From Hyphomicrobiales bacterium (lineage in GTDB: Bacteria > Pseudomonadota > Alphaproteobacteria > Rhizobiales > Rhizobiaceae), in the NCBI GenBank assembly GCA_002709005.1, contig PAPH01000047.1, forward strand, positions 1 through 64,000: DNA of 64,000 bases, written 5' to 3'. Positions 1 to 64,000 of the stretch are shown here, one piece after another. Within the stretch, counting starts at the first letter, position 1, and every line of letters starts with the position of its first letter. Under the pieces are notes generated by a model. The model saw only the letters and a program-made list of their open reading frames with translations, did no database searches and had not been told where the DNA came from. Made by a program: the position numbers and the translations under genes.

Positions 1-30
1 CCCCGCCGCTTTGCCGCGGCGGGGCTTTCG
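1..30 (+). terminator. Rho-independent-like terminator of a gene left of the window
   Basis: Perfect 9-bp stem CCCCGCCGC(1-9)/GCGGCGGGG(16-24), loop TTTGCC, followed by CTTTCGATT. Confidence 0.6.
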
Positions 31-74
31 ATTATTTGCCCGTTTCTGACGGGAGACATGATTCTTGAATGCAA

Positions 75-103
75 GAACGCCCGGCACGGTGTGCCGGGCG
101 TTC
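75..103 (-). terminator. Stem-loop downstream of the MCP gene
   Basis: Perfect 13-bp inverted repeat GAACGCCCGGCAC-GGT-GTGCCGGGCGTTC just past the MCP stop codon on the minus strand; weak T-tract. Confidence 0.55.
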
Positions 104-125
104 GTCTCATCGGGAAGGTCCGGTC

Positions 126-2339
126 CTAGAATTCTTCCCAGGTTTCCGCGGCGGCAGCCGTGGCCGTATTGCCGGAGAAGGCGTTGCGGACCTTGTTGAT
201 GATCGCCTTGGCCGGGGATGCCACAGGCGCGGCGCGCGTGGTCCGATCGACGGCGGCGGGAGCCGCAGAAGCCGGCCTCCTCTGGCCGAGTTCGAACCGC
301 GCGACCAGTTTCGACAGCGCCTCCGCCTCCGCCGCGAGGCTGTGCGTGACGGCGGTGGTTTCCTCCACCATCGCGGCATTGTGCTGGGTTACCTGATCCA
401 TCTGGCTGACGGCGGAGTTGATTTCCTCCAGACCCGTGGCCTGCTCGCGGGCGGCGAGCGCAATGGCGTCGATGTGGTCGTTGATGCCCGCCACATGTTC
501 GGCGATCAGCTCGAGCGCCTCGCCGGTCTCGCGCACCAGCGTCACGCCGTTTTCAACCTCGCCGGTCGACTTGCCAATCAGGTTCTTGATGTCCTTGGCG
601 GCACTTGCCGAGCGCTGCGCGAGTTCGCGCACCTCCTGGGCGACGACGGCGAAACCCTTTCCGGCCTCGCCGGCCCGTGCCGCCTCGACGCCGGCATTGA
701 GCGCCAGGAGATTGGTCTGGAAGGCGATCTCGTCGATCACGCCGATGATCTGGTTGATTTCGGCGGAAGCCTTCTCGATCCGGCTCATTGCGTCGACGGC
801 GTTGCCGACGACCTTGGTGGAGGAATCGCAGGAACCGCGGGCTTCCGCCGCCTTGGCGCTCGCCTCCTGGGCGCGCGTCGACGAGTTCTTGACGGTTGAG
901 GTGATTTCCTCGAGCGCGGCGGAGGTTTCCTCGAGCGCGGCTGCCTGCTGCTCGGTGCGGCTCGAAAGCTGGTCGACTGCCGAGCGGATCTCGTTGGAAT
1001 TGTCATGCACCGTCGAGATGTTGGACCGCACCTCACCGAGCGTTTCGGCCAGTCGTTCGACCGAGCCGTTGAAGGACAGGCGCAACTGGTCGAGCGCGGC
1101 GACGAAGCGGGTCTCGATGCGAACCGTCAGATCACCGCCGGCAAGCCGGTCGAGGGCGCCGCCCAGTTCGCCGACCGCGACCTCGAGATCGTGTTTCTGT
1201 TCGGCATCGCGGCGGGCCTGTTCCTCGTTGCGGGCCCGTTCCTCCGCGTCGCGCGCCTGAGCGTCCGCCTGTTCCTGTTGCGCCTTGCGGATGACGAGGG
1301 CCTGATAGGCCTCGAACGCCCGGGCGATCTCGCCGATCTCGTCCTTCCTGTTCTTGCCCTCGAGCGTGACGTCGATCTCGCCCTCGGCAAGAGCGTTCAG
1401 CGCGCGTGTCGTAGACGTCAGCGGACGTCCCACCGAGCGCGCCACCATCACGGTGATGAAGCCGATGAGAAGCATGGCCACGGCGCAGACGCCGATGACG
1501 GTTGCGAAAACGGTCCGGCTCGACTGGTCGAGCGCCTGCCGGGTAGTCGTCTGAATATCGCTGACCTGCGCCTTGATTTGCTCGAAGGCGGGCTCGACGA
1601 CGGCGAACGCGGCCGAGAGCTTCCGGCCGGTTTCCAGCTCCTTGAAGGTCGCATCGGCGAATTCGTGGAATTTCGCCTGATAGGCATCGATGAAGGCGAG
1701 GATGTCGCTGCGTGCCGCCTCGCCTCCGAAATAGGAGGCGGGAAACTGCTTGAACTCCGCCACACGTTCATCGAGACGGCCGACATATTTCTCGTCCAGC
1801 CTCATCATGAAATCCTTCTCATGGCGGCGCATCATCAGCATCTTCACCATGAGTTCCGGCTGGTTCAGCGTCTCCAGGCTCGCCTCGGCATTGTGGACCG
1901 CTTCGCGCAGCGCGCCCTGAATGCCGGAATTCTCGTCGAGCCCGAGAGCCGTCTTCGTGGCGGCCAGATCTGCGAAGCCGGCCCGATAAAGGGTGAAACC
2001 CTCCTCCAGAGATGAAATCTGCGCATCCATCCGGCCGGGGAAATAGGTTTCGGCGCCCGCACGCAGTTCTGCAATCGTCGCGTCCGTTTTTGCCGTGATG
2101 GCGTTATGGCGGTCGATGTATTCTGCATCGCTTCGGAGGATGAAGTCCTTTTCCGCGCGGCGGGCTTCGAGAAACAGAATTTCGATCGCCGCATCGAGGT
2201 CGTTCATCAGACGCGCATGGTCGAGATTGGTGCGATGGGTCTGTTCGACGCGCGAGCCCGCGTAGAAAATCACACCCACGATGATCATTCCTGCGATCGC
2301 GATGGGCGCGAGAAGGAATATGCGCGTCTTCAGCAGCAT
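126..2339 (-). CDS. Methyl-accepting chemotaxis protein (helical periplasmic sensor region, HAMP, MCP signalling domain)
   Basis: N-terminal TM, long helical periplasmic domain with RRxEKDF repeats (HBM-like), second TM, HAMP, conserved hairpin IDEIAFQTNLLALNAGVEAARAGEAGKGFAVVAQEVRELAQRS. Confidence 0.95.
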   Translation of the reverse strand: MLLKTRIFLLAPIAIAGMIIVGVIFYAGSRVEQTHRTNLDHARLMNDLDAAIEILFLEARRAEKDFILRSDAEYIDRHNAITAKTDATIAELRAGAETYFPGRMDAQISSLEEGFTLYRAGFADLAATKTALGLDENSGIQGALREAVHNAEASLETLNQPELMVKMLMMRRHEKDFMMRLDEKYVGRLDERVAEFKQFPASYFGGEAARSDILAFIDAYQAKFHEFADATFKELETGRKLSAAFAVVEPAFEQIKAQVSDIQTTTRQALDQSSRTVFATVIGVCAVAMLLIGFITVMVARSVGRPLTSTTRALNALAEGEIDVTLEGKNRKDEIGEIARAFEAYQALVIRKAQQEQADAQARDAEERARNEEQARRDAEQKHDLEVAVGELGGALDRLAGGDLTVRIETRFVAALDQLRLSFNGSVERLAETLGEVRSNISTVHDNSNEIRSAVDQLSSRTEQQAAALEETSAALEEITSTVKNSSTRAQEASAKAAEARGSCDSSTKVVGNAVDAMSRIEKASAEINQIIGVIDEIAFQTNLLALNAGVEAARAGEAGKGFAVVAQEVRELAQRSASAAKDIKNLIGKSTGEVENGVTLVRETGEALELIAEHVAGINDHIDAIALAAREQATGLEEINSAVSQMDQVTQHNAAMVEETTAVTHSLAAEAEALSKLVARFELGQRRPASAAPAAVDRTTRAAPVASPAKAIINKVRNAFSGNTATAAAAETWEEF

Positions 2340-2871
2340 TTTGGCACTCCGGACTGTGCAGAATTTCGGTGAAATGGCCCTCCCGCGGGTCCGATGAAAC
2401 GCATCATGCGTTCCGGATGCCGCAGGGGCTCAGCCAACTTCTTCCTGGACTCCGCCGGGTTAAAATTCCGATAACCTAATATTGCAAGATGGGATGACGA
2501 CCGGAGGTCTCAGCACTCCGGCGCGACCACCGGTCGGGAGGCCGCGTTCATTGCCGCCCCGAGTGGAGCCGCGGCACTTTCGACGGGGAGCCGGCTCCAT
2601 GCGCCGGGTGCGACACCCCTTCTTTCGCCAAGGTCGCCGCTACGCCGATTATCCGGCCCCGGCCTGAATGTGGGGCTGGGGGCAACGGAAAAGTGGACTG
2701 TAGGCAATTCTGGTCATGCCCCGTTCCAGTAGAGTTGTCATCGAGCGGACCGGCACATTGGGAATCCTCAGGGTTTCATGGTCCGGCACGGATTCAAGGC
2801 GTCCCGCAAGAACGGCCCAAGCCGCAGGGGACATCGGAACAGACAACGATCGATACATCAGGGGAACCAGT

Positions 2872-4434
2872 ATGATCACACGGCGCAATGTCCTTCATGG
2901 CTCACTGCTTGCAACCGCCGGCGCTGCCGTCGGCCGCATCAATCCCGATTTCTTCTTCACCTCCGCCCATGCCCAGGAAGGCCGCACCATGCGCTTCCTC
3001 GGCGCCGAGGCGCTGACCGGCAACTGGGACCCGACGACCCACACCAATCTCGGCCAGCTCATCGTTGAAGGCTTCGTCTTCGGCTATCTCACCCGCGCGC
3101 CGATGAGCCCGGACAATCCGGAAGAACTCATCTACGAACTTGCAACCGAAATGAATTCGGTCGACGAGTACACGCTGGAAGTGAAGCTGCGCGAAGGCGT
3201 CAAATTCCATGACGGCACGCCGTTCACCGCAGCCGACGTCAAGGCGACCTACGAATATGGCTGTCAGCCGGACCGTCCGGCGCAGTGGTATCCGGGCCAG
3301 GTGAAGGTGGAGGTCATCGACGACCTGACCTGCCATATCAAGACCGAGGAATTCGGCTATCCGGCGGCGCTCTATATCTACCTGTCGTCCTTCCTGCCGA
3401 TCATGGCCGCCAAGGACGTGGAGAACAAGGCGCAGCTCTCGGCGCGCATGAACGGCACCGGCCCGATGAAATTCGTCGAGCAGCAGGGCGATTCGACCTT
3501 CCTCGAGGCCAATGCGGATTTCCTCGGCGGCGCGCCCAAGATCCCGGGAGTCGAATACCGTTTCGTCGGCGACACCACGACCCGCACGCTGTCGCTGCTG
3601 AACGGGGAGGCCGACATCATCGAGCGCCTGGAAGCCGAGCAGGTGGACACGATCGCAGCCGACGACCGCTTCACCATCTCCAAGGCGCTTTCGGTCGAAA
3701 ACAAGTATCTCTTCTTCCGCTGCTCGAAGGCGCCCTTCGACAACCCGCTGGTCCGCCAGGCAGCTGCGCACGCCATCGACCGCGAAGGCATTCTCGAAAT
3801 CCTCGGCGTCTCGGGCGCGTTCTCGAAGGCTCACATCTCGCCGGTCAAGTTCGGCTACACGGAAGTCGAGAACTACCGCGAATACGATCCGGAAAAGTGT
3901 CAGGAACTGCTCGCCGAAGCCGGCTTCCCCGGTGGCGAGGGCCTTCCGGAGCTGACCTACTACACCTCGGTCGGGTTCTATCCGAAGACCAAGGAATATG
4001 CCGAGTACATCGCGGCGCTGCTTCAGGAGCAGGGTTTCAAGATCAACCTGCAGACGCTCGAAGTGGCCGCCTGGGGCAACCTTCTCTACGACAAGGAAGG
4101 CGGCGGCGAAGGCAACATGATCGACTGCGGCTGGTGCACCGGTTCGCCCGAGCCGGACCTCGTCCTGCGCACGCACTTCCACTCCTCGTCCAAGCGCATC
4201 ACCGGTATCGTCGATCCGGAAATTGACGCCGTGCTCGACAAGGAGCGCAACGCCAAGACGATCGACGAGCGCCGCAAGATCCTGCAGGAGGAAACCCTGC
4301 CGATGATCGCCGACAAGGTGCCGGCGCATGCGCTGTTCACCTCGGTGTTCATCCACGCCTACACCAAGGAACTGGAAGGTCTCTACATCTATCCCAACGG
4401 GATGCAGGATGTGACCGACGCGACGCTCGGCTGA
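2872..4434 (+). CDS. ABC transporter substrate-binding protein, family 5 (dipeptide/oligopeptide type), Tat signal
   Basis: MITRRNVLHGSLLATAGAAVG Tat-like signal; SBP_bac_5 hallmarks (LREGVKFHDGTPFTAADV, NPLVRQAAAHAIDR). Confidence 0.93.
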   Translation: MITRRNVLHGSLLATAGAAVGRINPDFFFTSAHAQEGRTMRFLGAEALTGNWDPTTHTNLGQLIVEGFVFGYLTRAPMSPDNPEELIYELATEMNSVDEYTLEVKLREGVKFHDGTPFTAADVKATYEYGCQPDRPAQWYPGQVKVEVIDDLTCHIKTEEFGYPAALYIYLSSFLPIMAAKDVENKAQLSARMNGTGPMKFVEQQGDSTFLEANADFLGGAPKIPGVEYRFVGDTTTRTLSLLNGEADIIERLEAEQVDTIAADDRFTISKALSVENKYLFFRCSKAPFDNPLVRQAAAHAIDREGILEILGVSGAFSKAHISPVKFGYTEVENYREYDPEKCQELLAEAGFPGGEGLPELTYYTSVGFYPKTKEYAEYIAALLQEQGFKINLQTLEVAAWGNLLYDKEGGGEGNMIDCGWCTGSPEPDLVLRTHFHSSSKRITGIVDPEIDAVLDKERNAKTIDERRKILQEETLPMIADKVPAHALFTSVFIHAYTKELEGLYIYPNGMQDVTDATLG

Positions 4435-4457
4435 TTTCCGAACGCCACAGCGACATT

Positions 4458-4488
4458 CGGGGAAGGAGGCTTTTTGCCCTCCTCCCCG
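4458..4488 (+). terminator. Intercistronic stem-loop between SBP and permease (probable attenuator)
   Basis: CGGGGAAGGAGGC-TTTTT-GCCCTCCTCCCCG imperfect inverted repeat in the SBP/permease gap. Confidence 0.5.
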
Positions 4489-4561
4489 GATTCACGTTCT
4501 TTCGGTGTCCGGCATCCCGGTGCCGGCCTGACCGACCCTTGCGGGGTCAAAGGGACAAGGC

Positions 4562-5542
4562 ATGATCTTCGTAGAATTTCTCATCAAGCGGATCCTTCAG
4601 GGGCTCGTGATCGTGGCGATCACATCGTTCGTCATCTTCACCCTGCTCCGGGTGATCCCGGGCGATCCGGTCCGGCTCATCGTCGGCGGCATGGCGCCCG
4701 ACAACGTGGTGGAGGAGGTCGCCGCGAAGATGGGTCTGAGAGACCCGATTCTGGTGCAGTACGGTCGCTACATGGGCAACCTGGTGACCGGCGACATGGG
4801 ACAGTCCTATCTCAGGCCGAAGAGCGGCATGATCGCCACCGGCGGCGAATATGTCGATCCGACGAAATCCGACATGGCGGAGGTGTGGGACCTCATTCTC
4901 GAGCGGGTGCCGCTCACGCTTCAACTGGCGGCAACAGCGCTCGTCTTCGCGCTATTGGTCTCCTTGCCCATCGGCATAGCCGGCGGGCTGAGATCCGAGG
5001 GGTGGCCGGCGCGCATCGCCTTCGGCATTCAGTCGCTGTTCGTCTCTATCCCGAATTTCTGGCTGGCGATCATCCTGATCCTGTTCCTGTCGGTGAAATG
5101 GCACCTCATCCCGGCGCTCGGCTACAAGGGTTTTGCCTATGTCATCCTGCCGGCGATCGTGCTGGCGGTGGAAATCTCCCCCTTCATCATCCGCACGCTG
5201 ACGACGTCGCTCGCGGAGGTCATGCAGTCCTATTTCATCGACGAGGCGAAGGTGCGCGGCCTGCCGCGGCGGCGGATCGTCTTCGGGCACGCGCTGCGCA
5301 ACGCCTCGGTGCCGCTGATCAACCTGCTCGGCATCCAGCTCTCGACGCTGATCGGTGGGGTTCTCGTGGTCGAATACATCTTCGACTATCCGGGCCTCGG
5401 CCATCTGACGGTGGTCTCCGTGGTGGGGCGCGACTTCCCGGTCATCCAGGGCATCGCGATCACCATCAGCGCCGTGTTCGTCTTCATCAACATTCTCGTC
5501 GATCTCGTTGCCTACATGATCGACCCGCGCGTGGAGCTGTAA
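4562..5542 (+). CDS. ABC transporter permease (DppB-like)
   Basis: DppB-type N-terminus (RILQGLVIVAITSFVIFTLLRVIPGDPVR), C-terminal BPD_transp fold. Confidence 0.93.
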   Translation: MIFVEFLIKRILQGLVIVAITSFVIFTLLRVIPGDPVRLIVGGMAPDNVVEEVAAKMGLRDPILVQYGRYMGNLVTGDMGQSYLRPKSGMIATGGEYVDPTKSDMAEVWDLILERVPLTLQLAATALVFALLVSLPIGIAGGLRSEGWPARIAFGIQSLFVSIPNFWLAIILILFLSVKWHLIPALGYKGFAYVILPAIVLAVEISPFIIRTLTTSLAEVMQSYFIDEAKVRGLPRRRIVFGHALRNASVPLINLLGIQLSTLIGGVLVVEYIFDYPGLGHLTVVSVVGRDFPVIQGIAITISAVFVFINILVDLVAYMIDPRVEL

Positions 5543-5545
5543 ACC

Positions 5546-6472
5546 ATGTCCGACGTCGCACAGATCACTCCCACCGCGCCGGTGGCCGCCGAAAATGAAG
5601 GCCAGTCGACCGTCACCATGCGTATTCTCAAGACGGCCTGGCGTTCAAAGGCATTCCAGTTCGGTTTCTGGATCTTCGTGATCCTCGTCGTCACGTCGCT
5701 GATCCTTCCGCTCGTCTCCCCGGTCAGCGCCACCAAGATGGCGATCCGCGAGAAATTCCTGCCACCGCTGTTCATGGGCGAGGGCTGGAGCTGGATCCAT
5801 CCGCTCGGCACCGACCAGCTCGGCCGCGACATGCTGATGCGCTGCATGGTCGGCCTGCGCTATTCGCTGATGATCGGCATCATCACCGTGGTTCTGATGT
5901 TCATCGTCGGCTGCGGACTGGGCCTGCTCGCCGGCTTCAAGGGCAAGTGGTGGGACACGATCATCATGCGCATCACCGATGCCCAGCTCTCGCTGCCGAT
6001 GATCATTCTGGCGATCACAATCCTCGGCATTTCCAAGCCTTCGGTCGCCTCCATCATCGTGGTGCTTGGCCTGTCCGGCTGGCCGCTTTACGCGCGCGTG
6101 GCGCGGTCGGCCGCCGTCACCGAGCGCGAGAAGGAATATGTCCGCGGGCTGCGCGTCGTCGGGGCTGGCGACTGGCGCATCCTGCTTCTCTACGCGGCAC
6201 CCAACATCCTTCCGCCGATCGCCTTCGTCGCGGTTCTCGACATCGCCCGGATGATGATCTTCGAATCCATTCTCGGATTCCTGGGTCTCGGCATCCAGCC
6301 GCCGACCCCGAGCTTCGGCTCGATCATCGCGGACGCGCGCAAATATCTCATCAATGCCTGGTGGATCGCCACCAGTCCCGGGGTCTTTCTGGCCGTCGCG
6401 CTGACGGCGATCAACCTGATGGGCGCGTCGCTCGAGAAGGCCCGCAACACCGTCTATGCGGGGGCGCGCTGA
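5546..6472 (+). CDS. ABC transporter permease (DppC-like)
   Basis: HPLGTDQLGRDMLMRCMVGLRYSL and EYVRGLRVVGAGDWRILL motifs; 3 nt after the upstream permease. Confidence 0.93.
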   Translation: MSDVAQITPTAPVAAENEGQSTVTMRILKTAWRSKAFQFGFWIFVILVVTSLILPLVSPVSATKMAIREKFLPPLFMGEGWSWIHPLGTDQLGRDMLMRCMVGLRYSLMIGIITVVLMFIVGCGLGLLAGFKGKWWDTIIMRITDAQLSLPMIILAITILGISKPSVASIIVVLGLSGWPLYARVARSAAVTEREKEYVRGLRVVGAGDWRILLLYAAPNILPPIAFVAVLDIARMMIFESILGFLGLGIQPPTPSFGSIIADARKYLINAWWIATSPGVFLAVALTAINLMGASLEKARNTVYAGAR

Positions 6473-8115
6473 TGTCCACTCCCATTCTCAAGGTCGACAA
6501 TCTCACCGTCGCGGCCGGCGACAACCGCATCATCGACGGCGTCTCCTTCGAAGTCGGCAATTCCGAGATCTACGGGATCTATGGGGAAAGCGGCGCGGGC
6601 AAGACGACGCTCGGGCGGGCGCTCGCCAACTGGCTGCCGGCGGGCGTCGAGCAGACCGGCGGCAAGGTGCTGTTCGCCGGCCACGATCTCAGGACCACCG
6701 GCGCGAACCGCGTCACCATCGGTCGTGACATCGCCTATATCGGGGCCAAGCCGCAGAGCGCACTCGATCCAACGGTGCCGGTCGGCCCGCAGATCGTCGA
6801 GAAGCTCCTGATGGTTCAGCCGGGCCTGACCAGAACCGAGGCGAAGCAGCGGGTGATGGATCTTCTCCACGAGGTCCGCATCGCATCGCCCGAAGAGCGC
6901 TTCTACGATTACCCGACGAAATATTCGGGCGGCATGATGCAGCGCGCGATGATCGTCGACGCGCTTTGCGCCGATCCGGCGGTGCTGATCGCCGACGACA
7001 TCATCCGCCCGCTCGACGTCACGGTCGCCGCGCAGATCGTCTCTATCCTCAAGGATTTGTGCCTCAAGCGGAAAATGGCGGTGATCTTTCTCGCCTCCTC
7101 GCTGCTGGCGCTGAGGCTCGTGGCCGGCAAGGTCGGCGTCATGCACGAGGGCAGGCTGATCGAGGAGCAGCCGGTGGAGACGCTTCTGACCGCGCCGAAG
7201 ACGGAATACACCAAGACCGCGATCTCGCATGTGCCGCGGATCTGGTCGTCGAACGAGTTCCCGGAGGACCGGGGCCGGGCCGACGACAAGCCGCTGATGG
7301 AAGTGCGCGAGGTCAGCCGGACCTACAAGGTGCGCAAGCGCGGCACGTTTGGACAGTTCAATCACGTCAAGGCGGTGCAGGGCGTTTCCTTCGATATCAT
7401 GCCGCGCGAGAATTTCGGCATTGTGGGAGAATCGGGATGCGGCAAGTCCACGCTTACCCGGTTGCTCACCTGGCTCGAAAAGCCCGATAGCGGCGACATC
7501 CGTCTCGGGGGAACGTCGCTGGCGAATTTTTCCGGCCGCGAGCTTCTCGACAAGCGCCGCGAGTTCCAGCTTCTCCTGCAGGATCCCTACAATTCGCTGC
7601 CGCCGCGCGTCACCGTGGGGCGGATGATCGAGGAGGGCCTGCGGCTGCGCGGCACGCCGAAGGCCGAGATGCGAGAGAAGGTGAAGGAGGCGATGGTCTC
7701 CGTCGGTCTTCCGACATCGATCTACGACGATCTGCCGAACGCGCTGTCGACCGGCGAACGTCAGCGCATCTCGATCGCCCGGGCGCTGGTGCTCGATCCG
7801 AAACTCCTGATTCTCGACGAGACGCTGTCGGCGCTCGACCAGGGCGAGCAGTCGAAACTCATCGACCTGTTCGCCAAACTGCAGGAGACGAAGGACCTCA
7901 CCTATGTCTTCATCTCTCACGACCTCGCCATGGTGCGGAAGGTCTGCAACCGGATCGGGGCGATGTATTTCGGCAAGATGGTGGAGATCGGCGACAACAA
8001 GTCGATCTTCTTCGAGCCCAAGCACGACTACACCAAGGCGCTCCTCTCCGCCGCCCCGACGCTTGACGAAAAGCCGTTCGACGCCGGCGAACTCGGCTTC
8101 GAGCCCATTCAATAG
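6472..8115 (+). CDS. Fused double ATP-binding subunit of dipeptide-type ABC transporter
   Basis: Two Walker A motifs (GESGAGKTT, GESGCGKST), two signature regions (YSGGMMQR, LSTGERQR); start overlaps upstream stop (ATGA). Confidence 0.92.
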   Translation: MSTPILKVDNLTVAAGDNRIIDGVSFEVGNSEIYGIYGESGAGKTTLGRALANWLPAGVEQTGGKVLFAGHDLRTTGANRVTIGRDIAYIGAKPQSALDPTVPVGPQIVEKLLMVQPGLTRTEAKQRVMDLLHEVRIASPEERFYDYPTKYSGGMMQRAMIVDALCADPAVLIADDIIRPLDVTVAAQIVSILKDLCLKRKMAVIFLASSLLALRLVAGKVGVMHEGRLIEEQPVETLLTAPKTEYTKTAISHVPRIWSSNEFPEDRGRADDKPLMEVREVSRTYKVRKRGTFGQFNHVKAVQGVSFDIMPRENFGIVGESGCGKSTLTRLLTWLEKPDSGDIRLGGTSLANFSGRELLDKRREFQLLLQDPYNSLPPRVTVGRMIEEGLRLRGTPKAEMREKVKEAMVSVGLPTSIYDDLPNALSTGERQRISIARALVLDPKLLILDETLSALDQGEQSKLIDLFAKLQETKDLTYVFISHDLAMVRKVCNRIGAMYFGKMVEIGDNKSIFFEPKHDYTKALLSAAPTLDEKPFDAGELGFEPIQ

Positions 8116-8144
8116 AGCTCTCTCTGGACTGTCCCATTGGACAA

Positions 8145-8176
8145 GGGCCGGACCGACGCCGTCCGGCCCTTTTTTT
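8145..8176 (+). terminator. Rho-independent terminator of the peptide ABC operon
   Basis: GGGCCGGAC-CGACGCC-GTCCGGCCC followed by TTTTTTT. Confidence 0.92.
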
Positions 8177-8433
8177 GAGGTGAGCGGTTTCGAATGTGCC
8201 CCGCTGCGCCCACTCGGTGCGGACCGCCGACATCCAGAACCCGAGCATGACCAAAGCAGGGTAGCGAGCCTCCGCGTTCAATTCCACAACCGCAGCGGAC
8301 CGTGCCTTTCCTCAACAAAAAGGCCGAACTATCGGTCGACCCTTGTATGGGGGCATGCGACGTACGTCAGGAAACGCGATGTTAACCGGAGTGCAGGTCT
8401 ATCGGTAAACCTGGCTGTGAGGGGAGGCGAGGT

Positions 8434-8908
8434 GATGAGAGCTTATTCGACGCTTCAGATTTCGCTGCATTGGCTCATCGCGGCCATGGTCGGCGCGCAG
8501 TGGTATACGTCGGGCGCCATCCACCGAACCCATAATCCATTGGTGCCGCCGACGGATACCGATCTCCTCCTGCACGCCCTGCACAATTACGGAGGGATGA
8601 CGATCGGCGCGATCATGCTGCTGCGGCTCGGGCTGCGCCTGCGGTACGGAACGTCTCATCGTGTTCGCCCTGTCTCTCTGATGGAACGAGCGGCGAACGG
8701 GCTTCACCTTCTGTTTTATGTGCTCATTCTCATGCAGGCGGGGACCGGCTTTGTCACGAGCTACCTCTGGGGCGGTGCCGGCTCTCTCCATTCAGCACTG
8801 TGGACGGTGCTTCTCGTCCTGATCGCACTGCATGTGAGCGCCGCGCTTTATCACCTGATACGCGGCGACCGCGTCTTCTCCAGAATGCTGCCCTTCGTGA
8901 AGCGGTGA
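8434..8908 (+). CDS. Cytochrome b561 domain protein
   Basis: Four TM segments with spaced His (LHWLIAAMVGAQW, LLLHALHNYGGM, GLHLLFYVLILMQAGTGF, LHVSAALYHLIRGD); RBS-like GGGGAGGCGAGG upstream. Confidence 0.85.
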
Positions 8909-9008
8909 ATGCGAACCGGAGAGCGACGTGTCCCACGGCCAACATATTTGTGATTTGCCGGTTCGTGCGCCGTTGGCTAACACCTCGGGACCATATGGAG
9001 AACCATGC

Positions 9009-9395
9009 GTGCAATTCTCGACACGGCTCATACTCGTCATCGGTTTCCTTCTGGCCGCGATTGCGGGCGGACATGCCGGTCACGTGCGATCGGGCCAGGG
9101 ACCGGTCATGGGTTCCGAGGCAGAGCCGCATCATCATCACGGCAGCCACAGCGAAGCCTCCGGACATCATGCCGGGGCCGTCCAGCATGGTGAAGGATGC
9201 ACCGGTGACCACCGGACCGTGTCACCCGATATGGACGACACCGACTGCTGTGCTGCCGGATGCAGCGCGCTGCATTTTGCCGTCGCCGCAGCGTCAGACA
9301 GTTTCCCGGTAGAGCTTTCAGCCCGTTTTCATTGGCCGGCGACTTCGGCCGACAGCTTCCAGCCGGAGCTTCTACAAAGACCTCCCGAAGCCTGA
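9009..9395 (+). CDS. Small His/Cys-rich secreted or membrane protein, probably metal (copper) related
   Basis: GTG start gives signal-like FSTRLILVIGFLLAAIAGGHA; HHHHGSH stretch, DCCAAGCS motif; inside copper cluster. Confidence 0.6.
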   Translation: MQFSTRLILVIGFLLAAIAGGHAGHVRSGQGPVMGSEAEPHHHHGSHSEASGHHAGAVQHGEGCTGDHRTVSPDMDDTDCCAAGCSALHFAVAAASDSFPVELSARFHWPATSADSFQPELLQRPPEA

Positions 9396-9459
9396 TCTGT
9401 ATCGCCGGCCGGGCCTCTGCCCGGCCCGATGCTGTCTGTGCTTTCGGAGTCTTCCTTTC

Positions 9460-9699
9460 ATGTTCAGGACAATCCTGCCGGTGGCTCTGCCACTGGTTCT
9501 TGGCGCGTGCCAGGCAACGCCGCCCGAAGGGCTCGCGGACGCCGCGCCCCTTCTCGCTCCGGCTGATCCGGATAGATATGCGGCACCCGTGGCTGCGCCT
9601 CGGGTCGTGACCGGATACACCCACCGGGAACCGGTCGATCCGGGCGGATGGCGGCAGCTCAATGACAGTCAGGCGCCTTCGCGGGGTGGCGGATCATGA
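9460..9699 (+). CDS. Small predicted lipoprotein
   Basis: 79 aa with lipobox PLVLGAC; overlaps start of TolC gene by 4 nt. Confidence 0.6.
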   Translation: MFRTILPVALPLVLGACQATPPEGLADAAPLLAPADPDRYAAPVAAPRVVTGYTHREPVDPGGWRQLNDSQAPSRGGGS

Positions 9700-11210
9700 A
9701 CCCGCGTCGGACGACGGTGCTTTCACTGCTTCCGCTTGCGGCCCTGGCTGGGTGCGTACCCGGGGGTGACCTGCCGATGCAGACCGCTCTTTATGAGGAC
9801 AGGACGGCAGGCTTCCGGACCGTCTCGGAAAAGACCGCCGAGGCGACCGGACGCCAGACCGTCTGGCTGCGGAATGCCGAGGCGACACGGCACGCCTCGC
9901 GGCAGGTCCACGCGATGATTCACCGGAAGACCATCAGCGCCGATACCGCGGTGCAGGTCGCGCTTCTCAACAATAGGGGGCTGCAGGCTGCCTATGCGGA
10001 TATCGGCATAGACGCGGCGGATGTCTGGCAGCAGATCCTGCCCGAGAACCCGGTCGTCTCAGTCGGCATTCTCGGCATTGCCGCCCCGGAAGTGGTGCTG
10101 TTCAGGGCGCTCGAAGCGATGATCGCCACCAATCTGCAGGCGATGACGACGCGCGAGCGGCGGGTCGACATCGCCAAGACCCGCTTCGAACAGACCCAGC
10201 TCAAGGCGGTCAACGAGACGCTGCGGCTGGCCGCCGATACGCGCCGCGCCTGGATACGGGCTGTCTCGGCGTTCGAGGCCGTCGCCTATCTCCAGCAGGG
10301 GCAGGTGGCCGCCGATGCCGCGTCGGAGCTCGCCGCCGAACTCGGTCGCTCCGGCGCGCTCGCCAAGGCCGGCCAGGCCCGCGAGCACGCCTTCTATGCC
10401 GAGCTGACCGGGCAACTCGCCGAAGCCCGGCTGAACGCCGCGCTTGCCAAGGAAGAACTCACGCGCCTAATGGGCCTGTGGGGCAGCGAGGTCAGCTACT
10501 TCGTGCCCGACAGGCTGCCGCAACTGCCGAAGGCGCTCAAGAGCGGCCGGTCCATCGAGGCCGAAGCGCTGCGCAAGAGGGTCGACCTGCAGATCGCCAG
10601 GCTCGAGCTCGAACTGGCGGCGAAATCCTACGGCCTGACGGAAGCCACCCGCTATGTGACGGACCTCGAGCTGGTCACCGGTTTCGAGGCCGAGCAGGAG
10701 GTCGAGACCGAATACGAAATCGTCGCCGGCGATCTCGAGGGGGATAAATCGCGCAAGGTGGTGGTGTCGCCGCAGATCGAATTCGAATTCGCCATTCCGA
10801 TCTACGACACCGGCAAGCCGCGCCTGCGCAAGGCCGAACTCACCTATCTGAAGGGCGCGAACCTGCTTGCGGAAAAAGCGGTCAACATCCGCTCTGAAGC
10901 GCGCTCGGCCTACATCAACTACAAGGCCCGACACGAGATCGGTCGGCACTACCGCCGCAGCGTGCTGCCTCTTCGACAGAAGATCGAGGAGGAAAGCCTG
11001 CTCACCTATAACGGCATGATCACCAACACGTTCGAGCTGCTCGCCGATACCCGCGCCAAGATCAACACGCTGGTGATGTCGGTCGACGCCAAGCGCGAGT
11101 TCTGGCTCGCGGAGGCGGATCTGAACGCGGCGATCTACGGCCCCGGCTTCAATGGCGGCGGAGGCGGCGACAGCGCTCCGGCGGTCGCCGATGCCGGCGG
11201 CGGTCACTGA
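9696..11210 (+). CDS. TolC/OEP-family outer membrane efflux protein
   Basis: Lipobox-like LAALAGC N-terminus; OEP repeats with long coiled coils (ALLNNRGLQAAYADIGIDAADVWQQ, TRRAWIRAVSAFEAVAYLQQ). Confidence 0.88.
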   Translation: MNPRRTTVLSLLPLAALAGCVPGGDLPMQTALYEDRTAGFRTVSEKTAEATGRQTVWLRNAEATRHASRQVHAMIHRKTISADTAVQVALLNNRGLQAAYADIGIDAADVWQQILPENPVVSVGILGIAAPEVVLFRALEAMIATNLQAMTTRERRVDIAKTRFEQTQLKAVNETLRLAADTRRAWIRAVSAFEAVAYLQQGQVAADAASELAAELGRSGALAKAGQAREHAFYAELTGQLAEARLNAALAKEELTRLMGLWGSEVSYFVPDRLPQLPKALKSGRSIEAEALRKRVDLQIARLELELAAKSYGLTEATRYVTDLELVTGFEAEQEVETEYEIVAGDLEGDKSRKVVVSPQIEFEFAIPIYDTGKPRLRKAELTYLKGANLLAEKAVNIRSEARSAYINYKARHEIGRHYRRSVLPLRQKIEEESLLTYNGMITNTFELLADTRAKINTLVMSVDAKREFWLAEADLNAAIYGPGFNGGGGGDSAPAVADAGGGH

Positions 11211-11227
11211 CAGGAGAGGGAACGGAC

Positions 11228-12616
11228 ATGATGAACAGACGTCAGATGCTCGGGATGGGCGCCACCGGTGCCGCGCTGGTTTCCGCTCAGGCCTGGGGCA
11301 AGACGACGAATATGGGCCTGCCGGAAGCTGCTGTGATGGACAGTCCGCTCACCCAGCCGCCGGCCATGCCGGCGACGGGCCGGGACTATAATCCGGTTGT
11401 CACGCTCAACGGCTGGACGCTGCCCTTCCGGATGAACAACGGCGTGAAGGAATTCCACCTCGTCGCCGAGCCGGTGGAGCGCGAACTCGCCGAGGGCATG
11501 ACCGCCTATCTGTGGGGTTACAACGGCCAGTCGACCGGCCCGACGATCGAGGCTGTGGAAGGTGACCGGGTGCGGATCTACGTCACCAACAAGCTGCCCG
11601 AACATACCTCGGTGCACTGGCATGGGCTGATCCTGCCGTCCGGCATGGACGGTGTGGGTGGACTGTCCCATCCGGCCATCCCGCCGGGCAAGACCTATAT
11701 CTACGAGTTCGATCTCGTGAAATCGGGCACCTTCATGTACCACCCGCACGCCGACGAGATGGTGCAGATGGCGATGGGCATGATGGGCTTCTTCATCGTT
11801 CATCCGAAAGACCCCGCCTTCATGCCGGTGGATCGCGACTTCCTGATCATGTTCAACGCCTTCGACATCGATCCCGGCTCCTACGTCCCGAAGATCATGA
11901 CGATGACGGATTTCAACCTGTGGTGCTGGAACAGCCGCCTGTTTCCCAATATCGATCCGCTCGTCGTCTCGAAAGGCGACCGGGTGCGGGTGCGTGCCGG
12001 CAACCTGACCATGACCAATCACCCGCTGCACATGCACGGCTACGATTTCGAGGTGACCTGCACGGATGGCGGCTGGGTGCGCCCGGAGGCGCGCTGGCCG
12101 GAAGTCACCGTCGACATTCCCGTCGGCGGGATGCGGGCCTACGAGTTTACTGCCGACCACCTCGGCGACTGGGCGATCCATTGCCACAAGTCGCACCACA
12201 CGATGAACGCGATGGGTCACGACGTGCCCACCTTCATCGGCGTCGACAAAGCGCGCGTAAGCCGGAAGATCCGGCTTCTGCAGCCCGAATACATGCCGAT
12301 GGGCACCGCGGGCATGGCCGACATGGGTGAGATGTCCATGGAACTGCCGGACAACACCGTTCCGATGATGACCGGCTGGGGCCCCTACGGACCGCTCGAG
12401 ATGGGCGGCATGTTCTCGGTGGTCAAGGTGCGCGAAGGCATCTCTGCCGGCGATTATGCCGATCCCGGCTGGTACGAAAACCCGCCCGGCACCGAGGCCT
12501 ATGAATGGACCGGAGAACTTCCGGACTTCCACGCCCGGACCAGTCCCGCCACCCAGACGCCATCCGCTCCATCAGGAGGCCACGGCAGTCACACGAACAC
12601 CACCACCAAGGGCTGA
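11228..12616 (+). CDS. Multicopper oxidase (copper tolerance type), Tat exported
   Basis: MMNRRQMLGMGATGAAL Tat-like signal; copper ligands HWHG, HPH, HPLHMHG, HCHKSHHTMNAM; Met-rich C-terminal region. Confidence 0.93.
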   Translation: MMNRRQMLGMGATGAALVSAQAWGKTTNMGLPEAAVMDSPLTQPPAMPATGRDYNPVVTLNGWTLPFRMNNGVKEFHLVAEPVERELAEGMTAYLWGYNGQSTGPTIEAVEGDRVRIYVTNKLPEHTSVHWHGLILPSGMDGVGGLSHPAIPPGKTYIYEFDLVKSGTFMYHPHADEMVQMAMGMMGFFIVHPKDPAFMPVDRDFLIMFNAFDIDPGSYVPKIMTMTDFNLWCWNSRLFPNIDPLVVSKGDRVRVRAGNLTMTNHPLHMHGYDFEVTCTDGGWVRPEARWPEVTVDIPVGGMRAYEFTADHLGDWAIHCHKSHHTMNAMGHDVPTFIGVDKARVSRKIRLLQPEYMPMGTAGMADMGEMSMELPDNTVPMMTGWGPYGPLEMGGMFSVVKVREGISAGDYADPGWYENPPGTEAYEWTGELPDFHARTSPATQTPSAPSGGHGSHTNTTTKG

Positions 12617-12649
12617 ACGCATGCCCGAACATCGAAAGAGGAAATCACT

Positions 12650-13144
12650 ATGAGACTAGTCCTTGCAGCCGCACTCATGGCGCTCGCACCTTCTGTCGCG
12701 CTTGCCGCAGGCAGCCACGCCGGCGGTCACGGTCATGGCGACATGCATGCCGAGATGATGGTGGGCGAGCCCGGCGATGCCGCGAACGTCGACCGCACGA
12801 TCAAAGTGACGATGCGCGAGACCGACGATGGCGACATGCTCTTCGAGCCGAACTCGCTGTCTGTCAGAGCCGGCGAGACCATCCGCTTTCATGTCGTCAA
12901 CAAGGGTGAGCTCGAGCACGAATTCGTTCTCGACCACCACGAGAAGATGATGGAGCACAAGGCGCTTATGGAGAAGTTCCCGGAAATGGAACATGACGAT
13001 CCGAACGCGATCAGGCTCCAGCAAAAAGAGGACGGCGACGTCGTCTGGACATTTACCCAGGCAGGCGACTTCGAGTTCGGCTGCCTGATCCCCGGCCACT
13101 ACGAAGCCGGCATGAAGGGCTCGATCACCGTCGCCGCCCAGTAA
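12650..13144 (+). CDS. Periplasmic cupredoxin (plastocyanin/azurin-like copper protein)
   Basis: Signal peptide, HAGGHGHGDMHAEMM stretch, cupredoxin ligands NKGELEHEF and FGCLIPGHYEAGMKG. Confidence 0.9.
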   Translation: MRLVLAAALMALAPSVALAAGSHAGGHGHGDMHAEMMVGEPGDAANVDRTIKVTMRETDDGDMLFEPNSLSVRAGETIRFHVVNKGELEHEFVLDHHEKMMEHKALMEKFPEMEHDDPNAIRLQQKEDGDVVWTFTQAGDFEFGCLIPGHYEAGMKGSITVAAQ

Positions 13145-13176
13145 TCCGCCATTCCCGCACGAAAGGAACCGACCCC

Positions 13177-13461
13177 ATGAAGACATCTCTCGTCACGATT
13201 CTGGCTGCCGCTCTCAGCCTCACGGCCTCCGCCGCCTTCGCCACCGATTACACCAAGGGCACGGTCAAGAAAGTGGACATGAAGGCGAAGAAGGTCACCA
13301 TCATCCACGAGGAACTGAAGAACCTCGACATGCCGGCCATGACGATGGTCTTCTATCCCAAGGACGAGGCCATGCTCGAACAGATGAAGGTCGGCGAAGT
13401 CATCGAATTCGTCGCGGACCGCGTCAACGGCAAGCTGACCGTTACCGAACTCAAGGAGTAG
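13177..13461 (+). CDS. CusF-family periplasmic copper-binding protein
   Basis: Signal peptide; GTVKKVDMKAKKVTIIHEELKNLDMPAMTMVF matches the CusF core. Confidence 0.88.
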   Translation: MKTSLVTILAAALSLTASAAFATDYTKGTVKKVDMKAKKVTIIHEELKNLDMPAMTMVFYPKDEAMLEQMKVGEVIEFVADRVNGKLTVTELKE

Positions 13462-13526
13462 CCGCGCTCCTCTCCCCCTTGCGGGCAGGGAAACGGCGAC
13501 GAATTCCGGCTTTGCCGTTCTTGCGT

Positions 13527-14783
13527 CTACCCCTTCGCAGCCGGCGGGGCGGTGACGAGGCGGTCGAGGATGGTGGCGAGCCAGGCGACACCGAGTTCGA
13601 GATCTTCCATGTCGGTGAACTCGTCGGGGTGGTGGCAGAGGCCGGCGCGGCTCGGGACCGTCAGCATCAGGCAGCGAGAGACCTCGCTCATCATGATCGC
13701 GTCATGGCCGGGGAGCGTCGTGACGCCCGCCGGCTCCTCGCCGAGATCGCGGGCGATGGACCGTGCCAGGTCGCCGAGTTCCACGTCGAAGACACCGGGT
13801 CGGCGCAGGTCGTCACGGACGATCTCGTAGCCGACGCCCGCGGTTTTCGCGGCGTTCTCAACGATCGGCGTCACCCTGGCGATGTTGTCGGCCATGACGT
13901 CGGGGTCCGGCGAGCGGATCTCGACGAAGCCGGTGGCCGAATCCGGCACCACGTTGCGGGAATTGGGAGAAACGAGAAGCTTGGCGACGGACGTGTGCAG
14001 GGAGCCAACCTGTGCGGCATCTGCCAGGCCTCGCACCCCCGTGATCATCATGGCTGCCGCATAGAGCGCATCCTTGCGCTTGGCCATCGGGGTCGGGCCG
14101 GTATGGGAGGTCTCGCCGATGAAGCGGATATCGAGCTTGTGGGCACCCCACCAGCGCTCGAAGATGCCGAGCCGCGCATTGATCTCCTCGAGCGACGAGC
14201 CGCACTCGACATGGAGTTCGACGAAGGCGTTCGGATAGGGGGGTGGGGTGTCGGTACCGAGGAAGCCGATCTGTTCCAGCGCATCACGGGCGACGATGCC
14301 CTCTGCGTCCTTCTGGTTCAGCGTCTCCTCGGCGGTTGCGCCGCCCATATAGACTTTCGAGCCCATGAACGTGTTGAAGCGCGCGCCTTCCTCGCCGGAG
14401 AAGGCGACCACGGCGAGATTGGCCTTTGCCGAGCCCTCGCTCGCCAGCTTGTCGCGCACGGCAATGGCCGCGTCCAGGGCCGCGATCACCCCATAAGCGC
14501 CGTCGAAGCGGCCGCCCTGCGGCTGGCTGTCGATATGCGAACCGCTCAAGATCCAGGGCGCGTCGGGCCCGGCCAATTCGAGAAGGCCGAAGATGTTGCC
14601 GACCTCGTCGATGCGGACCTCGAAACCCTCTTCCTTGAGCCAGGCGACGAGTTGTTCGCGGGCCTTGCCGTTGGCGGCGGTTGCTTCCATGCGGTGGACC
14701 CCGCCGTCGCCGGTCGAGCCGATTTCGGAGAAGGCCTCGAAGCGGGCCTTGAAACCCGGCGGGCAGGCATAGGTGGCGGTCAT
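13527..14783 (-). CDS. Zn-dependent amidohydrolase, M20 hydantoinase/N-carbamoylase (allantoate amidohydrolase) family
   Basis: SGSHIDSQPQGGRFDGAYGV, SGEEGARF, PGHDAIMMSEV family motifs. Confidence 0.9.
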   Translation of the reverse strand: MTATYACPPGFKARFEAFSEIGSTGDGGVHRMEATAANGKAREQLVAWLKEEGFEVRIDEVGNIFGLLELAGPDAPWILSGSHIDSQPQGGRFDGAYGVIAALDAAIAVRDKLASEGSAKANLAVVAFSGEEGARFNTFMGSKVYMGGATAEETLNQKDAEGIVARDALEQIGFLGTDTPPPYPNAFVELHVECGSSLEEINARLGIFERWWGAHKLDIRFIGETSHTGPTPMAKRKDALYAAAMMITGVRGLADAAQVGSLHTSVAKLLVSPNSRNVVPDSATGFVEIRSPDPDVMADNIARVTPIVENAAKTAGVGYEIVRDDLRRPGVFDVELGDLARSIARDLGEEPAGVTTLPGHDAIMMSEVSRCLMLTVPSRAGLCHHPDEFTDMEDLELGVAWLATILDRLVTAPPAAKG

Positions 14784-14806
14784 GATCGTTTCTCCAGTCT
14801 CGGGGT

Positions 14807-16207
14807 TCAGTCGCGCGGCACGGTCGGCCAGTCCATCTCGATGCCACGCAATTCCTCGAGCGCCTTGGTGATCTGGAGCACGCCGAGATCGTCGCAGCGG
14901 TGCCCGACCACTTGCACGCCGATCGGCAGATGGCGCTCGTCAAAGGCGAAATTCACCGAGGAAGCCGGCTGGCCGGTCTGGTTGAACATCGCGGTGAAGA
15001 CGGTGTGGGCGAGCGGCTTGTCGCGGAACATGCCGGGCTCCTCGGCCGGGAAGTTGACGACCGGCAGGGTGGGTGCGAGCACATAGTCGTAATCCGCGAA
15101 AGCGTCGTAGAGCTTCGCCCGCATGCGGGTGATCTCGCCGAGGATGGCCCAGGCCTCGAGCGCACCCATGTCCTTGGCCGGCTGGCACCAGTCGCGGACA
15201 TAGTGGAGGAATTCGTGGTCCTCGTGCTCGGGCAACGCCTTCCACTCAGCATAGCCGCGGATCATCAGCCACTTGTCGATCGGCTCGTAGCAGTCGGTAG
15301 CGAGCGGCGAGACGAAGGGCGAAACGATCGCGCCCTGTGCTTCCAGCGCTTTGCCCGCGGCCTCGACGGTGGCAGCGACGATGGCTTCCGGCTTTGGTCC
15401 GAAGCCCATGTCGGTGAGGATGCCGATCTTCAGGCCTTTCAAGTCGCGTCCGAGATTGTCCTGATAGACGGTATCGTCGGCGGGGAAGCTCCACGGGTCG
15501 CGCTCGTCGAAACCCGAAAGGATCGACATGAGGAAGGCGATATCCTCGGTGGTGCGGCCCATCGGGCCGGCAGAGCGCATGAATTCCGGCATCAGATGCG
15601 GGATGCGGCCCTGGGTGGGCTTCAGCGAAACGAGACCGCAATGACCGGCGGGGCAGCGCACCGAGCCGGCAATGTCCGAGCCGACGGATAGAAAACCCAT
15701 CCCGGAGGCTAGCGAGGCGCCGGCGCCTGCCGAGGAGCCGCCGGTATTGTAGGCGCGGTTCCAGGGATTGCGAACGACGCCGAACATGGTGGAAACGCCG
15801 GCAGCCAGAAGTCCGCAATCGGGCATGGTGGTCTTGGCGAAGATTGTCGCACCCGTTTCCTTCAGCCGCGCGGCGGGCGGGGAATCCCAGTTCGACGGCG
15901 GCAGCGACTTGTTGGCGGCGATGCCGTGGTAGAAGGGCCAGCCTTTCATGGCGACCGAATCCTTGATCGTCATCGGCACGCCGTCGAGCGGGCCAAGCGG
16001 CGCGCCGTCCTTCCAGCGCTTTTCCGAAGCCTTCGCATTTTCCATCGCCTCGTCGGGCCGGATCGAAAAGAGCGCGTTGAGCGAGCCGTTGGTCGCCTCC
16101 ACATGGCTGAGCGTCGAGGACAATGCTTCCACCGGGGACAACGAACCCTTGCGGAATCCGTCGGTCAGTTCCCTCACGCTTGTGGTGGCCATTTCGGTGG
16201 GCGTCAT
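14807..16207 (-). CDS. Amidase (amidase signature family)
   Basis: Start at MTPTEMATTSVREL; GSSAGAGASLASGMGFLSVGSDIAGSVRCPA; catalytic Lys in VPMTIKDSV. Confidence 0.93.
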   Translation of the reverse strand: MTPTEMATTSVRELTDGFRKGSLSPVEALSSTLSHVEATNGSLNALFSIRPDEAMENAKASEKRWKDGAPLGPLDGVPMTIKDSVAMKGWPFYHGIAANKSLPPSNWDSPPAARLKETGATIFAKTTMPDCGLLAAGVSTMFGVVRNPWNRAYNTGGSSAGAGASLASGMGFLSVGSDIAGSVRCPAGHCGLVSLKPTQGRIPHLMPEFMRSAGPMGRTTEDIAFLMSILSGFDERDPWSFPADDTVYQDNLGRDLKGLKIGILTDMGFGPKPEAIVAATVEAAGKALEAQGAIVSPFVSPLATDCYEPIDKWLMIRGYAEWKALPEHEDHEFLHYVRDWCQPAKDMGALEAWAILGEITRMRAKLYDAFADYDYVLAPTLPVVNFPAEEPGMFRDKPLAHTVFTAMFNQTGQPASSVNFAFDERHLPIGVQVVGHRCDDLGVLQITKALEELRGIEMDWPTVPRD

Positions 16208-16396
16208 CGATTTCTCCCAGGATGATTTTCTCATGCGGCAGCCTGTCATAGCCGCGGAAACCGTGCCCGGGGGACGGCTTTCGGGGCGCAATCAAGCTTT
16301 CGTGGACACAGAGACAAGCTGCGCCGGTGACAGGCCACCCGGCCCATTGCAAGATGCCGGCAACAAGAAAAGCAACGATATCCGTATGAGGGGTAC

Positions 16397-17347
16397 ATGG
16401 ACGATCAACAAATGCTGGAAGCCGCCGTCCGGAAGGTGAAGGGGTGGGAAGACCGCCCCGTTGTCATCGAGCCGGCCATTCCGGTCCTCGCGTCTCCGAG
16501 CTGGCGCGGCGTCGACGGGGAGCCATCCGTGGCGCGCGACACCGAGACCGAGGCGACGATATTCATCAAGAAGATTCATGAGGATACGGGCGTCTATGTC
16601 GACGTGCCGGCATCGTTTGACGCGGCGATCAAGGCGGGCGAAATCGGCGTGGGACCGAAGGTCCTTTATTCCGATGCCGAGGCGGGCCTCCTGATCATGG
16701 AGGACCTCTCGGCCGCCGCCGGATGGCGGGTCGCGGGTCTGGAGAAGTGCTACGAGCCGGATTTCATCGAGGCCGTGGTCGCCGCCCGGAAGAGGTTCGC
16801 GGATGTCACCGCGCTCACCCGCAAGGCTGATGTGTTCGCCGATATCGAAACATTCTGGGCGGTGGTGAATGAGAAGGCTGTCACCGTGCCTTCCGAGACC
16901 GCGTGGATGGTCGACATGGCCCGCTTCGCCGCCGAGGCGATGACGGGCGGGGCCGCGGCCTCCGTGCCGATCCACGGCGACGGCAATTGCTCGAACATCA
17001 TGTGGAACAAGGACGGAGAGGTCCGGCTGGTCGATTTCGACCGCGCCGGCAACGGCGATCCTCTGGAGGACGCTGGCTCGTTCTTTGTCGAGGCCTTCGC
17101 CTTCGAACCCGAAGCGCGGGAAGCCTATTTCCGGCTGTTCCCCGATGCGAGCGAAACAGGCTTCAACCGGCTGAGGTTCTACGGCTTCGCCGATGACCTG
17201 CGCTGGGGACTGATCGGCGCGATCCAGGCGAGCACGTCGCCGCGTCGCGTGCATGAATTCTACAAATACTCGAACTGGCGCTTCCTGCGTGCCCGCATGG
17301 CCGCGCGCGATCCCCGCTTCGGCGAGCGCATCAGGAGGGCCGCATGA
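16397..17347 (+). CDS. Phosphotransferase family (APH-like kinase)
   Basis: Brenner-type motif VPIHGDGNCSNIMWN and LVDFDRAGNGDPLED. Confidence 0.88.
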   Translation: MDDQQMLEAAVRKVKGWEDRPVVIEPAIPVLASPSWRGVDGEPSVARDTETEATIFIKKIHEDTGVYVDVPASFDAAIKAGEIGVGPKVLYSDAEAGLLIMEDLSAAAGWRVAGLEKCYEPDFIEAVVAARKRFADVTALTRKADVFADIETFWAVVNEKAVTVPSETAWMVDMARFAAEAMTGGAAASVPIHGDGNCSNIMWNKDGEVRLVDFDRAGNGDPLEDAGSFFVEAFAFEPEAREAYFRLFPDASETGFNRLRFYGFADDLRWGLIGAIQASTSPRRVHEFYKYSNWRFLRARMAARDPRFGERIRRAA

Positions 17348-18288
17348 TCATTCGCAGAAAGCTGGGCGAGGCCCGCAGCCAGTATGAGCGCGACGTGGAA
17401 GCCGCGATCCGCCGGGTGCCGCAATGGCAGGGCAAGGAGATCTTTTACGGCATGCTGGTAGGCGGGCTGAACAACCGCAACTGGCGTGTGCAGATCGAAG
17501 GCGATCCGCGCGATTACTTCCTCAAGATCCCCGGTGAGGGGACGGAAATGTTCATCGACCGGGTATCCTCGAACGAGGCGGCGGTGAACGCCCACAAGCT
17601 GGGCATCGCGCCGGAGGTCGTCTATTTCGATTCTTCCGACGGCATGGAGGTCCACGAGTTCCTCGACGGCTATCAGGCCTGCACCACCACGGATTTCTTC
17701 AAGCCGGAAATCCAGGAAGCGGTAATGGGCCTCTACAAGACCTTCCATGGCGGGCCGAAATTGTCGATGACGAAGACGATCTTCGATCTCATCGACGAGC
17801 ATCTCGAGCAGGCGCGATCCCTCGGCTCGCACCTCAACGAGGACATGGAGTGGATGCTGCACTATTACGAGCAGGCCCGCGCCGCGTTCACCGCTTCGGG
17901 TCTCGATCTCGTATCCTGCTTCAACGATCCGATGCCCGGCAATTTCCTGGTGAGCGACGGCAAGCCGATGAAGCTGATCGACTACGAGTTCGCCTCCACC
18001 AATGAGCGCGCCTATGAATTGGGCGTCCTGTTCGGCGAGATGTTCTTCGACGAGCCGAAGACGCTGGAGCTTATCGAGATGTATTACGGCGAACTGAGAC
18101 CTGAGCTCGTCGCCCGCGTCTATGTCTGCCGCGCGCTCGCCGACATCAAATGGGCCTCCTGGGCCGTGGTGTCGCGCAAGCTCAACGACTGGGATTTCGA
18201 TTTCCAGAAATACGGCGTGTGGAAGTACATGCGCGCCCGTGACCTGTTTCTCGATGCGCGTTGGGATGGCTGGCTACGCCAGATCTGA
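17344..18288 (+). CDS. Choline/ethanolamine-kinase-like phosphotransferase (APH superfamily)
   Basis: VSCFNDPMPGNFLV...MKLIDYEFASTNERAYELGVLFGE; overlaps preceding kinase by 4 nt. Confidence 0.88.
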   Translation: MIIRRKLGEARSQYERDVEAAIRRVPQWQGKEIFYGMLVGGLNNRNWRVQIEGDPRDYFLKIPGEGTEMFIDRVSSNEAAVNAHKLGIAPEVVYFDSSDGMEVHEFLDGYQACTTTDFFKPEIQEAVMGLYKTFHGGPKLSMTKTIFDLIDEHLEQARSLGSHLNEDMEWMLHYYEQARAAFTASGLDLVSCFNDPMPGNFLVSDGKPMKLIDYEFASTNERAYELGVLFGEMFFDEPKTLELIEMYYGELRPELVARVYVCRALADIKWASWAVVSRKLNDWDFDFQKYGVWKYMRARDLFLDARWDGWLRQI

Positions 18289-18317
18289 CCCCATCTGAGA
18301 TCAAATGCGACCGATGG

Positions 18318-18342
18318 AGGGCGGCCCCGGGGCCGCCCTTTT
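18318..18342 (+). terminator. Rho-independent terminator after the kinase pair
   Basis: AGGGCGGCC-CCGG-GGCCGCCCT followed by TTTT. Confidence 0.8.
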
Positions 18343-18405
18343 CGTTTGCCGCGCACCCCAGCGGCGGACTCCCCGAAACGTGTGTTGCCATGTTTCGTGC
18401 AAGTA

Positions 18406-18440
18406 TTGGAAGTATCCACAAAAAATGTGGACACTTCCAA
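18406..18440. promoter_or_regulatory. Large dyad upstream of the DeoR-family regulator (candidate operator)
   Basis: TTGGAAGTATCCACA-AAAAA-TGTGGACACTTCCAA: 15-bp arms with one mismatch. Confidence 0.6.
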
Positions 18441-18529
18441 ATTTTCGTGTCATCGTGCTTATCAATTGAGCTTCGGAGGCGTTTGCCTAAAACGAAGTCT
18501 TTGTCTGGAATCAAGCGATCGGGGGATCG

Positions 18530-19339
18530 ATGGCCAAGACGGAAGATGTGCAGAGCCTGACGGCGCATAGGATTTCCAAGAGCGATCGTCACGAGCGGAT
18601 CATCTTCGAGCTTTCGGCTTCGCCGACGCTCAGGGCCTCCGAACTCGCTTCCACTTTGGGCGTCTCCCACGAGACCATTCGGCGCGACCTGATGGAGCTC
18701 GACAATCGCGGGCTCATCAACCGCACCTATGGCGGTGCCGCCCGACCCTTCGCCTTCGAGGCGCCGCTGCGCGAACGCAGCCAGTACAAGGTTGCCGAGC
18801 GCGAGCGGATGGCAGCCGCCGTCTGCGATCTAATCTCGGAAAACGAGGTCGTGCTGATGGGCGCGGGCGCCACCACCAATCATGTGGCGCGGCGCATGGC
18901 ATCCATGCAGCGGCGCAACACGGTCATCACCCACGACTTCTCGGTTGTGCAGGTGCTTTGCCACAATCCGATGATCAAGGTGCTGTTCCTGCCGGGGAGG
19001 GCGCATCCGTCGGAGGGTTACGTCTACGGCAACCAGACGGTCGCCGGCATCAACGGCTTCCAGGCCAACTGGGCCATCGTCGGCGCCTCCGGGATCGATG
19101 TGGAAGGCGTCTACGACGCCGATGACGAGGCGGGTGCTGTCTATCGCGCCATGGTGCTTCGCGCGTCGCAATCCGTGCTCGTCGCGGATTCCACCAAGTT
19201 CCAGCTCGCCTCACTGGTCTGTTACGCGCACTGGGAGGAACTCGACTTTTTCTTCACCGACACGACTCCGCCAACCGCGCTCGAAAAGGCGGTCAGGGCG
19301 GCGGGTGTCGAACTGGTGACCACCTCTACTCGTATTTAG
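18530..19339 (+). CDS. DeoR-family transcriptional regulator
   Basis: HTH LRASELASTLGVSHETIRRDLMELDNRGLINRTYGGA plus DeoR C-terminal sensor domain. Confidence 0.93.
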   Translation: MAKTEDVQSLTAHRISKSDRHERIIFELSASPTLRASELASTLGVSHETIRRDLMELDNRGLINRTYGGAARPFAFEAPLRERSQYKVAERERMAAAVCDLISENEVVLMGAGATTNHVARRMASMQRRNTVITHDFSVVQVLCHNPMIKVLFLPGRAHPSEGYVYGNQTVAGINGFQANWAIVGASGIDVEGVYDADDEAGAVYRAMVLRASQSVLVADSTKFQLASLVCYAHWEELDFFFTDTTPPTALEKAVRAAGVELVTTSTRI

Positions 19340-19353
19340 CAATGGAGGCCGAA

Positions 19354-20274
19354 ATGACGGTTCAGACCCTTCTCGAAACAGTCTCATTCTACGGGGATGT
19401 GGTTGACGCGCCCGCATTCGCATCCAATTTCGACTATGCCATTGGTCGGGTAACGATCGCCAAGGGCGGTATCGGCGAAACTCGTGTGGTCAATGAAGGC
19501 CAGCGGGAATCCTCCGAGATCCAGGACCATTACGACGTCATTATTCCCTGCGACGGGACGATGTCGTTCTGCCAGCGCGACCGGCGCGGCGAGGTGGAGC
19601 CCGGCGAATACGTGCTTTTGAACCGCAGCCAGTTCTACGAGTTGTCCTCGCCCTCCGATCTCAGGCACTGGCGCATCACGCTGCCGGCGGCCGATCTCAA
19701 GGGACGGCTGTCCTCCGTCGACGATCACGTCGGCAAGCGCTTCGAGCAGAATGTCCGTATGGCCTGCCTGCTGCGCGGCTTCGTGTCGATGATCGCCAAG
19801 ACCTTCGTCGAGGAGAGCCCGCCCAACCCGGAAGCGCTCGCGACCGAAGTCATCAGCTTCGTGATGCTGGCGCTGGCGGCCGAGAACCGCAAGGAAGCGG
19901 CGAACTGGCGTAACAGCCGCTACCGGCTCAAGCAGCGGATCTTCGATTTCATCGAGATCAATCTCGACGATGTCGAACTGTCGCCGAAGAAGATCGCCCG
20001 GGCCAACCGGATCTCGCCGAGCTATCTCTATTCGCTGTTTGCCGACAACAACACGACGGTGAGCCAGTTCATCCAGGCGCGGCGGCTTCAGAAGGCCTAC
20101 GAAATGCTGGTGGCAGATGCCAACGGGGCGCTCACGGTCTCCGAGATCGCCTATCAGGTCGGCTTCAAGAACGCCTCGCATTTCTCCCGTACCTTCAGCC
20201 GGCATTTCCGCATCGCCCCGCGCGATGCGCGCCAGTCCGGTCTGGCCGGGCGAATCCGCGAAGCGGCCGTCTGA
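19354..20274 (+). CDS. AraC-family transcriptional regulator
   Basis: C-terminal double HTH (ISPSYLYSLFADNNTTVSQFIQARRLQKAYEML, VSEIAYQVGFKNASHFSRTFSRHFRIAPRD). Confidence 0.94.
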   Translation: MTVQTLLETVSFYGDVVDAPAFASNFDYAIGRVTIAKGGIGETRVVNEGQRESSEIQDHYDVIIPCDGTMSFCQRDRRGEVEPGEYVLLNRSQFYELSSPSDLRHWRITLPAADLKGRLSSVDDHVGKRFEQNVRMACLLRGFVSMIAKTFVEESPPNPEALATEVISFVMLALAAENRKEAANWRNSRYRLKQRIFDFIEINLDDVELSPKKIARANRISPSYLYSLFADNNTTVSQFIQARRLQKAYEMLVADANGALTVSEIAYQVGFKNASHFSRTFSRHFRIAPRDARQSGLAGRIREAAV

Positions 20275-20292
20275 TTCTCCCTTGAAAGTCAG

Positions 20293-20340
20293 CGTAAGTT
20301 GCAAGGTTCCACATTTGTGAAACCCTGCACTTACGTTTTT
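20293..20340 (+). terminator. Dyad with T-tract downstream of the AraC-family gene
   Basis: CGTAAGTTGCAAGGTTCCACA-TT-TGTGAAACCCTGCACTTACG followed by TTTTT. Confidence 0.6.
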
Positions 20341-20507
20341 GGCTCCCTCCTGCCGGGCCGGGCATGCCCTCCCTCCAGCAAATCTTTGCTCGCAATCCTG
20401 CCGGTCGCTTTGCCGATGGACGCCTCCGGGCGCTTTGACCAAGATCGCTTCGAAGAGCCGGGCGGGGACGTTTCGCACCGGCCGGAAAAATACAAAAGGG
20501 TTCCCGA

Positions 20508-21311
20508 GTGTCAGATATCGATCTCAAGGCCATCGCCGAATTCAGCTCCGAGCTGGCGTCCGGCTGCCGCGAAATCTCGCTGAAATATTTCCGCTACCCG
20601 ATGGACTATGCGCAGAAGGAGGATCTCACTCCGGTGACGATCGCCGACGAGTCGATCGAGAGGTACATGCGTGAGCGCATCCGCGCGGCCTTCCCGGATC
20701 ACGGAATCGTCGGCGAGGAGATGGAGGCCGAGGAGGGCGAGCGCTACACCTGGTATATCGACCCGATCGACGGGACCAAGAGCTTCATCTCCGGCATGCC
20801 GCTTTTCGGCACGCTGGCCGCGCTACGCGACACGAAGGAAGGCAAGACGCTCTACGGAATGATCGACATGCCCTCGCTCGACGAACGTTGGGTTAGCGAC
20901 GGGACGACGGCCCTGTTCAACGGCAAGCCGACCCGGGCTTCCAAATGCACGCGGCTTGCGGACGCGCAGATCTACTGCACCTCGCCCGATATCTTTCCCG
21001 ACGCCGATTGGGCGGTTTACGAGAAAGTCAGCCGCGCGGCGAAGTTCCGCCGTTTCGGCGGGGACTGCTATATCTACGGACTGCTCGCCTCCGGCCATTG
21101 CGATCTGGTGGTGGAAACCTCGCTGAAGACCTTCGACTTCATGGCGCTGATGCCGGTGATCGAGGCGGCGGGCGGGTTCATCACCGACTGGGAGGGGCGC
21201 GAACTCAATCCCGCCTCGGACGGCCGGGTCGTGGCCGCCGCCACCCGCGAACTTCTCGACGAGACCCTTGCGATGATCGGCTCGGCCGAGCCCAGAGGAC
21301 AGGCGCTGTGA
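20508..21311 (+). CDS. Inositol-monophosphatase-family phosphatase (histidinol-phosphatase-like)
   Basis: TPVTIADESIE, DHGIVGEE, YIDPIDGTKSFISG, FDFMALMPVIEAAGG motifs. Confidence 0.92.
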   Translation: MSDIDLKAIAEFSSELASGCREISLKYFRYPMDYAQKEDLTPVTIADESIERYMRERIRAAFPDHGIVGEEMEAEEGERYTWYIDPIDGTKSFISGMPLFGTLAALRDTKEGKTLYGMIDMPSLDERWVSDGTTALFNGKPTRASKCTRLADAQIYCTSPDIFPDADWAVYEKVSRAAKFRRFGGDCYIYGLLASGHCDLVVETSLKTFDFMALMPVIEAAGGFITDWEGRELNPASDGRVVAAATRELLDETLAMIGSAEPRGQAL

Positions 21312-22654
21312 GCACAGACCGGCAGACCTCGATCCTGAGCCTGAACGCCTTCGCGCCCGGCGATGCCGAGGGGCTGCCGGACGATCTCAAGGCGATGGTC
21401 GAGCGGCGGAAGAAGAGCTTCGGCCCATCCTCGATCCTCTTCTACCGTTCGCCGATCCATGTGGCCTCGGCGACGGGCGCCCGGATCACCGCCACCGACG
21501 GGCGGGAATATCTCGATTTCTACAACAACGTGCCATCGGTCGGGCATTGTCATCCGAAGGTGGCGGAAGCCGTCTACAGGCAGATGAAAGAGGCCAACAG
21601 CCATTCGCGCTATCTCTACGACATCGTCGAGACCTATGCCGAGCGGCTGCTTGCCACGATGCCGGAACCGATCGCTCATGTGACGTTCACCTGCACCGGC
21701 AGCGAGGCCAACGATCTCGCGCTCAGGATGGCGCGGATGGCGACGGGCGCGCACGGCATCGTCGTCACCCGCGGGGCCTATCACGGCAACACGACCGCAG
21801 TGACGGAGATTTCGCCGTCCTCCTACAAGCGGGGCGGGCCGCCGGCCTTCGTCAAGCTCGTCGAGCCGCCGAGCGAGGCCGCCTACGGCAAGGATATCGC
21901 CACGGGCTTCGAGCGCGCGGTCGCCGCCGCCGTCGCCGAACTGAAGGCCGAGGGGCACGGTTTCGCGGCCTTCGTCGCCGACACGATCTTTTCGAGCGAC
22001 GGGGTGTTCACCGATCCGGCCGGCTTTCTCAAACCAACGATCGACACCGTGCACCGCGAGGGCGGGCTGTTCGTCGCCGACGAGGTCCAGCCGGGATTCG
22101 GGCGGACGGGTACGCATATGTGGGGATTCGACCGCCATGGCGTGGCGCCGGATCTTGCTACCCCCGGCAAGCCGATGGGCAACGGATTTCCGCTCGGCGG
22201 CGTGTTTTCGAAGCCCGGTCTGCTTGAGGGCCTTCAGGAGAATTTCGGCTACTTCAATACGTTCGGTGGCACGCCGGCGGCGGCGGCCGCGGGACTGGCA
22301 GTGCTCGACGTGATCGCCGAGGAAGAACTGATGGCACGAGCCGTGAACACGGGCGCCCTGCTCAAGGAACGGCTGACGGCGCTTGGCGGGAAATACGCAA
22401 CGATCGCCGACGTGCGCGGTGCCGGTCTCTATCTCGGCGTGACGATCGCCGATACCAAGGCCGGGTCGGGCGCAAATGCCGACCCGACCAGCCGGATCGT
22501 CAACGCGATGAAGGAAAAGGGCGTGCTGATCGGCGTGGCCGGCCTCGGCGCAGACGTTCTCAAGATCAGGCCGCCGCTTGCCGCGGGCGAAGCGGAGGCC
22601 GAAGCCTTCGCCGACAGGCTGGAGACCGTGCTCTCCGAGCTGGGCCTCGACTGA
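21308..22654 (+). CDS. Class III PLP-dependent aminotransferase-fold enzyme, ETNPPL/AGXT2L-like
   Basis: GTG start overlapping upstream stop; CTGSEANDLALRMARM, VADEVQPGFGRTGTHMW, GKPMGNGFPLGGV, YFNTFGGTPAA. Confidence 0.9.
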   Translation: MSTDRQTSILSLNAFAPGDAEGLPDDLKAMVERRKKSFGPSSILFYRSPIHVASATGARITATDGREYLDFYNNVPSVGHCHPKVAEAVYRQMKEANSHSRYLYDIVETYAERLLATMPEPIAHVTFTCTGSEANDLALRMARMATGAHGIVVTRGAYHGNTTAVTEISPSSYKRGGPPAFVKLVEPPSEAAYGKDIATGFERAVAAAVAELKAEGHGFAAFVADTIFSSDGVFTDPAGFLKPTIDTVHREGGLFVADEVQPGFGRTGTHMWGFDRHGVAPDLATPGKPMGNGFPLGGVFSKPGLLEGLQENFGYFNTFGGTPAAAAAGLAVLDVIAEEELMARAVNTGALLKERLTALGGKYATIADVRGAGLYLGVTIADTKAGSGANADPTSRIVNAMKEKGVLIGVAGLGADVLKIRPPLAAGEAEAEAFADRLETVLSELGLD

Positions 22655-22674
22655 ATGCAGGGAAAGGGACATCG

Positions 22675-24042
22675 ATGAATGCGCGGGACGTGAAAACCGC
22701 CGATGATGCGCGGGCGCTCGTCAACGAACGCGGGCTCAGCCATGTGAAGGTCGCGATCGTCGATCTCGACGGAGTGATGCGCGGCAAATACATGGCGAAG
22801 GAGAAGTTCTTCTCGTCGCTGGAGAGCGGCTTCAATTTCTGCGACGTGATCTTCGGTTGGGATTCCAACGATCAGCTTTACGAGAACGCCACCTTCACCG
22901 GCTGGCACACGGCCTTTCCCGACGCGCTTGTCCATATCGTGCCCGAAACCTGCCGCGACGTGCCGGACGAGGGCAACATGGTCTTCTTCATGGGCGAGTT
23001 TGCCGGCCATGCGAAGGACGTCTGCCCGCGCGGGCTTCTCAACCGTGTGATCGGGCGCGGCGAAGCCATGGGATATCTCGCCACGGTCGCCGCCGAGTTC
23101 GAGTTTTTCGTCTTCAACGAGACGCCGCATTCGGTGCGCGAGAAGCGCTACAAGAATCTCGAGAACCTGACACCGGGCTTCTACGGCTATTCGATGCTGC
23201 GATCCTCGGTGGAATCGGATTTCTACCACGACCTCCTGGAGATGACGGCGGCCATGGACGTGCCGATCGAGGGGCTCCATACGGAAACCGGCCCTGGCGT
23301 TCTGGAAGCGGCGATCGAGCACAGCGACGCGATGGTTGCTGCCGACCGGGCGGCGATCTTCAAGACCTTCTCCAAGGTGCTCGCCGAACGGCAGGGCAAG
23401 ATGCTGACCTTCATGGCCAAGTGGTCGAACGACTGGCCGGGTCAGTCGGGCCATCTCCATGTCTCGCTCAAGGGCAAGGACGGCCGCTCCGTCTTCCACG
23501 AGGAGGGAAAACCGGGATCGATGTCCGATGAGATGCGCTGGTTCGTCGGCGGTCAGCAGGCGTTGATGCCGGAACTGCTCGCCATGGTCGCTTCCACGGT
23601 CAACAGCTATTCGCGTCTGGTGCCGGGCTTCTGGGCGCCGACGGATGCGACCTGGGGCATCGAGAACCGCACCTGCGCTCTGCGCGTCATTCCCGGTTCG
23701 CCGAAGAGTCAGCGGGTCGAGTATCGGGTGGCCGCGGCCGATATCAATCCCTATCTGGCGATTGCCGCCGCGCTCGGCTCCGGGCTCTGGGGCATCGAGA
23801 ACAGGATCGAACCGGACGCGCCGATTGCGGGCAACGCCTATGCGGTCGAGCATGCGAGCGAACGGCAGTTGCCGCGCAGCCTCACCGAGGCGGCGGGACG
23901 TCTGGAGGCCAGCAGTGCCGCGCGCGCACTGTTCGGCGACATCTTCGTCGATCATTACGCGCTCAGCCGCCGCTGGGAGGAGCGCGAATTCCGCCGGGCG
24001 ATCACCGACTGGGAACTCGCCCGTTATTTCGAGATCATCTGA
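22675..24042 (+). CDS. Glutamine synthetase-family ligase (gamma-glutamyl-amine synthetase-like)
   Basis: HLHVSLKGKDGRSVF, ENRTCALRVIPGSPKSQRVEYRVAAADINPYLAIAA. Confidence 0.9.
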   Translation: MNARDVKTADDARALVNERGLSHVKVAIVDLDGVMRGKYMAKEKFFSSLESGFNFCDVIFGWDSNDQLYENATFTGWHTAFPDALVHIVPETCRDVPDEGNMVFFMGEFAGHAKDVCPRGLLNRVIGRGEAMGYLATVAAEFEFFVFNETPHSVREKRYKNLENLTPGFYGYSMLRSSVESDFYHDLLEMTAAMDVPIEGLHTETGPGVLEAAIEHSDAMVAADRAAIFKTFSKVLAERQGKMLTFMAKWSNDWPGQSGHLHVSLKGKDGRSVFHEEGKPGSMSDEMRWFVGGQQALMPELLAMVASTVNSYSRLVPGFWAPTDATWGIENRTCALRVIPGSPKSQRVEYRVAAADINPYLAIAAALGSGLWGIENRIEPDAPIAGNAYAVEHASERQLPRSLTEAAGRLEASSAARALFGDIFVDHYALSRRWEEREFRRAITDWELARYFEII

Positions 24043-24073
24043 CAGCCGCAGGACCACATAGAGAGACACGCCA

Positions 24074-25261
24074 ATGAGCGATTTCCTGACCGCAAACTGG
24101 AATTTTCCCACTCGCGTCGTGACCGGTGCCGGATCGATCCGGAAGTTGCCGGATCTGGCGCGCGAATACGGGATCGCCAAACCGCTCCTCGTCACCGACG
24201 AGGGGCTGAAGGACATGGCCTTCATCGCGGAGACCCGCGCCATGATGAAGGCAGCGGGGCTCGAAGCGGGCTTCTTCCACGACGTGCAGGGCAACCCGAC
24301 GGAAGCCAACCTCGATGCCGGGGTAAAGGCCTTCACGGCGGGCGGTCATGACGGGGTGATCGCCATCGGCGGCGGTTCGGCGCTCGATGTCGGCAAGGTG
24401 GTGGCGCTGATGCACGGGCAGAGCCGCCCGGTTTGGGACTTCGAGGATGTCGGCGACTGGTGGACCCGCGCCGACGCCTCGAAGATCTCGCCCTTCATCG
24501 CGGTGCCGACGACGGCCGGAACGGGTTCGGAAGTCGGTCGCGCGGGCGTGATCACCAATCTCGCCACCCACGAGAAGAAGATCATCTTCCACCCGGCGAT
24601 CATGCCGAAAGTGGCGATCGAGGACCCCGAACTTTCGGTCGGTTTGCCGCCTGTCCTGACGGCGGGCGCTGGCATGGATGCGCTGGCCCATTGCTTCGAG
24701 GCCTATTGCGTCAATTCCTTCCATCCGATGGCCGACGGCGTGGCGCTGGAGGGCATTCATCTCATCAATACCTATCTGCCCAAGGCGGTCGACAACGGAG
24801 CGGATATCGAGGCACGCGCCTATATGCTGGCCGCTGCCTCGATGGGGGCGACCGCCTTCCAGAAGGGGCTGGGCGCCATTCATTCGGTCTCCCATCCGGT
24901 AGGCGCGCGCTACAACACCCATCACGGCATGACCAATGGGGTCCTGTTCCCCTATGTCATGATTGCCAACCGTCCGGCGATAGAGGCGAAGATGCCACGC
25001 GTCGCCGCCACGCTCGGTCTGGGCGGGGGCTTCGATGCCGTTCTCGAGTGGATTCTCGATCTGCGGACCAAGACAAAGGTTCCGCATACGCTCGCCGACC
25101 TTGGCGTGAAGGCCGAGGATGTGGACAGCATCGCTGCCGATGCGGTGAAGGATCCGACCGCGGCCGCCAATCCGCGCGGCTTCTCCACGGAACAGTTCGC
25201 GGTGCTGACCCGGGCCGCGATCGAGGGCGATCTGTCTTTCGAGATTCCGGCCGATGGCTAG
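24074..25261 (+). CDS. Iron-containing alcohol dehydrogenase
   Basis: GVIAIGGGSALDVGKVVAL, VPTTAGTGSEVGRAGVI, GAIHSVSHPVGARYNTHHG. Confidence 0.93.
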   Translation: MSDFLTANWNFPTRVVTGAGSIRKLPDLAREYGIAKPLLVTDEGLKDMAFIAETRAMMKAAGLEAGFFHDVQGNPTEANLDAGVKAFTAGGHDGVIAIGGGSALDVGKVVALMHGQSRPVWDFEDVGDWWTRADASKISPFIAVPTTAGTGSEVGRAGVITNLATHEKKIIFHPAIMPKVAIEDPELSVGLPPVLTAGAGMDALAHCFEAYCVNSFHPMADGVALEGIHLINTYLPKAVDNGADIEARAYMLAAASMGATAFQKGLGAIHSVSHPVGARYNTHHGMTNGVLFPYVMIANRPAIEAKMPRVAATLGLGGGFDAVLEWILDLRTKTKVPHTLADLGVKAEDVDSIAADAVKDPTAAANPRGFSTEQFAVLTRAAIEGDLSFEIPADG

Positions 25262-26111
25262 CCTGCGCATCCTCGTCGCCGAGGGAAACGAGAGCGCGAT
25301 GCGGGCACGCACCAAGGCCCGCTTCGGCGCCACGCCCGGCGAGCGCTATGCCGAGGAAATCCGGATCGCCTTTCCCGGCGCTGTTGTCGACCTCGTGGCT
25401 CCCGCCGACGATGAACGGACGATTGCCACTCTTGGCGATTATGATGGGGTGGCGATCACCGGTTCGGCGCTCAATGCCTATCACGATACGCCGGTGGTCC
25501 GCCGCCAGGTGGAGTTCGCCCGTTCTGTATTCGACAGCGGCGTGAACTTCTTCGGGTCCTGCTGGGGTCTGCAGATGGCGGTGATGGCAGCCGGCGGCAC
25601 GGTGGAACGCAACGCGCGCGGCCGCGAAGTCGCCTATGCGCGTAACCTATGGCTTACGGATGCGGGTCGATCCCATTCCATGCATGCGGGTCGGGCGCCG
25701 GCCTTCGACGCGCCGGCGATTCACGGTGACCACGTCACCGGTTTGCCGGCCGATGCGATTGTGACCGCCACCAATGCCGTGAGCGAGGTGCAGGCTGCGG
25801 AGATCCGACACGTGGGCGGCACGTTCTGGGGGACACAGTACCATCCGGAATTCTCGATCGGCGATATCGCCGACATCATCGCGCGCTACGGCCAGACACT
25901 GGTCGACGAGGGCAATTTCGACGATCTCGCCCAGCTCGAGGCCTATGTCGCCGACATACGGCGGCTGGAAGCCGAGCCATCCCTCCAGTCGGTCGCCTGG
26001 CGGCTCGGGATCGCGCCCGAGGTGATTTCCCGGGAGGCGCGGATGACGGAGATATCCAACTGGCTCGCCCACTGCGCAGCGGGCGTTGAGAAGAAGGCGG
26101 CCCTCGCATGA
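25254..26111 (+). CDS. Class I glutamine amidotransferase-like protein
   Basis: Nucleophile elbow FFGSCWGLQM, catalytic His/Glu GTQYHPEFSI; overlaps upstream gene. Confidence 0.88.
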   Translation: MASLRILVAEGNESAMRARTKARFGATPGERYAEEIRIAFPGAVVDLVAPADDERTIATLGDYDGVAITGSALNAYHDTPVVRRQVEFARSVFDSGVNFFGSCWGLQMAVMAAGGTVERNARGREVAYARNLWLTDAGRSHSMHAGRAPAFDAPAIHGDHVTGLPADAIVTATNAVSEVQAAEIRHVGGTFWGTQYHPEFSIGDIADIIARYGQTLVDEGNFDDLAQLEAYVADIRRLEAEPSLQSVAWRLGIAPEVISREARMTEISNWLAHCAAGVEKKAALA

Positions 26112-26890
26112 GTGCTCCGATCAAAGCGGTGGTGAGCGATCTCGACGGTGTCGTCTATCGCGGCGAGATCCCGATGCCGGGTGCCGTCGAAGCGATCGCG
26201 GCCTGGAAGACGCGCGGCGTGCCCTATCTCTTCGTCACCAACAATGCCTCGAAATCCTCCGAACAGTTCGCCGCCAAACTCAACGGCATGGGGGTCGATA
26301 TCGGCCCCGAGGGCGTGCTGACCGCCGGAGATGCCGCGGCCAGCCATATCGGCCACCAGTTCGGCCGCGGAACCCGGACTTTCGTGATCGGCGAAAAGGT
26401 GCTGTTCGAGGCGGCAGAGCGTGAGGGGCTTACGGTTGCCGACGCGGCGGATGTCGAGGTGGTGCTGCTCGGCTTCGATTACGGGCTCAACTACGCCAAG
26501 CTGACGGTCGCGGTCCAGGCGCTGCTCAATGGCGCAAAGCTGGTGGTGACCAATCCCGACGTGCTGACACTGACGTCGGACGGCTACGAGCCATGCGTGG
26601 GCGCCACGCTGGCCCTGCTGAAGGCGAGCGTACCGGAAGTCGAGCCGGTGGTGGCTGGCAAGCCGTCGCCGGTGATGATCCGAGAGGCGCTCGCCCGCCT
26701 CGGCTCCTCGCCGGAGCACACGATCATGGTCGGCGACCAGGTCGTGACCGACATCATGGCCGGCCAGAGCGCCGGGCTGCGGTCATTCCTGCTGACGACC
26801 GGCGTGCCCGCGCGGCCCGTCGACGGCATCACACCCGACGCGATGATCCAGACGCTGCTCGATATCGAGGTCAGCGGGCCTGCCGGCTGA
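26108..26890 (+). CDS. HAD-family phosphatase (NagD-like)
   Basis: VVSDLDGVVYRGEIPMPGA, FVTNNASKSSEQFA, GKPSPVMIREAL, MVGDQVVTDIMAGQSAGL. Confidence 0.93.
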   Translation: MSAPIKAVVSDLDGVVYRGEIPMPGAVEAIAAWKTRGVPYLFVTNNASKSSEQFAAKLNGMGVDIGPEGVLTAGDAAASHIGHQFGRGTRTFVIGEKVLFEAAEREGLTVADAADVEVVLLGFDYGLNYAKLTVAVQALLNGAKLVVTNPDVLTLTSDGYEPCVGATLALLKASVPEVEPVVAGKPSPVMIREALARLGSSPEHTIMVGDQVVTDIMAGQSAGLRSFLLTTGVPARPVDGITPDAMIQTLLDIEVSGPAG

Positions 26891-26899
26891 GCGGCGCGC

Positions 26900-27721
26900 T
26901 CAGGGAAGCCGGGCGCGTTCGAGATCGGCGCCCATACGGGCGGAGAGCCGGGTGGCGATGCGCCGGATATTGGCGATTATCCGCTCGCGGTCCTTCTCGC
27001 TCACGTCCTCGGCCAGAAGACTGACGGCGACGCCGGCGATCGGCATGTTGCGCGAATCCAGAACCGAGGCTCCGAAGCAGATGATGCCGTCGGCGACTTC
27101 CTGGTTGTCGATCGAATAGCCGCGCTGGCGGGTGTCCCTCAACTGCTGCAGAAGCGCGTCGACCGACTGGACCGAATGGGGCGTCCGCTGCTCCGGGAGG
27201 CCTTCGGAGTAGAGCCGCTTGACCTCGAAATCGCTCATGTAGCTGAGGAAGGCCTTGCCCGTGGCGGTGAAGGCCGCGGGCAGCCGCATGCCGGCGCGGA
27301 AATCGATCAGCGAATGGCTGACCTCGGAATTTCGGGCGGCGATGTAGATCACCTCGTTGCCTTCGAGCACGGTCAGCGTGATCGTGGCGCCCGGCATGCC
27401 GGTTTCCTTGTCCCACAAAGACGCGAACTCTGTTGCAACGTCCGATTGCTGATTGAAGGCGTTCGACCAGCGCATCAGATGGGGTCCCAACTGATAGGTC
27501 TGATCGGATCTCCGGATCAGCAAATCGAGCTCGACAAGCGTGCGGCACAAGATGTGGACCGTGCTCTTGGCAATGTTCAGTTCCCGCGAGAGATCGGAGA
27601 GGCTGGGGTAGGACCTGGTCCGCGCGACGTGGTCGAGGATGCGTGTCGCCCTTTCAACCGCAGGTACAAGCTTCGAATCTGACTGGATCGTTTCGGAATC
27701 GAAATCGGACTGCTTTTTCAA
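26900..27721 (-). CDS. IclR-family transcriptional regulator
   Basis: N-terminal HTH (LSDLSRELNIAKSTVHILCRTLVELDLL), IclR effector domain (RQRGYSIDNQEVADGIICFGASVLDSRNMPIAGVAVS). Confidence 0.94.
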   Translation of the reverse strand: MKKQSDFDSETIQSDSKLVPAVERATRILDHVARTRSYPSLSDLSRELNIAKSTVHILCRTLVELDLLIRRSDQTYQLGPHLMRWSNAFNQQSDVATEFASLWDKETGMPGATITLTVLEGNEVIYIAARNSEVSHSLIDFRAGMRLPAAFTATGKAFLSYMSDFEVKRLYSEGLPEQRTPHSVQSVDALLQQLRDTRQRGYSIDNQEVADGIICFGASVLDSRNMPIAGVAVSLLAEDVSEKDRERIIANIRRIATRLSARMGADLERARLP

Positions 27722-27776
27722 AAATCACCTTGACAGTCTGGAGCTCACATAGATACCGTTTTATCCACTGAATTGC

Positions 27777-27818
27777 GTTCAGTATATTGAACAACTGCCA
27801 GAAAACTGAATCGTTTTC
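27777..27818. promoter_or_regulatory. Candidate operator region between iclR and the divergent SCP2-like gene
   Basis: GTTCAGTATATTGAAC (27777-27792) and GAAAACTGAATCGTTTTC (27801-27818), two dyads in an AT-rich divergent intergenic region. Confidence 0.5.
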
Positions 27819-27878
27819 AAGGTTGTGATCTGGATGAAGCGCAGTTCTCCATAACAACATGTGGCTTGGGAGGGACGC

Positions 27879-28268
27879 ATGGTAATGAGCGTGAGGGACT
27901 GGGCCGTCAGGTTCAGTGAAGCCTCGGATCGTGACCCGACGATCGGCGCCATGGCGCGCTATTTCACCTGTACATATCTGTGGGACATGGGGCTGGCGAA
28001 AGTCATCGTCCGCATGGTCGACGGCAAGGTTCACGAGATCAACATCGATCCGGGCCCGATGGATTCCTACGACTTCGCGCTCCGGGCCAGCCCCGAGACA
28101 TGGCGCGAGTTCGCCCGTCCCATTCCCGAGCCGATGTATCACGGCATCTGGTCGGCGAGCTTCCGCCGCGACCTCAAGCTCGAGGGCAATCACCTCGTGC
28201 TCATGCAGAACCTCCGCAATTTCACGGTCCAGTTCGAACTGCTTCGCAAGGTCGGCGTGCCGGTCTGA
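27879..28268 (+). CDS. Small SCP2 sterol-carrier-like domain protein
   Basis: 130 aa; pattern AKVIVRMVDGKVHEINID...YDFALRASPETWREF...LEGNHLVLMQNL resembles SCP2-like lipid-binding folds. Confidence 0.55.
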   Translation: MVMSVRDWAVRFSEASDRDPTIGAMARYFTCTYLWDMGLAKVIVRMVDGKVHEINIDPGPMDSYDFALRASPETWREFARPIPEPMYHGIWSASFRRDLKLEGNHLVLMQNLRNFTVQFELLRKVGVPV

Positions 28269-28329
28269 TCCGGCGCGTTTGCATGTCCGGCGCCGCTGAG
28301 GCGCCTCCGAAAATGTCACGGAGTTCCCC

Positions 28330-29178
28330 ATGGCCAAGCATTCGCCGGTAATCGGGCGCTATGTCACCATCGAAGTCGATGGCTACGAGTACAAGGTTTT
28401 CTACCTCCGCAATGGCGAGGGTATTCCGCTGGTCTGCCAGCATACGGCCGGCTGTCATAACCACCAGTGGCGCGACCTGCTCGAGGATCCGGAGGTCACC
28501 GCCAATTACGACGTGATCGCCTATGATCTCGCCCGCCACGGCAAGTCCGATCCGCCGCTCAACAAGGAATGGTGGAAGGAGGAGTACCGGCTAACGGCCG
28601 AGCACTACATGAACTTCATCAACACCTTCTGCGACGCGCTCGAGCTCGAGGATCCGATCTTCATGGGCTCGTCCTTCGGCGGCAACGTCGCGCTGCAGCT
28701 CGCGCTCAACTACCCGGAGCGCTACCGTGCGGTGATCCCGGTGGAGGCCGCCGAGCACGCGCCGGGTTTCTATCTCGACTGGTGGCGTCATCCGCATGCC
28801 AACGCCGCCCAGGTCTGCGGTTCGGGCGTGTGGGACCTGATGGCGCCCCAGAGCCCGGAAATGGATCGCTGGCTGACCTGGCACTACTACACGCAAGGCT
28901 CGGAAGTCTTCAAAGGCGACCTCTACTTCTACTCGGTCGATCACGATCTGCGCGGCAAGCTCGGCAATATCGATACCAGCCGCTGCCCGGTGATCATGAT
29001 GACCGGCACCTACGACTACCTGACGCCGCCGGAGGCGACCGAGGCCACGGCCCGGCAGATCCCGGGCGGCATCTACATCGAGATGGAGGATATCGGCCAC
29101 TTCCCGATGTCCGAAAACTATCCGCTCTTCGCCGTCTATCTGAAGGAAGCGCTGCGTCTCATCGACGAGCGGACGTGA
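28330..29178 (+). CDS. Alpha/beta hydrolase
   Basis: Oxyanion/nucleophile FMGSSFGGNVALQLALNYPE, YDLARHGKSDPP, GTYDYLTPPE, terminal DIGHFPMSE. Confidence 0.9.
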   Translation: MAKHSPVIGRYVTIEVDGYEYKVFYLRNGEGIPLVCQHTAGCHNHQWRDLLEDPEVTANYDVIAYDLARHGKSDPPLNKEWWKEEYRLTAEHYMNFINTFCDALELEDPIFMGSSFGGNVALQLALNYPERYRAVIPVEAAEHAPGFYLDWWRHPHANAAQVCGSGVWDLMAPQSPEMDRWLTWHYYTQGSEVFKGDLYFYSVDHDLRGKLGNIDTSRCPVIMMTGTYDYLTPPEATEATARQIPGGIYIEMEDIGHFPMSENYPLFAVYLKEALRLIDERT

Positions 29179-29222
29179 GCCTTGCCGCGGACAAACGGGA
29201 CCAGGGAACCGGGGATATTTGA

Positions 29223-30161
29223 ATGAAGATCATCGAATTCGACGACAAGGGCCAGCGCGTTGAATCGGACTCCAGATCGGTCCGCTCGGATTCCGGCGCG
29301 AGCAGCCTGGCGCCGCGGCCCCGCTTCTCGACCGCGAAGGAAGAGCCCGTTCGGCGCAAGCGCGGCAATTCCTCGGGCATCGAGCTTCACATGTTCCAGA
29401 CCGGAACCCTGAAGACCAAGCTCAAATACATCAAGATGAACCAGGGCGAGAGCGACTTCGAGATCCCGGTTCCGTGGTTCCTCATCAAGCATCCGGCCGG
29501 TAACGTCGTCATTGACGGCGGCAATGCGGTGGAGGCGGCGATCGACAAGCGCGGCCACTGGGGTGCGGTGGTCGATGCCTACGATCCGGTGATGGAAGTT
29601 TCCGAAAACTGCGTCGACCAGTTGAAGGCCGTCGGCGTCGATCCGCACTCGGTGCGCTACGTCCTGCAGTCGCATCTCCATCTCGACCATACCGGCGCGA
29701 TCGGCCATTTTCCCAAGGCGCAGATCGTCTGCCAGCGGGCGGAATACGACTACGCGTTCAAGCCGCACTGGTTTTCCGCCGGCGCCTATATCCGCGCCGA
29801 CTTCGACCGGCCGGGGCTGAACTGGAAGTTTCTCGGCGGCGAATTCACCGACAATTACGATCTTTTCGGCGACGGCGTCATCCGGATGATCTTCACCCCG
29901 GGCCATGCGCCCGGCCACCAGTCTTTCCTGATCACGCTGCCGCGCACCGGCCCGGTGCTTCTGACAATCGACGCCGCCTACACGCTCGACCATTGGGAGA
30001 ACAAGGCACTGCCGGGTCTCGTGGTCTCGTCGGCGGACGCTGCAAATTCGGTCGCGAAATTGAGGCGCATCGCCAGCGATACGGGCGCCATGGTCGTCAC
30101 CGGCCATGACCCGGTCAACTGGGAGACGTTCCGCAAGGCGCCGCACGATTTCTACGACTGA
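29223..30161 (+). CDS. Metallo-beta-lactamase-fold hydrolase, N-acyl-homoserine-lactonase-like family
   Basis: SHLHLDHTGAIGHFPKAQIVCQRAEYDYA; FTPGHAPGHQSFLITLP; LLTIDAAY; VVTGHDPVNW. Confidence 0.85.
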   Translation: MKIIEFDDKGQRVESDSRSVRSDSGASSLAPRPRFSTAKEEPVRRKRGNSSGIELHMFQTGTLKTKLKYIKMNQGESDFEIPVPWFLIKHPAGNVVIDGGNAVEAAIDKRGHWGAVVDAYDPVMEVSENCVDQLKAVGVDPHSVRYVLQSHLHLDHTGAIGHFPKAQIVCQRAEYDYAFKPHWFSAGAYIRADFDRPGLNWKFLGGEFTDNYDLFGDGVIRMIFTPGHAPGHQSFLITLPRTGPVLLTIDAAYTLDHWENKALPGLVVSSADAANSVAKLRRIASDTGAMVVTGHDPVNWETFRKAPHDFYD

Positions 30162-30295
30162 CGAGGCGGCCTGCAAGAGCCGCGAAACAGGGGAGGAACA
30201 AGGAATGAGGAAGGATCGGGCGCCACGGATGTGAACGCGCGCCCCGCGGCGCAACGCCGCTTAATGCTTGAATTTCCATCAGGAGGAGACAGGAA

Positions 30296-31465
30296 ATGAA
30301 GTATCTGAAATCACTGGCATTGGCCGCGGGCTTCATCGCCTTCGGCGCGATCGCCGCGCAGGCCGAGGGGGTCGACGAGATCAACCCCGAGGTCGCAAAG
30401 CGACTTTACAACCCTGAAATGCTCGACCCGTCGCAGCCGGTCGAAGCGAGCCCGTTGCGCGACTTCAAGGCGAAGAACCCGCCGCCGTGGAAGATCGGCT
30501 ACGCCTCGTCCTATGCAGGCAACACCTGGCGCGCCAACGCCATGGACCCGCTGCAGAACGAGATCATTCCCAAGTGGAAGGAACTCGGCCTGATCGACGA
30601 GGTGATCGTCACCCAGTCGAACCTCAACGACTCCACGCAGATCCAGCAGATGCGCCAGCTCATCGACCAGGGCGTCGACGCGATCTTCGTGTGCTGCTCT
30701 AACCCGACCGCGCTGAACCAGACCGTCCAGTACGCCTATGACCAGGGCGTTCCGGTGTTCTCGTTCACCGGCTACCTGACCGCTCCGACCGCCGTGAACT
30801 CCTCGGTGAACTATCAGGTCGCGGGCTTCGAGATCGGCAAGCGCATGGCCGAGGAACTCGGCGGCGAGGGCAATGTGCTCGTCGTCGAGGGCATTCCCGG
30901 TACCTCCGGTTCCGACAGCCAGGACCGTGGCGTGAAGGCCGGACTTTCGACCGCGCCAGGCATCAACATCGTCGGCTCGATCGCCGGCATGTGGACCGAC
31001 CAGGTGGCGCAGGGCGAAGTGCAGAAGTGGCTCGCCACCCACCCCGGCAAGCTCGACGGCATCGTGGTGCAGTCGGCCGCCGAAATGGGTGTGCTGCGTG
31101 CGCTCAAGCAGTCCGGCCGCGAAGGCGTGAAGGTCGCTGTGGGCGGCGAGCTCGGCGCGCTTTGCACATGGCGCAAGAACCCCGACCTGATCTCGGCAGC
31201 CGTCCAGACCTGGCCGCCCGCCGACGATATCAACCTGATCTGGCGCATCATGATGCGCACGCTTCAGGGGCAGGGCCCGAAGATCCAGTCCGTTCTCGTC
31301 GATCCGGTGGTCATCACCTATGAGGACCTGAAGGACATCGTGCCCGAGGACTGCGATGAGAACGCGCAGAACTGGTACAATGTGGGCCAGGACAAGTGGG
31401 GCTCCACCGAGTATCTCGACCAGTTCTTCGTCAACCCGGCCGACCCCACAAAGTACAAGCCGTAA
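30296..31465 (+). CDS. Sugar-type ABC transporter periplasmic binding protein
   Basis: Signal peptide; KIGYASSYAGNTWRANAMDPLQNE, QQMRQLIDQGVDAIFVCCSNP (Peripla_BP_4 pattern). Confidence 0.9.
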   Translation: MKYLKSLALAAGFIAFGAIAAQAEGVDEINPEVAKRLYNPEMLDPSQPVEASPLRDFKAKNPPPWKIGYASSYAGNTWRANAMDPLQNEIIPKWKELGLIDEVIVTQSNLNDSTQIQQMRQLIDQGVDAIFVCCSNPTALNQTVQYAYDQGVPVFSFTGYLTAPTAVNSSVNYQVAGFEIGKRMAEELGGEGNVLVVEGIPGTSGSDSQDRGVKAGLSTAPGINIVGSIAGMWTDQVAQGEVQKWLATHPGKLDGIVVQSAAEMGVLRALKQSGREGVKVAVGGELGALCTWRKNPDLISAAVQTWPPADDINLIWRIMMRTLQGQGPKIQSVLVDPVVITYEDLKDIVPEDCDENAQNWYNVGQDKWGSTEYLDQFFVNPADPTKYKP

Positions 31466-31480
31466 TCGTGACAAACCCGG

Positions 31481-31509
31481 TCCGGGCCGCCTTCATCCGG
31501 CGGCCCGGA
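31481..31509 (+). terminator. Intercistronic stem-loop between SBP and ATPase genes
   Basis: Perfect 11-bp stem TCCGGGCCGCC-TTCATCC-GGCGGCCCGGA. Confidence 0.6.
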
Positions 31510-31553
31510 GCACTCCCCTTTTGCATCCGGAATCGCCAGGAACCGAGCCGAGC

Positions 31554-33443
31554 ATGTCGACCGAAACCGCAGAAATCTCACAGCAGGCGCAGGGTCGCGA
31601 GACGATCCTGGTGCGCAATGTGAAGAAGTTCTTCGGGCCGACCCGCGCGCTCGACCGGGTGAATTTTTCGGCCCGTGCAGGTGAAATCCACGCGGTCGTC
31701 GGCGGAAACGGTTGCGGCAAGAGCACGATGGCCAAGGTGGTCTCGGGCATTCTGCCGGTCGACGGCGGAACCGTGTCGATCCTGGGTGAAACGCCCTCGA
31801 CGCCCGCCGAAAGCAAGGCCACCGGCATCTCGACCGTCTATCAGGAAGTTCTCGTCGCCGACGAGAGCACCGTGGTCGACAATATCTTCATGGGCTCCGA
31901 CGCCCTGTTCTCGAAATCCATGTCGCAGGAACGCAAGGTCGCCCGCGCCGCCGAGCTGATGGAAGAACTCGCCGGCGAGCCGGTCGATCCCTTCGCCATC
32001 GTCGGTACGCTGCCGCTCGGCCTCAAGCAGTGGATCACCATCGCCCGGGCGCTGGTCAGCGAGCCGCGCATCCTGATCCTCGACGAAAGCTCCGCCGCGC
32101 TCGATTTCGATTCCACCGAACGGCTGTTCGCAAAGATGCGCGCCTTGCGCGACGAGGGGACGACGATCCTCATCGTCACCCACCGTATCGCCGAGCTCAT
32201 CCGCATTTCCGACCGCGCCACCGTGCTTCGTGACGGCCGCGACGTGGGCGTGCTGGAGAAGGAACAGATTACCGAGAAGAACCTCCTGGCGCTGATGACC
32301 GGCGACGAGAATGCCGGAAGCGCCCACGCTCATGAAGCACCGCAGCCGCGCGACGGCGCGATCGCCATGCGTGGCGAGCGGGTGACGGTGTGGCCCGATA
32401 CCGCGCCCTTCGATTTCGAAATCCGCCGTGGCGAGATCGTCGGCGTCGCCGGTCTCGACGGCCAGGGACAGGATGCCTTCGTCCGGGCTCTGGCCGGCGT
32501 CGAACCGGTGAAGTCCGGCCTCATCCAGGTCACCGACCGGCATGGCGAATATCATGCGGTGCGCAACCTCGCCGAGGCGGTGGCGGCGAAGATCTCCTAC
32601 GTGTCGGGCGACCGCAAGCGCGAAGGCATTTTCGCCTCGATGTCGATTTTCGAGAACATGGTGATGCCGCTCTATCGCGAGAAGAAGCGCGGCGGCATCC
32701 TCTCCTTCATCGACTGGCCGACGCTCGGAACCATTTTCAAGCGCGAGGCCGACAATCTTCTCATCAAGTTCGGCATGCGCGAGGACCGCATAACCTCGCT
32801 GTCGGGCGGCAACCAGCAGAAGGTGCTGATCGGCCGCGGTTTCGCCATGCGCCCCGACGTGATCGTCCTCAACGATCCGGCGCGCGGTATCGACGTCGGC
32901 GCCAAGTCCGAACTCTACAAGCATCTGCGCAACTTCGCCGGCGAGGGAAAGTCGGTCATTTACATGTCGTCGGAGCTCGAGGAGGTCATCGGGTTCGCGA
33001 CGCGGGTGATCGTCTTCCGCGACGGCAAGCCGTTCGACGCCTTCGACGGCCGGACGCTCGATCCCAAGAAGGTTCTCGAGGCGATGTTCGGCCAGACCGA
33101 CGGGAGCGGGCTTGGCGCCTCCTGGGGCTTGCGGCCCGTGACCGGAGCTAATGCGGGTATCGCGGAAGAGACCGGGCGTCCTGCGAAAGCCGTGTCCAAC
33201 GACGGTGTGAAGATTGAGGTCGCCGTTCCCCAAGCTATCCGAGAGGCGATGCGGCGCCGCAACCGTGAAACCCTTGTGGCCAGCGCTTCAGCGCGTGCCG
33301 AAGCCGGGCGGCCGGTCGAGCCGATCCGGCGCGAGGCCTCACGGCCGGCAAAGCCGGAGATGCCGAAATCGATCCGCATCGTCGAATTCGACCGGGAAAA
33401 GGGTGAGGCACACGAGATCGGCAGGGGAGGCAGCGGACGATGA
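31554..33443 (+). CDS. Double-NBD sugar-type ABC ATPase with about 115-aa C-terminal extension
   Basis: Walker A GGNGCGKST, LILDESSAALD, second [20 protein letters not shown]; extension from about 33095. Confidence 0.9.
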   Translation: MSTETAEISQQAQGRETILVRNVKKFFGPTRALDRVNFSARAGEIHAVVGGNGCGKSTMAKVVSGILPVDGGTVSILGETPSTPAESKATGISTVYQEVLVADESTVVDNIFMGSDALFSKSMSQERKVARAAELMEELAGEPVDPFAIVGTLPLGLKQWITIARALVSEPRILILDESSAALDFDSTERLFAKMRALRDEGTTILIVTHRIAELIRISDRATVLRDGRDVGVLEKEQITEKNLLALMTGDENAGSAHAHEAPQPRDGAIAMRGERVTVWPDTAPFDFEIRRGEIVGVAGLDGQGQDAFVRALAGVEPVKSGLIQVTDRHGEYHAVRNLAEAVAAKISYVSGDRKREGIFASMSIFENMVMPLYREKKRGGILSFIDWPTLGTIFKREADNLLIKFGMREDRITSLSGGNQQKVLIGRGFAMRPDVIVLNDPARGIDVGAKSELYKHLRNFAGEGKSVIYMSSELEEVIGFATRVIVFRDGKPFDAFDGRTLDPKKVLEAMFGQTDGSGLGASWGLRPVTGANAGIAEETGRPAKAVSNDGVKIEVAVPQAIREAMRRRNRETLVASASARAEAGRPVEPIRREASRPAKPEMPKSIRIVEFDREKGEAHEIGRGGSGR

Positions 33444-34867
33444 GCGACGCCACCGTCGACACGCATCTCGAGACCGCCCGTCCGGCGCAGGGCGGCCGGG
33501 CCAATCCGTTCCTGTTGGTGCCGATCACGCTGTTCTTCCTGTTGCTCGGTTTCGCGGTTCTCCGCTCGCCGAGCCTGATGTCGAGTTACGGCATAGGCAG
33601 CGCGATCATCGTCGCCACACCGCTCATTCTCGCCACCTATGCGCTGATGGCTTCGGTGATCTCCGGCCGCGGCACAGTCGATCTTTCGATCGGGCCGCTG
33701 ATCGGCTTCATCAATGTGACGCTGATCCAGCTCTATGGCGCGGGAATCCTGTCCAATCCGATCGCCATCTTTGCCTATGCGATCTTCATCGGCGCGCTCT
33801 ACCAGTTCCTGTTCTCGCTCATCGTCATCTATGTCCGCGTGCAGCCGATCATCGTCTCGCTGTCGGGCTACCTGGCGCTGTCGGGGATGAACCTCGTCAT
33901 CCTGCCACGGCCGGGCGGCGTGGCGCCGCAATTCATGGCTGACTGGGGGCTGGGCACCTCGATCTTCTCGCCGGTATTCGCGATCCTGGTGGTCGCCTCG
34001 ATCGCCTGGCTGCTGTTCACCCGCACGGCCTTCTACACCCACCTGCGGCTGATGGGGTCGGATGAACGCGCCGCCTATACGAGCGGCGTGCCGATCTACG
34101 TCGTGCGCATTGGCGCGCACCTGATATCCGGCGCCTTCGCCGGGCTTGCCGCCATCACCTTCACCGCGCTGATCTCGTCGGGCGACCCGTCGCAGGGCAC
34201 CACCTACACGCTGATCGCGGTGACCGCGCTGGTGCTCGGCGGGGCTTCGCTCGCTGGCGGCCGCGGCGGGGTGTTCGGTTCCTTCCTCGGCGCGAGCAAC
34301 CTCTATCTGATCACCTTCGTGCTGGCGACATTCAACTTTGGCGCGGTGCAGAGCTTCGTGACCAATCTGGCCTATGGCTCGATCCTGGTGATCTCGCTCC
34401 TGCTGACGCTGATCATTCCCTTCATCCAGCGCCACATCCACAATTTCTCCCCGGTCCTCTATTTCGTCGGCCTCGGCGTTGTCGCGATGGGCGTGATCCT
34501 GCACGCGACCAACGACCGCGATCCGCGCGCCCGGCGGGCGCCCGCCGAGGAGGCGGCAATCGTCGCGCCGCTTCAGAAGATCGCGACCGAGCAGCTCTAT
34601 GTCGGTCCGCTCGAGGTCGCGTCCCCCACCGCGACGGATACGGACCTGCGCAAGGAAGCCGGGCCGCTGGTTCTGTCGGCGCTCCTGCTGATCGTCGTCG
34701 CGGTGTTCGTCCGGGTCGCCCTCAGCCAGTCGGATCGCAGGAACATCGCCCCCGTCGTGGCCGTCGTGGTGGCCGCACTCGTCTTGTTCGGCGCTTATCT
34801 GATGCGCGGCGAAGGGCCCTTCGCGCCCGGTGGCGGTGACGCGAGCGGAACGGAGGAGAGCCGATGA
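33440..34867 (+). CDS. Sugar-type ABC permease with extended C-terminus
   Basis: BPD_transp_2 motifs (SGRGTVDLSIGPLIGFINVTLI, GGASLAGGRGGVFGSFLGA); 475 aa; starts inside upstream stop (ATGA). Confidence 0.88.
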   Translation: MSDATVDTHLETARPAQGGRANPFLLVPITLFFLLLGFAVLRSPSLMSSYGIGSAIIVATPLILATYALMASVISGRGTVDLSIGPLIGFINVTLIQLYGAGILSNPIAIFAYAIFIGALYQFLFSLIVIYVRVQPIIVSLSGYLALSGMNLVILPRPGGVAPQFMADWGLGTSIFSPVFAILVVASIAWLLFTRTAFYTHLRLMGSDERAAYTSGVPIYVVRIGAHLISGAFAGLAAITFTALISSGDPSQGTTYTLIAVTALVLGGASLAGGRGGVFGSFLGASNLYLITFVLATFNFGAVQSFVTNLAYGSILVISLLLTLIIPFIQRHIHNFSPVLYFVGLGVVAMGVILHATNDRDPRARRAPAEEAAIVAPLQKIATEQLYVGPLEVASPTATDTDLRKEAGPLVLSALLLIVVAVFVRVALSQSDRRNIAPVVAVVVAALVLFGAYLMRGEGPFAPGGGDASGTEESR

Positions 34868-36237
34868 CGACGCTCGCCCAGACGCCGAAGCTCGGCCTGC
34901 CGGCCACCATCATCGGCCTTGCGGTCGGCGTCATCCTGACCGCCATCGGCGTGGTCTTCGGCTTCCTGCAGGGGATCTCGGTCCAGCTCATCATTCTCTC
35001 GGCGATTGCCACGCTGGCGGCCTTCGTATGGGGTTGGCGCTTCGTGCTCGGCCAGTTCGTCAGCGAGGGGCCGGTGCCGGCGGAAGGGGAAATCAGCGAG
35101 GGCCGGAAGGTCTGGCTGCAGTTCCGTCCGGCGATCTACGGGCTGATCGCGATCCTGGCACTGTTCCTGATCCTGTCGGTGACCATCGACGGCTTCTTCA
35201 ACGTCTGGAACGTCGTATCGCTGCTGATCATCCTGACGATCATCGTGCTCACCCGGACGCTTGGACGTCATTTCCAGGAAAACCGCTCGGCCTTCATCGG
35301 CATCATGGTCCTGTCGGGGCTGTTCTCGATCGGCTCGATGAATATCGAGGGATTCGCCTCGGCCAACAACATCAAGTCGATGCTCTTGTTCGCCTCCTTC
35401 CTCGGAATCGCCTCGGTGGGGCAGACGCTGGTGGCGCTTCTGGGCGGGCTCGACCTTTCGATCCCGTTTATCATCGGGGCGGCCAATGTGGGGCTTCTCT
35501 ATCTCATCGGTCTCGGCGTGCCGCCTTGGCTCGCGACCCTGATCGTTCTCGTCATCGGGGCGACGCTGGGGGTCATCAACGGGCTTCTGAGTTACCGGCT
35601 GCAAGGCCAGGCGCTGATCGTCACGCTCGGAACGGGTTTCGCGATCTCCGGCGGTGTGCAGATCGTCACCTCGATCGGTACGGCCTATGGCGGCAACGTG
35701 TTCGGCACCGTGCCGGGATGGCTCTCCAACCTCGCGGCGATGAATGGCTCGACCTTCGGGCTTCCCGTTCCCCCGGTGATCGTCATCTGGGCGCTGATCG
35801 TCATCGTGCTGATCGCCGGCATGCGGCTGACTGTCTACGGGCGCTATCTCTATGCCCTCGGCGTCAATCGCACCTCGGCGAGCCGGGTCATGATCTCGGA
35901 GCTCACCTACTGGGTGATGATGTACGCGATCTCCGGCTTCTTCGCGGCCCTGACCGGCAGCCTGCTGCTCGGCTGGTCGGGTGGCGGCTTCATCGGGGTG
36001 GGCGACCAGTATCTCTTCCTCACGCTGGCGGCCGTGGTGGTCGGCGGCACCTCGCTGCTCGGCGGCCAGGGCGGTTACGGCTTCACCGTCATCGGCGTGC
36101 TGGTGCTGCAGGTGCTCTCCTCCTTCCTCATCGGCATCGGCCTCGATTTCGAGTGGCAACAATTCATCTTCGGTCTGCTGATCCTGCCGATGGTGGCGCT
36201 CTATGCGCGCTCGCCGCACATCAGGACGCAAATCTAG
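34864..36237 (+). CDS. Sugar-type ABC permease with extended N-terminus
   Basis: LGGLDLSIPFIIGAANVGLLYLI, VVVGGTSLLGGQGGYGFTVIGVL; 457 aa; ATGA overlap with upstream gene. Confidence 0.88.
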   Translation: MTTLAQTPKLGLPATIIGLAVGVILTAIGVVFGFLQGISVQLIILSAIATLAAFVWGWRFVLGQFVSEGPVPAEGEISEGRKVWLQFRPAIYGLIAILALFLILSVTIDGFFNVWNVVSLLIILTIIVLTRTLGRHFQENRSAFIGIMVLSGLFSIGSMNIEGFASANNIKSMLLFASFLGIASVGQTLVALLGGLDLSIPFIIGAANVGLLYLIGLGVPPWLATLIVLVIGATLGVINGLLSYRLQGQALIVTLGTGFAISGGVQIVTSIGTAYGGNVFGTVPGWLSNLAAMNGSTFGLPVPPVIVIWALIVIVLIAGMRLTVYGRYLYALGVNRTSASRVMISELTYWVMMYAISGFFAALTGSLLLGWSGGGFIGVGDQYLFLTLAAVVVGGTSLLGGQGGYGFTVIGVLVLQVLSSFLIGIGLDFEWQQFIFGLLILPMVALYARSPHIRTQI

Positions 36238-36294
36238 AAAGGTCAGACATGAACGGGTTGGCGTATTTCAAAATCGACGGCGGGAGGGCGTGAC

Positions 36295-36996
36295 ATGGCT
36301 GTGTTCGAAACGGCGGACCTGACGGCCGCGAGCTATTCGACGGCGCTGCTGGGCCTTGCGGCGACGAGCGTGTTCCTGCTTCTGGGCACCGGCTGGGTGA
36401 AGCGCGGCTGGAAACTGCCCGTGGCGCTCTGCGCGCTCGCCGCCCTCGTCGGTGTCGGCGCGGTCTACGAGGCGCGCGAGGCCTGGGCGGCGAACCAATC
36501 GGTCCCGGTCGTCTATCACTATGTCGGCTGGGCGATCTCAATGCCCTTGCAGGTGCTGGCGCTGTTCTTCTTCGCGAGCCTGTTCGGCAAGCTCGGCATG
36601 GGCTTGTTCTGGCGGCTCGTGGTCGTCTCGATCCTGATGGTGTTCGTGCGCTATCTCGGCGAGGCTGGCTTCATGCACGCGACGCTCGCCTTCCTAATCG
36701 GGCTTGTCTTCTGGCTCTACATCCTGGGCGAACTCTTCTTCGGGCGGATGGACGAGGCGGTGCGCGGTTCGCTCAACGAGCCGGTGCAGCGCGGCTATTT
36801 CTGGCTCCGGCTGATCGTTACCGTCGGCTGGGCGATCTACCCGCTCGGCAACTTCATCACCTCTTTTGGCGGTTACGTCGACGACGGTTCCCTGTCCGTT
36901 GCCTACAACATCGCCGACTTTCTCAACCGGATGGCATTCGGCGTCGCGGTGCTCGCGACAGCCATGCTCGACAGCGAAGGAGAGCGCCATGTCTGA
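36295..36996 (+). CDS. Microbial (proteorhodopsin-type) rhodopsin homologue lacking the retinal-binding lysine
   Basis: Seven hydrophobic helices; helix C YHYVGWAISMPLQ, RYLGEAGFM, helix F GWAIYPLGNF, helix G YNIADFLNRMAFG align to proteorhodopsin RYIDWLLTVPLL, GYMGEAGIM, GWAIYPVGYF, YNLADFVNKILFG. Confidence 0.88.
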   Translation: MAVFETADLTAASYSTALLGLAATSVFLLLGTGWVKRGWKLPVALCALAALVGVGAVYEAREAWAANQSVPVVYHYVGWAISMPLQVLALFFFASLFGKLGMGLFWRLVVVSILMVFVRYLGEAGFMHATLAFLIGLVFWLYILGELFFGRMDEAVRGSLNEPVQRGYFWLRLIVTVGWAIYPLGNFITSFGGYVDDGSLSVAYNIADFLNRMAFGVAVLATAMLDSEGERHV

Positions 36997-37065
36997 CGCG
37001 CCTCGAAACCCATCGGGACTGCCGGCAATCCGGACCACCGCATTCAAACGTGAAGGGACATTCCA

Positions 37066-38793
37066 ATGAAGGGTGCAGATTTCATTGCAATCATCATCCT
37101 GGCGGCGATCGTCATCGCGGTCTGCGCCTATCTGCTGCACTGGCTCTATCGCCGCTCGACGAAGGATATTTCCTTCGTAAGAACCGGCTTCGGGGGCGAG
37201 AAGGTGGTCATGGGGGGCGGTGCCTTCGTGTTGCCCATCCTGCACGACATCACCGAAGTGAACATGAACACGCTGCGGCTGGAAATCCTCCGGGCGCGGG
37301 AGAAGTCCCTGATCACCAAGGATCGCATGCGTGTCGAGCTGACCGTGGAATTCTACGTCCGCGTCCAGCCCGAGGACGAAGCGGTGGCGACCGCTGCCCG
37401 TTCGCTCGGTAACCGCACCATGCATGCCGAACAGCTCAAGGATCTCATCCAGGGCCGGTTCGTCGACGCCATGGGTGGAGCGGCGGCCAAGATGACGCTC
37501 GAGCAGATCCACGAACACCGGCAGGACTTCGTCAAGGAAGTCCGCAAGGAAGTCGCCGAGAGCTTGGCGTTCGACGGTCTGGAACTGGAATCGGTGTCGC
37601 TGACCTCGCTCGACCAGACGGACATCTCGCTGTTCAATCCGTCCAACACCTTCGACGCCGAAGGCCTGACGATCCTCACCGAGCAGATCGAAAGCCGCAA
37701 GAAGAAGCGCAACGACATCGAGAAGGACACGATGATCGCGGTTCGCGCCAAGAACCTCGAGGCGGAGAAGCGGTCGCTCGAAATCCAGCGCGATACCGAA
37801 TATGCGCGGCTGTCGCACGAGGCCGAAGTCTCCATCCAGCGCGCCCAGCGCAAGGCCGAGATATCCAACGAGAACGCGGCGCGCGAACGCGAGATGGAAG
37901 CGATCAAGCTCAAGGAACGCGAAGCGGTCGAACGCGCCCGCATCGAGATGGAGCAGGAGATCGAGCGCATCGACATCAAGCGCCGCGAGGCCCTGCAACT
38001 CGAGGACCAGGCCCGCGAGATCGCGCTCGCCGGCAAGTCGAAGGAGCGTTCGGAAGCCCAGGCGATCGCCGAGGCCGCGCGCGCCAAGATGATCGAGGCG
38101 CAGGAGAAGGTCCAGACGCTGCGCGATACCGAGATCGCCAACCGCCAGAAGGCGATCGAGCTTCTCGAGGCGCAGAAGGTGGCGGAAGCGGAAGGCGCGC
38201 GCACCCGCATCCTCGCCGAGGCCGAAAAGGCCGCGGCCAAGGATCGCGCGGATGCCGACCGGATTGCGGTGGCAGCACTTGCCGAACGCTACAAGGTCGA
38301 GGCGGAGGGCAAGCAGAAGCTCAACGAGGCCGAAAACATCCGCTCCGACGCCAGCCGTCGCAGCGGGCTGCACAAGGCGCTCGTGGAAAACCTGCCGGCG
38401 ATCATCCGCGAAAGCGTCAAGCCGATGGAGAAGATCGACGGCATCAAGATCCTGCATGTCGACGGCATGCCGGGCTTCTCCGGCGGCGGCTTCTCGACCG
38501 GGCCTTCCGGTTCGGGCGGTTCCGGCGGATCGGATGGAGACGGCTCGGGCCCGCGGGACGGCAACCTTGCCGAACAGGTGGTCTCCTCGGCGCTGCGCTA
38601 CCGCTCGCAGGCTCCCTTCGTCGACCAGCTTCTGGGCGAGATCGGGCTGAGCGCGGACAATATCCACCGCACGCACACGCTCCAGGATCTCTCCAAGGTC
38701 GTCTATTCCGAGCCGAACGCGCCCGAGCCCAAGGCTCCCAAGGGACCGTCCGGCAGCAAGGGCAAGTCGGCGGGCAAGACACCGGCCGCGTAA
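37066..38793 (+). CDS. SPFH/flotillin-family membrane protein (YqiK-like)
   Basis: N-terminal TM, SPFH region (ELTVEFYVRVQPEDEAVATAARSLG), long Glu/Ala/Arg coiled coil, Gly/Ser-rich linker. Confidence 0.9.
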   Translation: MKGADFIAIIILAAIVIAVCAYLLHWLYRRSTKDISFVRTGFGGEKVVMGGGAFVLPILHDITEVNMNTLRLEILRAREKSLITKDRMRVELTVEFYVRVQPEDEAVATAARSLGNRTMHAEQLKDLIQGRFVDAMGGAAAKMTLEQIHEHRQDFVKEVRKEVAESLAFDGLELESVSLTSLDQTDISLFNPSNTFDAEGLTILTEQIESRKKKRNDIEKDTMIAVRAKNLEAEKRSLEIQRDTEYARLSHEAEVSIQRAQRKAEISNENAAREREMEAIKLKEREAVERARIEMEQEIERIDIKRREALQLEDQAREIALAGKSKERSEAQAIAEAARAKMIEAQEKVQTLRDTEIANRQKAIELLEAQKVAEAEGARTRILAEAEKAAAKDRADADRIAVAALAERYKVEAEGKQKLNEAENIRSDASRRSGLHKALVENLPAIIRESVKPMEKIDGIKILHVDGMPGFSGGGFSTGPSGSGGSGGSDGDGSGPRDGNLAEQVVSSALRYRSQAPFVDQLLGEIGLSADNIHRTHTLQDLSKVVYSEPNAPEPKAPKGPSGSKGKSAGKTPAA

Positions 38794-38851
38794 CAGGAAC
38801 CGGATGGCGGGGTTCGTGACGGTCCCGCCGTCTCCAACCGGAGAGCGTTGA

Positions 38852-39277
38852 ATGTCCAAGCCGGCAATGGTCGAGCGCGATCTGCTTGTCTTCTCGATAT
38901 GGGCCGTGCTCGGTTTCGGAGGGCTCGCGCTCATTCTCGAAGGCTTTTCGCGGGATTCCTATTTCGTCTCGCTGGCGGGAACGGCAGCGATCGTTACGGG
39001 CTTCGTCGCCCATATCGTGGTCAACGCCCTCTTCGACACCGGCTTCCGTCCGGGTGAGGCCGCGCTCGGCATCTCCGCCTTCGGGGCGCTGGCGCTCGCC
39101 TTCATCGGCGGCTGGGCGGTCGGCGGTTTGTCACCCACCGATTACTGGTCCGGATTGACGCTTTTCGCGGTTCTCGCCTTCGGGCTGCCGGCCTATCTTT
39201 CCACCCGCTACGGACTACGGGGCGCCTTCTCGCGCTTCCATGTCCGGCACGCAGACGACGGGAAGCCCGTGGCATGA
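38852..39277 (+). CDS. Small multi-pass membrane protein of unknown function
   Basis: 141 aa with about four hydrophobic segments; overlaps downstream gene (ATGA). Confidence 0.75.
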   Translation: MSKPAMVERDLLVFSIWAVLGFGGLALILEGFSRDSYFVSLAGTAAIVTGFVAHIVVNALFDTGFRPGEAALGISAFGALALAFIGGWAVGGLSPTDYWSGLTLFAVLAFGLPAYLSTRYGLRGAFSRFHVRHADDGKPVA

Positions 39278-41223
39278 CAGGCATGGCGTATTCGGTCTGG
39301 CTCCCGCTTTTCGCGCTCTTCTATGTCGCGGTGATGCTCTATTGGGTGCGGGTTGCGACCAACGAGGCGTCTGCAGGTGACGGGTTCTTCTCCGCCGGCC
39401 ACGCGTTGTCGCCATGGATTTCGGCGCTCTTCATCGCCGGCGCGAGCATGAGCGGCTGGTTTGTGCTCGGCGGCAGCCAGCAAATCGCGGTGCAGGGCTT
39501 CCAGATGCCGGCGCTGATCGTCGGCGGCGTCCTTCTGGCATTGCCGGGAACGCTGTTCTTCAAGCGGCTCTGGTTCGTGGCGGAGCGGATGCGGGTATCG
39601 TCGCAGGCCGAGATTTTCCGCGTCTACTATCACAGCCCGTTTCTCGTCGTTGTCTCGGTACTGGTGGCGCTTCTGTTCGCGCTCGGTTTCGCCGGATTGC
39701 AAATCCGGGCGATCGCGGATTTTGTCGAGCTGTTGACCGGCGGTGTCGTGACGCGGCTGACCGCAAGCGTGGTGCTCGGCTTCATCCTCTTTGCGGGGGC
39801 GGGCATCGGCGGGATGCGCGCCATCGGCTATTTCGGCGTCATCCAGACTGTTCTCGCCTTTACCGGGATCGTGGTTCTTTCCGGTTTCGCGCTGATCTGG
39901 AGCGGTGGGTTCGCCGCGCTCAATGCCGGGCTGTTGCAGCTCTCGGCCACGGAAGGGTCGGCCGGACTGTTCACCGTCGATCGGGTGATCCGGTTTACCT
40001 CCGGTCTCGGCCGGGGCGGGGAACTGGCCGAGGCGAACACCGCGCTCGCCAATCTCAGCTTTGCCTTCGCGCTGATGGGCTTCCAGGCGAGCCCGCTGGT
40101 GATGAAGCTGGTCTTGTCCACACGCAGCCCCAACGGTATTGCCGCCGGGCAGACCTGGGTGACGGCCGGATTTTTCGGCGCCATCATCGCGTTCTGCATC
40201 GCGCTGACCGGGGCGGCGGGGCTCGCCAATCGCGACCTGGCGCTGACCGGTCTCCTCGGTGCACTTCAGGCGGGCTCGCCGTGGTTTGCGGCCTGGATCT
40301 TCATCGGGATCGCCGCCGGCGTTCAGCTTCTCGCCGGGCTCGCGCTCTTCGTGGCGGGCGAGGGGCTGATCCGCCATATCTACCGGCCCTATTTCCATTC
40401 GCGGCTGAGCAAGGAACGCGCGGTCACGCTGACCCGGATCGCGATCGCTGTGCTTGCCGTTCTCGCCATGCTGATGGAGAACCTCACACCGGTTACCCTG
40501 TCTGCGCTCGCCGCTCTCTCCCTGCCGTTGGCCTTCCAGCTCTGGACTCCGCTTCTGGGCATCACATGGCTGCCCTGGATCACACGCTCAGCGGCGGTCA
40601 CCGGCGTCGGCTTCGGGATTGCCGGCGTGATCCTGACCGAGCCTTTCGGCTATCAGGTTCTCTCCTTCTTCGGTCTCGAACTGCCCTGGGGGCGCTGGCC
40701 GTGGACCATCCATTCGGCGCTCTGGGGGATGGCGGCGAATGTCGCGGCGGTGCTAATCATCTCGGCGATTACGAACCGCGATGCCTGCGGTTCCGAGGCG
40801 AAGGAAATCCGCAAGCTCTTCTCCGGCCTACTGGCCACCTCGGCCAAGGCGCGGACGCTGCGCTCGACGGCATGGTCGGTGGTGCTCGCCTGGTTCTTCC
40901 TGGCCGTCGGTCCAGGACTGATCTTCGGCAATTGGGCCTTCATTGCCGCGGGCGAGGACGGACCGGTCTGGCTGCTTGGCATGCCCTCGATCTGGGCCTG
41001 GGGGCTCGGCGCCTGGGTCAGCGGACTAGGGCTGATTTGGTTTCTTTCCTACAAGATGGAAATGGCGAGCCCCGTCCATGTCGCCATCCCGCCCTACGAG
41101 CCGCCGCCGCGGCTGAAGAAAGACAAGGCGGCCCTCGAGCAGGAGCGGCTGCGGATACTCGTCCTGACGGGGGCGGCCGGTTTCGCGCTGGCGGTTCTGA
41201 TCGCATTCAGTTTCGGCGGCTGA
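39274..41223 (+). CDS. Sodium:solute symporter (SSS)-family transporter
   Basis: Multi-TM; FFSAGHALSPWISALFIAGASMSGWFVLGG and GIGGMRAIGYFGVIQT match the SSS family layout. Confidence 0.8.
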   Translation: MTGMAYSVWLPLFALFYVAVMLYWVRVATNEASAGDGFFSAGHALSPWISALFIAGASMSGWFVLGGSQQIAVQGFQMPALIVGGVLLALPGTLFFKRLWFVAERMRVSSQAEIFRVYYHSPFLVVVSVLVALLFALGFAGLQIRAIADFVELLTGGVVTRLTASVVLGFILFAGAGIGGMRAIGYFGVIQTVLAFTGIVVLSGFALIWSGGFAALNAGLLQLSATEGSAGLFTVDRVIRFTSGLGRGGELAEANTALANLSFAFALMGFQASPLVMKLVLSTRSPNGIAAGQTWVTAGFFGAIIAFCIALTGAAGLANRDLALTGLLGALQAGSPWFAAWIFIGIAAGVQLLAGLALFVAGEGLIRHIYRPYFHSRLSKERAVTLTRIAIAVLAVLAMLMENLTPVTLSALAALSLPLAFQLWTPLLGITWLPWITRSAAVTGVGFGIAGVILTEPFGYQVLSFFGLELPWGRWPWTIHSALWGMAANVAAVLIISAITNRDACGSEAKEIRKLFSGLLATSAKARTLRSTAWSVVLAWFFLAVGPGLIFGNWAFIAAGEDGPVWLLGMPSIWAWGLGAWVSGLGLIWFLSYKMEMASPVHVAIPPYEPPPRLKKDKAALEQERLRILVLTGAAGFALAVLIAFSFGG

Positions 41224-41249
41224 CGGGCCGGGAAAATGTGGAGAAAACG

Positions 41250-42407
41250 ATGAACCCATTCACGTTCAACACCTCGAAGTCGATCCAGTTCGGTGTCGGC
41301 GCCCTCAACCGCCTCGGCGATCTCGTCAGGGCGCAGATCGGCGAGCGGGTGATGCTGGTGACCGACCCCGGCATGATGTCGACCGGCATCGTCGACAGGG
41401 CGCTGCAGATCCTTGCGGCGGCGGGGGTCACGGTTGAACTGTTCAAGGACGTGGAAGCCGATCCGCCGGAAGGCGTGATCCTGAAGGCGGCCGAGCAGGC
41501 CAAGGCGGCGGATATCGCCGGGGTTGTCGGTCTCGGCGGCGGTTCGTCGCTCGATGTCGCCAAGCTGGTGTCGTTGCTGGCGCTCGGCAAGGAAAGCCTC
41601 AAGGACGCCTATGGTGTCGGAAACGCCAAGGGGCCGCGCCTGCCGCTGATCCTCGTGCCGACGACGTCGGGCACCGGGTCCGAGGTCACGCCGATCTCGA
41701 TCGTGACCACGGGCACCAACGAGAAGATGGGGGTCGTCTCGCCGGTGATCCTGCCGGATGTGGCGCTCCTCGATCCCGAACTGACCTACGGCCTGCCGGC
41801 GCATGTGACGGCGGCCACCGGGATCGATGCGATGGTGCACGCCATCGAGGCCTTTGCCTCGGCGAGCGCCAACAACAATCCGCTGTCGCGGATGCTTGCC
41901 ACCCAGGCGCTTACGCTGATGGGCCGCTCGATCCTCACGGCGGTGCATGAAGGCTCGGATACGCAAGCGCGGTCGGACATGCTTCTCGGGTCGATGCTCG
42001 CGGGCCAGGCCTTTGCCAATTCGCCGGTGGCGGCGGTCCATGCGCTCGCCTATCCGCTCGGCGGGCATTTCCACATTCCGCACGGTCTTTCCAACGCGTT
42101 GGTGCTGCCGCATGTGCTCAGATTCAACGTGGTCACATCGCCGCAGCCCTATGCGGAGCTTGCGCCCTACGCCTTCCCCGAGCTATCAAAATACGAGGGT
42201 CAGGAGCGTGCGGCGGCCTTCTGCGACCGGCTCGCGGAACTTTCGCGCGATTGCGGCCTTCAGCCCAATCTCAGGGCGATGAACATCTCCGAGGATATCC
42301 TCCCCAAACTCGCTTCGGACGCGATGAACCAGACTCGCCTTCTGGTGAACAACCCTCGCCCCGTGACCGAAGCCGACGCATTGGCGATCTATCGCGCTGC
42401 CTATTGA
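41250..42407 (+). CDS. Iron-containing alcohol dehydrogenase
   Basis: GVVGLGGGSSLDVAKLVSLLA, LVPTTSGTGSEVTPISIV, AVHALAYPLGGHFHIPHG. Confidence 0.94.
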   Translation: MNPFTFNTSKSIQFGVGALNRLGDLVRAQIGERVMLVTDPGMMSTGIVDRALQILAAAGVTVELFKDVEADPPEGVILKAAEQAKAADIAGVVGLGGGSSLDVAKLVSLLALGKESLKDAYGVGNAKGPRLPLILVPTTSGTGSEVTPISIVTTGTNEKMGVVSPVILPDVALLDPELTYGLPAHVTAATGIDAMVHAIEAFASASANNNPLSRMLATQALTLMGRSILTAVHEGSDTQARSDMLLGSMLAGQAFANSPVAAVHALAYPLGGHFHIPHGLSNALVLPHVLRFNVVTSPQPYAELAPYAFPELSKYEGQERAAAFCDRLAELSRDCGLQPNLRAMNISEDILPKLASDAMNQTRLLVNNPRPVTEADALAIYRAAY

Positions 42408-42432
42408 GGGCATGTGAAAGAAAGGACCCACC

Positions 42433-43884
42433 ATGACGCTCTCCCTCTCCGATCCGACCCTGCTCGAAACCCGCGGCTTCCTTGGCGGGGAGTGGGTCAA
42501 GGGATCGAAAACCTTCGAGGTGAAGAACCCTGCGACCGGCGAGAAGATCGCCGACGTGGCCGATCTGACCGCCGAGGACACGAAGAAGGCGATCGACATT
42601 GCCTACGAGGCGCAGAAGGAATGGCGCGCCAAGACGGCCAAGGAGCGCTGCACCATCCTTCTCAAGTGGAACGACCTTCTGCTCGAGAACCAGGAGGATC
42701 TGGGCAAGATCCTGACCGCCGAGATGGGCAAGCCGCTGGCCGAGGCCAAGGGCGAGATCGCCTATGGCGCCTCCTTCATCCAGTGGTTCGCCGAGGAAGG
42801 CCGCCGGGTCTATGGCGACGTCATCCCGGGCCATCAGCCTGACAAGCGGATCGTCGTCATCAAGCAGCCGATCGGCGTCGTGGGCTCGATCACGCCGTGG
42901 AACTTCCCGAACGCGATGATCGCCCGCAAGGTCGCGCCCGCTCTCGCCTCGGGCTGCACCTTCGTCGGCCGCCCCGCGGAAAAGACCCCGCTTTCCGCGC
43001 TCGCAATGGCGGTGCTCGGTGAGCGCGCGGGTATCCCGAAGGGCGTTCTGTCGATCGTCACCGGTTCCGATTCCAAGGGCATCGGCCAGGAACTCTGCGG
43101 CAACCCCAAGGTCCGCAAGCTGACCTTCACCGGTTCCACCGAAGTCGGCCGCATTCTGATGAAGCAGTGCGCCCACGACATCAAGAAGCTGTCGCTCGAA
43201 CTCGGCGGCAACGCGCCGTTCCTCGTCTTCGATGATGCTGATCTCGACAAGGCGGTCGAAGGCGCGATGATCGCCAAGTATCGCAATTCGGGCCAGACCT
43301 GCGTGTGCGCCAACCGCATCTACGTGCAGAGCGGCATCGCCGATGCCTTCGCCGAGAAGCTCGCCGCGGCGACCTCCAAGCTCAAGGTCGGCAACGGCAT
43401 GGACGACGGCGTGCAGATCGGACCGCTGATCGACGAGGCCGGCATCGAAAAGGTCGAGGATCACGTCAAGGACGCCGTCAGCAAGGGCGCGAAGGTCGTC
43501 ACCGGCGGCAAGCGTTCGGAACTCGGCGGCACCTTCTTCCAGCCGACCGTGCTGAGCGGCGTGACGAAAGGCATGAAGGTTCTTTCCGAGGAAACCTTCG
43601 GACCGGTGGCGCCGCTGATCAAATTCGACACGATCGACGAGGGCATCGCGCTCGCCAACGACACCGAATTCGGTCTGGCCGCCTATTTCTATGCGCGCGA
43701 TATCTCGACGGTCTGGAAGGTCGCCGAGGAAATCGAAAGCGGCATGGTCGGCATCAATACCGGTCTCGTGTCCACCGCCGAGGCGCCGTTCGGCGGCATC
43801 AAGTCGTCCGGTCTGGGCCGCGAGGGCTCGAAATACGGAATCGAGGACTTCCTCGAGATCAAGTATCTCTGCATGAGCGTCTGA
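42433..43884 (+). CDS. NAD(P)-dependent aldehyde dehydrogenase (succinate-semialdehyde dehydrogenase-like)
   Basis: TPWNFPNAMIARKVAPALASGCT, FTGSTEVGRILM, LELGGNAPFLVFDDADLD, NSGQTCVCANRIYV. Confidence 0.95.
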   Translation: MTLSLSDPTLLETRGFLGGEWVKGSKTFEVKNPATGEKIADVADLTAEDTKKAIDIAYEAQKEWRAKTAKERCTILLKWNDLLLENQEDLGKILTAEMGKPLAEAKGEIAYGASFIQWFAEEGRRVYGDVIPGHQPDKRIVVIKQPIGVVGSITPWNFPNAMIARKVAPALASGCTFVGRPAEKTPLSALAMAVLGERAGIPKGVLSIVTGSDSKGIGQELCGNPKVRKLTFTGSTEVGRILMKQCAHDIKKLSLELGGNAPFLVFDDADLDKAVEGAMIAKYRNSGQTCVCANRIYVQSGIADAFAEKLAAATSKLKVGNGMDDGVQIGPLIDEAGIEKVEDHVKDAVSKGAKVVTGGKRSELGGTFFQPTVLSGVTKGMKVLSEETFGPVAPLIKFDTIDEGIALANDTEFGLAAYFYARDISTVWKVAEEIESGMVGINTGLVSTAEAPFGGIKSSGLGREGSKYGIEDFLEIKYLCMSV

Positions 43885-43900
43885 CGCGCTCGGCAGGGTG

Positions 43901-43942
43901 CAAAAAAGAAGCCGCGCTCCCGGAAAGAGCGCGGCATTTTGT
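43901..43942. terminator. Bidirectional terminator between convergent operons
   Basis: GCCGCGCTC-CCGGAAA-GAGCGCGGC with ATTTTG on the right and CAAAAAAGAA on the left. Confidence 0.85.
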
Positions 43943-43958
43943 TGGAATGCGGGAAGCC

Positions 43959-45464
43959 CTAGCGCAGATCTTCGGGCAGCAGGGCCTCCGGCATGTTCTG
44001 GTAGCAGACCGGTCGCAGGAAGCGGCGGATCGCCAGCGTGCCGACCGAGGTGTGACCGAAATTGGTCGAGGCCGGATAGGGTCCGCCATGGACCATCGCA
44101 TCGGCCACTTCCACACCCGTCGGGAAGCCGTTGACCAGAATGCGGCCGGCCTTGCGTTCGAGCACGGGAACCAGCTTCTTCGCGTCTTCGGTGTCGCCGT
44201 CATCCATGTGAATGGTGCAGGTGAGCTGTCCTTCGAGCGATCTGGCGATAGCCTCGACCTGGGCGGCGTCCTTTGCCTTGACGATGATGCCCATCGGTCC
44301 GAACACCTCCTCGGCGAGCACGTGGTTTTCCACCCAGTCGCCGCCCGACACCTCGTAGAGATAGGGGGTGGCGTTGCGCAGGTCGCAGGTGGAGGTGAGG
44401 AGTTCGCGCACGCCGGTCTCGCCGGATACGCGCTCGACACCCTTGCGGTAGGCCGACGCAATGCCGTCGGTCAGCATGGTCTGCGCGTCGACCTCCTTGA
44501 GGGAAGCCGCTGCCTGCCTGGCGAAATCCTCGGCTTCGGTACCGTCCTGTACCACCGCGATCCCCGGATTGGTGCAGAACTGGCCCGCGCCCATGGTGAG
44601 CGACCCGGCCCAGCCCTTGGCGATGTCCGTGCCCCGGGCCTTCATTGCCTGTGGCAGGAGGAACATCGGATTGACCGAGCCCAGTTCGCCGAAGAACGGG
44701 ATGGGCTCGTCACGGGCGGCGCACAGGTCGAAGAGAGCGCGGCCGGCGCCGAGCGAGCCGGTGAAGCCGACCGCCTTGATCAGCGGATGCTGGACCAGCG
44801 CCTGACCGACCTCGATGCCGTTCGACTGGATGAGCGAGAAGACGCCGGGGTGAACGCCGGTCTTCCTGATCGCGGCGTCGATTGCCTGGGCGACGATCTC
44901 GCCGGTGCCCGGATGGGCCGGATGTCCCTTGACGACGACCGGACAGCCGGCGGCAAGCGCGGATGCCGTGTCGCCGCCGGCGGTCGAGAAGGCCAGCGGG
45001 AAATTGGAGGCGCCAAAGACACCGACGGGGCCGATCGGCCGCTCGATCATGCGGAGATCGGGGCGCGGCATCGGCGCGCGGTCAGGCAGCGCCTCGTCAT
45101 GGCGGCGGTCGAGATAGTCGCCCTTGAGGATATGGCTGGCGAAGAGCCGAAGCTGCCCGGTGGTGCGGCCGCGCTCGCCCTGTAGCCGGGCTTCGGGCAG
45201 GCCGGTTTCGGCCGAGCCGATCTCGGTGATCTCCTCGCCGCGCGCCTCGATCTCGTCGGCGATCGCCTCGAGGAAAGCCGCGCGCTCCTTCCGGCTCGAA
45301 TAGCCGTAGGACCAGAAAGCTTCCTCGGCGGCCTTGGCGGCCGTGTCCACGTCGGCGGGGGTGCCTACGAAGAAGGTGTGCGTGTCGCCATGGGCCGGGT
45401 TCGAAACAAAGGTTTCGCCATCGCCCGACCAGTTGCCGGCGATCAGATGTTTGCCAGTGAGCAT
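43959..45464 (-). CDS. Aldehyde dehydrogenase, alpha-ketoglutaric semialdehyde dehydrogenase type
   Basis: FGASNFPLAFSTAGGDTASALAAGCPVVVKGHPAHPGT, FFGELGSVNPMFLLP, GAGQFCTNPG. Confidence 0.92.
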   Translation of the reverse strand: MLTGKHLIAGNWSGDGETFVSNPAHGDTHTFFVGTPADVDTAAKAAEEAFWSYGYSSRKERAAFLEAIADEIEARGEEITEIGSAETGLPEARLQGERGRTTGQLRLFASHILKGDYLDRRHDEALPDRAPMPRPDLRMIERPIGPVGVFGASNFPLAFSTAGGDTASALAAGCPVVVKGHPAHPGTGEIVAQAIDAAIRKTGVHPGVFSLIQSNGIEVGQALVQHPLIKAVGFTGSLGAGRALFDLCAARDEPIPFFGELGSVNPMFLLPQAMKARGTDIAKGWAGSLTMGAGQFCTNPGIAVVQDGTEAEDFARQAAASLKEVDAQTMLTDGIASAYRKGVERVSGETGVRELLTSTCDLRNATPYLYEVSGGDWVENHVLAEEVFGPMGIIVKAKDAAQVEAIARSLEGQLTCTIHMDDGDTEDAKKLVPVLERKAGRILVNGFPTGVEVADAMVHGGPYPASTNFGHTSVGTLAIRRFLRPVCYQNMPEALLPEDLR

Positions 45465-45476
45465 GAAGGCTCCTTA

Positions 45477-46391
45477 TCAGTTCCGGTTCAGAATGGATTC
45501 GTCGATGAAGGCGGCGGAAGACTCGGTGCCGTTGAAGCCGCCGTCTATTATATAGGTAAAGCCCGCACCGGGATCAGCGTTCCGTGCCGCGGCGGAATAA
45601 CCTTCCCACGCGGATGTGACGGCCATGCGGTCGAGTCTCGGACCGACGAAGCAGGGACAGCTCGTCTGGGCCGCGGGAAGTTCGAACGTCCTGACGATGG
45701 AACCGTCGGCGGCGAAGCCGGTCACGGAGCCGCCGCCCCAGGCGGCGTTCCAGAGAATGCCGTCTGCATCCATGACCGAACCGTCATAGTGGCCGCCGAG
45801 CGGAAGCTGGGCGCCGGTGAGGAAGACTTCCGGCTCGCCTATCGGCACCGCCGTCCGCGGATCGAGCGCGACACGCCAGACCGTGTTCGCGGCGGTGTCG
45901 GCGAAATAGCCGGTCCGGCCGTCCGGCGAGAAGCAGATCGAGTTCGGGATCGTCACCTTGCGGAAGAGCGGCGTGACCTCAGCCCCGTCGAACAGGTAGA
46001 TGGTGCCCGCCTGCCATTCGGCGTTCTTTCCCATCGTGCCGATCCAGAGGCGGCCCGAGGGGTGGAGCCGGCCGTCATTTGACCGGTTGCCCGGCCGGTC
46101 GTCCTCCAGCGCCTTGATCAGCGAAAGCGATCCGCCCGCGATATCGCGGAGGTACAGGCCGTCCTCCATGACGAGAAGCTGGCGTTCGTCGTCCACCGGG
46201 GCGACCACCGAGGCCATGCGCGGCAGATCGTGGACGATGGTGTCACCGCCGCCCAGGCGATGTTCGAGAAGCTTGCGCCCGACGATGTCGAACCACCACG
46301 CGGTATCGGTGCCGCGATCGTAGAAGGGGCCTTCGCCGAGTTCGCTGCGCACGCTTCCCAGCTTCTCGGCATTCGTCGCTATCCTGTTCAC
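45477..46391 (-). CDS. SMP-30/gluconolactonase/LRE-family sugar lactonase
   Basis: LGEGPFYDRGTDTAWWFDIVGRKL, NDGRLHPSGRLWIGTMG, PNSICFSPDGRTGYFADT; GTG start. Confidence 0.93.
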   Translation of the reverse strand: MNRIATNAEKLGSVRSELGEGPFYDRGTDTAWWFDIVGRKLLEHRLGGGDTIVHDLPRMASVVAPVDDERQLLVMEDGLYLRDIAGGSLSLIKALEDDRPGNRSNDGRLHPSGRLWIGTMGKNAEWQAGTIYLFDGAEVTPLFRKVTIPNSICFSPDGRTGYFADTAANTVWRVALDPRTAVPIGEPEVFLTGAQLPLGGHYDGSVMDADGILWNAAWGGGSVTGFAADGSIVRTFELPAAQTSCPCFVGPRLDRMAVTSAWEGYSAAARNADPGAGFTYIIDGGFNGTESSAAFIDESILNRN

Positions 46392-46438
46392 CGGGACGAC
46401 TCCTTCTCTTCCCGAGATGAGTTTTCTCCAGAAGGAGA

Positions 46439-47356
46439 TCACTTGCCCCACTTCAGGGCGAGCACATCCAGCTCGCCGGCGAGGCCCAGAAGACGTGCCT
46501 TGGTGCGCTCCGACATCGGCTTGAGCGGATGACGCACGAAATCGCTCCGGATCACGCCGCCTTCCTTCATCACGGTTTTCGCCGCGCGCAGGCCGCACTG
46601 GCGGTTCTCGTGATTGATCAGCGGCATGCAGAGCTTCCAGTGATCGAGCGCTGCGTCGGTATTGCCGGCGAGGTATTCGGTGACGATCGGCTTGATCTTG
46701 TCGGGGAACATGGCCGAGGTCATCGTGCCGGTGGCGCCCGCGTCGAGGTCGGCGAGAAGGGTGACGGCTTCCTCGCCATCAAACGGGCCGACGATATCCT
46801 TGCCGCCCTGTTCGATCAGCGCCGCGAGCTTGTCAGCCGCGAAAGGCACCTCGATCTTGAAGTAGGAGACGTTCTCGATTTCGCGTGCCATCCTGACCAG
46901 AAGGTCGACCGGCAGCGGCGCGCCGGAAAGGGGGGCGTCCTGCACCATGATCGGGATCGAGATCGCGTCGCTTACGGCCTTGAACTGTTCGTAGATGCCG
47001 ACCGGCGACGGGACCAGGCCGACGCCGTGGTAGGGCGGCATCATCATGACCATGGAAGCGCCGAGCGCTTCGGCGTCCCGGGCCCGCTTGACGACGATAT
47101 CGGTCGAGAAGTGGCTGATGGTGACGATCATCGGAACGCGGCCAGCCGCATGCTCGAGGCTCAGTTTCATCAGGAGCGCGCGCTCGTCGTCAGAGAGCAC
47201 GAACTGCTCGGAATAGTTGGCGAGGATGCAGATCGCGTCGACGCCCTGATCGATCATGCAATCGATCACCCGGCGCATGCCGTCCTCATCGACCCGGCCA
47301 TCGTCGTGGAAGGGGGTCGGGGCCACCGGCAGAATGCCTTTGAGCGGATGTTTCAT
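46439..47356 (-). CDS. DHDPS/NAL-family protein (2-keto-3-deoxy sugar acid dehydratase/aldolase)
   Basis: LKGILPVAPTPFHDDGRVDEDGMRRVIDCMIDQGVDAI; FKIEVPF around the Schiff-base Lys. Confidence 0.92.
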   Translation of the reverse strand: MKHPLKGILPVAPTPFHDDGRVDEDGMRRVIDCMIDQGVDAICILANYSEQFVLSDDERALLMKLSLEHAAGRVPMIVTISHFSTDIVVKRARDAEALGASMVMMMPPYHGVGLVPSPVGIYEQFKAVSDAISIPIMVQDAPLSGAPLPVDLLVRMAREIENVSYFKIEVPFAADKLAALIEQGGKDIVGPFDGEEAVTLLADLDAGATGTMTSAMFPDKIKPIVTEYLAGNTDAALDHWKLCMPLINHENRQCGLRAAKTVMKEGGVIRSDFVRHPLKPMSERTKARLLGLAGELDVLALKWGK

Positions 47357-47367
47357 CTCTGGTCCTT

Positions 47368-48378
47368 TCAAAATGTCTCGGTGACGCGGAATTCGGAAAC
47401 CTGGCGGTAGGTCTCGCCGGGCCTGAGAACGACGGAGGGGAAATCCGGGTGGTTGGGCGCATCCGGCCAGCGTTGCGGTTCGAGTGCTATCCCGGCGTAA
47501 GGCCCGTAGGGCCGACCGGTGAGCCCGGAGGCGGGCGCGGTGTTCATGCGTGCGCCGTCATAGACCTGAAAACCGGGTTCTGTGGAGGAAATGCGCAGCT
47601 CCAGATCCGGGGTGGAGAGAATGGCGAGTTCGCGCAAATCCCCGGAGACGTCATTGAAGCAGCAGAAATTGTGGTCGAGCGGCTCTGCGTCCGGCTGGAT
47701 CGCCGGTTGCGGTGCGCGCAGGTCGAACCGTGTTGCGTCCACGGGTCGGGGTGTGCCTTGCGGGATGAGGTGGTTGTCGACGGCAAGGTAGCTGTCGGCA
47801 TGAACGGTCAGCCGGTGGTTCGACAGGTCGGCCCTGCCATCGAGATTCCAGTAGGAATGATGGGCGAAATTGCAGAAGGTGGGGGCGTCGGTCACGGCCT
47901 CGATCTCGAGGCGCAACGCTCCGTCGTCCTTGAGGGAGTAGGTGACTGCAACATCGACATTGCCGGGGAAGCCGGCGAGACCGTCGGCCATTGTCAGCTC
48001 GAAGCGGCAATGGGACGTGCCGTGTTCGGCGATCGTCCAGACCAGGTTGGAACTGCCGTTTTTGCCTCCATGGAGCGTGGTTATGCCGTTCTCGTTTCGG
48101 TCGAACTCGTATGTGCTGCCATCCAGTTCGGCGGTGCCGTTGGCGATGCGGTTGGCGACCCGTCCGGCGATGGCACCGAAGTAGCGCATCGGTTCGAAGT
48201 AGGGTTCGAGGGCGGGGCTGCCGAGCACCAGCGGGTGATCGATGCCGTCAAGACGGAAATCCTGAAGGCTTGCGCCCCAGCTTATCAGCGAGGCGGTGGA
48301 CCCACCGTTTGAAATGACGATCTTCTCGATCGGCGTGCCGTCAGGGGCTCGGCCAAAAATCTCGACGTCGCCGTTCAT
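47368..48378 (-). CDS. Aldose 1-epimerase (galactose mutarotase)
   Basis: [73 protein letters not shown]. Confidence 0.94.
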
Positions 48379-48980
48379 GGCATGGCCTCGTCATAGGCAG
48401 CGACCATTTTCTCAGCGCGAGAGGCGACGTCCGAGGCGCTCATTCCCGGCTTGAACAGGTAGGATCCGATGCCGAACCCGACTGCGCCGGCGGCGACCCA
48501 TTCGACGAGATTGTCGGGTGCGGCTCCGCCGACGGCATAGAGATCGACATCGGCGGGCATGACGGCCCTGAGGGCCTTGAGCCCCTCCGGTCCGGCCATG
48601 GAGCCGGGGAACAGCTTGAGCGTGCGCGCGCCGGCAGCTATCGCCAGAAAGCATTCCGTGGCGGTGAAGACGCCTGGCATCGAGACCATGCCGTGTTCCA
48701 GCGTGCGGGCGATTACCGCCGGATCGCAATTGGGCGAAACCACCAGACTGCCCCCGACATCGTGCACATGATCGACTTCCTGCGGCGAGAGCACCGTCCC
48801 GGCGCCGATCAGGGCGTCGTCGCCGAAGCGGCGCGCCAGTCGGCCGATGCTCTTGTAGGGTTCGGGCGAATTGAGCGGGACCTCGATGGTGGTAATTCCG
48901 GCGTCAATGAGCGCGACGGCGATCTCCTCGACTTCGTCGGGGGTCACGCCGCGCAGGATGGCAACGAGATTGCGGGTCAT
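48375..48980 (-). CDS. dgoA: 2-dehydro-3-deoxy-6-phosphogalactonate aldolase
   Basis: [67 protein letters not shown]. Confidence 0.93.
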
Positions 48981-49915
48981 CGGGACGTCTCCTTCATCCC
49001 GGCGCGCACCTGTTTCAGTCCGGCGAGTGTCAACCCGGAGCCGTCCTCGATAATGGCGGTGGCGCCAATTTGCTTCAGTGCGGCGGCGTAGCGTGCGACG
49101 AGGCCGCCGGCTCCGACGAGATGGACCTCGCGTCCCTCCCAGAACGGGCGGCACGCTGCAAGTTCGGCACCGATGAGAAGACCCGACAGCATGTCGCCGG
49201 CGTCTTCCGTGGTTGCGTCCTCAAGCAGTGAGCGGGCCCGGATCGAAAACAGGTTGGTCGTCAGGTTCTGCGGGTTTCCGATTCCCCGGCTGACTGCCTC
49301 GAGAAATGCCGGTCCGGGTTCGCCTTTGTTCCCCTCACCGACGGAGTGGCGCAGGATCGAGTGGCGGCCGATCAGAGCGAACAGTTCGCCGGTCATGACC
49401 GTGAGGAAATGGCTGACGTCGCCGCCTTCCAGGCTTACCCACTTGCTGTGGGTGCCCGGCAGGCAGATGACGGCGTCGTCGAGCCCCGTTTCGCCGAGAA
49501 AGCCCGCCAGTTGGGTTTCCTCGCCGCGGATCACATCCTGAGGGTGGCTCTGTGAAAGGCCGGGGACGATCCGGACGGACAGGCGCGGATCGCTGGTTTC
49601 GACTTCAGTGAGGGCGTCGCCCGCCACCGGAGCGCAGGGAACACGGCGATAGGCCGCTTCCTTCCAGCCCTGGCGCGCGCCGGCCATGCCGCAGATGATG
49701 ACCGGAACCGGTCCGGCCAGACCTTCGAGCCAGGAGCCGACAAGTTCGAGGAGTGCCGGCTCGTAATCGGACTTTGTGATCTGTCCCATCCCCTTGTCGG
49801 ATGCTGCATGATCGATAACAGTGCCATCCGATGCGATGGCCCAGACGCGGAGCGAAGTGCTGCCCCAGTCCGCTGCGATCCAGTCCGGATTGGCTTTGGT
49901 GCCCGAAACGTTCAT
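48977..49915 (-). CDS. dgoK: 2-dehydro-3-deoxygalactonokinase
   Basis: [44 protein letters not shown]. Confidence 0.94.
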
Positions 49916-49925
49916 CTCGTCCTCA

Positions 49926-50855
49926 TCAGTCGAACGGTTCAATCGTCTCGCGCTTTCCGAGAAGGAAGGCGTCGGCGACGTGAACCATGGGAGATAGATC
50001 CATGTCTATCTCACCGGTCTGCACGAGGTCCACCATGCGGGCGTAGAGTTTGGGATACTCGCCGTCGAGGGCGACGTCGGAGGCCTCGACCGGCGCGCCG
50101 TCGATCGAGAGATTGGCGCCGCCATCCGACAGGACGAGGGTTCCGGCATCGGTTTCCGCCTCGATGTTCCAGAACTGGTCGCCTTCCTTGCGCCAGTCGA
50201 ATTCTGCGTTCACTTCGGCGCCACCGGGATGGCGGAAGTCGAGATCGGCGGCGATAGGCGTCTGGCGGTTGTCAGGGAACTTGAGCGTCGCACTCCGCAG
50301 ATGGACGGGTACCGGGAGGATGCGGGTGAGGATCGAGAGCGCATTGATGCCGGGGTCGAAGACCCCAAGGCCACCCGGTTCCCAGATCCACTCCTGTCCG
50401 GGATGCCAGAGGCGGACATCCTCGAGCCAGGTGATCTTGAGGCGCTTGAGCGTCTTGTCCGCCAGCCACTTGCGCGCGGCTTCCACGCTGGCGGCTTCGC
50501 GCGAGTGCCAGGTGGCGAATATCGAGACGCCGGCCTCGCGGGCCATTGCTTCCAACGTATGGCATTCGGCGAGCGTTGCGCCCGGCGGCTTTTCCAGCAT
50601 GACGTGGCGGCCGGCCCTGATGGCCGCGGCGGCATATTCGAAACGCGGCACCGGCGGCAGGCAGAGCGAGATCACATCGATGTCGGGGCAAGCGGCGAGC
50701 ATCGCGTCGATGTCGGTATAGTTCTCGATGCCCTCCACGCCCTCGTGACGGGTGATGGTGGCCGCCAGTTCCCAGTCCCCGGATGCCGCAATTGACGGCA
50801 CGTGCTGGTCGCGGGCGATCTTGCCGATGCCCGCCAGGGCGATCTTCCGGGCCAT
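49926..50855 (-). CDS. Gfo/Idh/MocA-family dehydrogenase, probable galactose/arabinose 1-dehydrogenase
   Basis: KIALAGIGKIARDQHVPSI, HVMLEKPPGATLAE, WEPGGLGVFDPGINALSI. Confidence 0.9.
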   Translation of the reverse strand: MARKIALAGIGKIARDQHVPSIAASGDWELAATITRHEGVEGIENYTDIDAMLAACPDIDVISLCLPPVPRFEYAAAAIRAGRHVMLEKPPGATLAECHTLEAMAREAGVSIFATWHSREAASVEAARKWLADKTLKRLKITWLEDVRLWHPGQEWIWEPGGLGVFDPGINALSILTRILPVPVHLRSATLKFPDNRQTPIAADLDFRHPGGAEVNAEFDWRKEGDQFWNIEAETDAGTLVLSDGGANLSIDGAPVEASDVALDGEYPKLYARMVDLVQTGEIDMDLSPMVHVADAFLLGKRETIEPFD

Positions 50856-52597
50856 CAGTGCGAATCCTTGCCGACCGCAGCGCCCCGGCAACCCTTGAGG
50901 AAACTCAGATCGGCCCCCGAATCGGCACCCTCGACATATTGGTGGTGCAGCCAGGGATAGCCAGACCCGTATTCCTCCGGCTGCGGCTTCCACTCCGCCA
51001 GGCGCGATGCCATTTCCTCGTCGGTAATATCGATGTGCAGCGTGCGGGCCTCGACGTCGAGTTCGATCATGTCCCCGTTCCGCACGACCGCAAGCGGCCC
51101 GCCCACGGCGGCTTCCGGCGAGGTGTGCAGGATGACGGTGCCATAGGCGGTGCCGGACATGCGGGCGTCCGAGATGCGCACCATGTCGGTGATGCCGCGT
51201 TTGAGAACCTTCGGCGGCAGCCCCATGTTGCCGACCTCTGCCATGCCGGGATAGCCCTTCGGCCCGCAGTTCTTCAGCACCATGACGCAGGTCTCGTCGA
51301 TGTCGAGCGCGTCGTCGTTGATCTTGGCCTTGTAGTCGTCGATGTCCTCGAAGACCACGGCGCGCCCGCGATGCTTCATCAGGTGCTTCGATGCGGCAGA
51401 GGGCTTGAGGATCGCGCCCTTCGGGGCGAGGTTGCCCTTGAGAACGGCGATACCGCCCTGGTCGGTCAGCGCCTTGTCGACCGGACGGATGACGTCCTCG
51501 TTGTGGTTGATGGCGTCCTTGACCTCGTCCCAGATCGGGCCGCCTGACACGGTCAGCGCGTCCTTGTTGAGGAGCCCGCTCTCGCCGAGATGGCGCAGCA
51601 CGACGGGAAGGCCCCCGGCGTAGAAGAATTCTTCCATCAGGTATTCGCCCGACGGCATCAGGTTGACGATGGTTGCGACGTCCCGGCCGCAGCGGTCCCA
51701 GTCGTCCAGCGAGAGATCGACGCCGACGCGGCCGGCAATCGCCAGAAGATGGACCACTGCGTTGGTGGAGCCGCCGATGGCGCCGTTGGTGCGGATGGCG
51801 TTCTCGAAAGCGGCCTTGGTCAAGACGTCCGACGGCTTCAGATCGTCCTTGACCATCTGCACGATGCGGCGACCGGACAGCTGGGCCATCACGCGGCGGC
51901 GGCTGTCGACGGCGGGGATCGCGGCATTGCCGGAGAGCGCCATGCCAAGCGATTCGACCATCGAGGCCATCGATGAGGCCGTACCCATGGTGTTGCAGCT
52001 GCCCGGAGACCGGGACATGCCGGCCTCGGCCTCGAGGAAGTCTTCCTGGGTCATCTCGCCGGCCTTCACGGCCTCGGAGAACTTCCACAGATGCGTCCCG
52101 GAGCCGACACGCTGGCCGCGGAAATGACCGTTGAGCATCGGGCCGCCGGTGACCACGATCGAGGGCAGGTCGGTCGACGCCGCGCCCATCAGGAGGCTCG
52201 GCGTGGTCTTGTCGCAACCCACCAGCAGCACGCAGCCGTCCATCGGCTGGCCGCGGATGGCTTCCTCGACCGCCATGGCGGCGAGATTGCGGAACATCAT
52301 CGCGGTCGGGCGGAAGGAGCTTTCGGCCGCCGAGAAGACCGGCACCTCGACAGGGAAGCCGCCGGCCTCGTAGATGCCGTGCTTGACGCGCTCGGCGAGC
52401 ACGTCGAGATGGGCGTTGCAGGGGGTGAATTCGGACCAGGTGTTGAGGATGCCGATCACCGGGCGTCCGTCGAACAGGTCGTGCGGGAAACCCTGGTTCT
52501 TCATCCAGCCGCGATGATAGATCTGGTCACGACCGGTGCCGCCGAACCATTCCTGCGAGCGCAGGCGGCGAGGCCATTTGGCCGGTTTGAAGGTCAT
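50855..52597 (-). CDS. IlvD/Edd-family sugar-acid dehydratase (arabonate/galactonate type)
   Basis: NTWSEFTPCNAHLDVLAERVK, GCDKTTPSLLMGAASTDLPSI, SPGSCNTMGTASSMASMVESLGMALSG, ISDARMSGTAYG. Confidence 0.94.
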   Translation of the reverse strand: MTFKPAKWPRRLRSQEWFGGTGRDQIYHRGWMKNQGFPHDLFDGRPVIGILNTWSEFTPCNAHLDVLAERVKHGIYEAGGFPVEVPVFSAAESSFRPTAMMFRNLAAMAVEEAIRGQPMDGCVLLVGCDKTTPSLLMGAASTDLPSIVVTGGPMLNGHFRGQRVGSGTHLWKFSEAVKAGEMTQEDFLEAEAGMSRSPGSCNTMGTASSMASMVESLGMALSGNAAIPAVDSRRRVMAQLSGRRIVQMVKDDLKPSDVLTKAAFENAIRTNGAIGGSTNAVVHLLAIAGRVGVDLSLDDWDRCGRDVATIVNLMPSGEYLMEEFFYAGGLPVVLRHLGESGLLNKDALTVSGGPIWDEVKDAINHNEDVIRPVDKALTDQGGIAVLKGNLAPKGAILKPSAASKHLMKHRGRAVVFEDIDDYKAKINDDALDIDETCVMVLKNCGPKGYPGMAEVGNMGLPPKVLKRGITDMVRISDARMSGTAYGTVILHTSPEAAVGGPLAVVRNGDMIELDVEARTLHIDITDEEMASRLAEWKPQPEEYGSGYPWLHHQYVEGADSGADLSFLKGCRGAAVGKDSH

Positions 52598-52643
52598 TTT
52601 CGAACTCCCTTGAGCGGCCGCCCGATCATCGGGCGGCGCAGCC

Positions 52644-53888
52644 TCATCCCTGCTTCTGTTTGTTGTAGACGTCGAAGATCACGGCTGCGAGCAGCACGAG
52701 GCCCTTGATCATCTGCTGATAGTCGATGCCGATGCCCATGATGGACATGCCGTTGTTCAAGACGCCCATCAAGAAGGCGCCGACCACCGCGCCGATGATG
52801 GTGCCGACGCCACCCGACATCGAGGCGCCACCGATGAAGACGGCGGCAATCACGTCGAGTTCGAGCGCGAAGCCGGCCTTCGGCGTCGCCGTATTGAGGC
52901 GGGCTGCGAAGACCAGGCCGGCCGCGGCGGCGAGCACGCCCATATTGGTGAAGGCGAGGAAGGTCAGCCGCTCGGTGTTGATGCCCGAGAGCTTGGCCGC
53001 CTTCTGGTTGCCGCCGAGCGCATAGACGCGGCGGCCGATCACCGTCGAGGAGGTGAGGAAGGCGTAGATCACCGTCAGCACCGCCATGGTGATAAGCACG
53101 TTGGGCAGGCCGCGGAAGGTCGACAGCTTGAAGGTGATGAAAATGAGCGCAGCGGCGACGATGAAGTTGCGGGCCGCGAAGAAGGAGGCAGGTTCATCCT
53201 CGATGCCGTAGGCCTTGTTGCGGGCGCGCTGCTTCATGCCCATCCAGACGATCAGGGCGGCGGTGACGATGCCGGCGAAAAGGGCGAGCACGTTGACCTT
53301 GCGGGCGTCGAAGATGCCGGCCAGCATCTCGCCGATCCCGGCGGGGAAAATATCGGGCATGAAGCCGTTGGCGATGATCTGGAACTCGCGCGGGAAGGGG
53401 CCTACCGACTGGCCTTCGAGCAGCCACAGCGACAGGCCGCGGAAGACGAGCATGCCGGCCAGCGTGACGATGAAGGAGGGGATGCGCCAATAGGCGACCC
53501 AGTAACCCTGGGCAGCGCCGATCAGACCGCCCACCACCAGGCAGGCGATGATGGTGACATAGATGTTCTGGTCGAAATTGACGATCATCACGGCGGCCAG
53601 CGCGCCGATGAAGCCCATCACAGAGCCGACCGAGAGGTCGATATTGCCCGACACGATGACCACCAGCATCCCCAGCGCCATGATGACGATGTAGCTGTTC
53701 TGGAGGAGCAGGTTGGTGACGTTGACGGCACGCAGCAGCGTTCCCTCGGTCACGGCCTGGAAGAAGACCATGATGACGATGAGCGCCAGCAGAAGCCCGT
53801 ATTCGCGCAGGTGGGAGGCCAGATAGGCGCCAACGCCCTTGGTCTCTTTTTCAGCGCCTTCAGTATGTTCGCTATCAGCCACGGCCAT
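52644..53888 (-). CDS. gguB: Sugar ABC transporter permease GguB-like
   Basis: VIVSGNIDLSVGSVMGF, FIGGASMSGGVGTIIGAVVGAFLMGVLNNGMSIMGIG; contiguous with gguA/chvE. Confidence 0.92.
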   Translation of the reverse strand: MAVADSEHTEGAEKETKGVGAYLASHLREYGLLLALIVIMVFFQAVTEGTLLRAVNVTNLLLQNSYIVIMALGMLVVIVSGNIDLSVGSVMGFIGALAAVMIVNFDQNIYVTIIACLVVGGLIGAAQGYWVAYWRIPSFIVTLAGMLVFRGLSLWLLEGQSVGPFPREFQIIANGFMPDIFPAGIGEMLAGIFDARKVNVLALFAGIVTAALIVWMGMKQRARNKAYGIEDEPASFFAARNFIVAAALIFITFKLSTFRGLPNVLITMAVLTVIYAFLTSSTVIGRRVYALGGNQKAAKLSGINTERLTFLAFTNMGVLAAAAGLVFAARLNTATPKAGFALELDVIAAVFIGGASMSGGVGTIIGAVVGAFLMGVLNNGMSIMGIGIDYQQMIKGLVLLAAVIFDVYNKQKQG

Positions 53889-53901
53889 TAGCGGTGTCCT
53901 C

Positions 53902-55416
53902 CTAGTCGTTGACGATGAGCGACATGATGCGCTCCTGGCTGGCTTCGGCAGCCGTCAGTTCGCCGACAAGCGCGCCTTCGTTCATGACGTAGATCCTGTC
54001 GCACATGCCGAGCAGTTCCGGCATCTCCGAGGAAATCATGACGACGCCCTTACCCTGTGCGGCGAGGTCGTTGATGATGGTGTAGATTTCGTATTTCGCG
54101 CCGACGTCGATACCGCGCGTCGGTTCATCGAGAATGAGCACCTCGGGAGAGGTAAACAGCCACTTGGCGAGGACCACCTTCTGCTGGTTGCCGCCCGAGA
54201 GGTTGACGACCTTCTGGAAAACCGAGGGTGTGCGCGTGGCGAGCGCCTCGCGGTAGCGTTCGGCGACCCTGGTTTCCTCGTTGCGCATCAGCACGCCGTT
54301 CCTGGAAACGTCCTGGAGATTGGCGAGCGTGGTGTTGAAGCGGATGGTCTCGTCAAGCACCAGGCCGAGCGACTTGCGGTCCTCGGTGAGGTAGGAGACG
54401 CCGCTGGCGATCGCCTTGGACACCGTGGAGACGTCGATCGGGTTGCCCCGGAGTTTCACGGAGCCTGAAATATTGCGGCCGTAGGATTTGCCGAAGATCG
54501 ACATGGCGAGTTCTGTGCGGCCGGATCCCATCAGGCCGGCAATGCCCACCACTTCGCCCGCGCGGACGTTGAAACTGGCATTCTTGATGACTCGGCGCTC
54601 GGCATGCTCGGGGTGCCAGACCGTCCAGTCGTCGACCTCCAGGAGAAGAGCGCCCGGCGTGCGCTTGTGTTCGGGAAAGCGATTGGTCATGTCGCGACCG
54701 ACCATGTCATGGACGATCTGGTCTTCGCTGAGGCCCTTGGCGTCGAGCGTCGAGACGGTGGTGCCGTCTCGGATCACCGTAACGGTGTCGGCGACATAGC
54801 GGACCTCGCCGAGTTTGTGCGAGATCAGGATGCAGGTCACGCCCTGCGCCTTGAGTTCGAGCATCAGGTCGAGAAGCTTGCGGCTGTCGTTTTCCTGAAG
54901 GGCTGCGGTAGGCTCGTCGAGGATGAGGAGCTTGACGTCCTTGGAGAGTGCCTTGGCGATTTCGACGAGCTGCTGCTTGCCGACACCGATGGAATCGACG
55001 AGCGTCGTGGGAGCTTCGCTCAAGCCGACCTTGGCGAGCAGTTCCTCCGTGCGACGGTTGGTCTTGCGCCAGTCGATGACGCCGCGGGTCGCGCGCTCGT
55101 TGCCGAGGAAGATGTTCTCGGCGATCGAAAGCTGCGGGACGAGCGCCAACTCCTGGTGAATGATGATGATGCCGCGGTCCTCGCTGTCGCGGATGTCGCG
55201 GAACTGGGCGGTCTCGCCCTCATAGACGATCTCGCCGTCATAGCTGCCGGCGGGATAGACGCCGGAGAGAACCTTCATCAGCGTCGATTTGCCGGCGCCG
55301 TTTTCGCCGCAGATCGCGTGGATCTCGCCTTCCTCGACCTTGAGATCGACCCGGTCGAGCGCCTTGACGCCCGGAAATTCCTTGGTGATCTGACGCATTT
55401 CGAGAAGTGTGGCCAT
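53902..55416 (-). CDS. gguA: Sugar ABC transporter ATP-binding protein GguA-like
   Basis: [70 protein letters not shown]. Confidence 0.94.
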
Positions 55417-55478
55417 GGGGCTCTCGGAATTCCTGGGTGGTTTGTCCGGTCACGGGCCGCTTGGGCGCGTGACGCTAT

Positions 55479-55507
55479 CCGTTCCGCCGGGAGGTCCGGC
55501 GGAACGG
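55479..55507 (-). terminator. Intercistronic stem-loop between chvE and gguA
   Basis: Perfect 12-bp stem CCGTTCCGCCGG-GAGGT-CCGGCGGAACGG. Confidence 0.65.
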
Positions 55508-55527
55508 GTGTGCAAGCGGAATAGCTC

Positions 55528-56595
55528 CTACTTGATCTGGTCTTCGGTGTAGTAACCGCTGTCGATCAGAATTTCCTTGTAGTTGCTCTTGTCGACGGAA
55601 ACCGGCTCGAGCAGGTAGGACGGAACAACCTTGACGCCGTTGTCATAGGTCTCGGTGTCGTTGATTTCCGGCTCTCCACCGCCCAGCAGGGCATCGACCA
55701 TGCCCACGGTCACGCGCGCCAGTTCGCGGGTGTCCTTGAAGACGGTCGAGTACTGTTCGCCAGCCAGGATCGACTTGACGGACGGGACTTCGGCGTCCTG
55801 ACCGGTCACGATCGGCATTTTCATGTCGCCGGAGCCGTAGCCCACGCCCTTGAGCGAGGACAGAATGCCGATCGACAGGCCGTCATAGGGCGACAGCACG
55901 CCGTGGACCTGCTTGTCGGTGTAGTTGGCCGACAGAAGGTTGTCCATGCGGGCCTGGGCGACCGCGCCGTCCCAGCGCAGGGTGCCGACCTTGTCCATGC
56001 CCATCTGGCCGGAGACGACGTTGATCTTGCCTTCGTCGATCATCGGCTGGAGCACGCTCATGGCGCCGTTGTAGAAGAAGTAGGCGTTGTTGTCGTCCGG
56101 CGAGCCGCCGAAGAGTTCGACGTTCCAGGATTCTTCGTCCGGGAAGCGTTCCTTCAGGCCATTGACCAGCGAGGTGGCCTGCTGCACGCCGACCTTGAAG
56201 TTGTCGAAGGTGGCGTAATAGTCGACGTTTTCACTGTCGCGGATCAGGCGGTCATAGGCGATGACCTTGATGCCGGAGGCAGCGGCGTTTTCCAGTGCGT
56301 TGGAAAGCGTGGTGCCGTCGATGGCGGCGATGACGAGAACGTCGACGCCCTTGGTGATCATGTTCTCGATCTGGGCAAGCTGGTTCGGAATGTCGTCTTC
56401 AGCGTACTGAAGATCGGCCTCGTAGCCGGCGTCCTCGAACTGCTTGACCATCGAGTTGCCGTCCGAAATCCAGCGGGCCGACGATTTGGTCGGCATGGCG
56501 ATGCCGATCGAGCCCTTGTCCTGGGCGAAAGACGGAGCGGTGACGAGACCTGCGCCAAGCGCAAGCGCCGCCAGGGCGGAAACGAGTTTCCTCAT
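55528..56595 (-). CDS. chvE: Periplasmic multiple-sugar-binding protein ChvE
   Basis: [78 protein letters not shown] recognisable as ChvE. Confidence 0.95.
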
Positions 56596-56725
56596 TGGGT
56601 AATACCTCCCGGTGGTTTTGGCTTTCCAGCGACAGGCCGGAAAATGCCCCTGTGGACCTCCTGATCCGGGCTAGACTCCTAGCGGCCCGGCAACATGTCC
56701 GGCAAATGATTAAATTGACATTTTC

Positions 56726-56743
56726 CATACCAGAATTGATATG
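56726..56743. promoter_or_regulatory. Candidate LysR-type binding dyad in the chvE/gbpR divergent region
   Basis: CATACCAGAATTGATATG (CATA-N10-TATG) immediately upstream of the LysR gene. Confidence 0.35.
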
Positions 56744-56746
56744 TAG

Positions 56747-57676
56747 TTGATGGAAAAACTGGCCGCCCGACTCCAGCTCAAGGACTTTCGCCTGATCCAG
56801 GCGATCGAGAAGACCGGCCAGCTCGCGCTGGCAGCCGAAATGCTGGCGATCACGCAGCCGGCGGCCTCGCGAATGCTGGCGGCGATCGAGAAGGCGGTCG
56901 GGACGCGGGTCTTCGACCGCCATCCCAAAGGCATGACACCGACGGAGGTGGGGCAGGTCCTTGCGCGCAACGCGGCGACGCTTCTCCACGAGATGGACCG
57001 GGCGATCCACGAGGTCGAGGAAATCCGCTCCGGCCGGGCCGGCACGGTGCGGGTCGGATCGGTCACCGGCGGCGCGGTTGCCTTCGTCGTGCCGGCCATC
57101 CAGAAGCTCAAGCAGGAGGCGGTCGGTGCCGATATCCATGTCGACGTCGCGCCGAGCCAGGCGCTGATCGAGGGGCTGTTGCGCGGCGACTACGACTTCG
57201 TTCTCTCGCGTATTCCGCCGGGCGTCGACGCGCGGCAGTTCAATGTGAGGCGCGGTCGGGTCGAGGTCATCCGCTTCCTGTGCGGCGGCGGCCATCCGCT
57301 CGCCGGACAGTCGGGTCTGGCTGTCAAGGATCTCGAAGGCTACGAGTGGGTGGTGCAGGCGCCGCTGATGCCGATCCGTCTGGCGGTGGAGGACGCCTTC
57401 GTCAACGCCCATGTCCCGCTACCCGGGGAAATCGTCAACACGACGTCGCTTCTGGTGATGATCGCCTATCTCAATTCCACCGACGCGATCGCGCCGACCT
57501 CGCGTGAGGTGGTGGATCTTCTGGTCGGGCGGGAGGAGGTAAGCGACCTGGCGACGATCGCCCTCGACGAGCCGATCATCGTTCACGCCTACCACATGAT
57601 CTCGCTGAAAAACCACACGCTCAACCCGCTTGCGGTCAAGCTGAGGGATCTCGTGTTCAGCGCGTTGTCGACTTGA
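56747..57676 (+). CDS. gbpR: LysR-family regulator, GbpR-like, divergent from chvE
   Basis: LysR HTH (IEKTGQLALAAEMLAITQPAASRMLAAIEKAVGTRVFDRHPKGMTPTEVG); conserved neighbourhood with chvE-gguAB. Confidence 0.88.
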   Translation: MMEKLAARLQLKDFRLIQAIEKTGQLALAAEMLAITQPAASRMLAAIEKAVGTRVFDRHPKGMTPTEVGQVLARNAATLLHEMDRAIHEVEEIRSGRAGTVRVGSVTGGAVAFVVPAIQKLKQEAVGADIHVDVAPSQALIEGLLRGDYDFVLSRIPPGVDARQFNVRRGRVEVIRFLCGGGHPLAGQSGLAVKDLEGYEWVVQAPLMPIRLAVEDAFVNAHVPLPGEIVNTTSLLVMIAYLNSTDAIAPTSREVVDLLVGREEVSDLATIALDEPIIVHAYHMISLKNHTLNPLAVKLRDLVFSALST

Positions 57677-57697
57677 CAGCGTCCGGACCGGCGCTTT

Positions 57698-58444
57698 TTA
57701 CAAGGCCGGTTGAACGGCAGAGGAATTTTCGCTCGTGGCGAAAAGCCGGTCGCGTCCCTCGATAATGACAACCTCCGTCGCCCGCGCGGCAGCTTCGGCA
57801 TCGCCGGCCTCGATGGCCTTGACGATCCTCTCGTGACGCTGGCTGGTGACGAGATGGCGTTTGGGATCGCCGATCGGCGAACTCAGTTTGAACGAGGTGA
57901 CGAGCGCGGCCTCGATCAGGCTGCCGACGGAATACATGAAGGGATTTCCCGCCGCGTCGATCATCGCCATGTGCAGGCTGAGATCGGCATAGGCGAAATC
58001 CTCCATGGAAACCGCCTCGTACATGCTTTTCACGCAGTCCTTCATGCGGGCGATGTCGTCGGGCGTCGCGTTGCGGGTGGCGAGCCGCGCCGCGCTGGGC
58101 TCGAAGGAGAGCCTCATCTCTGCGAGATGGCGCAGGAACGTGGCGTCGAAACCGGAATCGAGGTGCCAGCGCAGTACGTCGGAATCGAAGAAGTTCCAGT
58201 TCCTGCGCTCTGTCACCCGTGTGCCGATGCGCGCCTTGGCGACGATGAGCCCCTTGGCGGCGAGCGTCTTCATCGCTTCCCGCAGCACCGTCCGCGACAC
58301 GTTGAACCGTTCGGCGAGTTCCGCGTCGCCAGGCACGAGCGAGCCCGTCGGATAGGCTCCGGTTATGATCGACCTGCCGATCTCGTCAACCACGAGGGCG
58401 TGGCTGTTGCGGACTGCTCCATTGGAGATCGCGGTCTTGAGCAA
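57698..58444 (-). CDS. GntR-family (FadR/FCD) transcriptional regulator
   Basis: PTGSLVPGDAELAERFNVSRTVLREAMKTLAAKGLIVAKARIGTRV wHTH plus FCD helical domain. Confidence 0.94.
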   Translation of the reverse strand: MLKTAISNGAVRNSHALVVDEIGRSIITGAYPTGSLVPGDAELAERFNVSRTVLREAMKTLAAKGLIVAKARIGTRVTERRNWNFFDSDVLRWHLDSGFDATFLRHLAEMRLSFEPSAARLATRNATPDDIARMKDCVKSMYEAVSMEDFAYADLSLHMAMIDAAGNPFMYSVGSLIEAALVTSFKLSSPIGDPKRHLVTSQRHERIVKAIEAGDAEAAARATEVVIIEGRDRLFATSENSSAVQPAL

Positions 58445-58457
58445 TGTTCATCCTTCG

Positions 58458-59438
58458 CTATCTGGCCGCTTCGGCGGAGGTCCTGTTCCGCCCGGTAAAC
58501 CAGACGAGCCCCTTTTGCAGCACAATGAAGGCAAACAATAGCATGCCGACCACGATCTTGGTCCACCAACTGGAAAGCGTGCCGTCGAAAATGATGTAGG
58601 TCTGGATCAGCCCCATGATCAGCACGCCGATCAGGGTTCCGGCGATGAAGCCGCTGCCGCCGGTCAGGAGAGTACCGCCGATGACGACGGCGGCGATGGC
58701 GTCAAGTTCCACGCCGACTGTCGCCAGCGAATAGCCGGCCGAGGTGTAGATCGAGAAGACAATGCCGGACAGGCCGGCCAGGAAGCCCGACAGCGCGTAG
58801 ATGGCGATCGTCGTGCGGGCCACCGGCACGCCCATCAGCTGCGCGGTATGAGTGCCCCCGCCGAGCGCATAGACATTGGTGCCGAAGCGGGTGCGGTGGG
58901 CGACAAGCATGCCGGCGACGAACACCACCAGCATCAGTCCGCCGATGAAGGTGAGCCGCCCCTTGCCCGGCATCAGCCAGTAGAAGCTCTGGATCGAGGA
59001 ATAGAACTCGTGGTTGATCGGGACGGAGTCGATCGACAGCACATAGGCCATGCCGCGGGCGAGAAACATGCCGGCCAGCGTGACGATGAAGGCCGGCATT
59101 TCGAGGAAGTGGATCGTCGCCCCCATCGCCGCGCCGAACAGCGTGGTGATCAGGAGCAGCATGGCGAAGACGGGGATCGGATGCAGGCCGGTGTCGCGCA
59201 GCACCACCGATATGAAGACGCCCGAGAAGGCGATCACAGAGCCGACGGAAAGATCGATCCCGCCGGAGATGATGACGAAAGTCATGCCGACCGCGATGAT
59301 GCCGAGGAAGGCGTTGTCGGTGAAGAGGTTGCCGATCACCCGGGTCGAGAGCATGGCGGGGAACTGGGCGTAGCAGACCGCATAAGCGAGAATGAAGATC
59401 GCGACGGTGGCCGCCAGCGGGAGGAAGCGCGAATTCAT
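58458..59438 (-). CDS. yjfF: Sugar ABC permease (YjfF-like)
   Basis: FVIISGGIDLSVGSVIAFSGVFISV, VVIGGTLLTGGSGFIAGTLIGVLIMGLIQTYI; YtfT-YjfF tandem order. Confidence 0.88.
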   Translation of the reverse strand: MNSRFLPLAATVAIFILAYAVCYAQFPAMLSTRVIGNLFTDNAFLGIIAVGMTFVIISGGIDLSVGSVIAFSGVFISVVLRDTGLHPIPVFAMLLLITTLFGAAMGATIHFLEMPAFIVTLAGMFLARGMAYVLSIDSVPINHEFYSSIQSFYWLMPGKGRLTFIGGLMLVVFVAGMLVAHRTRFGTNVYALGGGTHTAQLMGVPVARTTIAIYALSGFLAGLSGIVFSIYTSAGYSLATVGVELDAIAAVVIGGTLLTGGSGFIAGTLIGVLIMGLIQTYIIFDGTLSSWWTKIVVGMLLFAFIVLQKGLVWFTGRNRTSAEAAR

Positions 59439-60466
59439 TGGGTCACGGTCTCCTTCTCGTTGCCGGCGGGGTCGCCGACCGGTGTCTTGCGGAAGAAGAT
59501 CATGCCGGTGCGGAGGGCCGGCGACTGGACCACGAGGATGATCAGGATGATCGCCGCCTTGATGACGAGGTTGAATTCCGGCGGGAAACCGGAGAGCAGG
59601 ATGCCGGTGTTGACCGCCTGGATGATCATCGCGCCGATAAGCGAGGCGATCAGCGAAAACCGGCCGCCGAGCAACGAAGTGCCGCCGATGACGACGGCGA
59701 GGATGGCGTCGAGCTCGAGCCAGAGGCCTGCATTGTTGGCGTCGGCGCCCCTGATGTCGGCGGCGGCGATGATGCCGGCGAGTGACGCGCAGAAGCCGGA
59801 GGTGACGTAGACGGCGATCAGCAGGACACGGGAATTGATGCCGGCAAGCGTGCTCGCCCGCAGATTGATGCCGACGGATTCAATCAGCAGGCCAAGCGCG
59901 GTGCGGCGCACGATCAGCGTGATCAGCAGTCCCGTCAGGATCCAGATGATGACCGGCATGGGGAGCCCGAACAGCGCTCCTGAACCGAAGAAGATGAGAC
60001 CTGCATCGTTGAAGGTCAGGATCGCACCTTCGGTGATCAGCTGGGCGATGCCGCGGCCGGCGACCATCAGGATCAGCGTGGCAACGATCGGCTGGATGCC
60101 GAGGAAGCTTACCAGAATGCCGTTCCACAAGCCGCAGGCGAGGCCCGCGACCAGCGCGAGGAGTAGCGTGGAGCCGAGATCGTAGCCTTGGGTAATCCCC
60201 CAGGCGGAAACCGCGCCGCAGATCGCCATCACCGCGCCGACCGAGAGATCGATCCCGCGCGTGGCGATCACCAGCGTCATGCCGATTGCCAGAAGGGCCA
60301 CCGGGGCGCCGCGATTGAGGATATCGATCGGAGAGCCGTAGAGGCGACCGTTGGCGATCGAAATATCGAAGAACCCCGGAAAGAAGACCGAGATGAGAAC
60401 CAGGACGAAGGCCAGCGTGACAATCTGCGGCGCGATCCTGCGGAAAAAACGGCCGGCGCCGGTCAT
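59435..60466 (-). CDS. ytfT: Sugar ABC permease (YtfT-like)
   Basis: LVIATRGIDLSVGAVMAICGAVSAW, VVIGGTSLLGGRFSLIASLIGAMIIQAVNTGILLSG. Confidence 0.88.
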   Translation of the reverse strand: MTGAGRFFRRIAPQIVTLAFVLVLISVFFPGFFDISIANGRLYGSPIDILNRGAPVALLAIGMTLVIATRGIDLSVGAVMAICGAVSAWGITQGYDLGSTLLLALVAGLACGLWNGILVSFLGIQPIVATLILMVAGRGIAQLITEGAILTFNDAGLIFFGSGALFGLPMPVIIWILTGLLITLIVRRTALGLLIESVGINLRASTLAGINSRVLLIAVYVTSGFCASLAGIIAAADIRGADANNAGLWLELDAILAVVIGGTSLLGGRFSLIASLIGAMIIQAVNTGILLSGFPPEFNLVIKAAIILIILVVQSPALRTGMIFFRKTPVGDPAGNEKETVTQ

Positions 60467-61989
60467 GCTGCGCTCCCGTTGTGCGACGTGGCAATGGCCT
60501 CGACCATGTTGTCGGTGGTGATTTCAGCGCCCACGAGCTCGGCGACGTGATGACGGTCGCGAACGACGATCACCCGATGCGAATAGGCGACGAGTTCGTC
60601 GAGTTCGGAGGAGATGACCAGCAAGGACATGCCTTCCTCGCAGAGATCCTCGATCAGGCGGATGATCTCGGCATGGGCGCCGACGTCGATGCCGCGGGTC
60701 GGCTCGTCGAGGATGAGAAATTTCGGATTGGTGGCGAGCCAGCGGGCGAGCAGCACCTTCTGCTGGTTGCCGCCCGAGAGAAGGCCCACCGGCTTCTCGG
60801 CGTCGGAGGTGCGAATGTCCAGACGGCGGATGAAATCCTCCGCCATCTCCGCCTGCTTCTTGCGCGGCACGGGGCGGGCCCATCCGATGCGGGCCTGAAG
60901 CGCCAGGATGATGTTTTCGCGGACACTCAGGTCGGCGATGACGCCGTCGATCTTGCGGTCCTCGGGGCAGAAGCCGAAGCCGGCGGCGACCGCGTCGCGC
61001 GGCGAGCGAAGCTGTATGGCTTCGCCAAGCTTCCTGGCCTTGCCGCTGTCGTGGGCGACGGCGCCGAACAGTGTTTCCGCCGTTTCGGTGCGGCCCGAAC
61101 CCAGAAGTCCGGCCATGCCGACCACCTCGCCCCGGCGAATCTTGAGGTCGAAGGGTGCGATGCGGCCCTTCTTGCCGAAATCGTCGAATTCCAGCCAGGG
61201 ATCGCCCGGCGCGAGATCGGTCTTGCCGGTTTCTCGGGTCTCGTGCTCGAGTTCGCGGCCGAGCATCATATTGACGAGCTGAACGCGATCGAGGCTCGCC
61301 GCGGTTTCAGTCCCGATCAGCCGACCGTTTCTCAGAACCGTGATGCGGTCGGAAATCTCGAAGACCTGATCGAGGAAATGCGAGATGAAGATGATGCCGA
61401 TGCCGCGGTCCTTCAGCGAGCGGATGATGTCGAAAAGCATCTTCACTTCGCCGGAATCGAGGCTGGCGGTCGGTTCATCGAGAATGAGCACCTTGCCCGA
61501 GAGATTGACGGCGCGGGCGATGGCGATCACCTGCTGCACGGCCACCGAATAGTCTGCGAGGCTTCGCGACACATCGATGTTCAGGCCATATTGGGAGAGG
61601 GTTTCTCGGGCCTGGCGGTTCATTTCCCGACCCGAGATCATGCCGAAACGGGTGGGCTGGTGGCCGAGGAACAGGTTCTCGGCGACCGAGAGATTGGGCA
61701 GAAGATTGACTTCCTGGTAGACGGTGCCGATGCCGTGGATCTGGGCGTCCAGCGTGCCCCGCGGATCGATCGGCCTGTCTTCCATCAGGATCTCGCCGCC
61801 GTCGCGCCGGTAGGCGCCGGTCAGGCACTTGATGAGAGTCGACTTGCCGGCGCCGTTCTCGCCGAGAAGCGCGTGTACTTCGCCCGCCTGAAGCGTGAAG
61901 TCGACCTGGTCGAGCGCAACTGTTCCCGGGAACGTCTTCGTCACGCCGACGGCGCGAAGGAGCGGCAGGGTGTTTGCCACGTCGGACAT
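60463..61989 (-). CDS. ytfR: Sugar ABC ATP-binding protein (YtfR-like)
   Basis: [74 protein letters not shown]. Confidence 0.92.
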   Translation of the reverse strand: MSDVANTLPLLRAVGVTKTFPGTVALDQVDFTLQAGEVHALLGENGAGKSTLIKCLTGAYRRDGGEILMEDRPIDPRGTLDAQIHGIGTVYQEVNLLPNLSVAENLFLGHQPTRFGMISGREMNRQARETLSQYGLNIDVSRSLADYSVAVQQVIAIARAVNLSGKVLILDEPTASLDSGEVKMLFDIIRSLKDRGIGIIFISHFLDQVFEISDRITVLRNGRLIGTETAASLDRVQLVNMMLGRELEHETRETGKTDLAPGDPWLEFDDFGKKGRIAPFDLKIRRGEVVGMAGLLGSGRTETAETLFGAVAHDSGKARKLGEAIQLRSPRDAVAAGFGFCPEDRKIDGVIADLSVRENIILALQARIGWARPVPRKKQAEMAEDFIRRLDIRTSDAEKPVGLLSGGNQQKVLLARWLATNPKFLILDEPTRGIDVGAHAEIIRLIEDLCEEGMSLLVISSELDELVAYSHRVIVVRDRHHVAELVGAEITTDNMVEAIATSHNGSAA

Positions 61990-62021
61990 CCTCCACCTCG
62001 AATGCAATTGGTCTACGCGGT

Positions 62022-62092
62022 CGTCGCCTGCGCCAGTTCAGGGCAGGCGACGCATATGGAAAGACCGGCGGCCGGGCTGGCCGGCCGCCGGT
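62022..62092 (-). terminator. Two tandem stem-loops between ytfQ and ytfR
   Basis: CGTCGCCTGC-N11-GCAGGCGACG (62022-62052) and ACCGGCGGCCGG-GCTGG-CCGGCCGCCGGT (62064-62092), both perfect. Confidence 0.65.
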
Positions 62093-62108
62093 TCAGTACT
62101 GAAGGATA

Positions 62109-63071
62109 TCAGTAGCCGAGGTCTTTCTTTTCCTCGTAGACCTTCTGCGGATCGTCGGCCTGTGTGTAGAGCTTCGATTCGGTCTGGATGAACTTCTCCG
62201 GCTTGGTGCCGTCCTTGAGATAGGCGTCCAGAGCGTCGAAGGCAGGACCGGCCATGTTCGGGGTCAGTTCGACGGTCGCGTTGGCTTCACCGGCGGCCAT
62301 GGCCTGGAAGATATCCGGCACGGCGTCGATAGAGACGACGAGGATGTCCTCGCCCGGCTTCAGGCCGGCTTCCTTGATGGCCTGGATGGCGCCGACGGCC
62401 ATGTCGTCATTGTGGGCGTAGAGCGCACAGATGTTCTTGCCACCGTCTTCGGCCTTGAGGAAGCTTTCCATGACTTCCTTGCCCTTGGTGCGGGTGAAGT
62501 CGCCGGTCTGGCTGCGCACGATCTTGATGTTGTCGTGACCCTTGATGGCCTGCTCGAAGCCGTTCTTGCGGTCGATAGCCGGCGAAGAGCCGGTCGTGCC
62601 CTGCAGTTCGACGACATTGCAGTCCTTGCCGTCGACTTCGTCGACCAGCCACTGGCCGGCGACATTGCCCTCATGGACGAGGTCGGAGCCCACTGCCGTG
62701 AGGTAGAGATCGTCCGACGAATCCACCATGCGGTCGAGCAGGATCACCGGAATTTCGGCTTCCTTGGCTTCCTGAAGCACCGAATCCCAGCCGGTGGCGA
62801 CGACCGGGGCGATCAGGATCGCGTCAACGCCTTGAGCGATGAACGAGCGTAGCGCCTTGATCTGGTTTTCCTGCTTCTGCTGCGCATCGGCAAATTTCAG
62901 GTCGATGCCGCGTTCTTCGGCCTGCTGCTTGGTCAGCGTGGTTTCGGCGGCGCGCCAGCCGGATTCCGAACCGATCTGTGAGAAGCCCACGGTCTGCGCC
63001 ATGGCGCTCGAAGACATGAATGCGAGCGACGCGAGCAGGCTCGCGCCGAGAATTGCTTTTCTCGAAAGCAT
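62109..63071 (-). CDS. ytfQ: Galactofuranose-type ABC substrate-binding protein (YtfQ-like)
   Basis: TVGFSQIGSESGWRAAETTLTKQQAEERGIDLKFADAQQKQENQIKALRSFIAQGVDAI. Confidence 0.92.
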   Translation of the reverse strand: MLSRKAILGASLLASLAFMSSSAMAQTVGFSQIGSESGWRAAETTLTKQQAEERGIDLKFADAQQKQENQIKALRSFIAQGVDAILIAPVVATGWDSVLQEAKEAEIPVILLDRMVDSSDDLYLTAVGSDLVHEGNVAGQWLVDEVDGKDCNVVELQGTTGSSPAIDRKNGFEQAIKGHDNIKIVRSQTGDFTRTKGKEVMESFLKAEDGGKNICALYAHNDDMAVGAIQAIKEAGLKPGEDILVVSIDAVPDIFQAMAAGEANATVELTPNMAGPAFDALDAYLKDGTKPEKFIQTESKLYTQADDPQKVYEEKKDLGY

Positions 63072-63281
63072 GAAAGTTCCTCCCTAAGCTTTGCGGGCGT
63101 TTGCCCGGACAGGAAAAAATCATACTATATTATTTTTGTAAATCGTATTCGGCCGTTTTTGTTGCGACGATATTTGCTGCGTTGCGGAAGGCTGCTGCGA
63201 AGCTCTTGTTTTTCAATTTGTTCGGACGCAAGATTATGTCGGCCGAGGTGGAGGTTTCGGCCATCGTGAGAGGAGGGGATC

Positions 63282-64000
63282 ATGGAAAACCGGCAGGCGG
63301 CAGCGGCTCCCGCGGGGTCGACGGTGCCGCGGATGCGCCCCGTGACGTTTGGCGACATTCGCGCGAGCCTGAAGGACGGCTGGTCCGATTTTACCGCCTA
63401 TCCGCTCTACGGGCTGGCCTTCGGCGCGGTCTATGCGGCGGGCGGACTTCTCATTCTCTATGTGGTGACGCGCATCGGTGCGCCGTGGATGATCATTCCG
63501 CTGGCGATCGGCTTTCCGCTGATCGCTCCCTTCATCGCGGTCGGGCTCTACGAGATCAGCCGCAGACGGGCGGCGGGCGAACCGGTCACCTCCGCAGCAG
63601 TCTTCGCGCATGTCTTCCATCAGCGCGAGAGGCAGCTCGGCTGGATGGCCTTCGTGGTGCTCTTCGTCTTCTGGATATGGATTTACCAGGTGCGGCTTCT
63701 GCTGGCGCTGTTCCTCGGCTTCAAGTCGTTTTCCAGCTTCGCGGCCTTTCTCCATGTGATCGCCTCGACGCCCGAAGGGTGGGGCTTTCTCTTCGTCGGC
63801 ACGCTGGTCGGGGCGGGTCTGGCGACAGCGCTCTTCTCGATCACCGTGATCGCCATGCCGATGCTTATGGAACGCGATGTTGATTTCATCTCGGCGATGA
63901 TCGCCAGCGTCGGAACCGTGGTGAGGTCGCCTGCGCCGATGCTTGGTTTCGGCCTGCTGGTCGGTGGGCTGACGCTTGTCGCGCTCGTTCCCGTCTTTCT
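63282..64000 (+). CDS. DUF2189-like integral membrane protein, truncated by window end
   Basis: ATG with AGGAGGGG RBS; RPVTFGDIRASLKDGWSDFTAYPLYGLAFGAVYAAGG, GFPLIAPFIAVGLYEISRRR; open to position 64000. Confidence 0.8.
   Translation, partial: MENRQAAAAPAGSTVPRMRPVTFGDIRASLKDGWSDFTAYPLYGLAFGAVYAAGGLLILYVVTRIGAPWMIIPLAIGFPLIAPFIAVGLYEISRRRAAGEPVTSAAVFAHVFHQRERQLGWMAFVVLFVFWIWIYQVRLLLALFLGFKSFSSFAAFLHVIASTPEGWGFLFVGTLVGAGLATALFSITVIAMPMLMERDVDFISAMIASVGTVVRSPAPMLGFGLLVGGLTLVALVPVF

Follow-up and report, generated by a model that had tools for sequence, protein, structure and literature searches.

A fused Opp/Dpp-type ABC importer ATPase family with a degenerate first ATP site and a putatively catalytic second site

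Introduction

Whether ABC importers hydrolyse one or two ATP molecules in each transport cycle has been argued mostly from engineered mutants, and the pattern of a half-dead ATP site is textbook in exporters. Proteins with a degenerate NBS include TAP1/2, the ABCC family, CFTR, TM287/288, BmrCD, TmrAB and Pdr5, and in full-length human proteins it is always NBS1 that is degenerate, with the NBD2 signature always changed, the Walker B glutamate next and the H-loop often; the glutamate is replaced by Asn in Pdr5 and by Ser in CFTR (PMC7756269). Among importers, the fused NBDs of the type II proteins RbsA and NupO also contain one degenerate site, which results from loss of the second Walker A lysine together with a changed signature (PMC11466899).

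The closest described systems among type I peptide importers are DppD and OppD (Rv1281c) of the Mycobacterium tuberculosis (Mtb) DppABCD and OppABCD complexes (8wd9, 8wdb, 8j5s), which likewise have NBD1 and NBD2 fused, and E. coli DppDF, GsiA and YejF, which are of the same transporter family. Both E. coli ATPases, DppD and DppF, have functional motifs. When the glutamate of just one of them is changed to Gln, clear ATPase activity persists, at a similar level in the two cases (PMC12136057), so a single live site can suffice for turnover in the Dpp fold. In the literature searched, which covers few subscription papers, no degenerate site has been described for a peptide-type importer. Here we describe a fused ATPase encoded in a 64,000-nucleotide stretch of DNA (the window), and its relatives, whose motifs show NBS1 to be degenerate and NBS2 intact. 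Asymmetric fused importers and the exporter pattern are already known; what appears to be new, judging from the motifs, is a degenerate NBS1 in a type I importer, and at the level of a whole family.

Results and Discussion

Gene organisation and transporter class

The ATPase is a fused dipeptide-type NBD1-NBD2 protein of 547 amino acids (6472-8115, + strand). Upstream on the same strand lie the genes for an SBP_bac_5 substrate-binding protein (2716-4434; Pfam PF00496, 5e-71), whose translation read from 2866 starts with an RR-type signal sequence, and for two BPD_transp_1 permeases, one DppB/OppB-like (4562-5542; PF00528/PF19300) and the other DppC/OppC-like (5546-6472; PF00528). The binding-protein orthologue adjoins the degenerate ATPase in relatives with flanks long enough to show it, and the first permease is also a conserved neighbour. 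The ATG of the ATPase overlaps the TGA of the second permease (TGATG), through which the two are translationally coupled. Since this operon brings together a binding protein of family 5, a pair of BPD_transp_1 permeases and an ATPase of the Opp/Dpp type, the transporter is an Opp/Dpp/Nik-type (type I) importer.

The ATPase itself contains two PF00005 domains and a partial oligo_HPY match. Its best NCBIfam matches are in the YejF/DppF/GsiA-like group, and it scores below every named equivalog cut-off of these models (YejF 367 against 834 bits, GsiA 353 against 1077, PRK11308 397 against 408). Identity is 35-36% to Mtb DppD and 32% to Mtb OppD. An AlphaFold2 model (pLDDT 87, pTM 0.81) has the OppD/DppD fold, the Mtb OppD and DppD structures being its top PDB matches with TM scores of 0.78-0.88 normalised by query and the highest value, 0.88, obtained against the pre-catalytic state of OppABCD (8j5s). 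Two canonical ATP sites, which are typical of type I importers though not strictly defining, are not present in the ATPase.

Architecture of the two ATP sites

A first-pass annotation of the window had reported that NBD1 lacks the Q-loop glutamine, the catalytic glutamate and the H-loop histidine while keeping Walker A and the signature, and on all of these points residues and coordinates proved to be correct. In the Q-loop, YIGAKPQ (6736-6756), Gln is replaced by A92 (codon 6745-6747). In the Walker B/D-loop segment VLIADDIIRPLDV (6982-7020), the Walker B stretch VLIADDII (6982-7005) reads ADDII in place of ADEPT, so that D175 is retained and the catalytic glutamate has become D176 (codon 6997-6999). 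In the H-loop, VIFLASSL (7081-7104), His is replaced by S209 (codon 7096-7098). Walker A, GESGAGKTT (6583-6609), and the signature, YSGGMMQR (6922-6945), are intact. All of these motifs, like those of NBD2, are on the + strand.

The same annotation had described NBD2 as canonical, which holds for Q370 in the Q-loop LLLQDP (7570-7587), for the catalytic E450 in Walker B LLILDETLSALD (7804-7839) and for H483 in the H-loop FISHDL (7909-7926), and Walker A, GESGCGKS (7426-7449), is likewise intact. It does not hold for the signature, LSTGERQR (7744-7767), in whose core LSTGE (7744-7758) T427 takes the third position, that of the first glycine of LSGGQ. As this altered signature faces the Walker A of NBD1, NBS1 is degenerate on both faces. 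The degenerate element is thus best described, on motif grounds, as the composite site NBS1 (NBD1 Walker A/B and NBD2 signature) and not simply as NBD1, since the signature and D-loop Asp of NBD1 stay intact and would serve the live site. NBS2, made up of the NBD2 motifs and the YSGGM of NBD1, is complete. The pattern is that of a degenerate-NBS protein, with the Walker B Glu lost and the opposite signature altered at one site and the other site intact.

Comparison with degenerate sites of other transporters

The site matches the rule for human degenerate sites point for point, the loss of the Q-loop glutamine being an extra that is not among the listed changes (PMC7756269). As in the degenerate-NBS exporters and CFTR, the Walker B Glu of NBS1 is lost, the H-loop and the NBD2 signature are changed and NBS2 is intact, and most members of the family have the same Glu-to-Asn replacement as Pdr5. 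However, the proteins of that group export substrates or, in the case of CFTR, form a channel with TMDs of the exporter type, whereas the ATPase described here belongs to a binding-protein-dependent importer with fused NBDs; no exporter-type TMD is fused to an NBD, the permeases being separate BPD_transp_1 proteins. With separate permeases and a binding protein, the ATPase would work like the degenerate-NBS exporters but is not a member of that group. Within its own class, Mtb DppD keeps Q-loop, Glu, His and signature in both NBDs of the alignment, in contrast to the ATPase of the window, whose NBS1 is degenerate on both faces.

The resemblance to RbsA and NupO is that of a mirror image. In these type II importers NBS2 is degenerate, facing a changed first signature, through loss of a Walker A lysine, whereas the type I ATPase described here has lost the catalytic, switch and Q-loop residues of NBS1 and the opposite signature with both Walker A motifs intact; a second Walker A without Lys, as in the RbsA/CUT2 type, is not found in any of the 76 family members described below, all of which have K325. 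The annotation had also called such asymmetry unusual for a peptide importer. This stands in so far as the literature searched describes no case, but importers as such are not free of it, since the asymmetric fused type II importers are known (PMC11466899). The window itself encodes three RbsA-type fused sugar-importer ATPases (31356-33443, 53965-55449 and 60697-61959), and among them the ATPase at 54 kb has the mirror-image asymmetry already known for this type, with IGVGKQ as the first signature and a second Walker A, GLMGSGRTE, that has no Lys.

Distribution and phylogeny of the degenerate family

Relatives were gathered by a genome-contig scan, genome searches and plasmid records, which gave 120 full-length rows. 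The degenerate set comprises 76 of these, with 45-67% identity and the window's own protein counted in. The other 44 are at about 40% identity or less, and 40 further fused ATPases were taken from the list of relatives, two of them (L129, L130) being paralogues from the same genome. All 76 relatives with at least 45% identity show the three NBD1 losses, so that none has an intact NBD1, whereas none of the 84 more distant ones does, all of these being canonical in both NBDs. The degenerate NBS1 is therefore a fixed trait of the family.

The position of the NBD1 Q-loop Gln is occupied by Gly (29), Ala (22), Ser (21), Pro (3) or Asn (1), that of the catalytic Glu by Asn (70), Ser (5) or Asp (1), and that of the H-loop His by Ser (71), Ala (3) or Asn (2), and the family also conserves the segment that has replaced Walker B, ADN[IV]TQPLDVT. 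Invariant in all 76 are the Walker A Lys, Walker B Asp and D-loop Asp of NBD1, the S, G, G and M of its signature, and the Walker A Lys, Gln, Glu and His of NBD2. The glycine of the NBD2 signature, present in all canonical relatives, is replaced by Ala (53) or Thr (20) in 73 members, and the remaining three, which form one lineage (L074-L076), have KSGSFR at this place. These three come from single-cell genomes or MAGs of alphaproteobacteria and sit on a long branch of the tree; theirs is the most extreme NBS1 degeneration seen.

In a quick tree, calculated with the motif columns masked and rooted at midpoint, one branch (SH-aLRT 100) separates the degenerate rows from all others, which corresponds to one change. 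As all 76 share one ancestry, the four changes are best taken as roughly a single evolutionary event, maintained ever since. No intermediate between canonical and degenerate forms was found in a class-wide search of 385 genomes or in a phylum-wide motif search of 399 genomes, the latter with a pattern that fixes Asn at the Glu position and is blind to members with Asp or Ser, the ATPase of the window included. The matches fell into two groups, fully degenerate at 49% identity and above and fully canonical at about 40% and below. The family is found mostly in alphaproteobacteria and is carried by five of the 385 sampled genomes of the class, its own genome included (about 1 in 75).

Members also occur on Agrobacterium and Rhizobium conjugative plasmids (pAt1, pRL12 and pAoF64/95; L111, L112, L113) as an island that combines transport and catabolism, and some copies have EutBC or an N-formylglutamate amidohydrolase close by. 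Some Rhizobium plasmid copies (H44, H45, H60) are split into two tblastn pieces and are possibly frameshifted.

Proposed mechanism and alternative explanations

We consider it probable, reasoning from motif content, that the family represents a type I importer motor in which NBS2 is catalytic and NBS1 holds ATP without useful hydrolysis and acts as a hinge. NBS2, in which Walker A/B, Q-loop and H-loop of NBD2 face the YSGGM of NBD1, would bind and hydrolyse ATP. NBS1, in which Walker A/B of NBD1 face the LSTGE of NBD2, would still be able to bind Mg-ATP, as suggested by the invariant Walker A Lys and Walker B Asp, but without useful turnover, the catalytic Glu, switch His and Q-loop Gln being gone and the signature opposite altered. 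ATP standing in NBS1 would then serve as a hinge that keeps the NBDs engaged, and NBS2 would power each transport cycle with about one ATP. The prediction of the first-pass annotation, one non-hydrolytic site fixed in cis, gains support and is extended, with the partner signature altered too and the trait found clade-wide. Close homologues with an intact NBD1 and errors of register, either of which would have spoken against it, were looked for and neither was found. ATP retention, non-hydrolysis, the hinge role and the stoichiometry are here inferred from the motifs. Without the Q-loop Gln, Mg binding or coupling to the TMDs could be altered, and NBD1 may communicate with its permease in a different way. 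The coupling loop of the OppB-type permease (4562-5542) is mostly VRG[LI] in the family versus AKGL in only three distant relatives; with three controls, this might be linked to the altered Q-loop of NBD1.

NBS1 might instead neither bind nor hydrolyse ATP, NBD1 being a structural scaffold that supplies YSGGM to NBS2. NBS1 has lost four of its catalytic or sensing elements, among them the Q-loop, and in E. coli DppBCDF without DppA an ATP analogue was present only in the DppF site despite canonical motifs (PMC12136057). However, all 76 members retain the Lys of Walker A and the Asp of Walker B in NBD1, which would be superfluous in a pure scaffold, and the RbsA and NupO sites that were judged not competent for ATP binding are those without the Walker A Lys (PMC11466899), so we regard a scaffold as unlikely. 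Hydrolysis at NBS1 through other residues (the Asn, Asp or Ser at 176, the D-loop, S209) is less probable still. D176 of the window's ATPase could permit slow hydrolysis, as for Glu-to-Asp exporters, and slow turnover at impaired sites has been discussed for exporters (PMC4046567), but 70 of the 76 have Asn at position 176, which would not be expected to serve as the base, and both His and Gln have been lost concurrently.

Neutral decay, or an early pseudogene of a redundant transporter, would fit the slightly faster evolution of NBD1, whose mean pairwise identity in the family is 55% versus 61% for NBD2 (51% versus 50% in the canonical set) and whose median dN/dS is 0.081 versus 0.055, and also the in-frame stop in the ATPase of one MAG member (L043, 6001-7638). 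Yet these dN/dS values, taken from close pairs with the saturated distant pairs set aside, are far below 1, so both NBDs are under strong purifying selection and NBD1 is not decaying; a somewhat faster NBD1 is what is expected if catalytic constraint is lost and structural and ATP-binding constraint kept. The ORF in the window is intact, the replacement Walker B segment is conserved, the order of binding protein, permease, permease and ATPase is retained across many genera, and the active site of NBD2 is perfect throughout the family. Moreover, NBS2 is spared and all of the damage is to NBS1, on both faces, as a selected division of labour predicts, whereas random decay of NBD1 alone would not predict it. 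We therefore hold decay to be very improbable, and to an alignment or sequencing artefact we give next to no credence. The same residues are missing in independent isolate genomes and plasmids, and the alignment is in register, since the conserved anchors ALDP, LDVT and Walker A flank the motifs and align with canonical relatives including Mtb DppD.

If NBS2 is the motor and NBS1 the hinge, the family would offer a type I importer that naturally runs on one site, for which the canonical paralogues in the same cell could serve as controls. The broader proposition, that a type I importer clade has independently evolved the exporter-style combination of a hinge NBS1 and a motor NBS2, with one ATP hydrolysed per cycle and two competent sites unneeded, we put at about even chances. 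Should it be true, then with the NBS1 Q-loop Gln lost as well, the contact through which an NBD senses its permease would survive in one NBD only. The appearance of the degenerate-NBS1 rule of human exporters in an unrelated importer lineage suggests a general advantage of the hinge-plus-motor design.

Gene neighbourhood and candidate substrate

Downstream of the operon lie catabolic genes (13527-21311) for an M20 Zn-hydrolase and an amidase on the - strand and, on the + strand, an APH-type kinase, a choline/ethanolamine-type kinase, a DeoR regulator and a HisN-like phosphatase, assigned from family matches and from a neighbourhood conserved in relatives and annotated plasmids. In relatives, genes for an M20 Zn-hydrolase, an amidase, a HisN-like phosphatase and DeoR accompany the operon, as do two kinases from the aminoglycoside/choline-kinase superfamily. 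Ethanolamine ammonia-lyase EutBC is near the operon in several relatives and is absent from the window's set at 13.5-21.3 kb. In the window these genes are followed by a class III aminotransferase, which most resembles the corresponding domain of PRK06148/PRK06149 proteins and is a possible phospho-lyase, and by a ligase resembling glutamine synthetase and an iron-containing alcohol dehydrogenase. The wider putative amino-alcohol/amide catabolic cluster extends over 13527-26887 and also holds AraC, GATase and HAD phosphatase genes.

From these neighbours, the most economical guess is that the importer takes up ethanolamine or a similar amino alcohol in amide-bound or conjugated form and not an ordinary dipeptide. 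No characterised family member was found that would name the substrate, and the plasmid copy on pAoF64/95 gave no further lead. In a second sub-lineage (L045, L048, L051, L063, L065) most of the catabolic genes are absent within the flanks seen and the ATPase is still degenerate, which indicates that the motor trait is independent of the catabolic context.

Between the operon and the catabolic genes, the window contains a copper-related block (8300-13200) with an outer membrane efflux protein, a multicopper oxidase, an azurin-like cupredoxin and, judged by eye, a b561-like membrane protein. This block looks like an insertion, since in Labrys and Rhodopseudomonas relatives (L035, L039, L040, L041, L086) the Zn-hydrolase follows the ATPase at about 0.4-0.9 kb.
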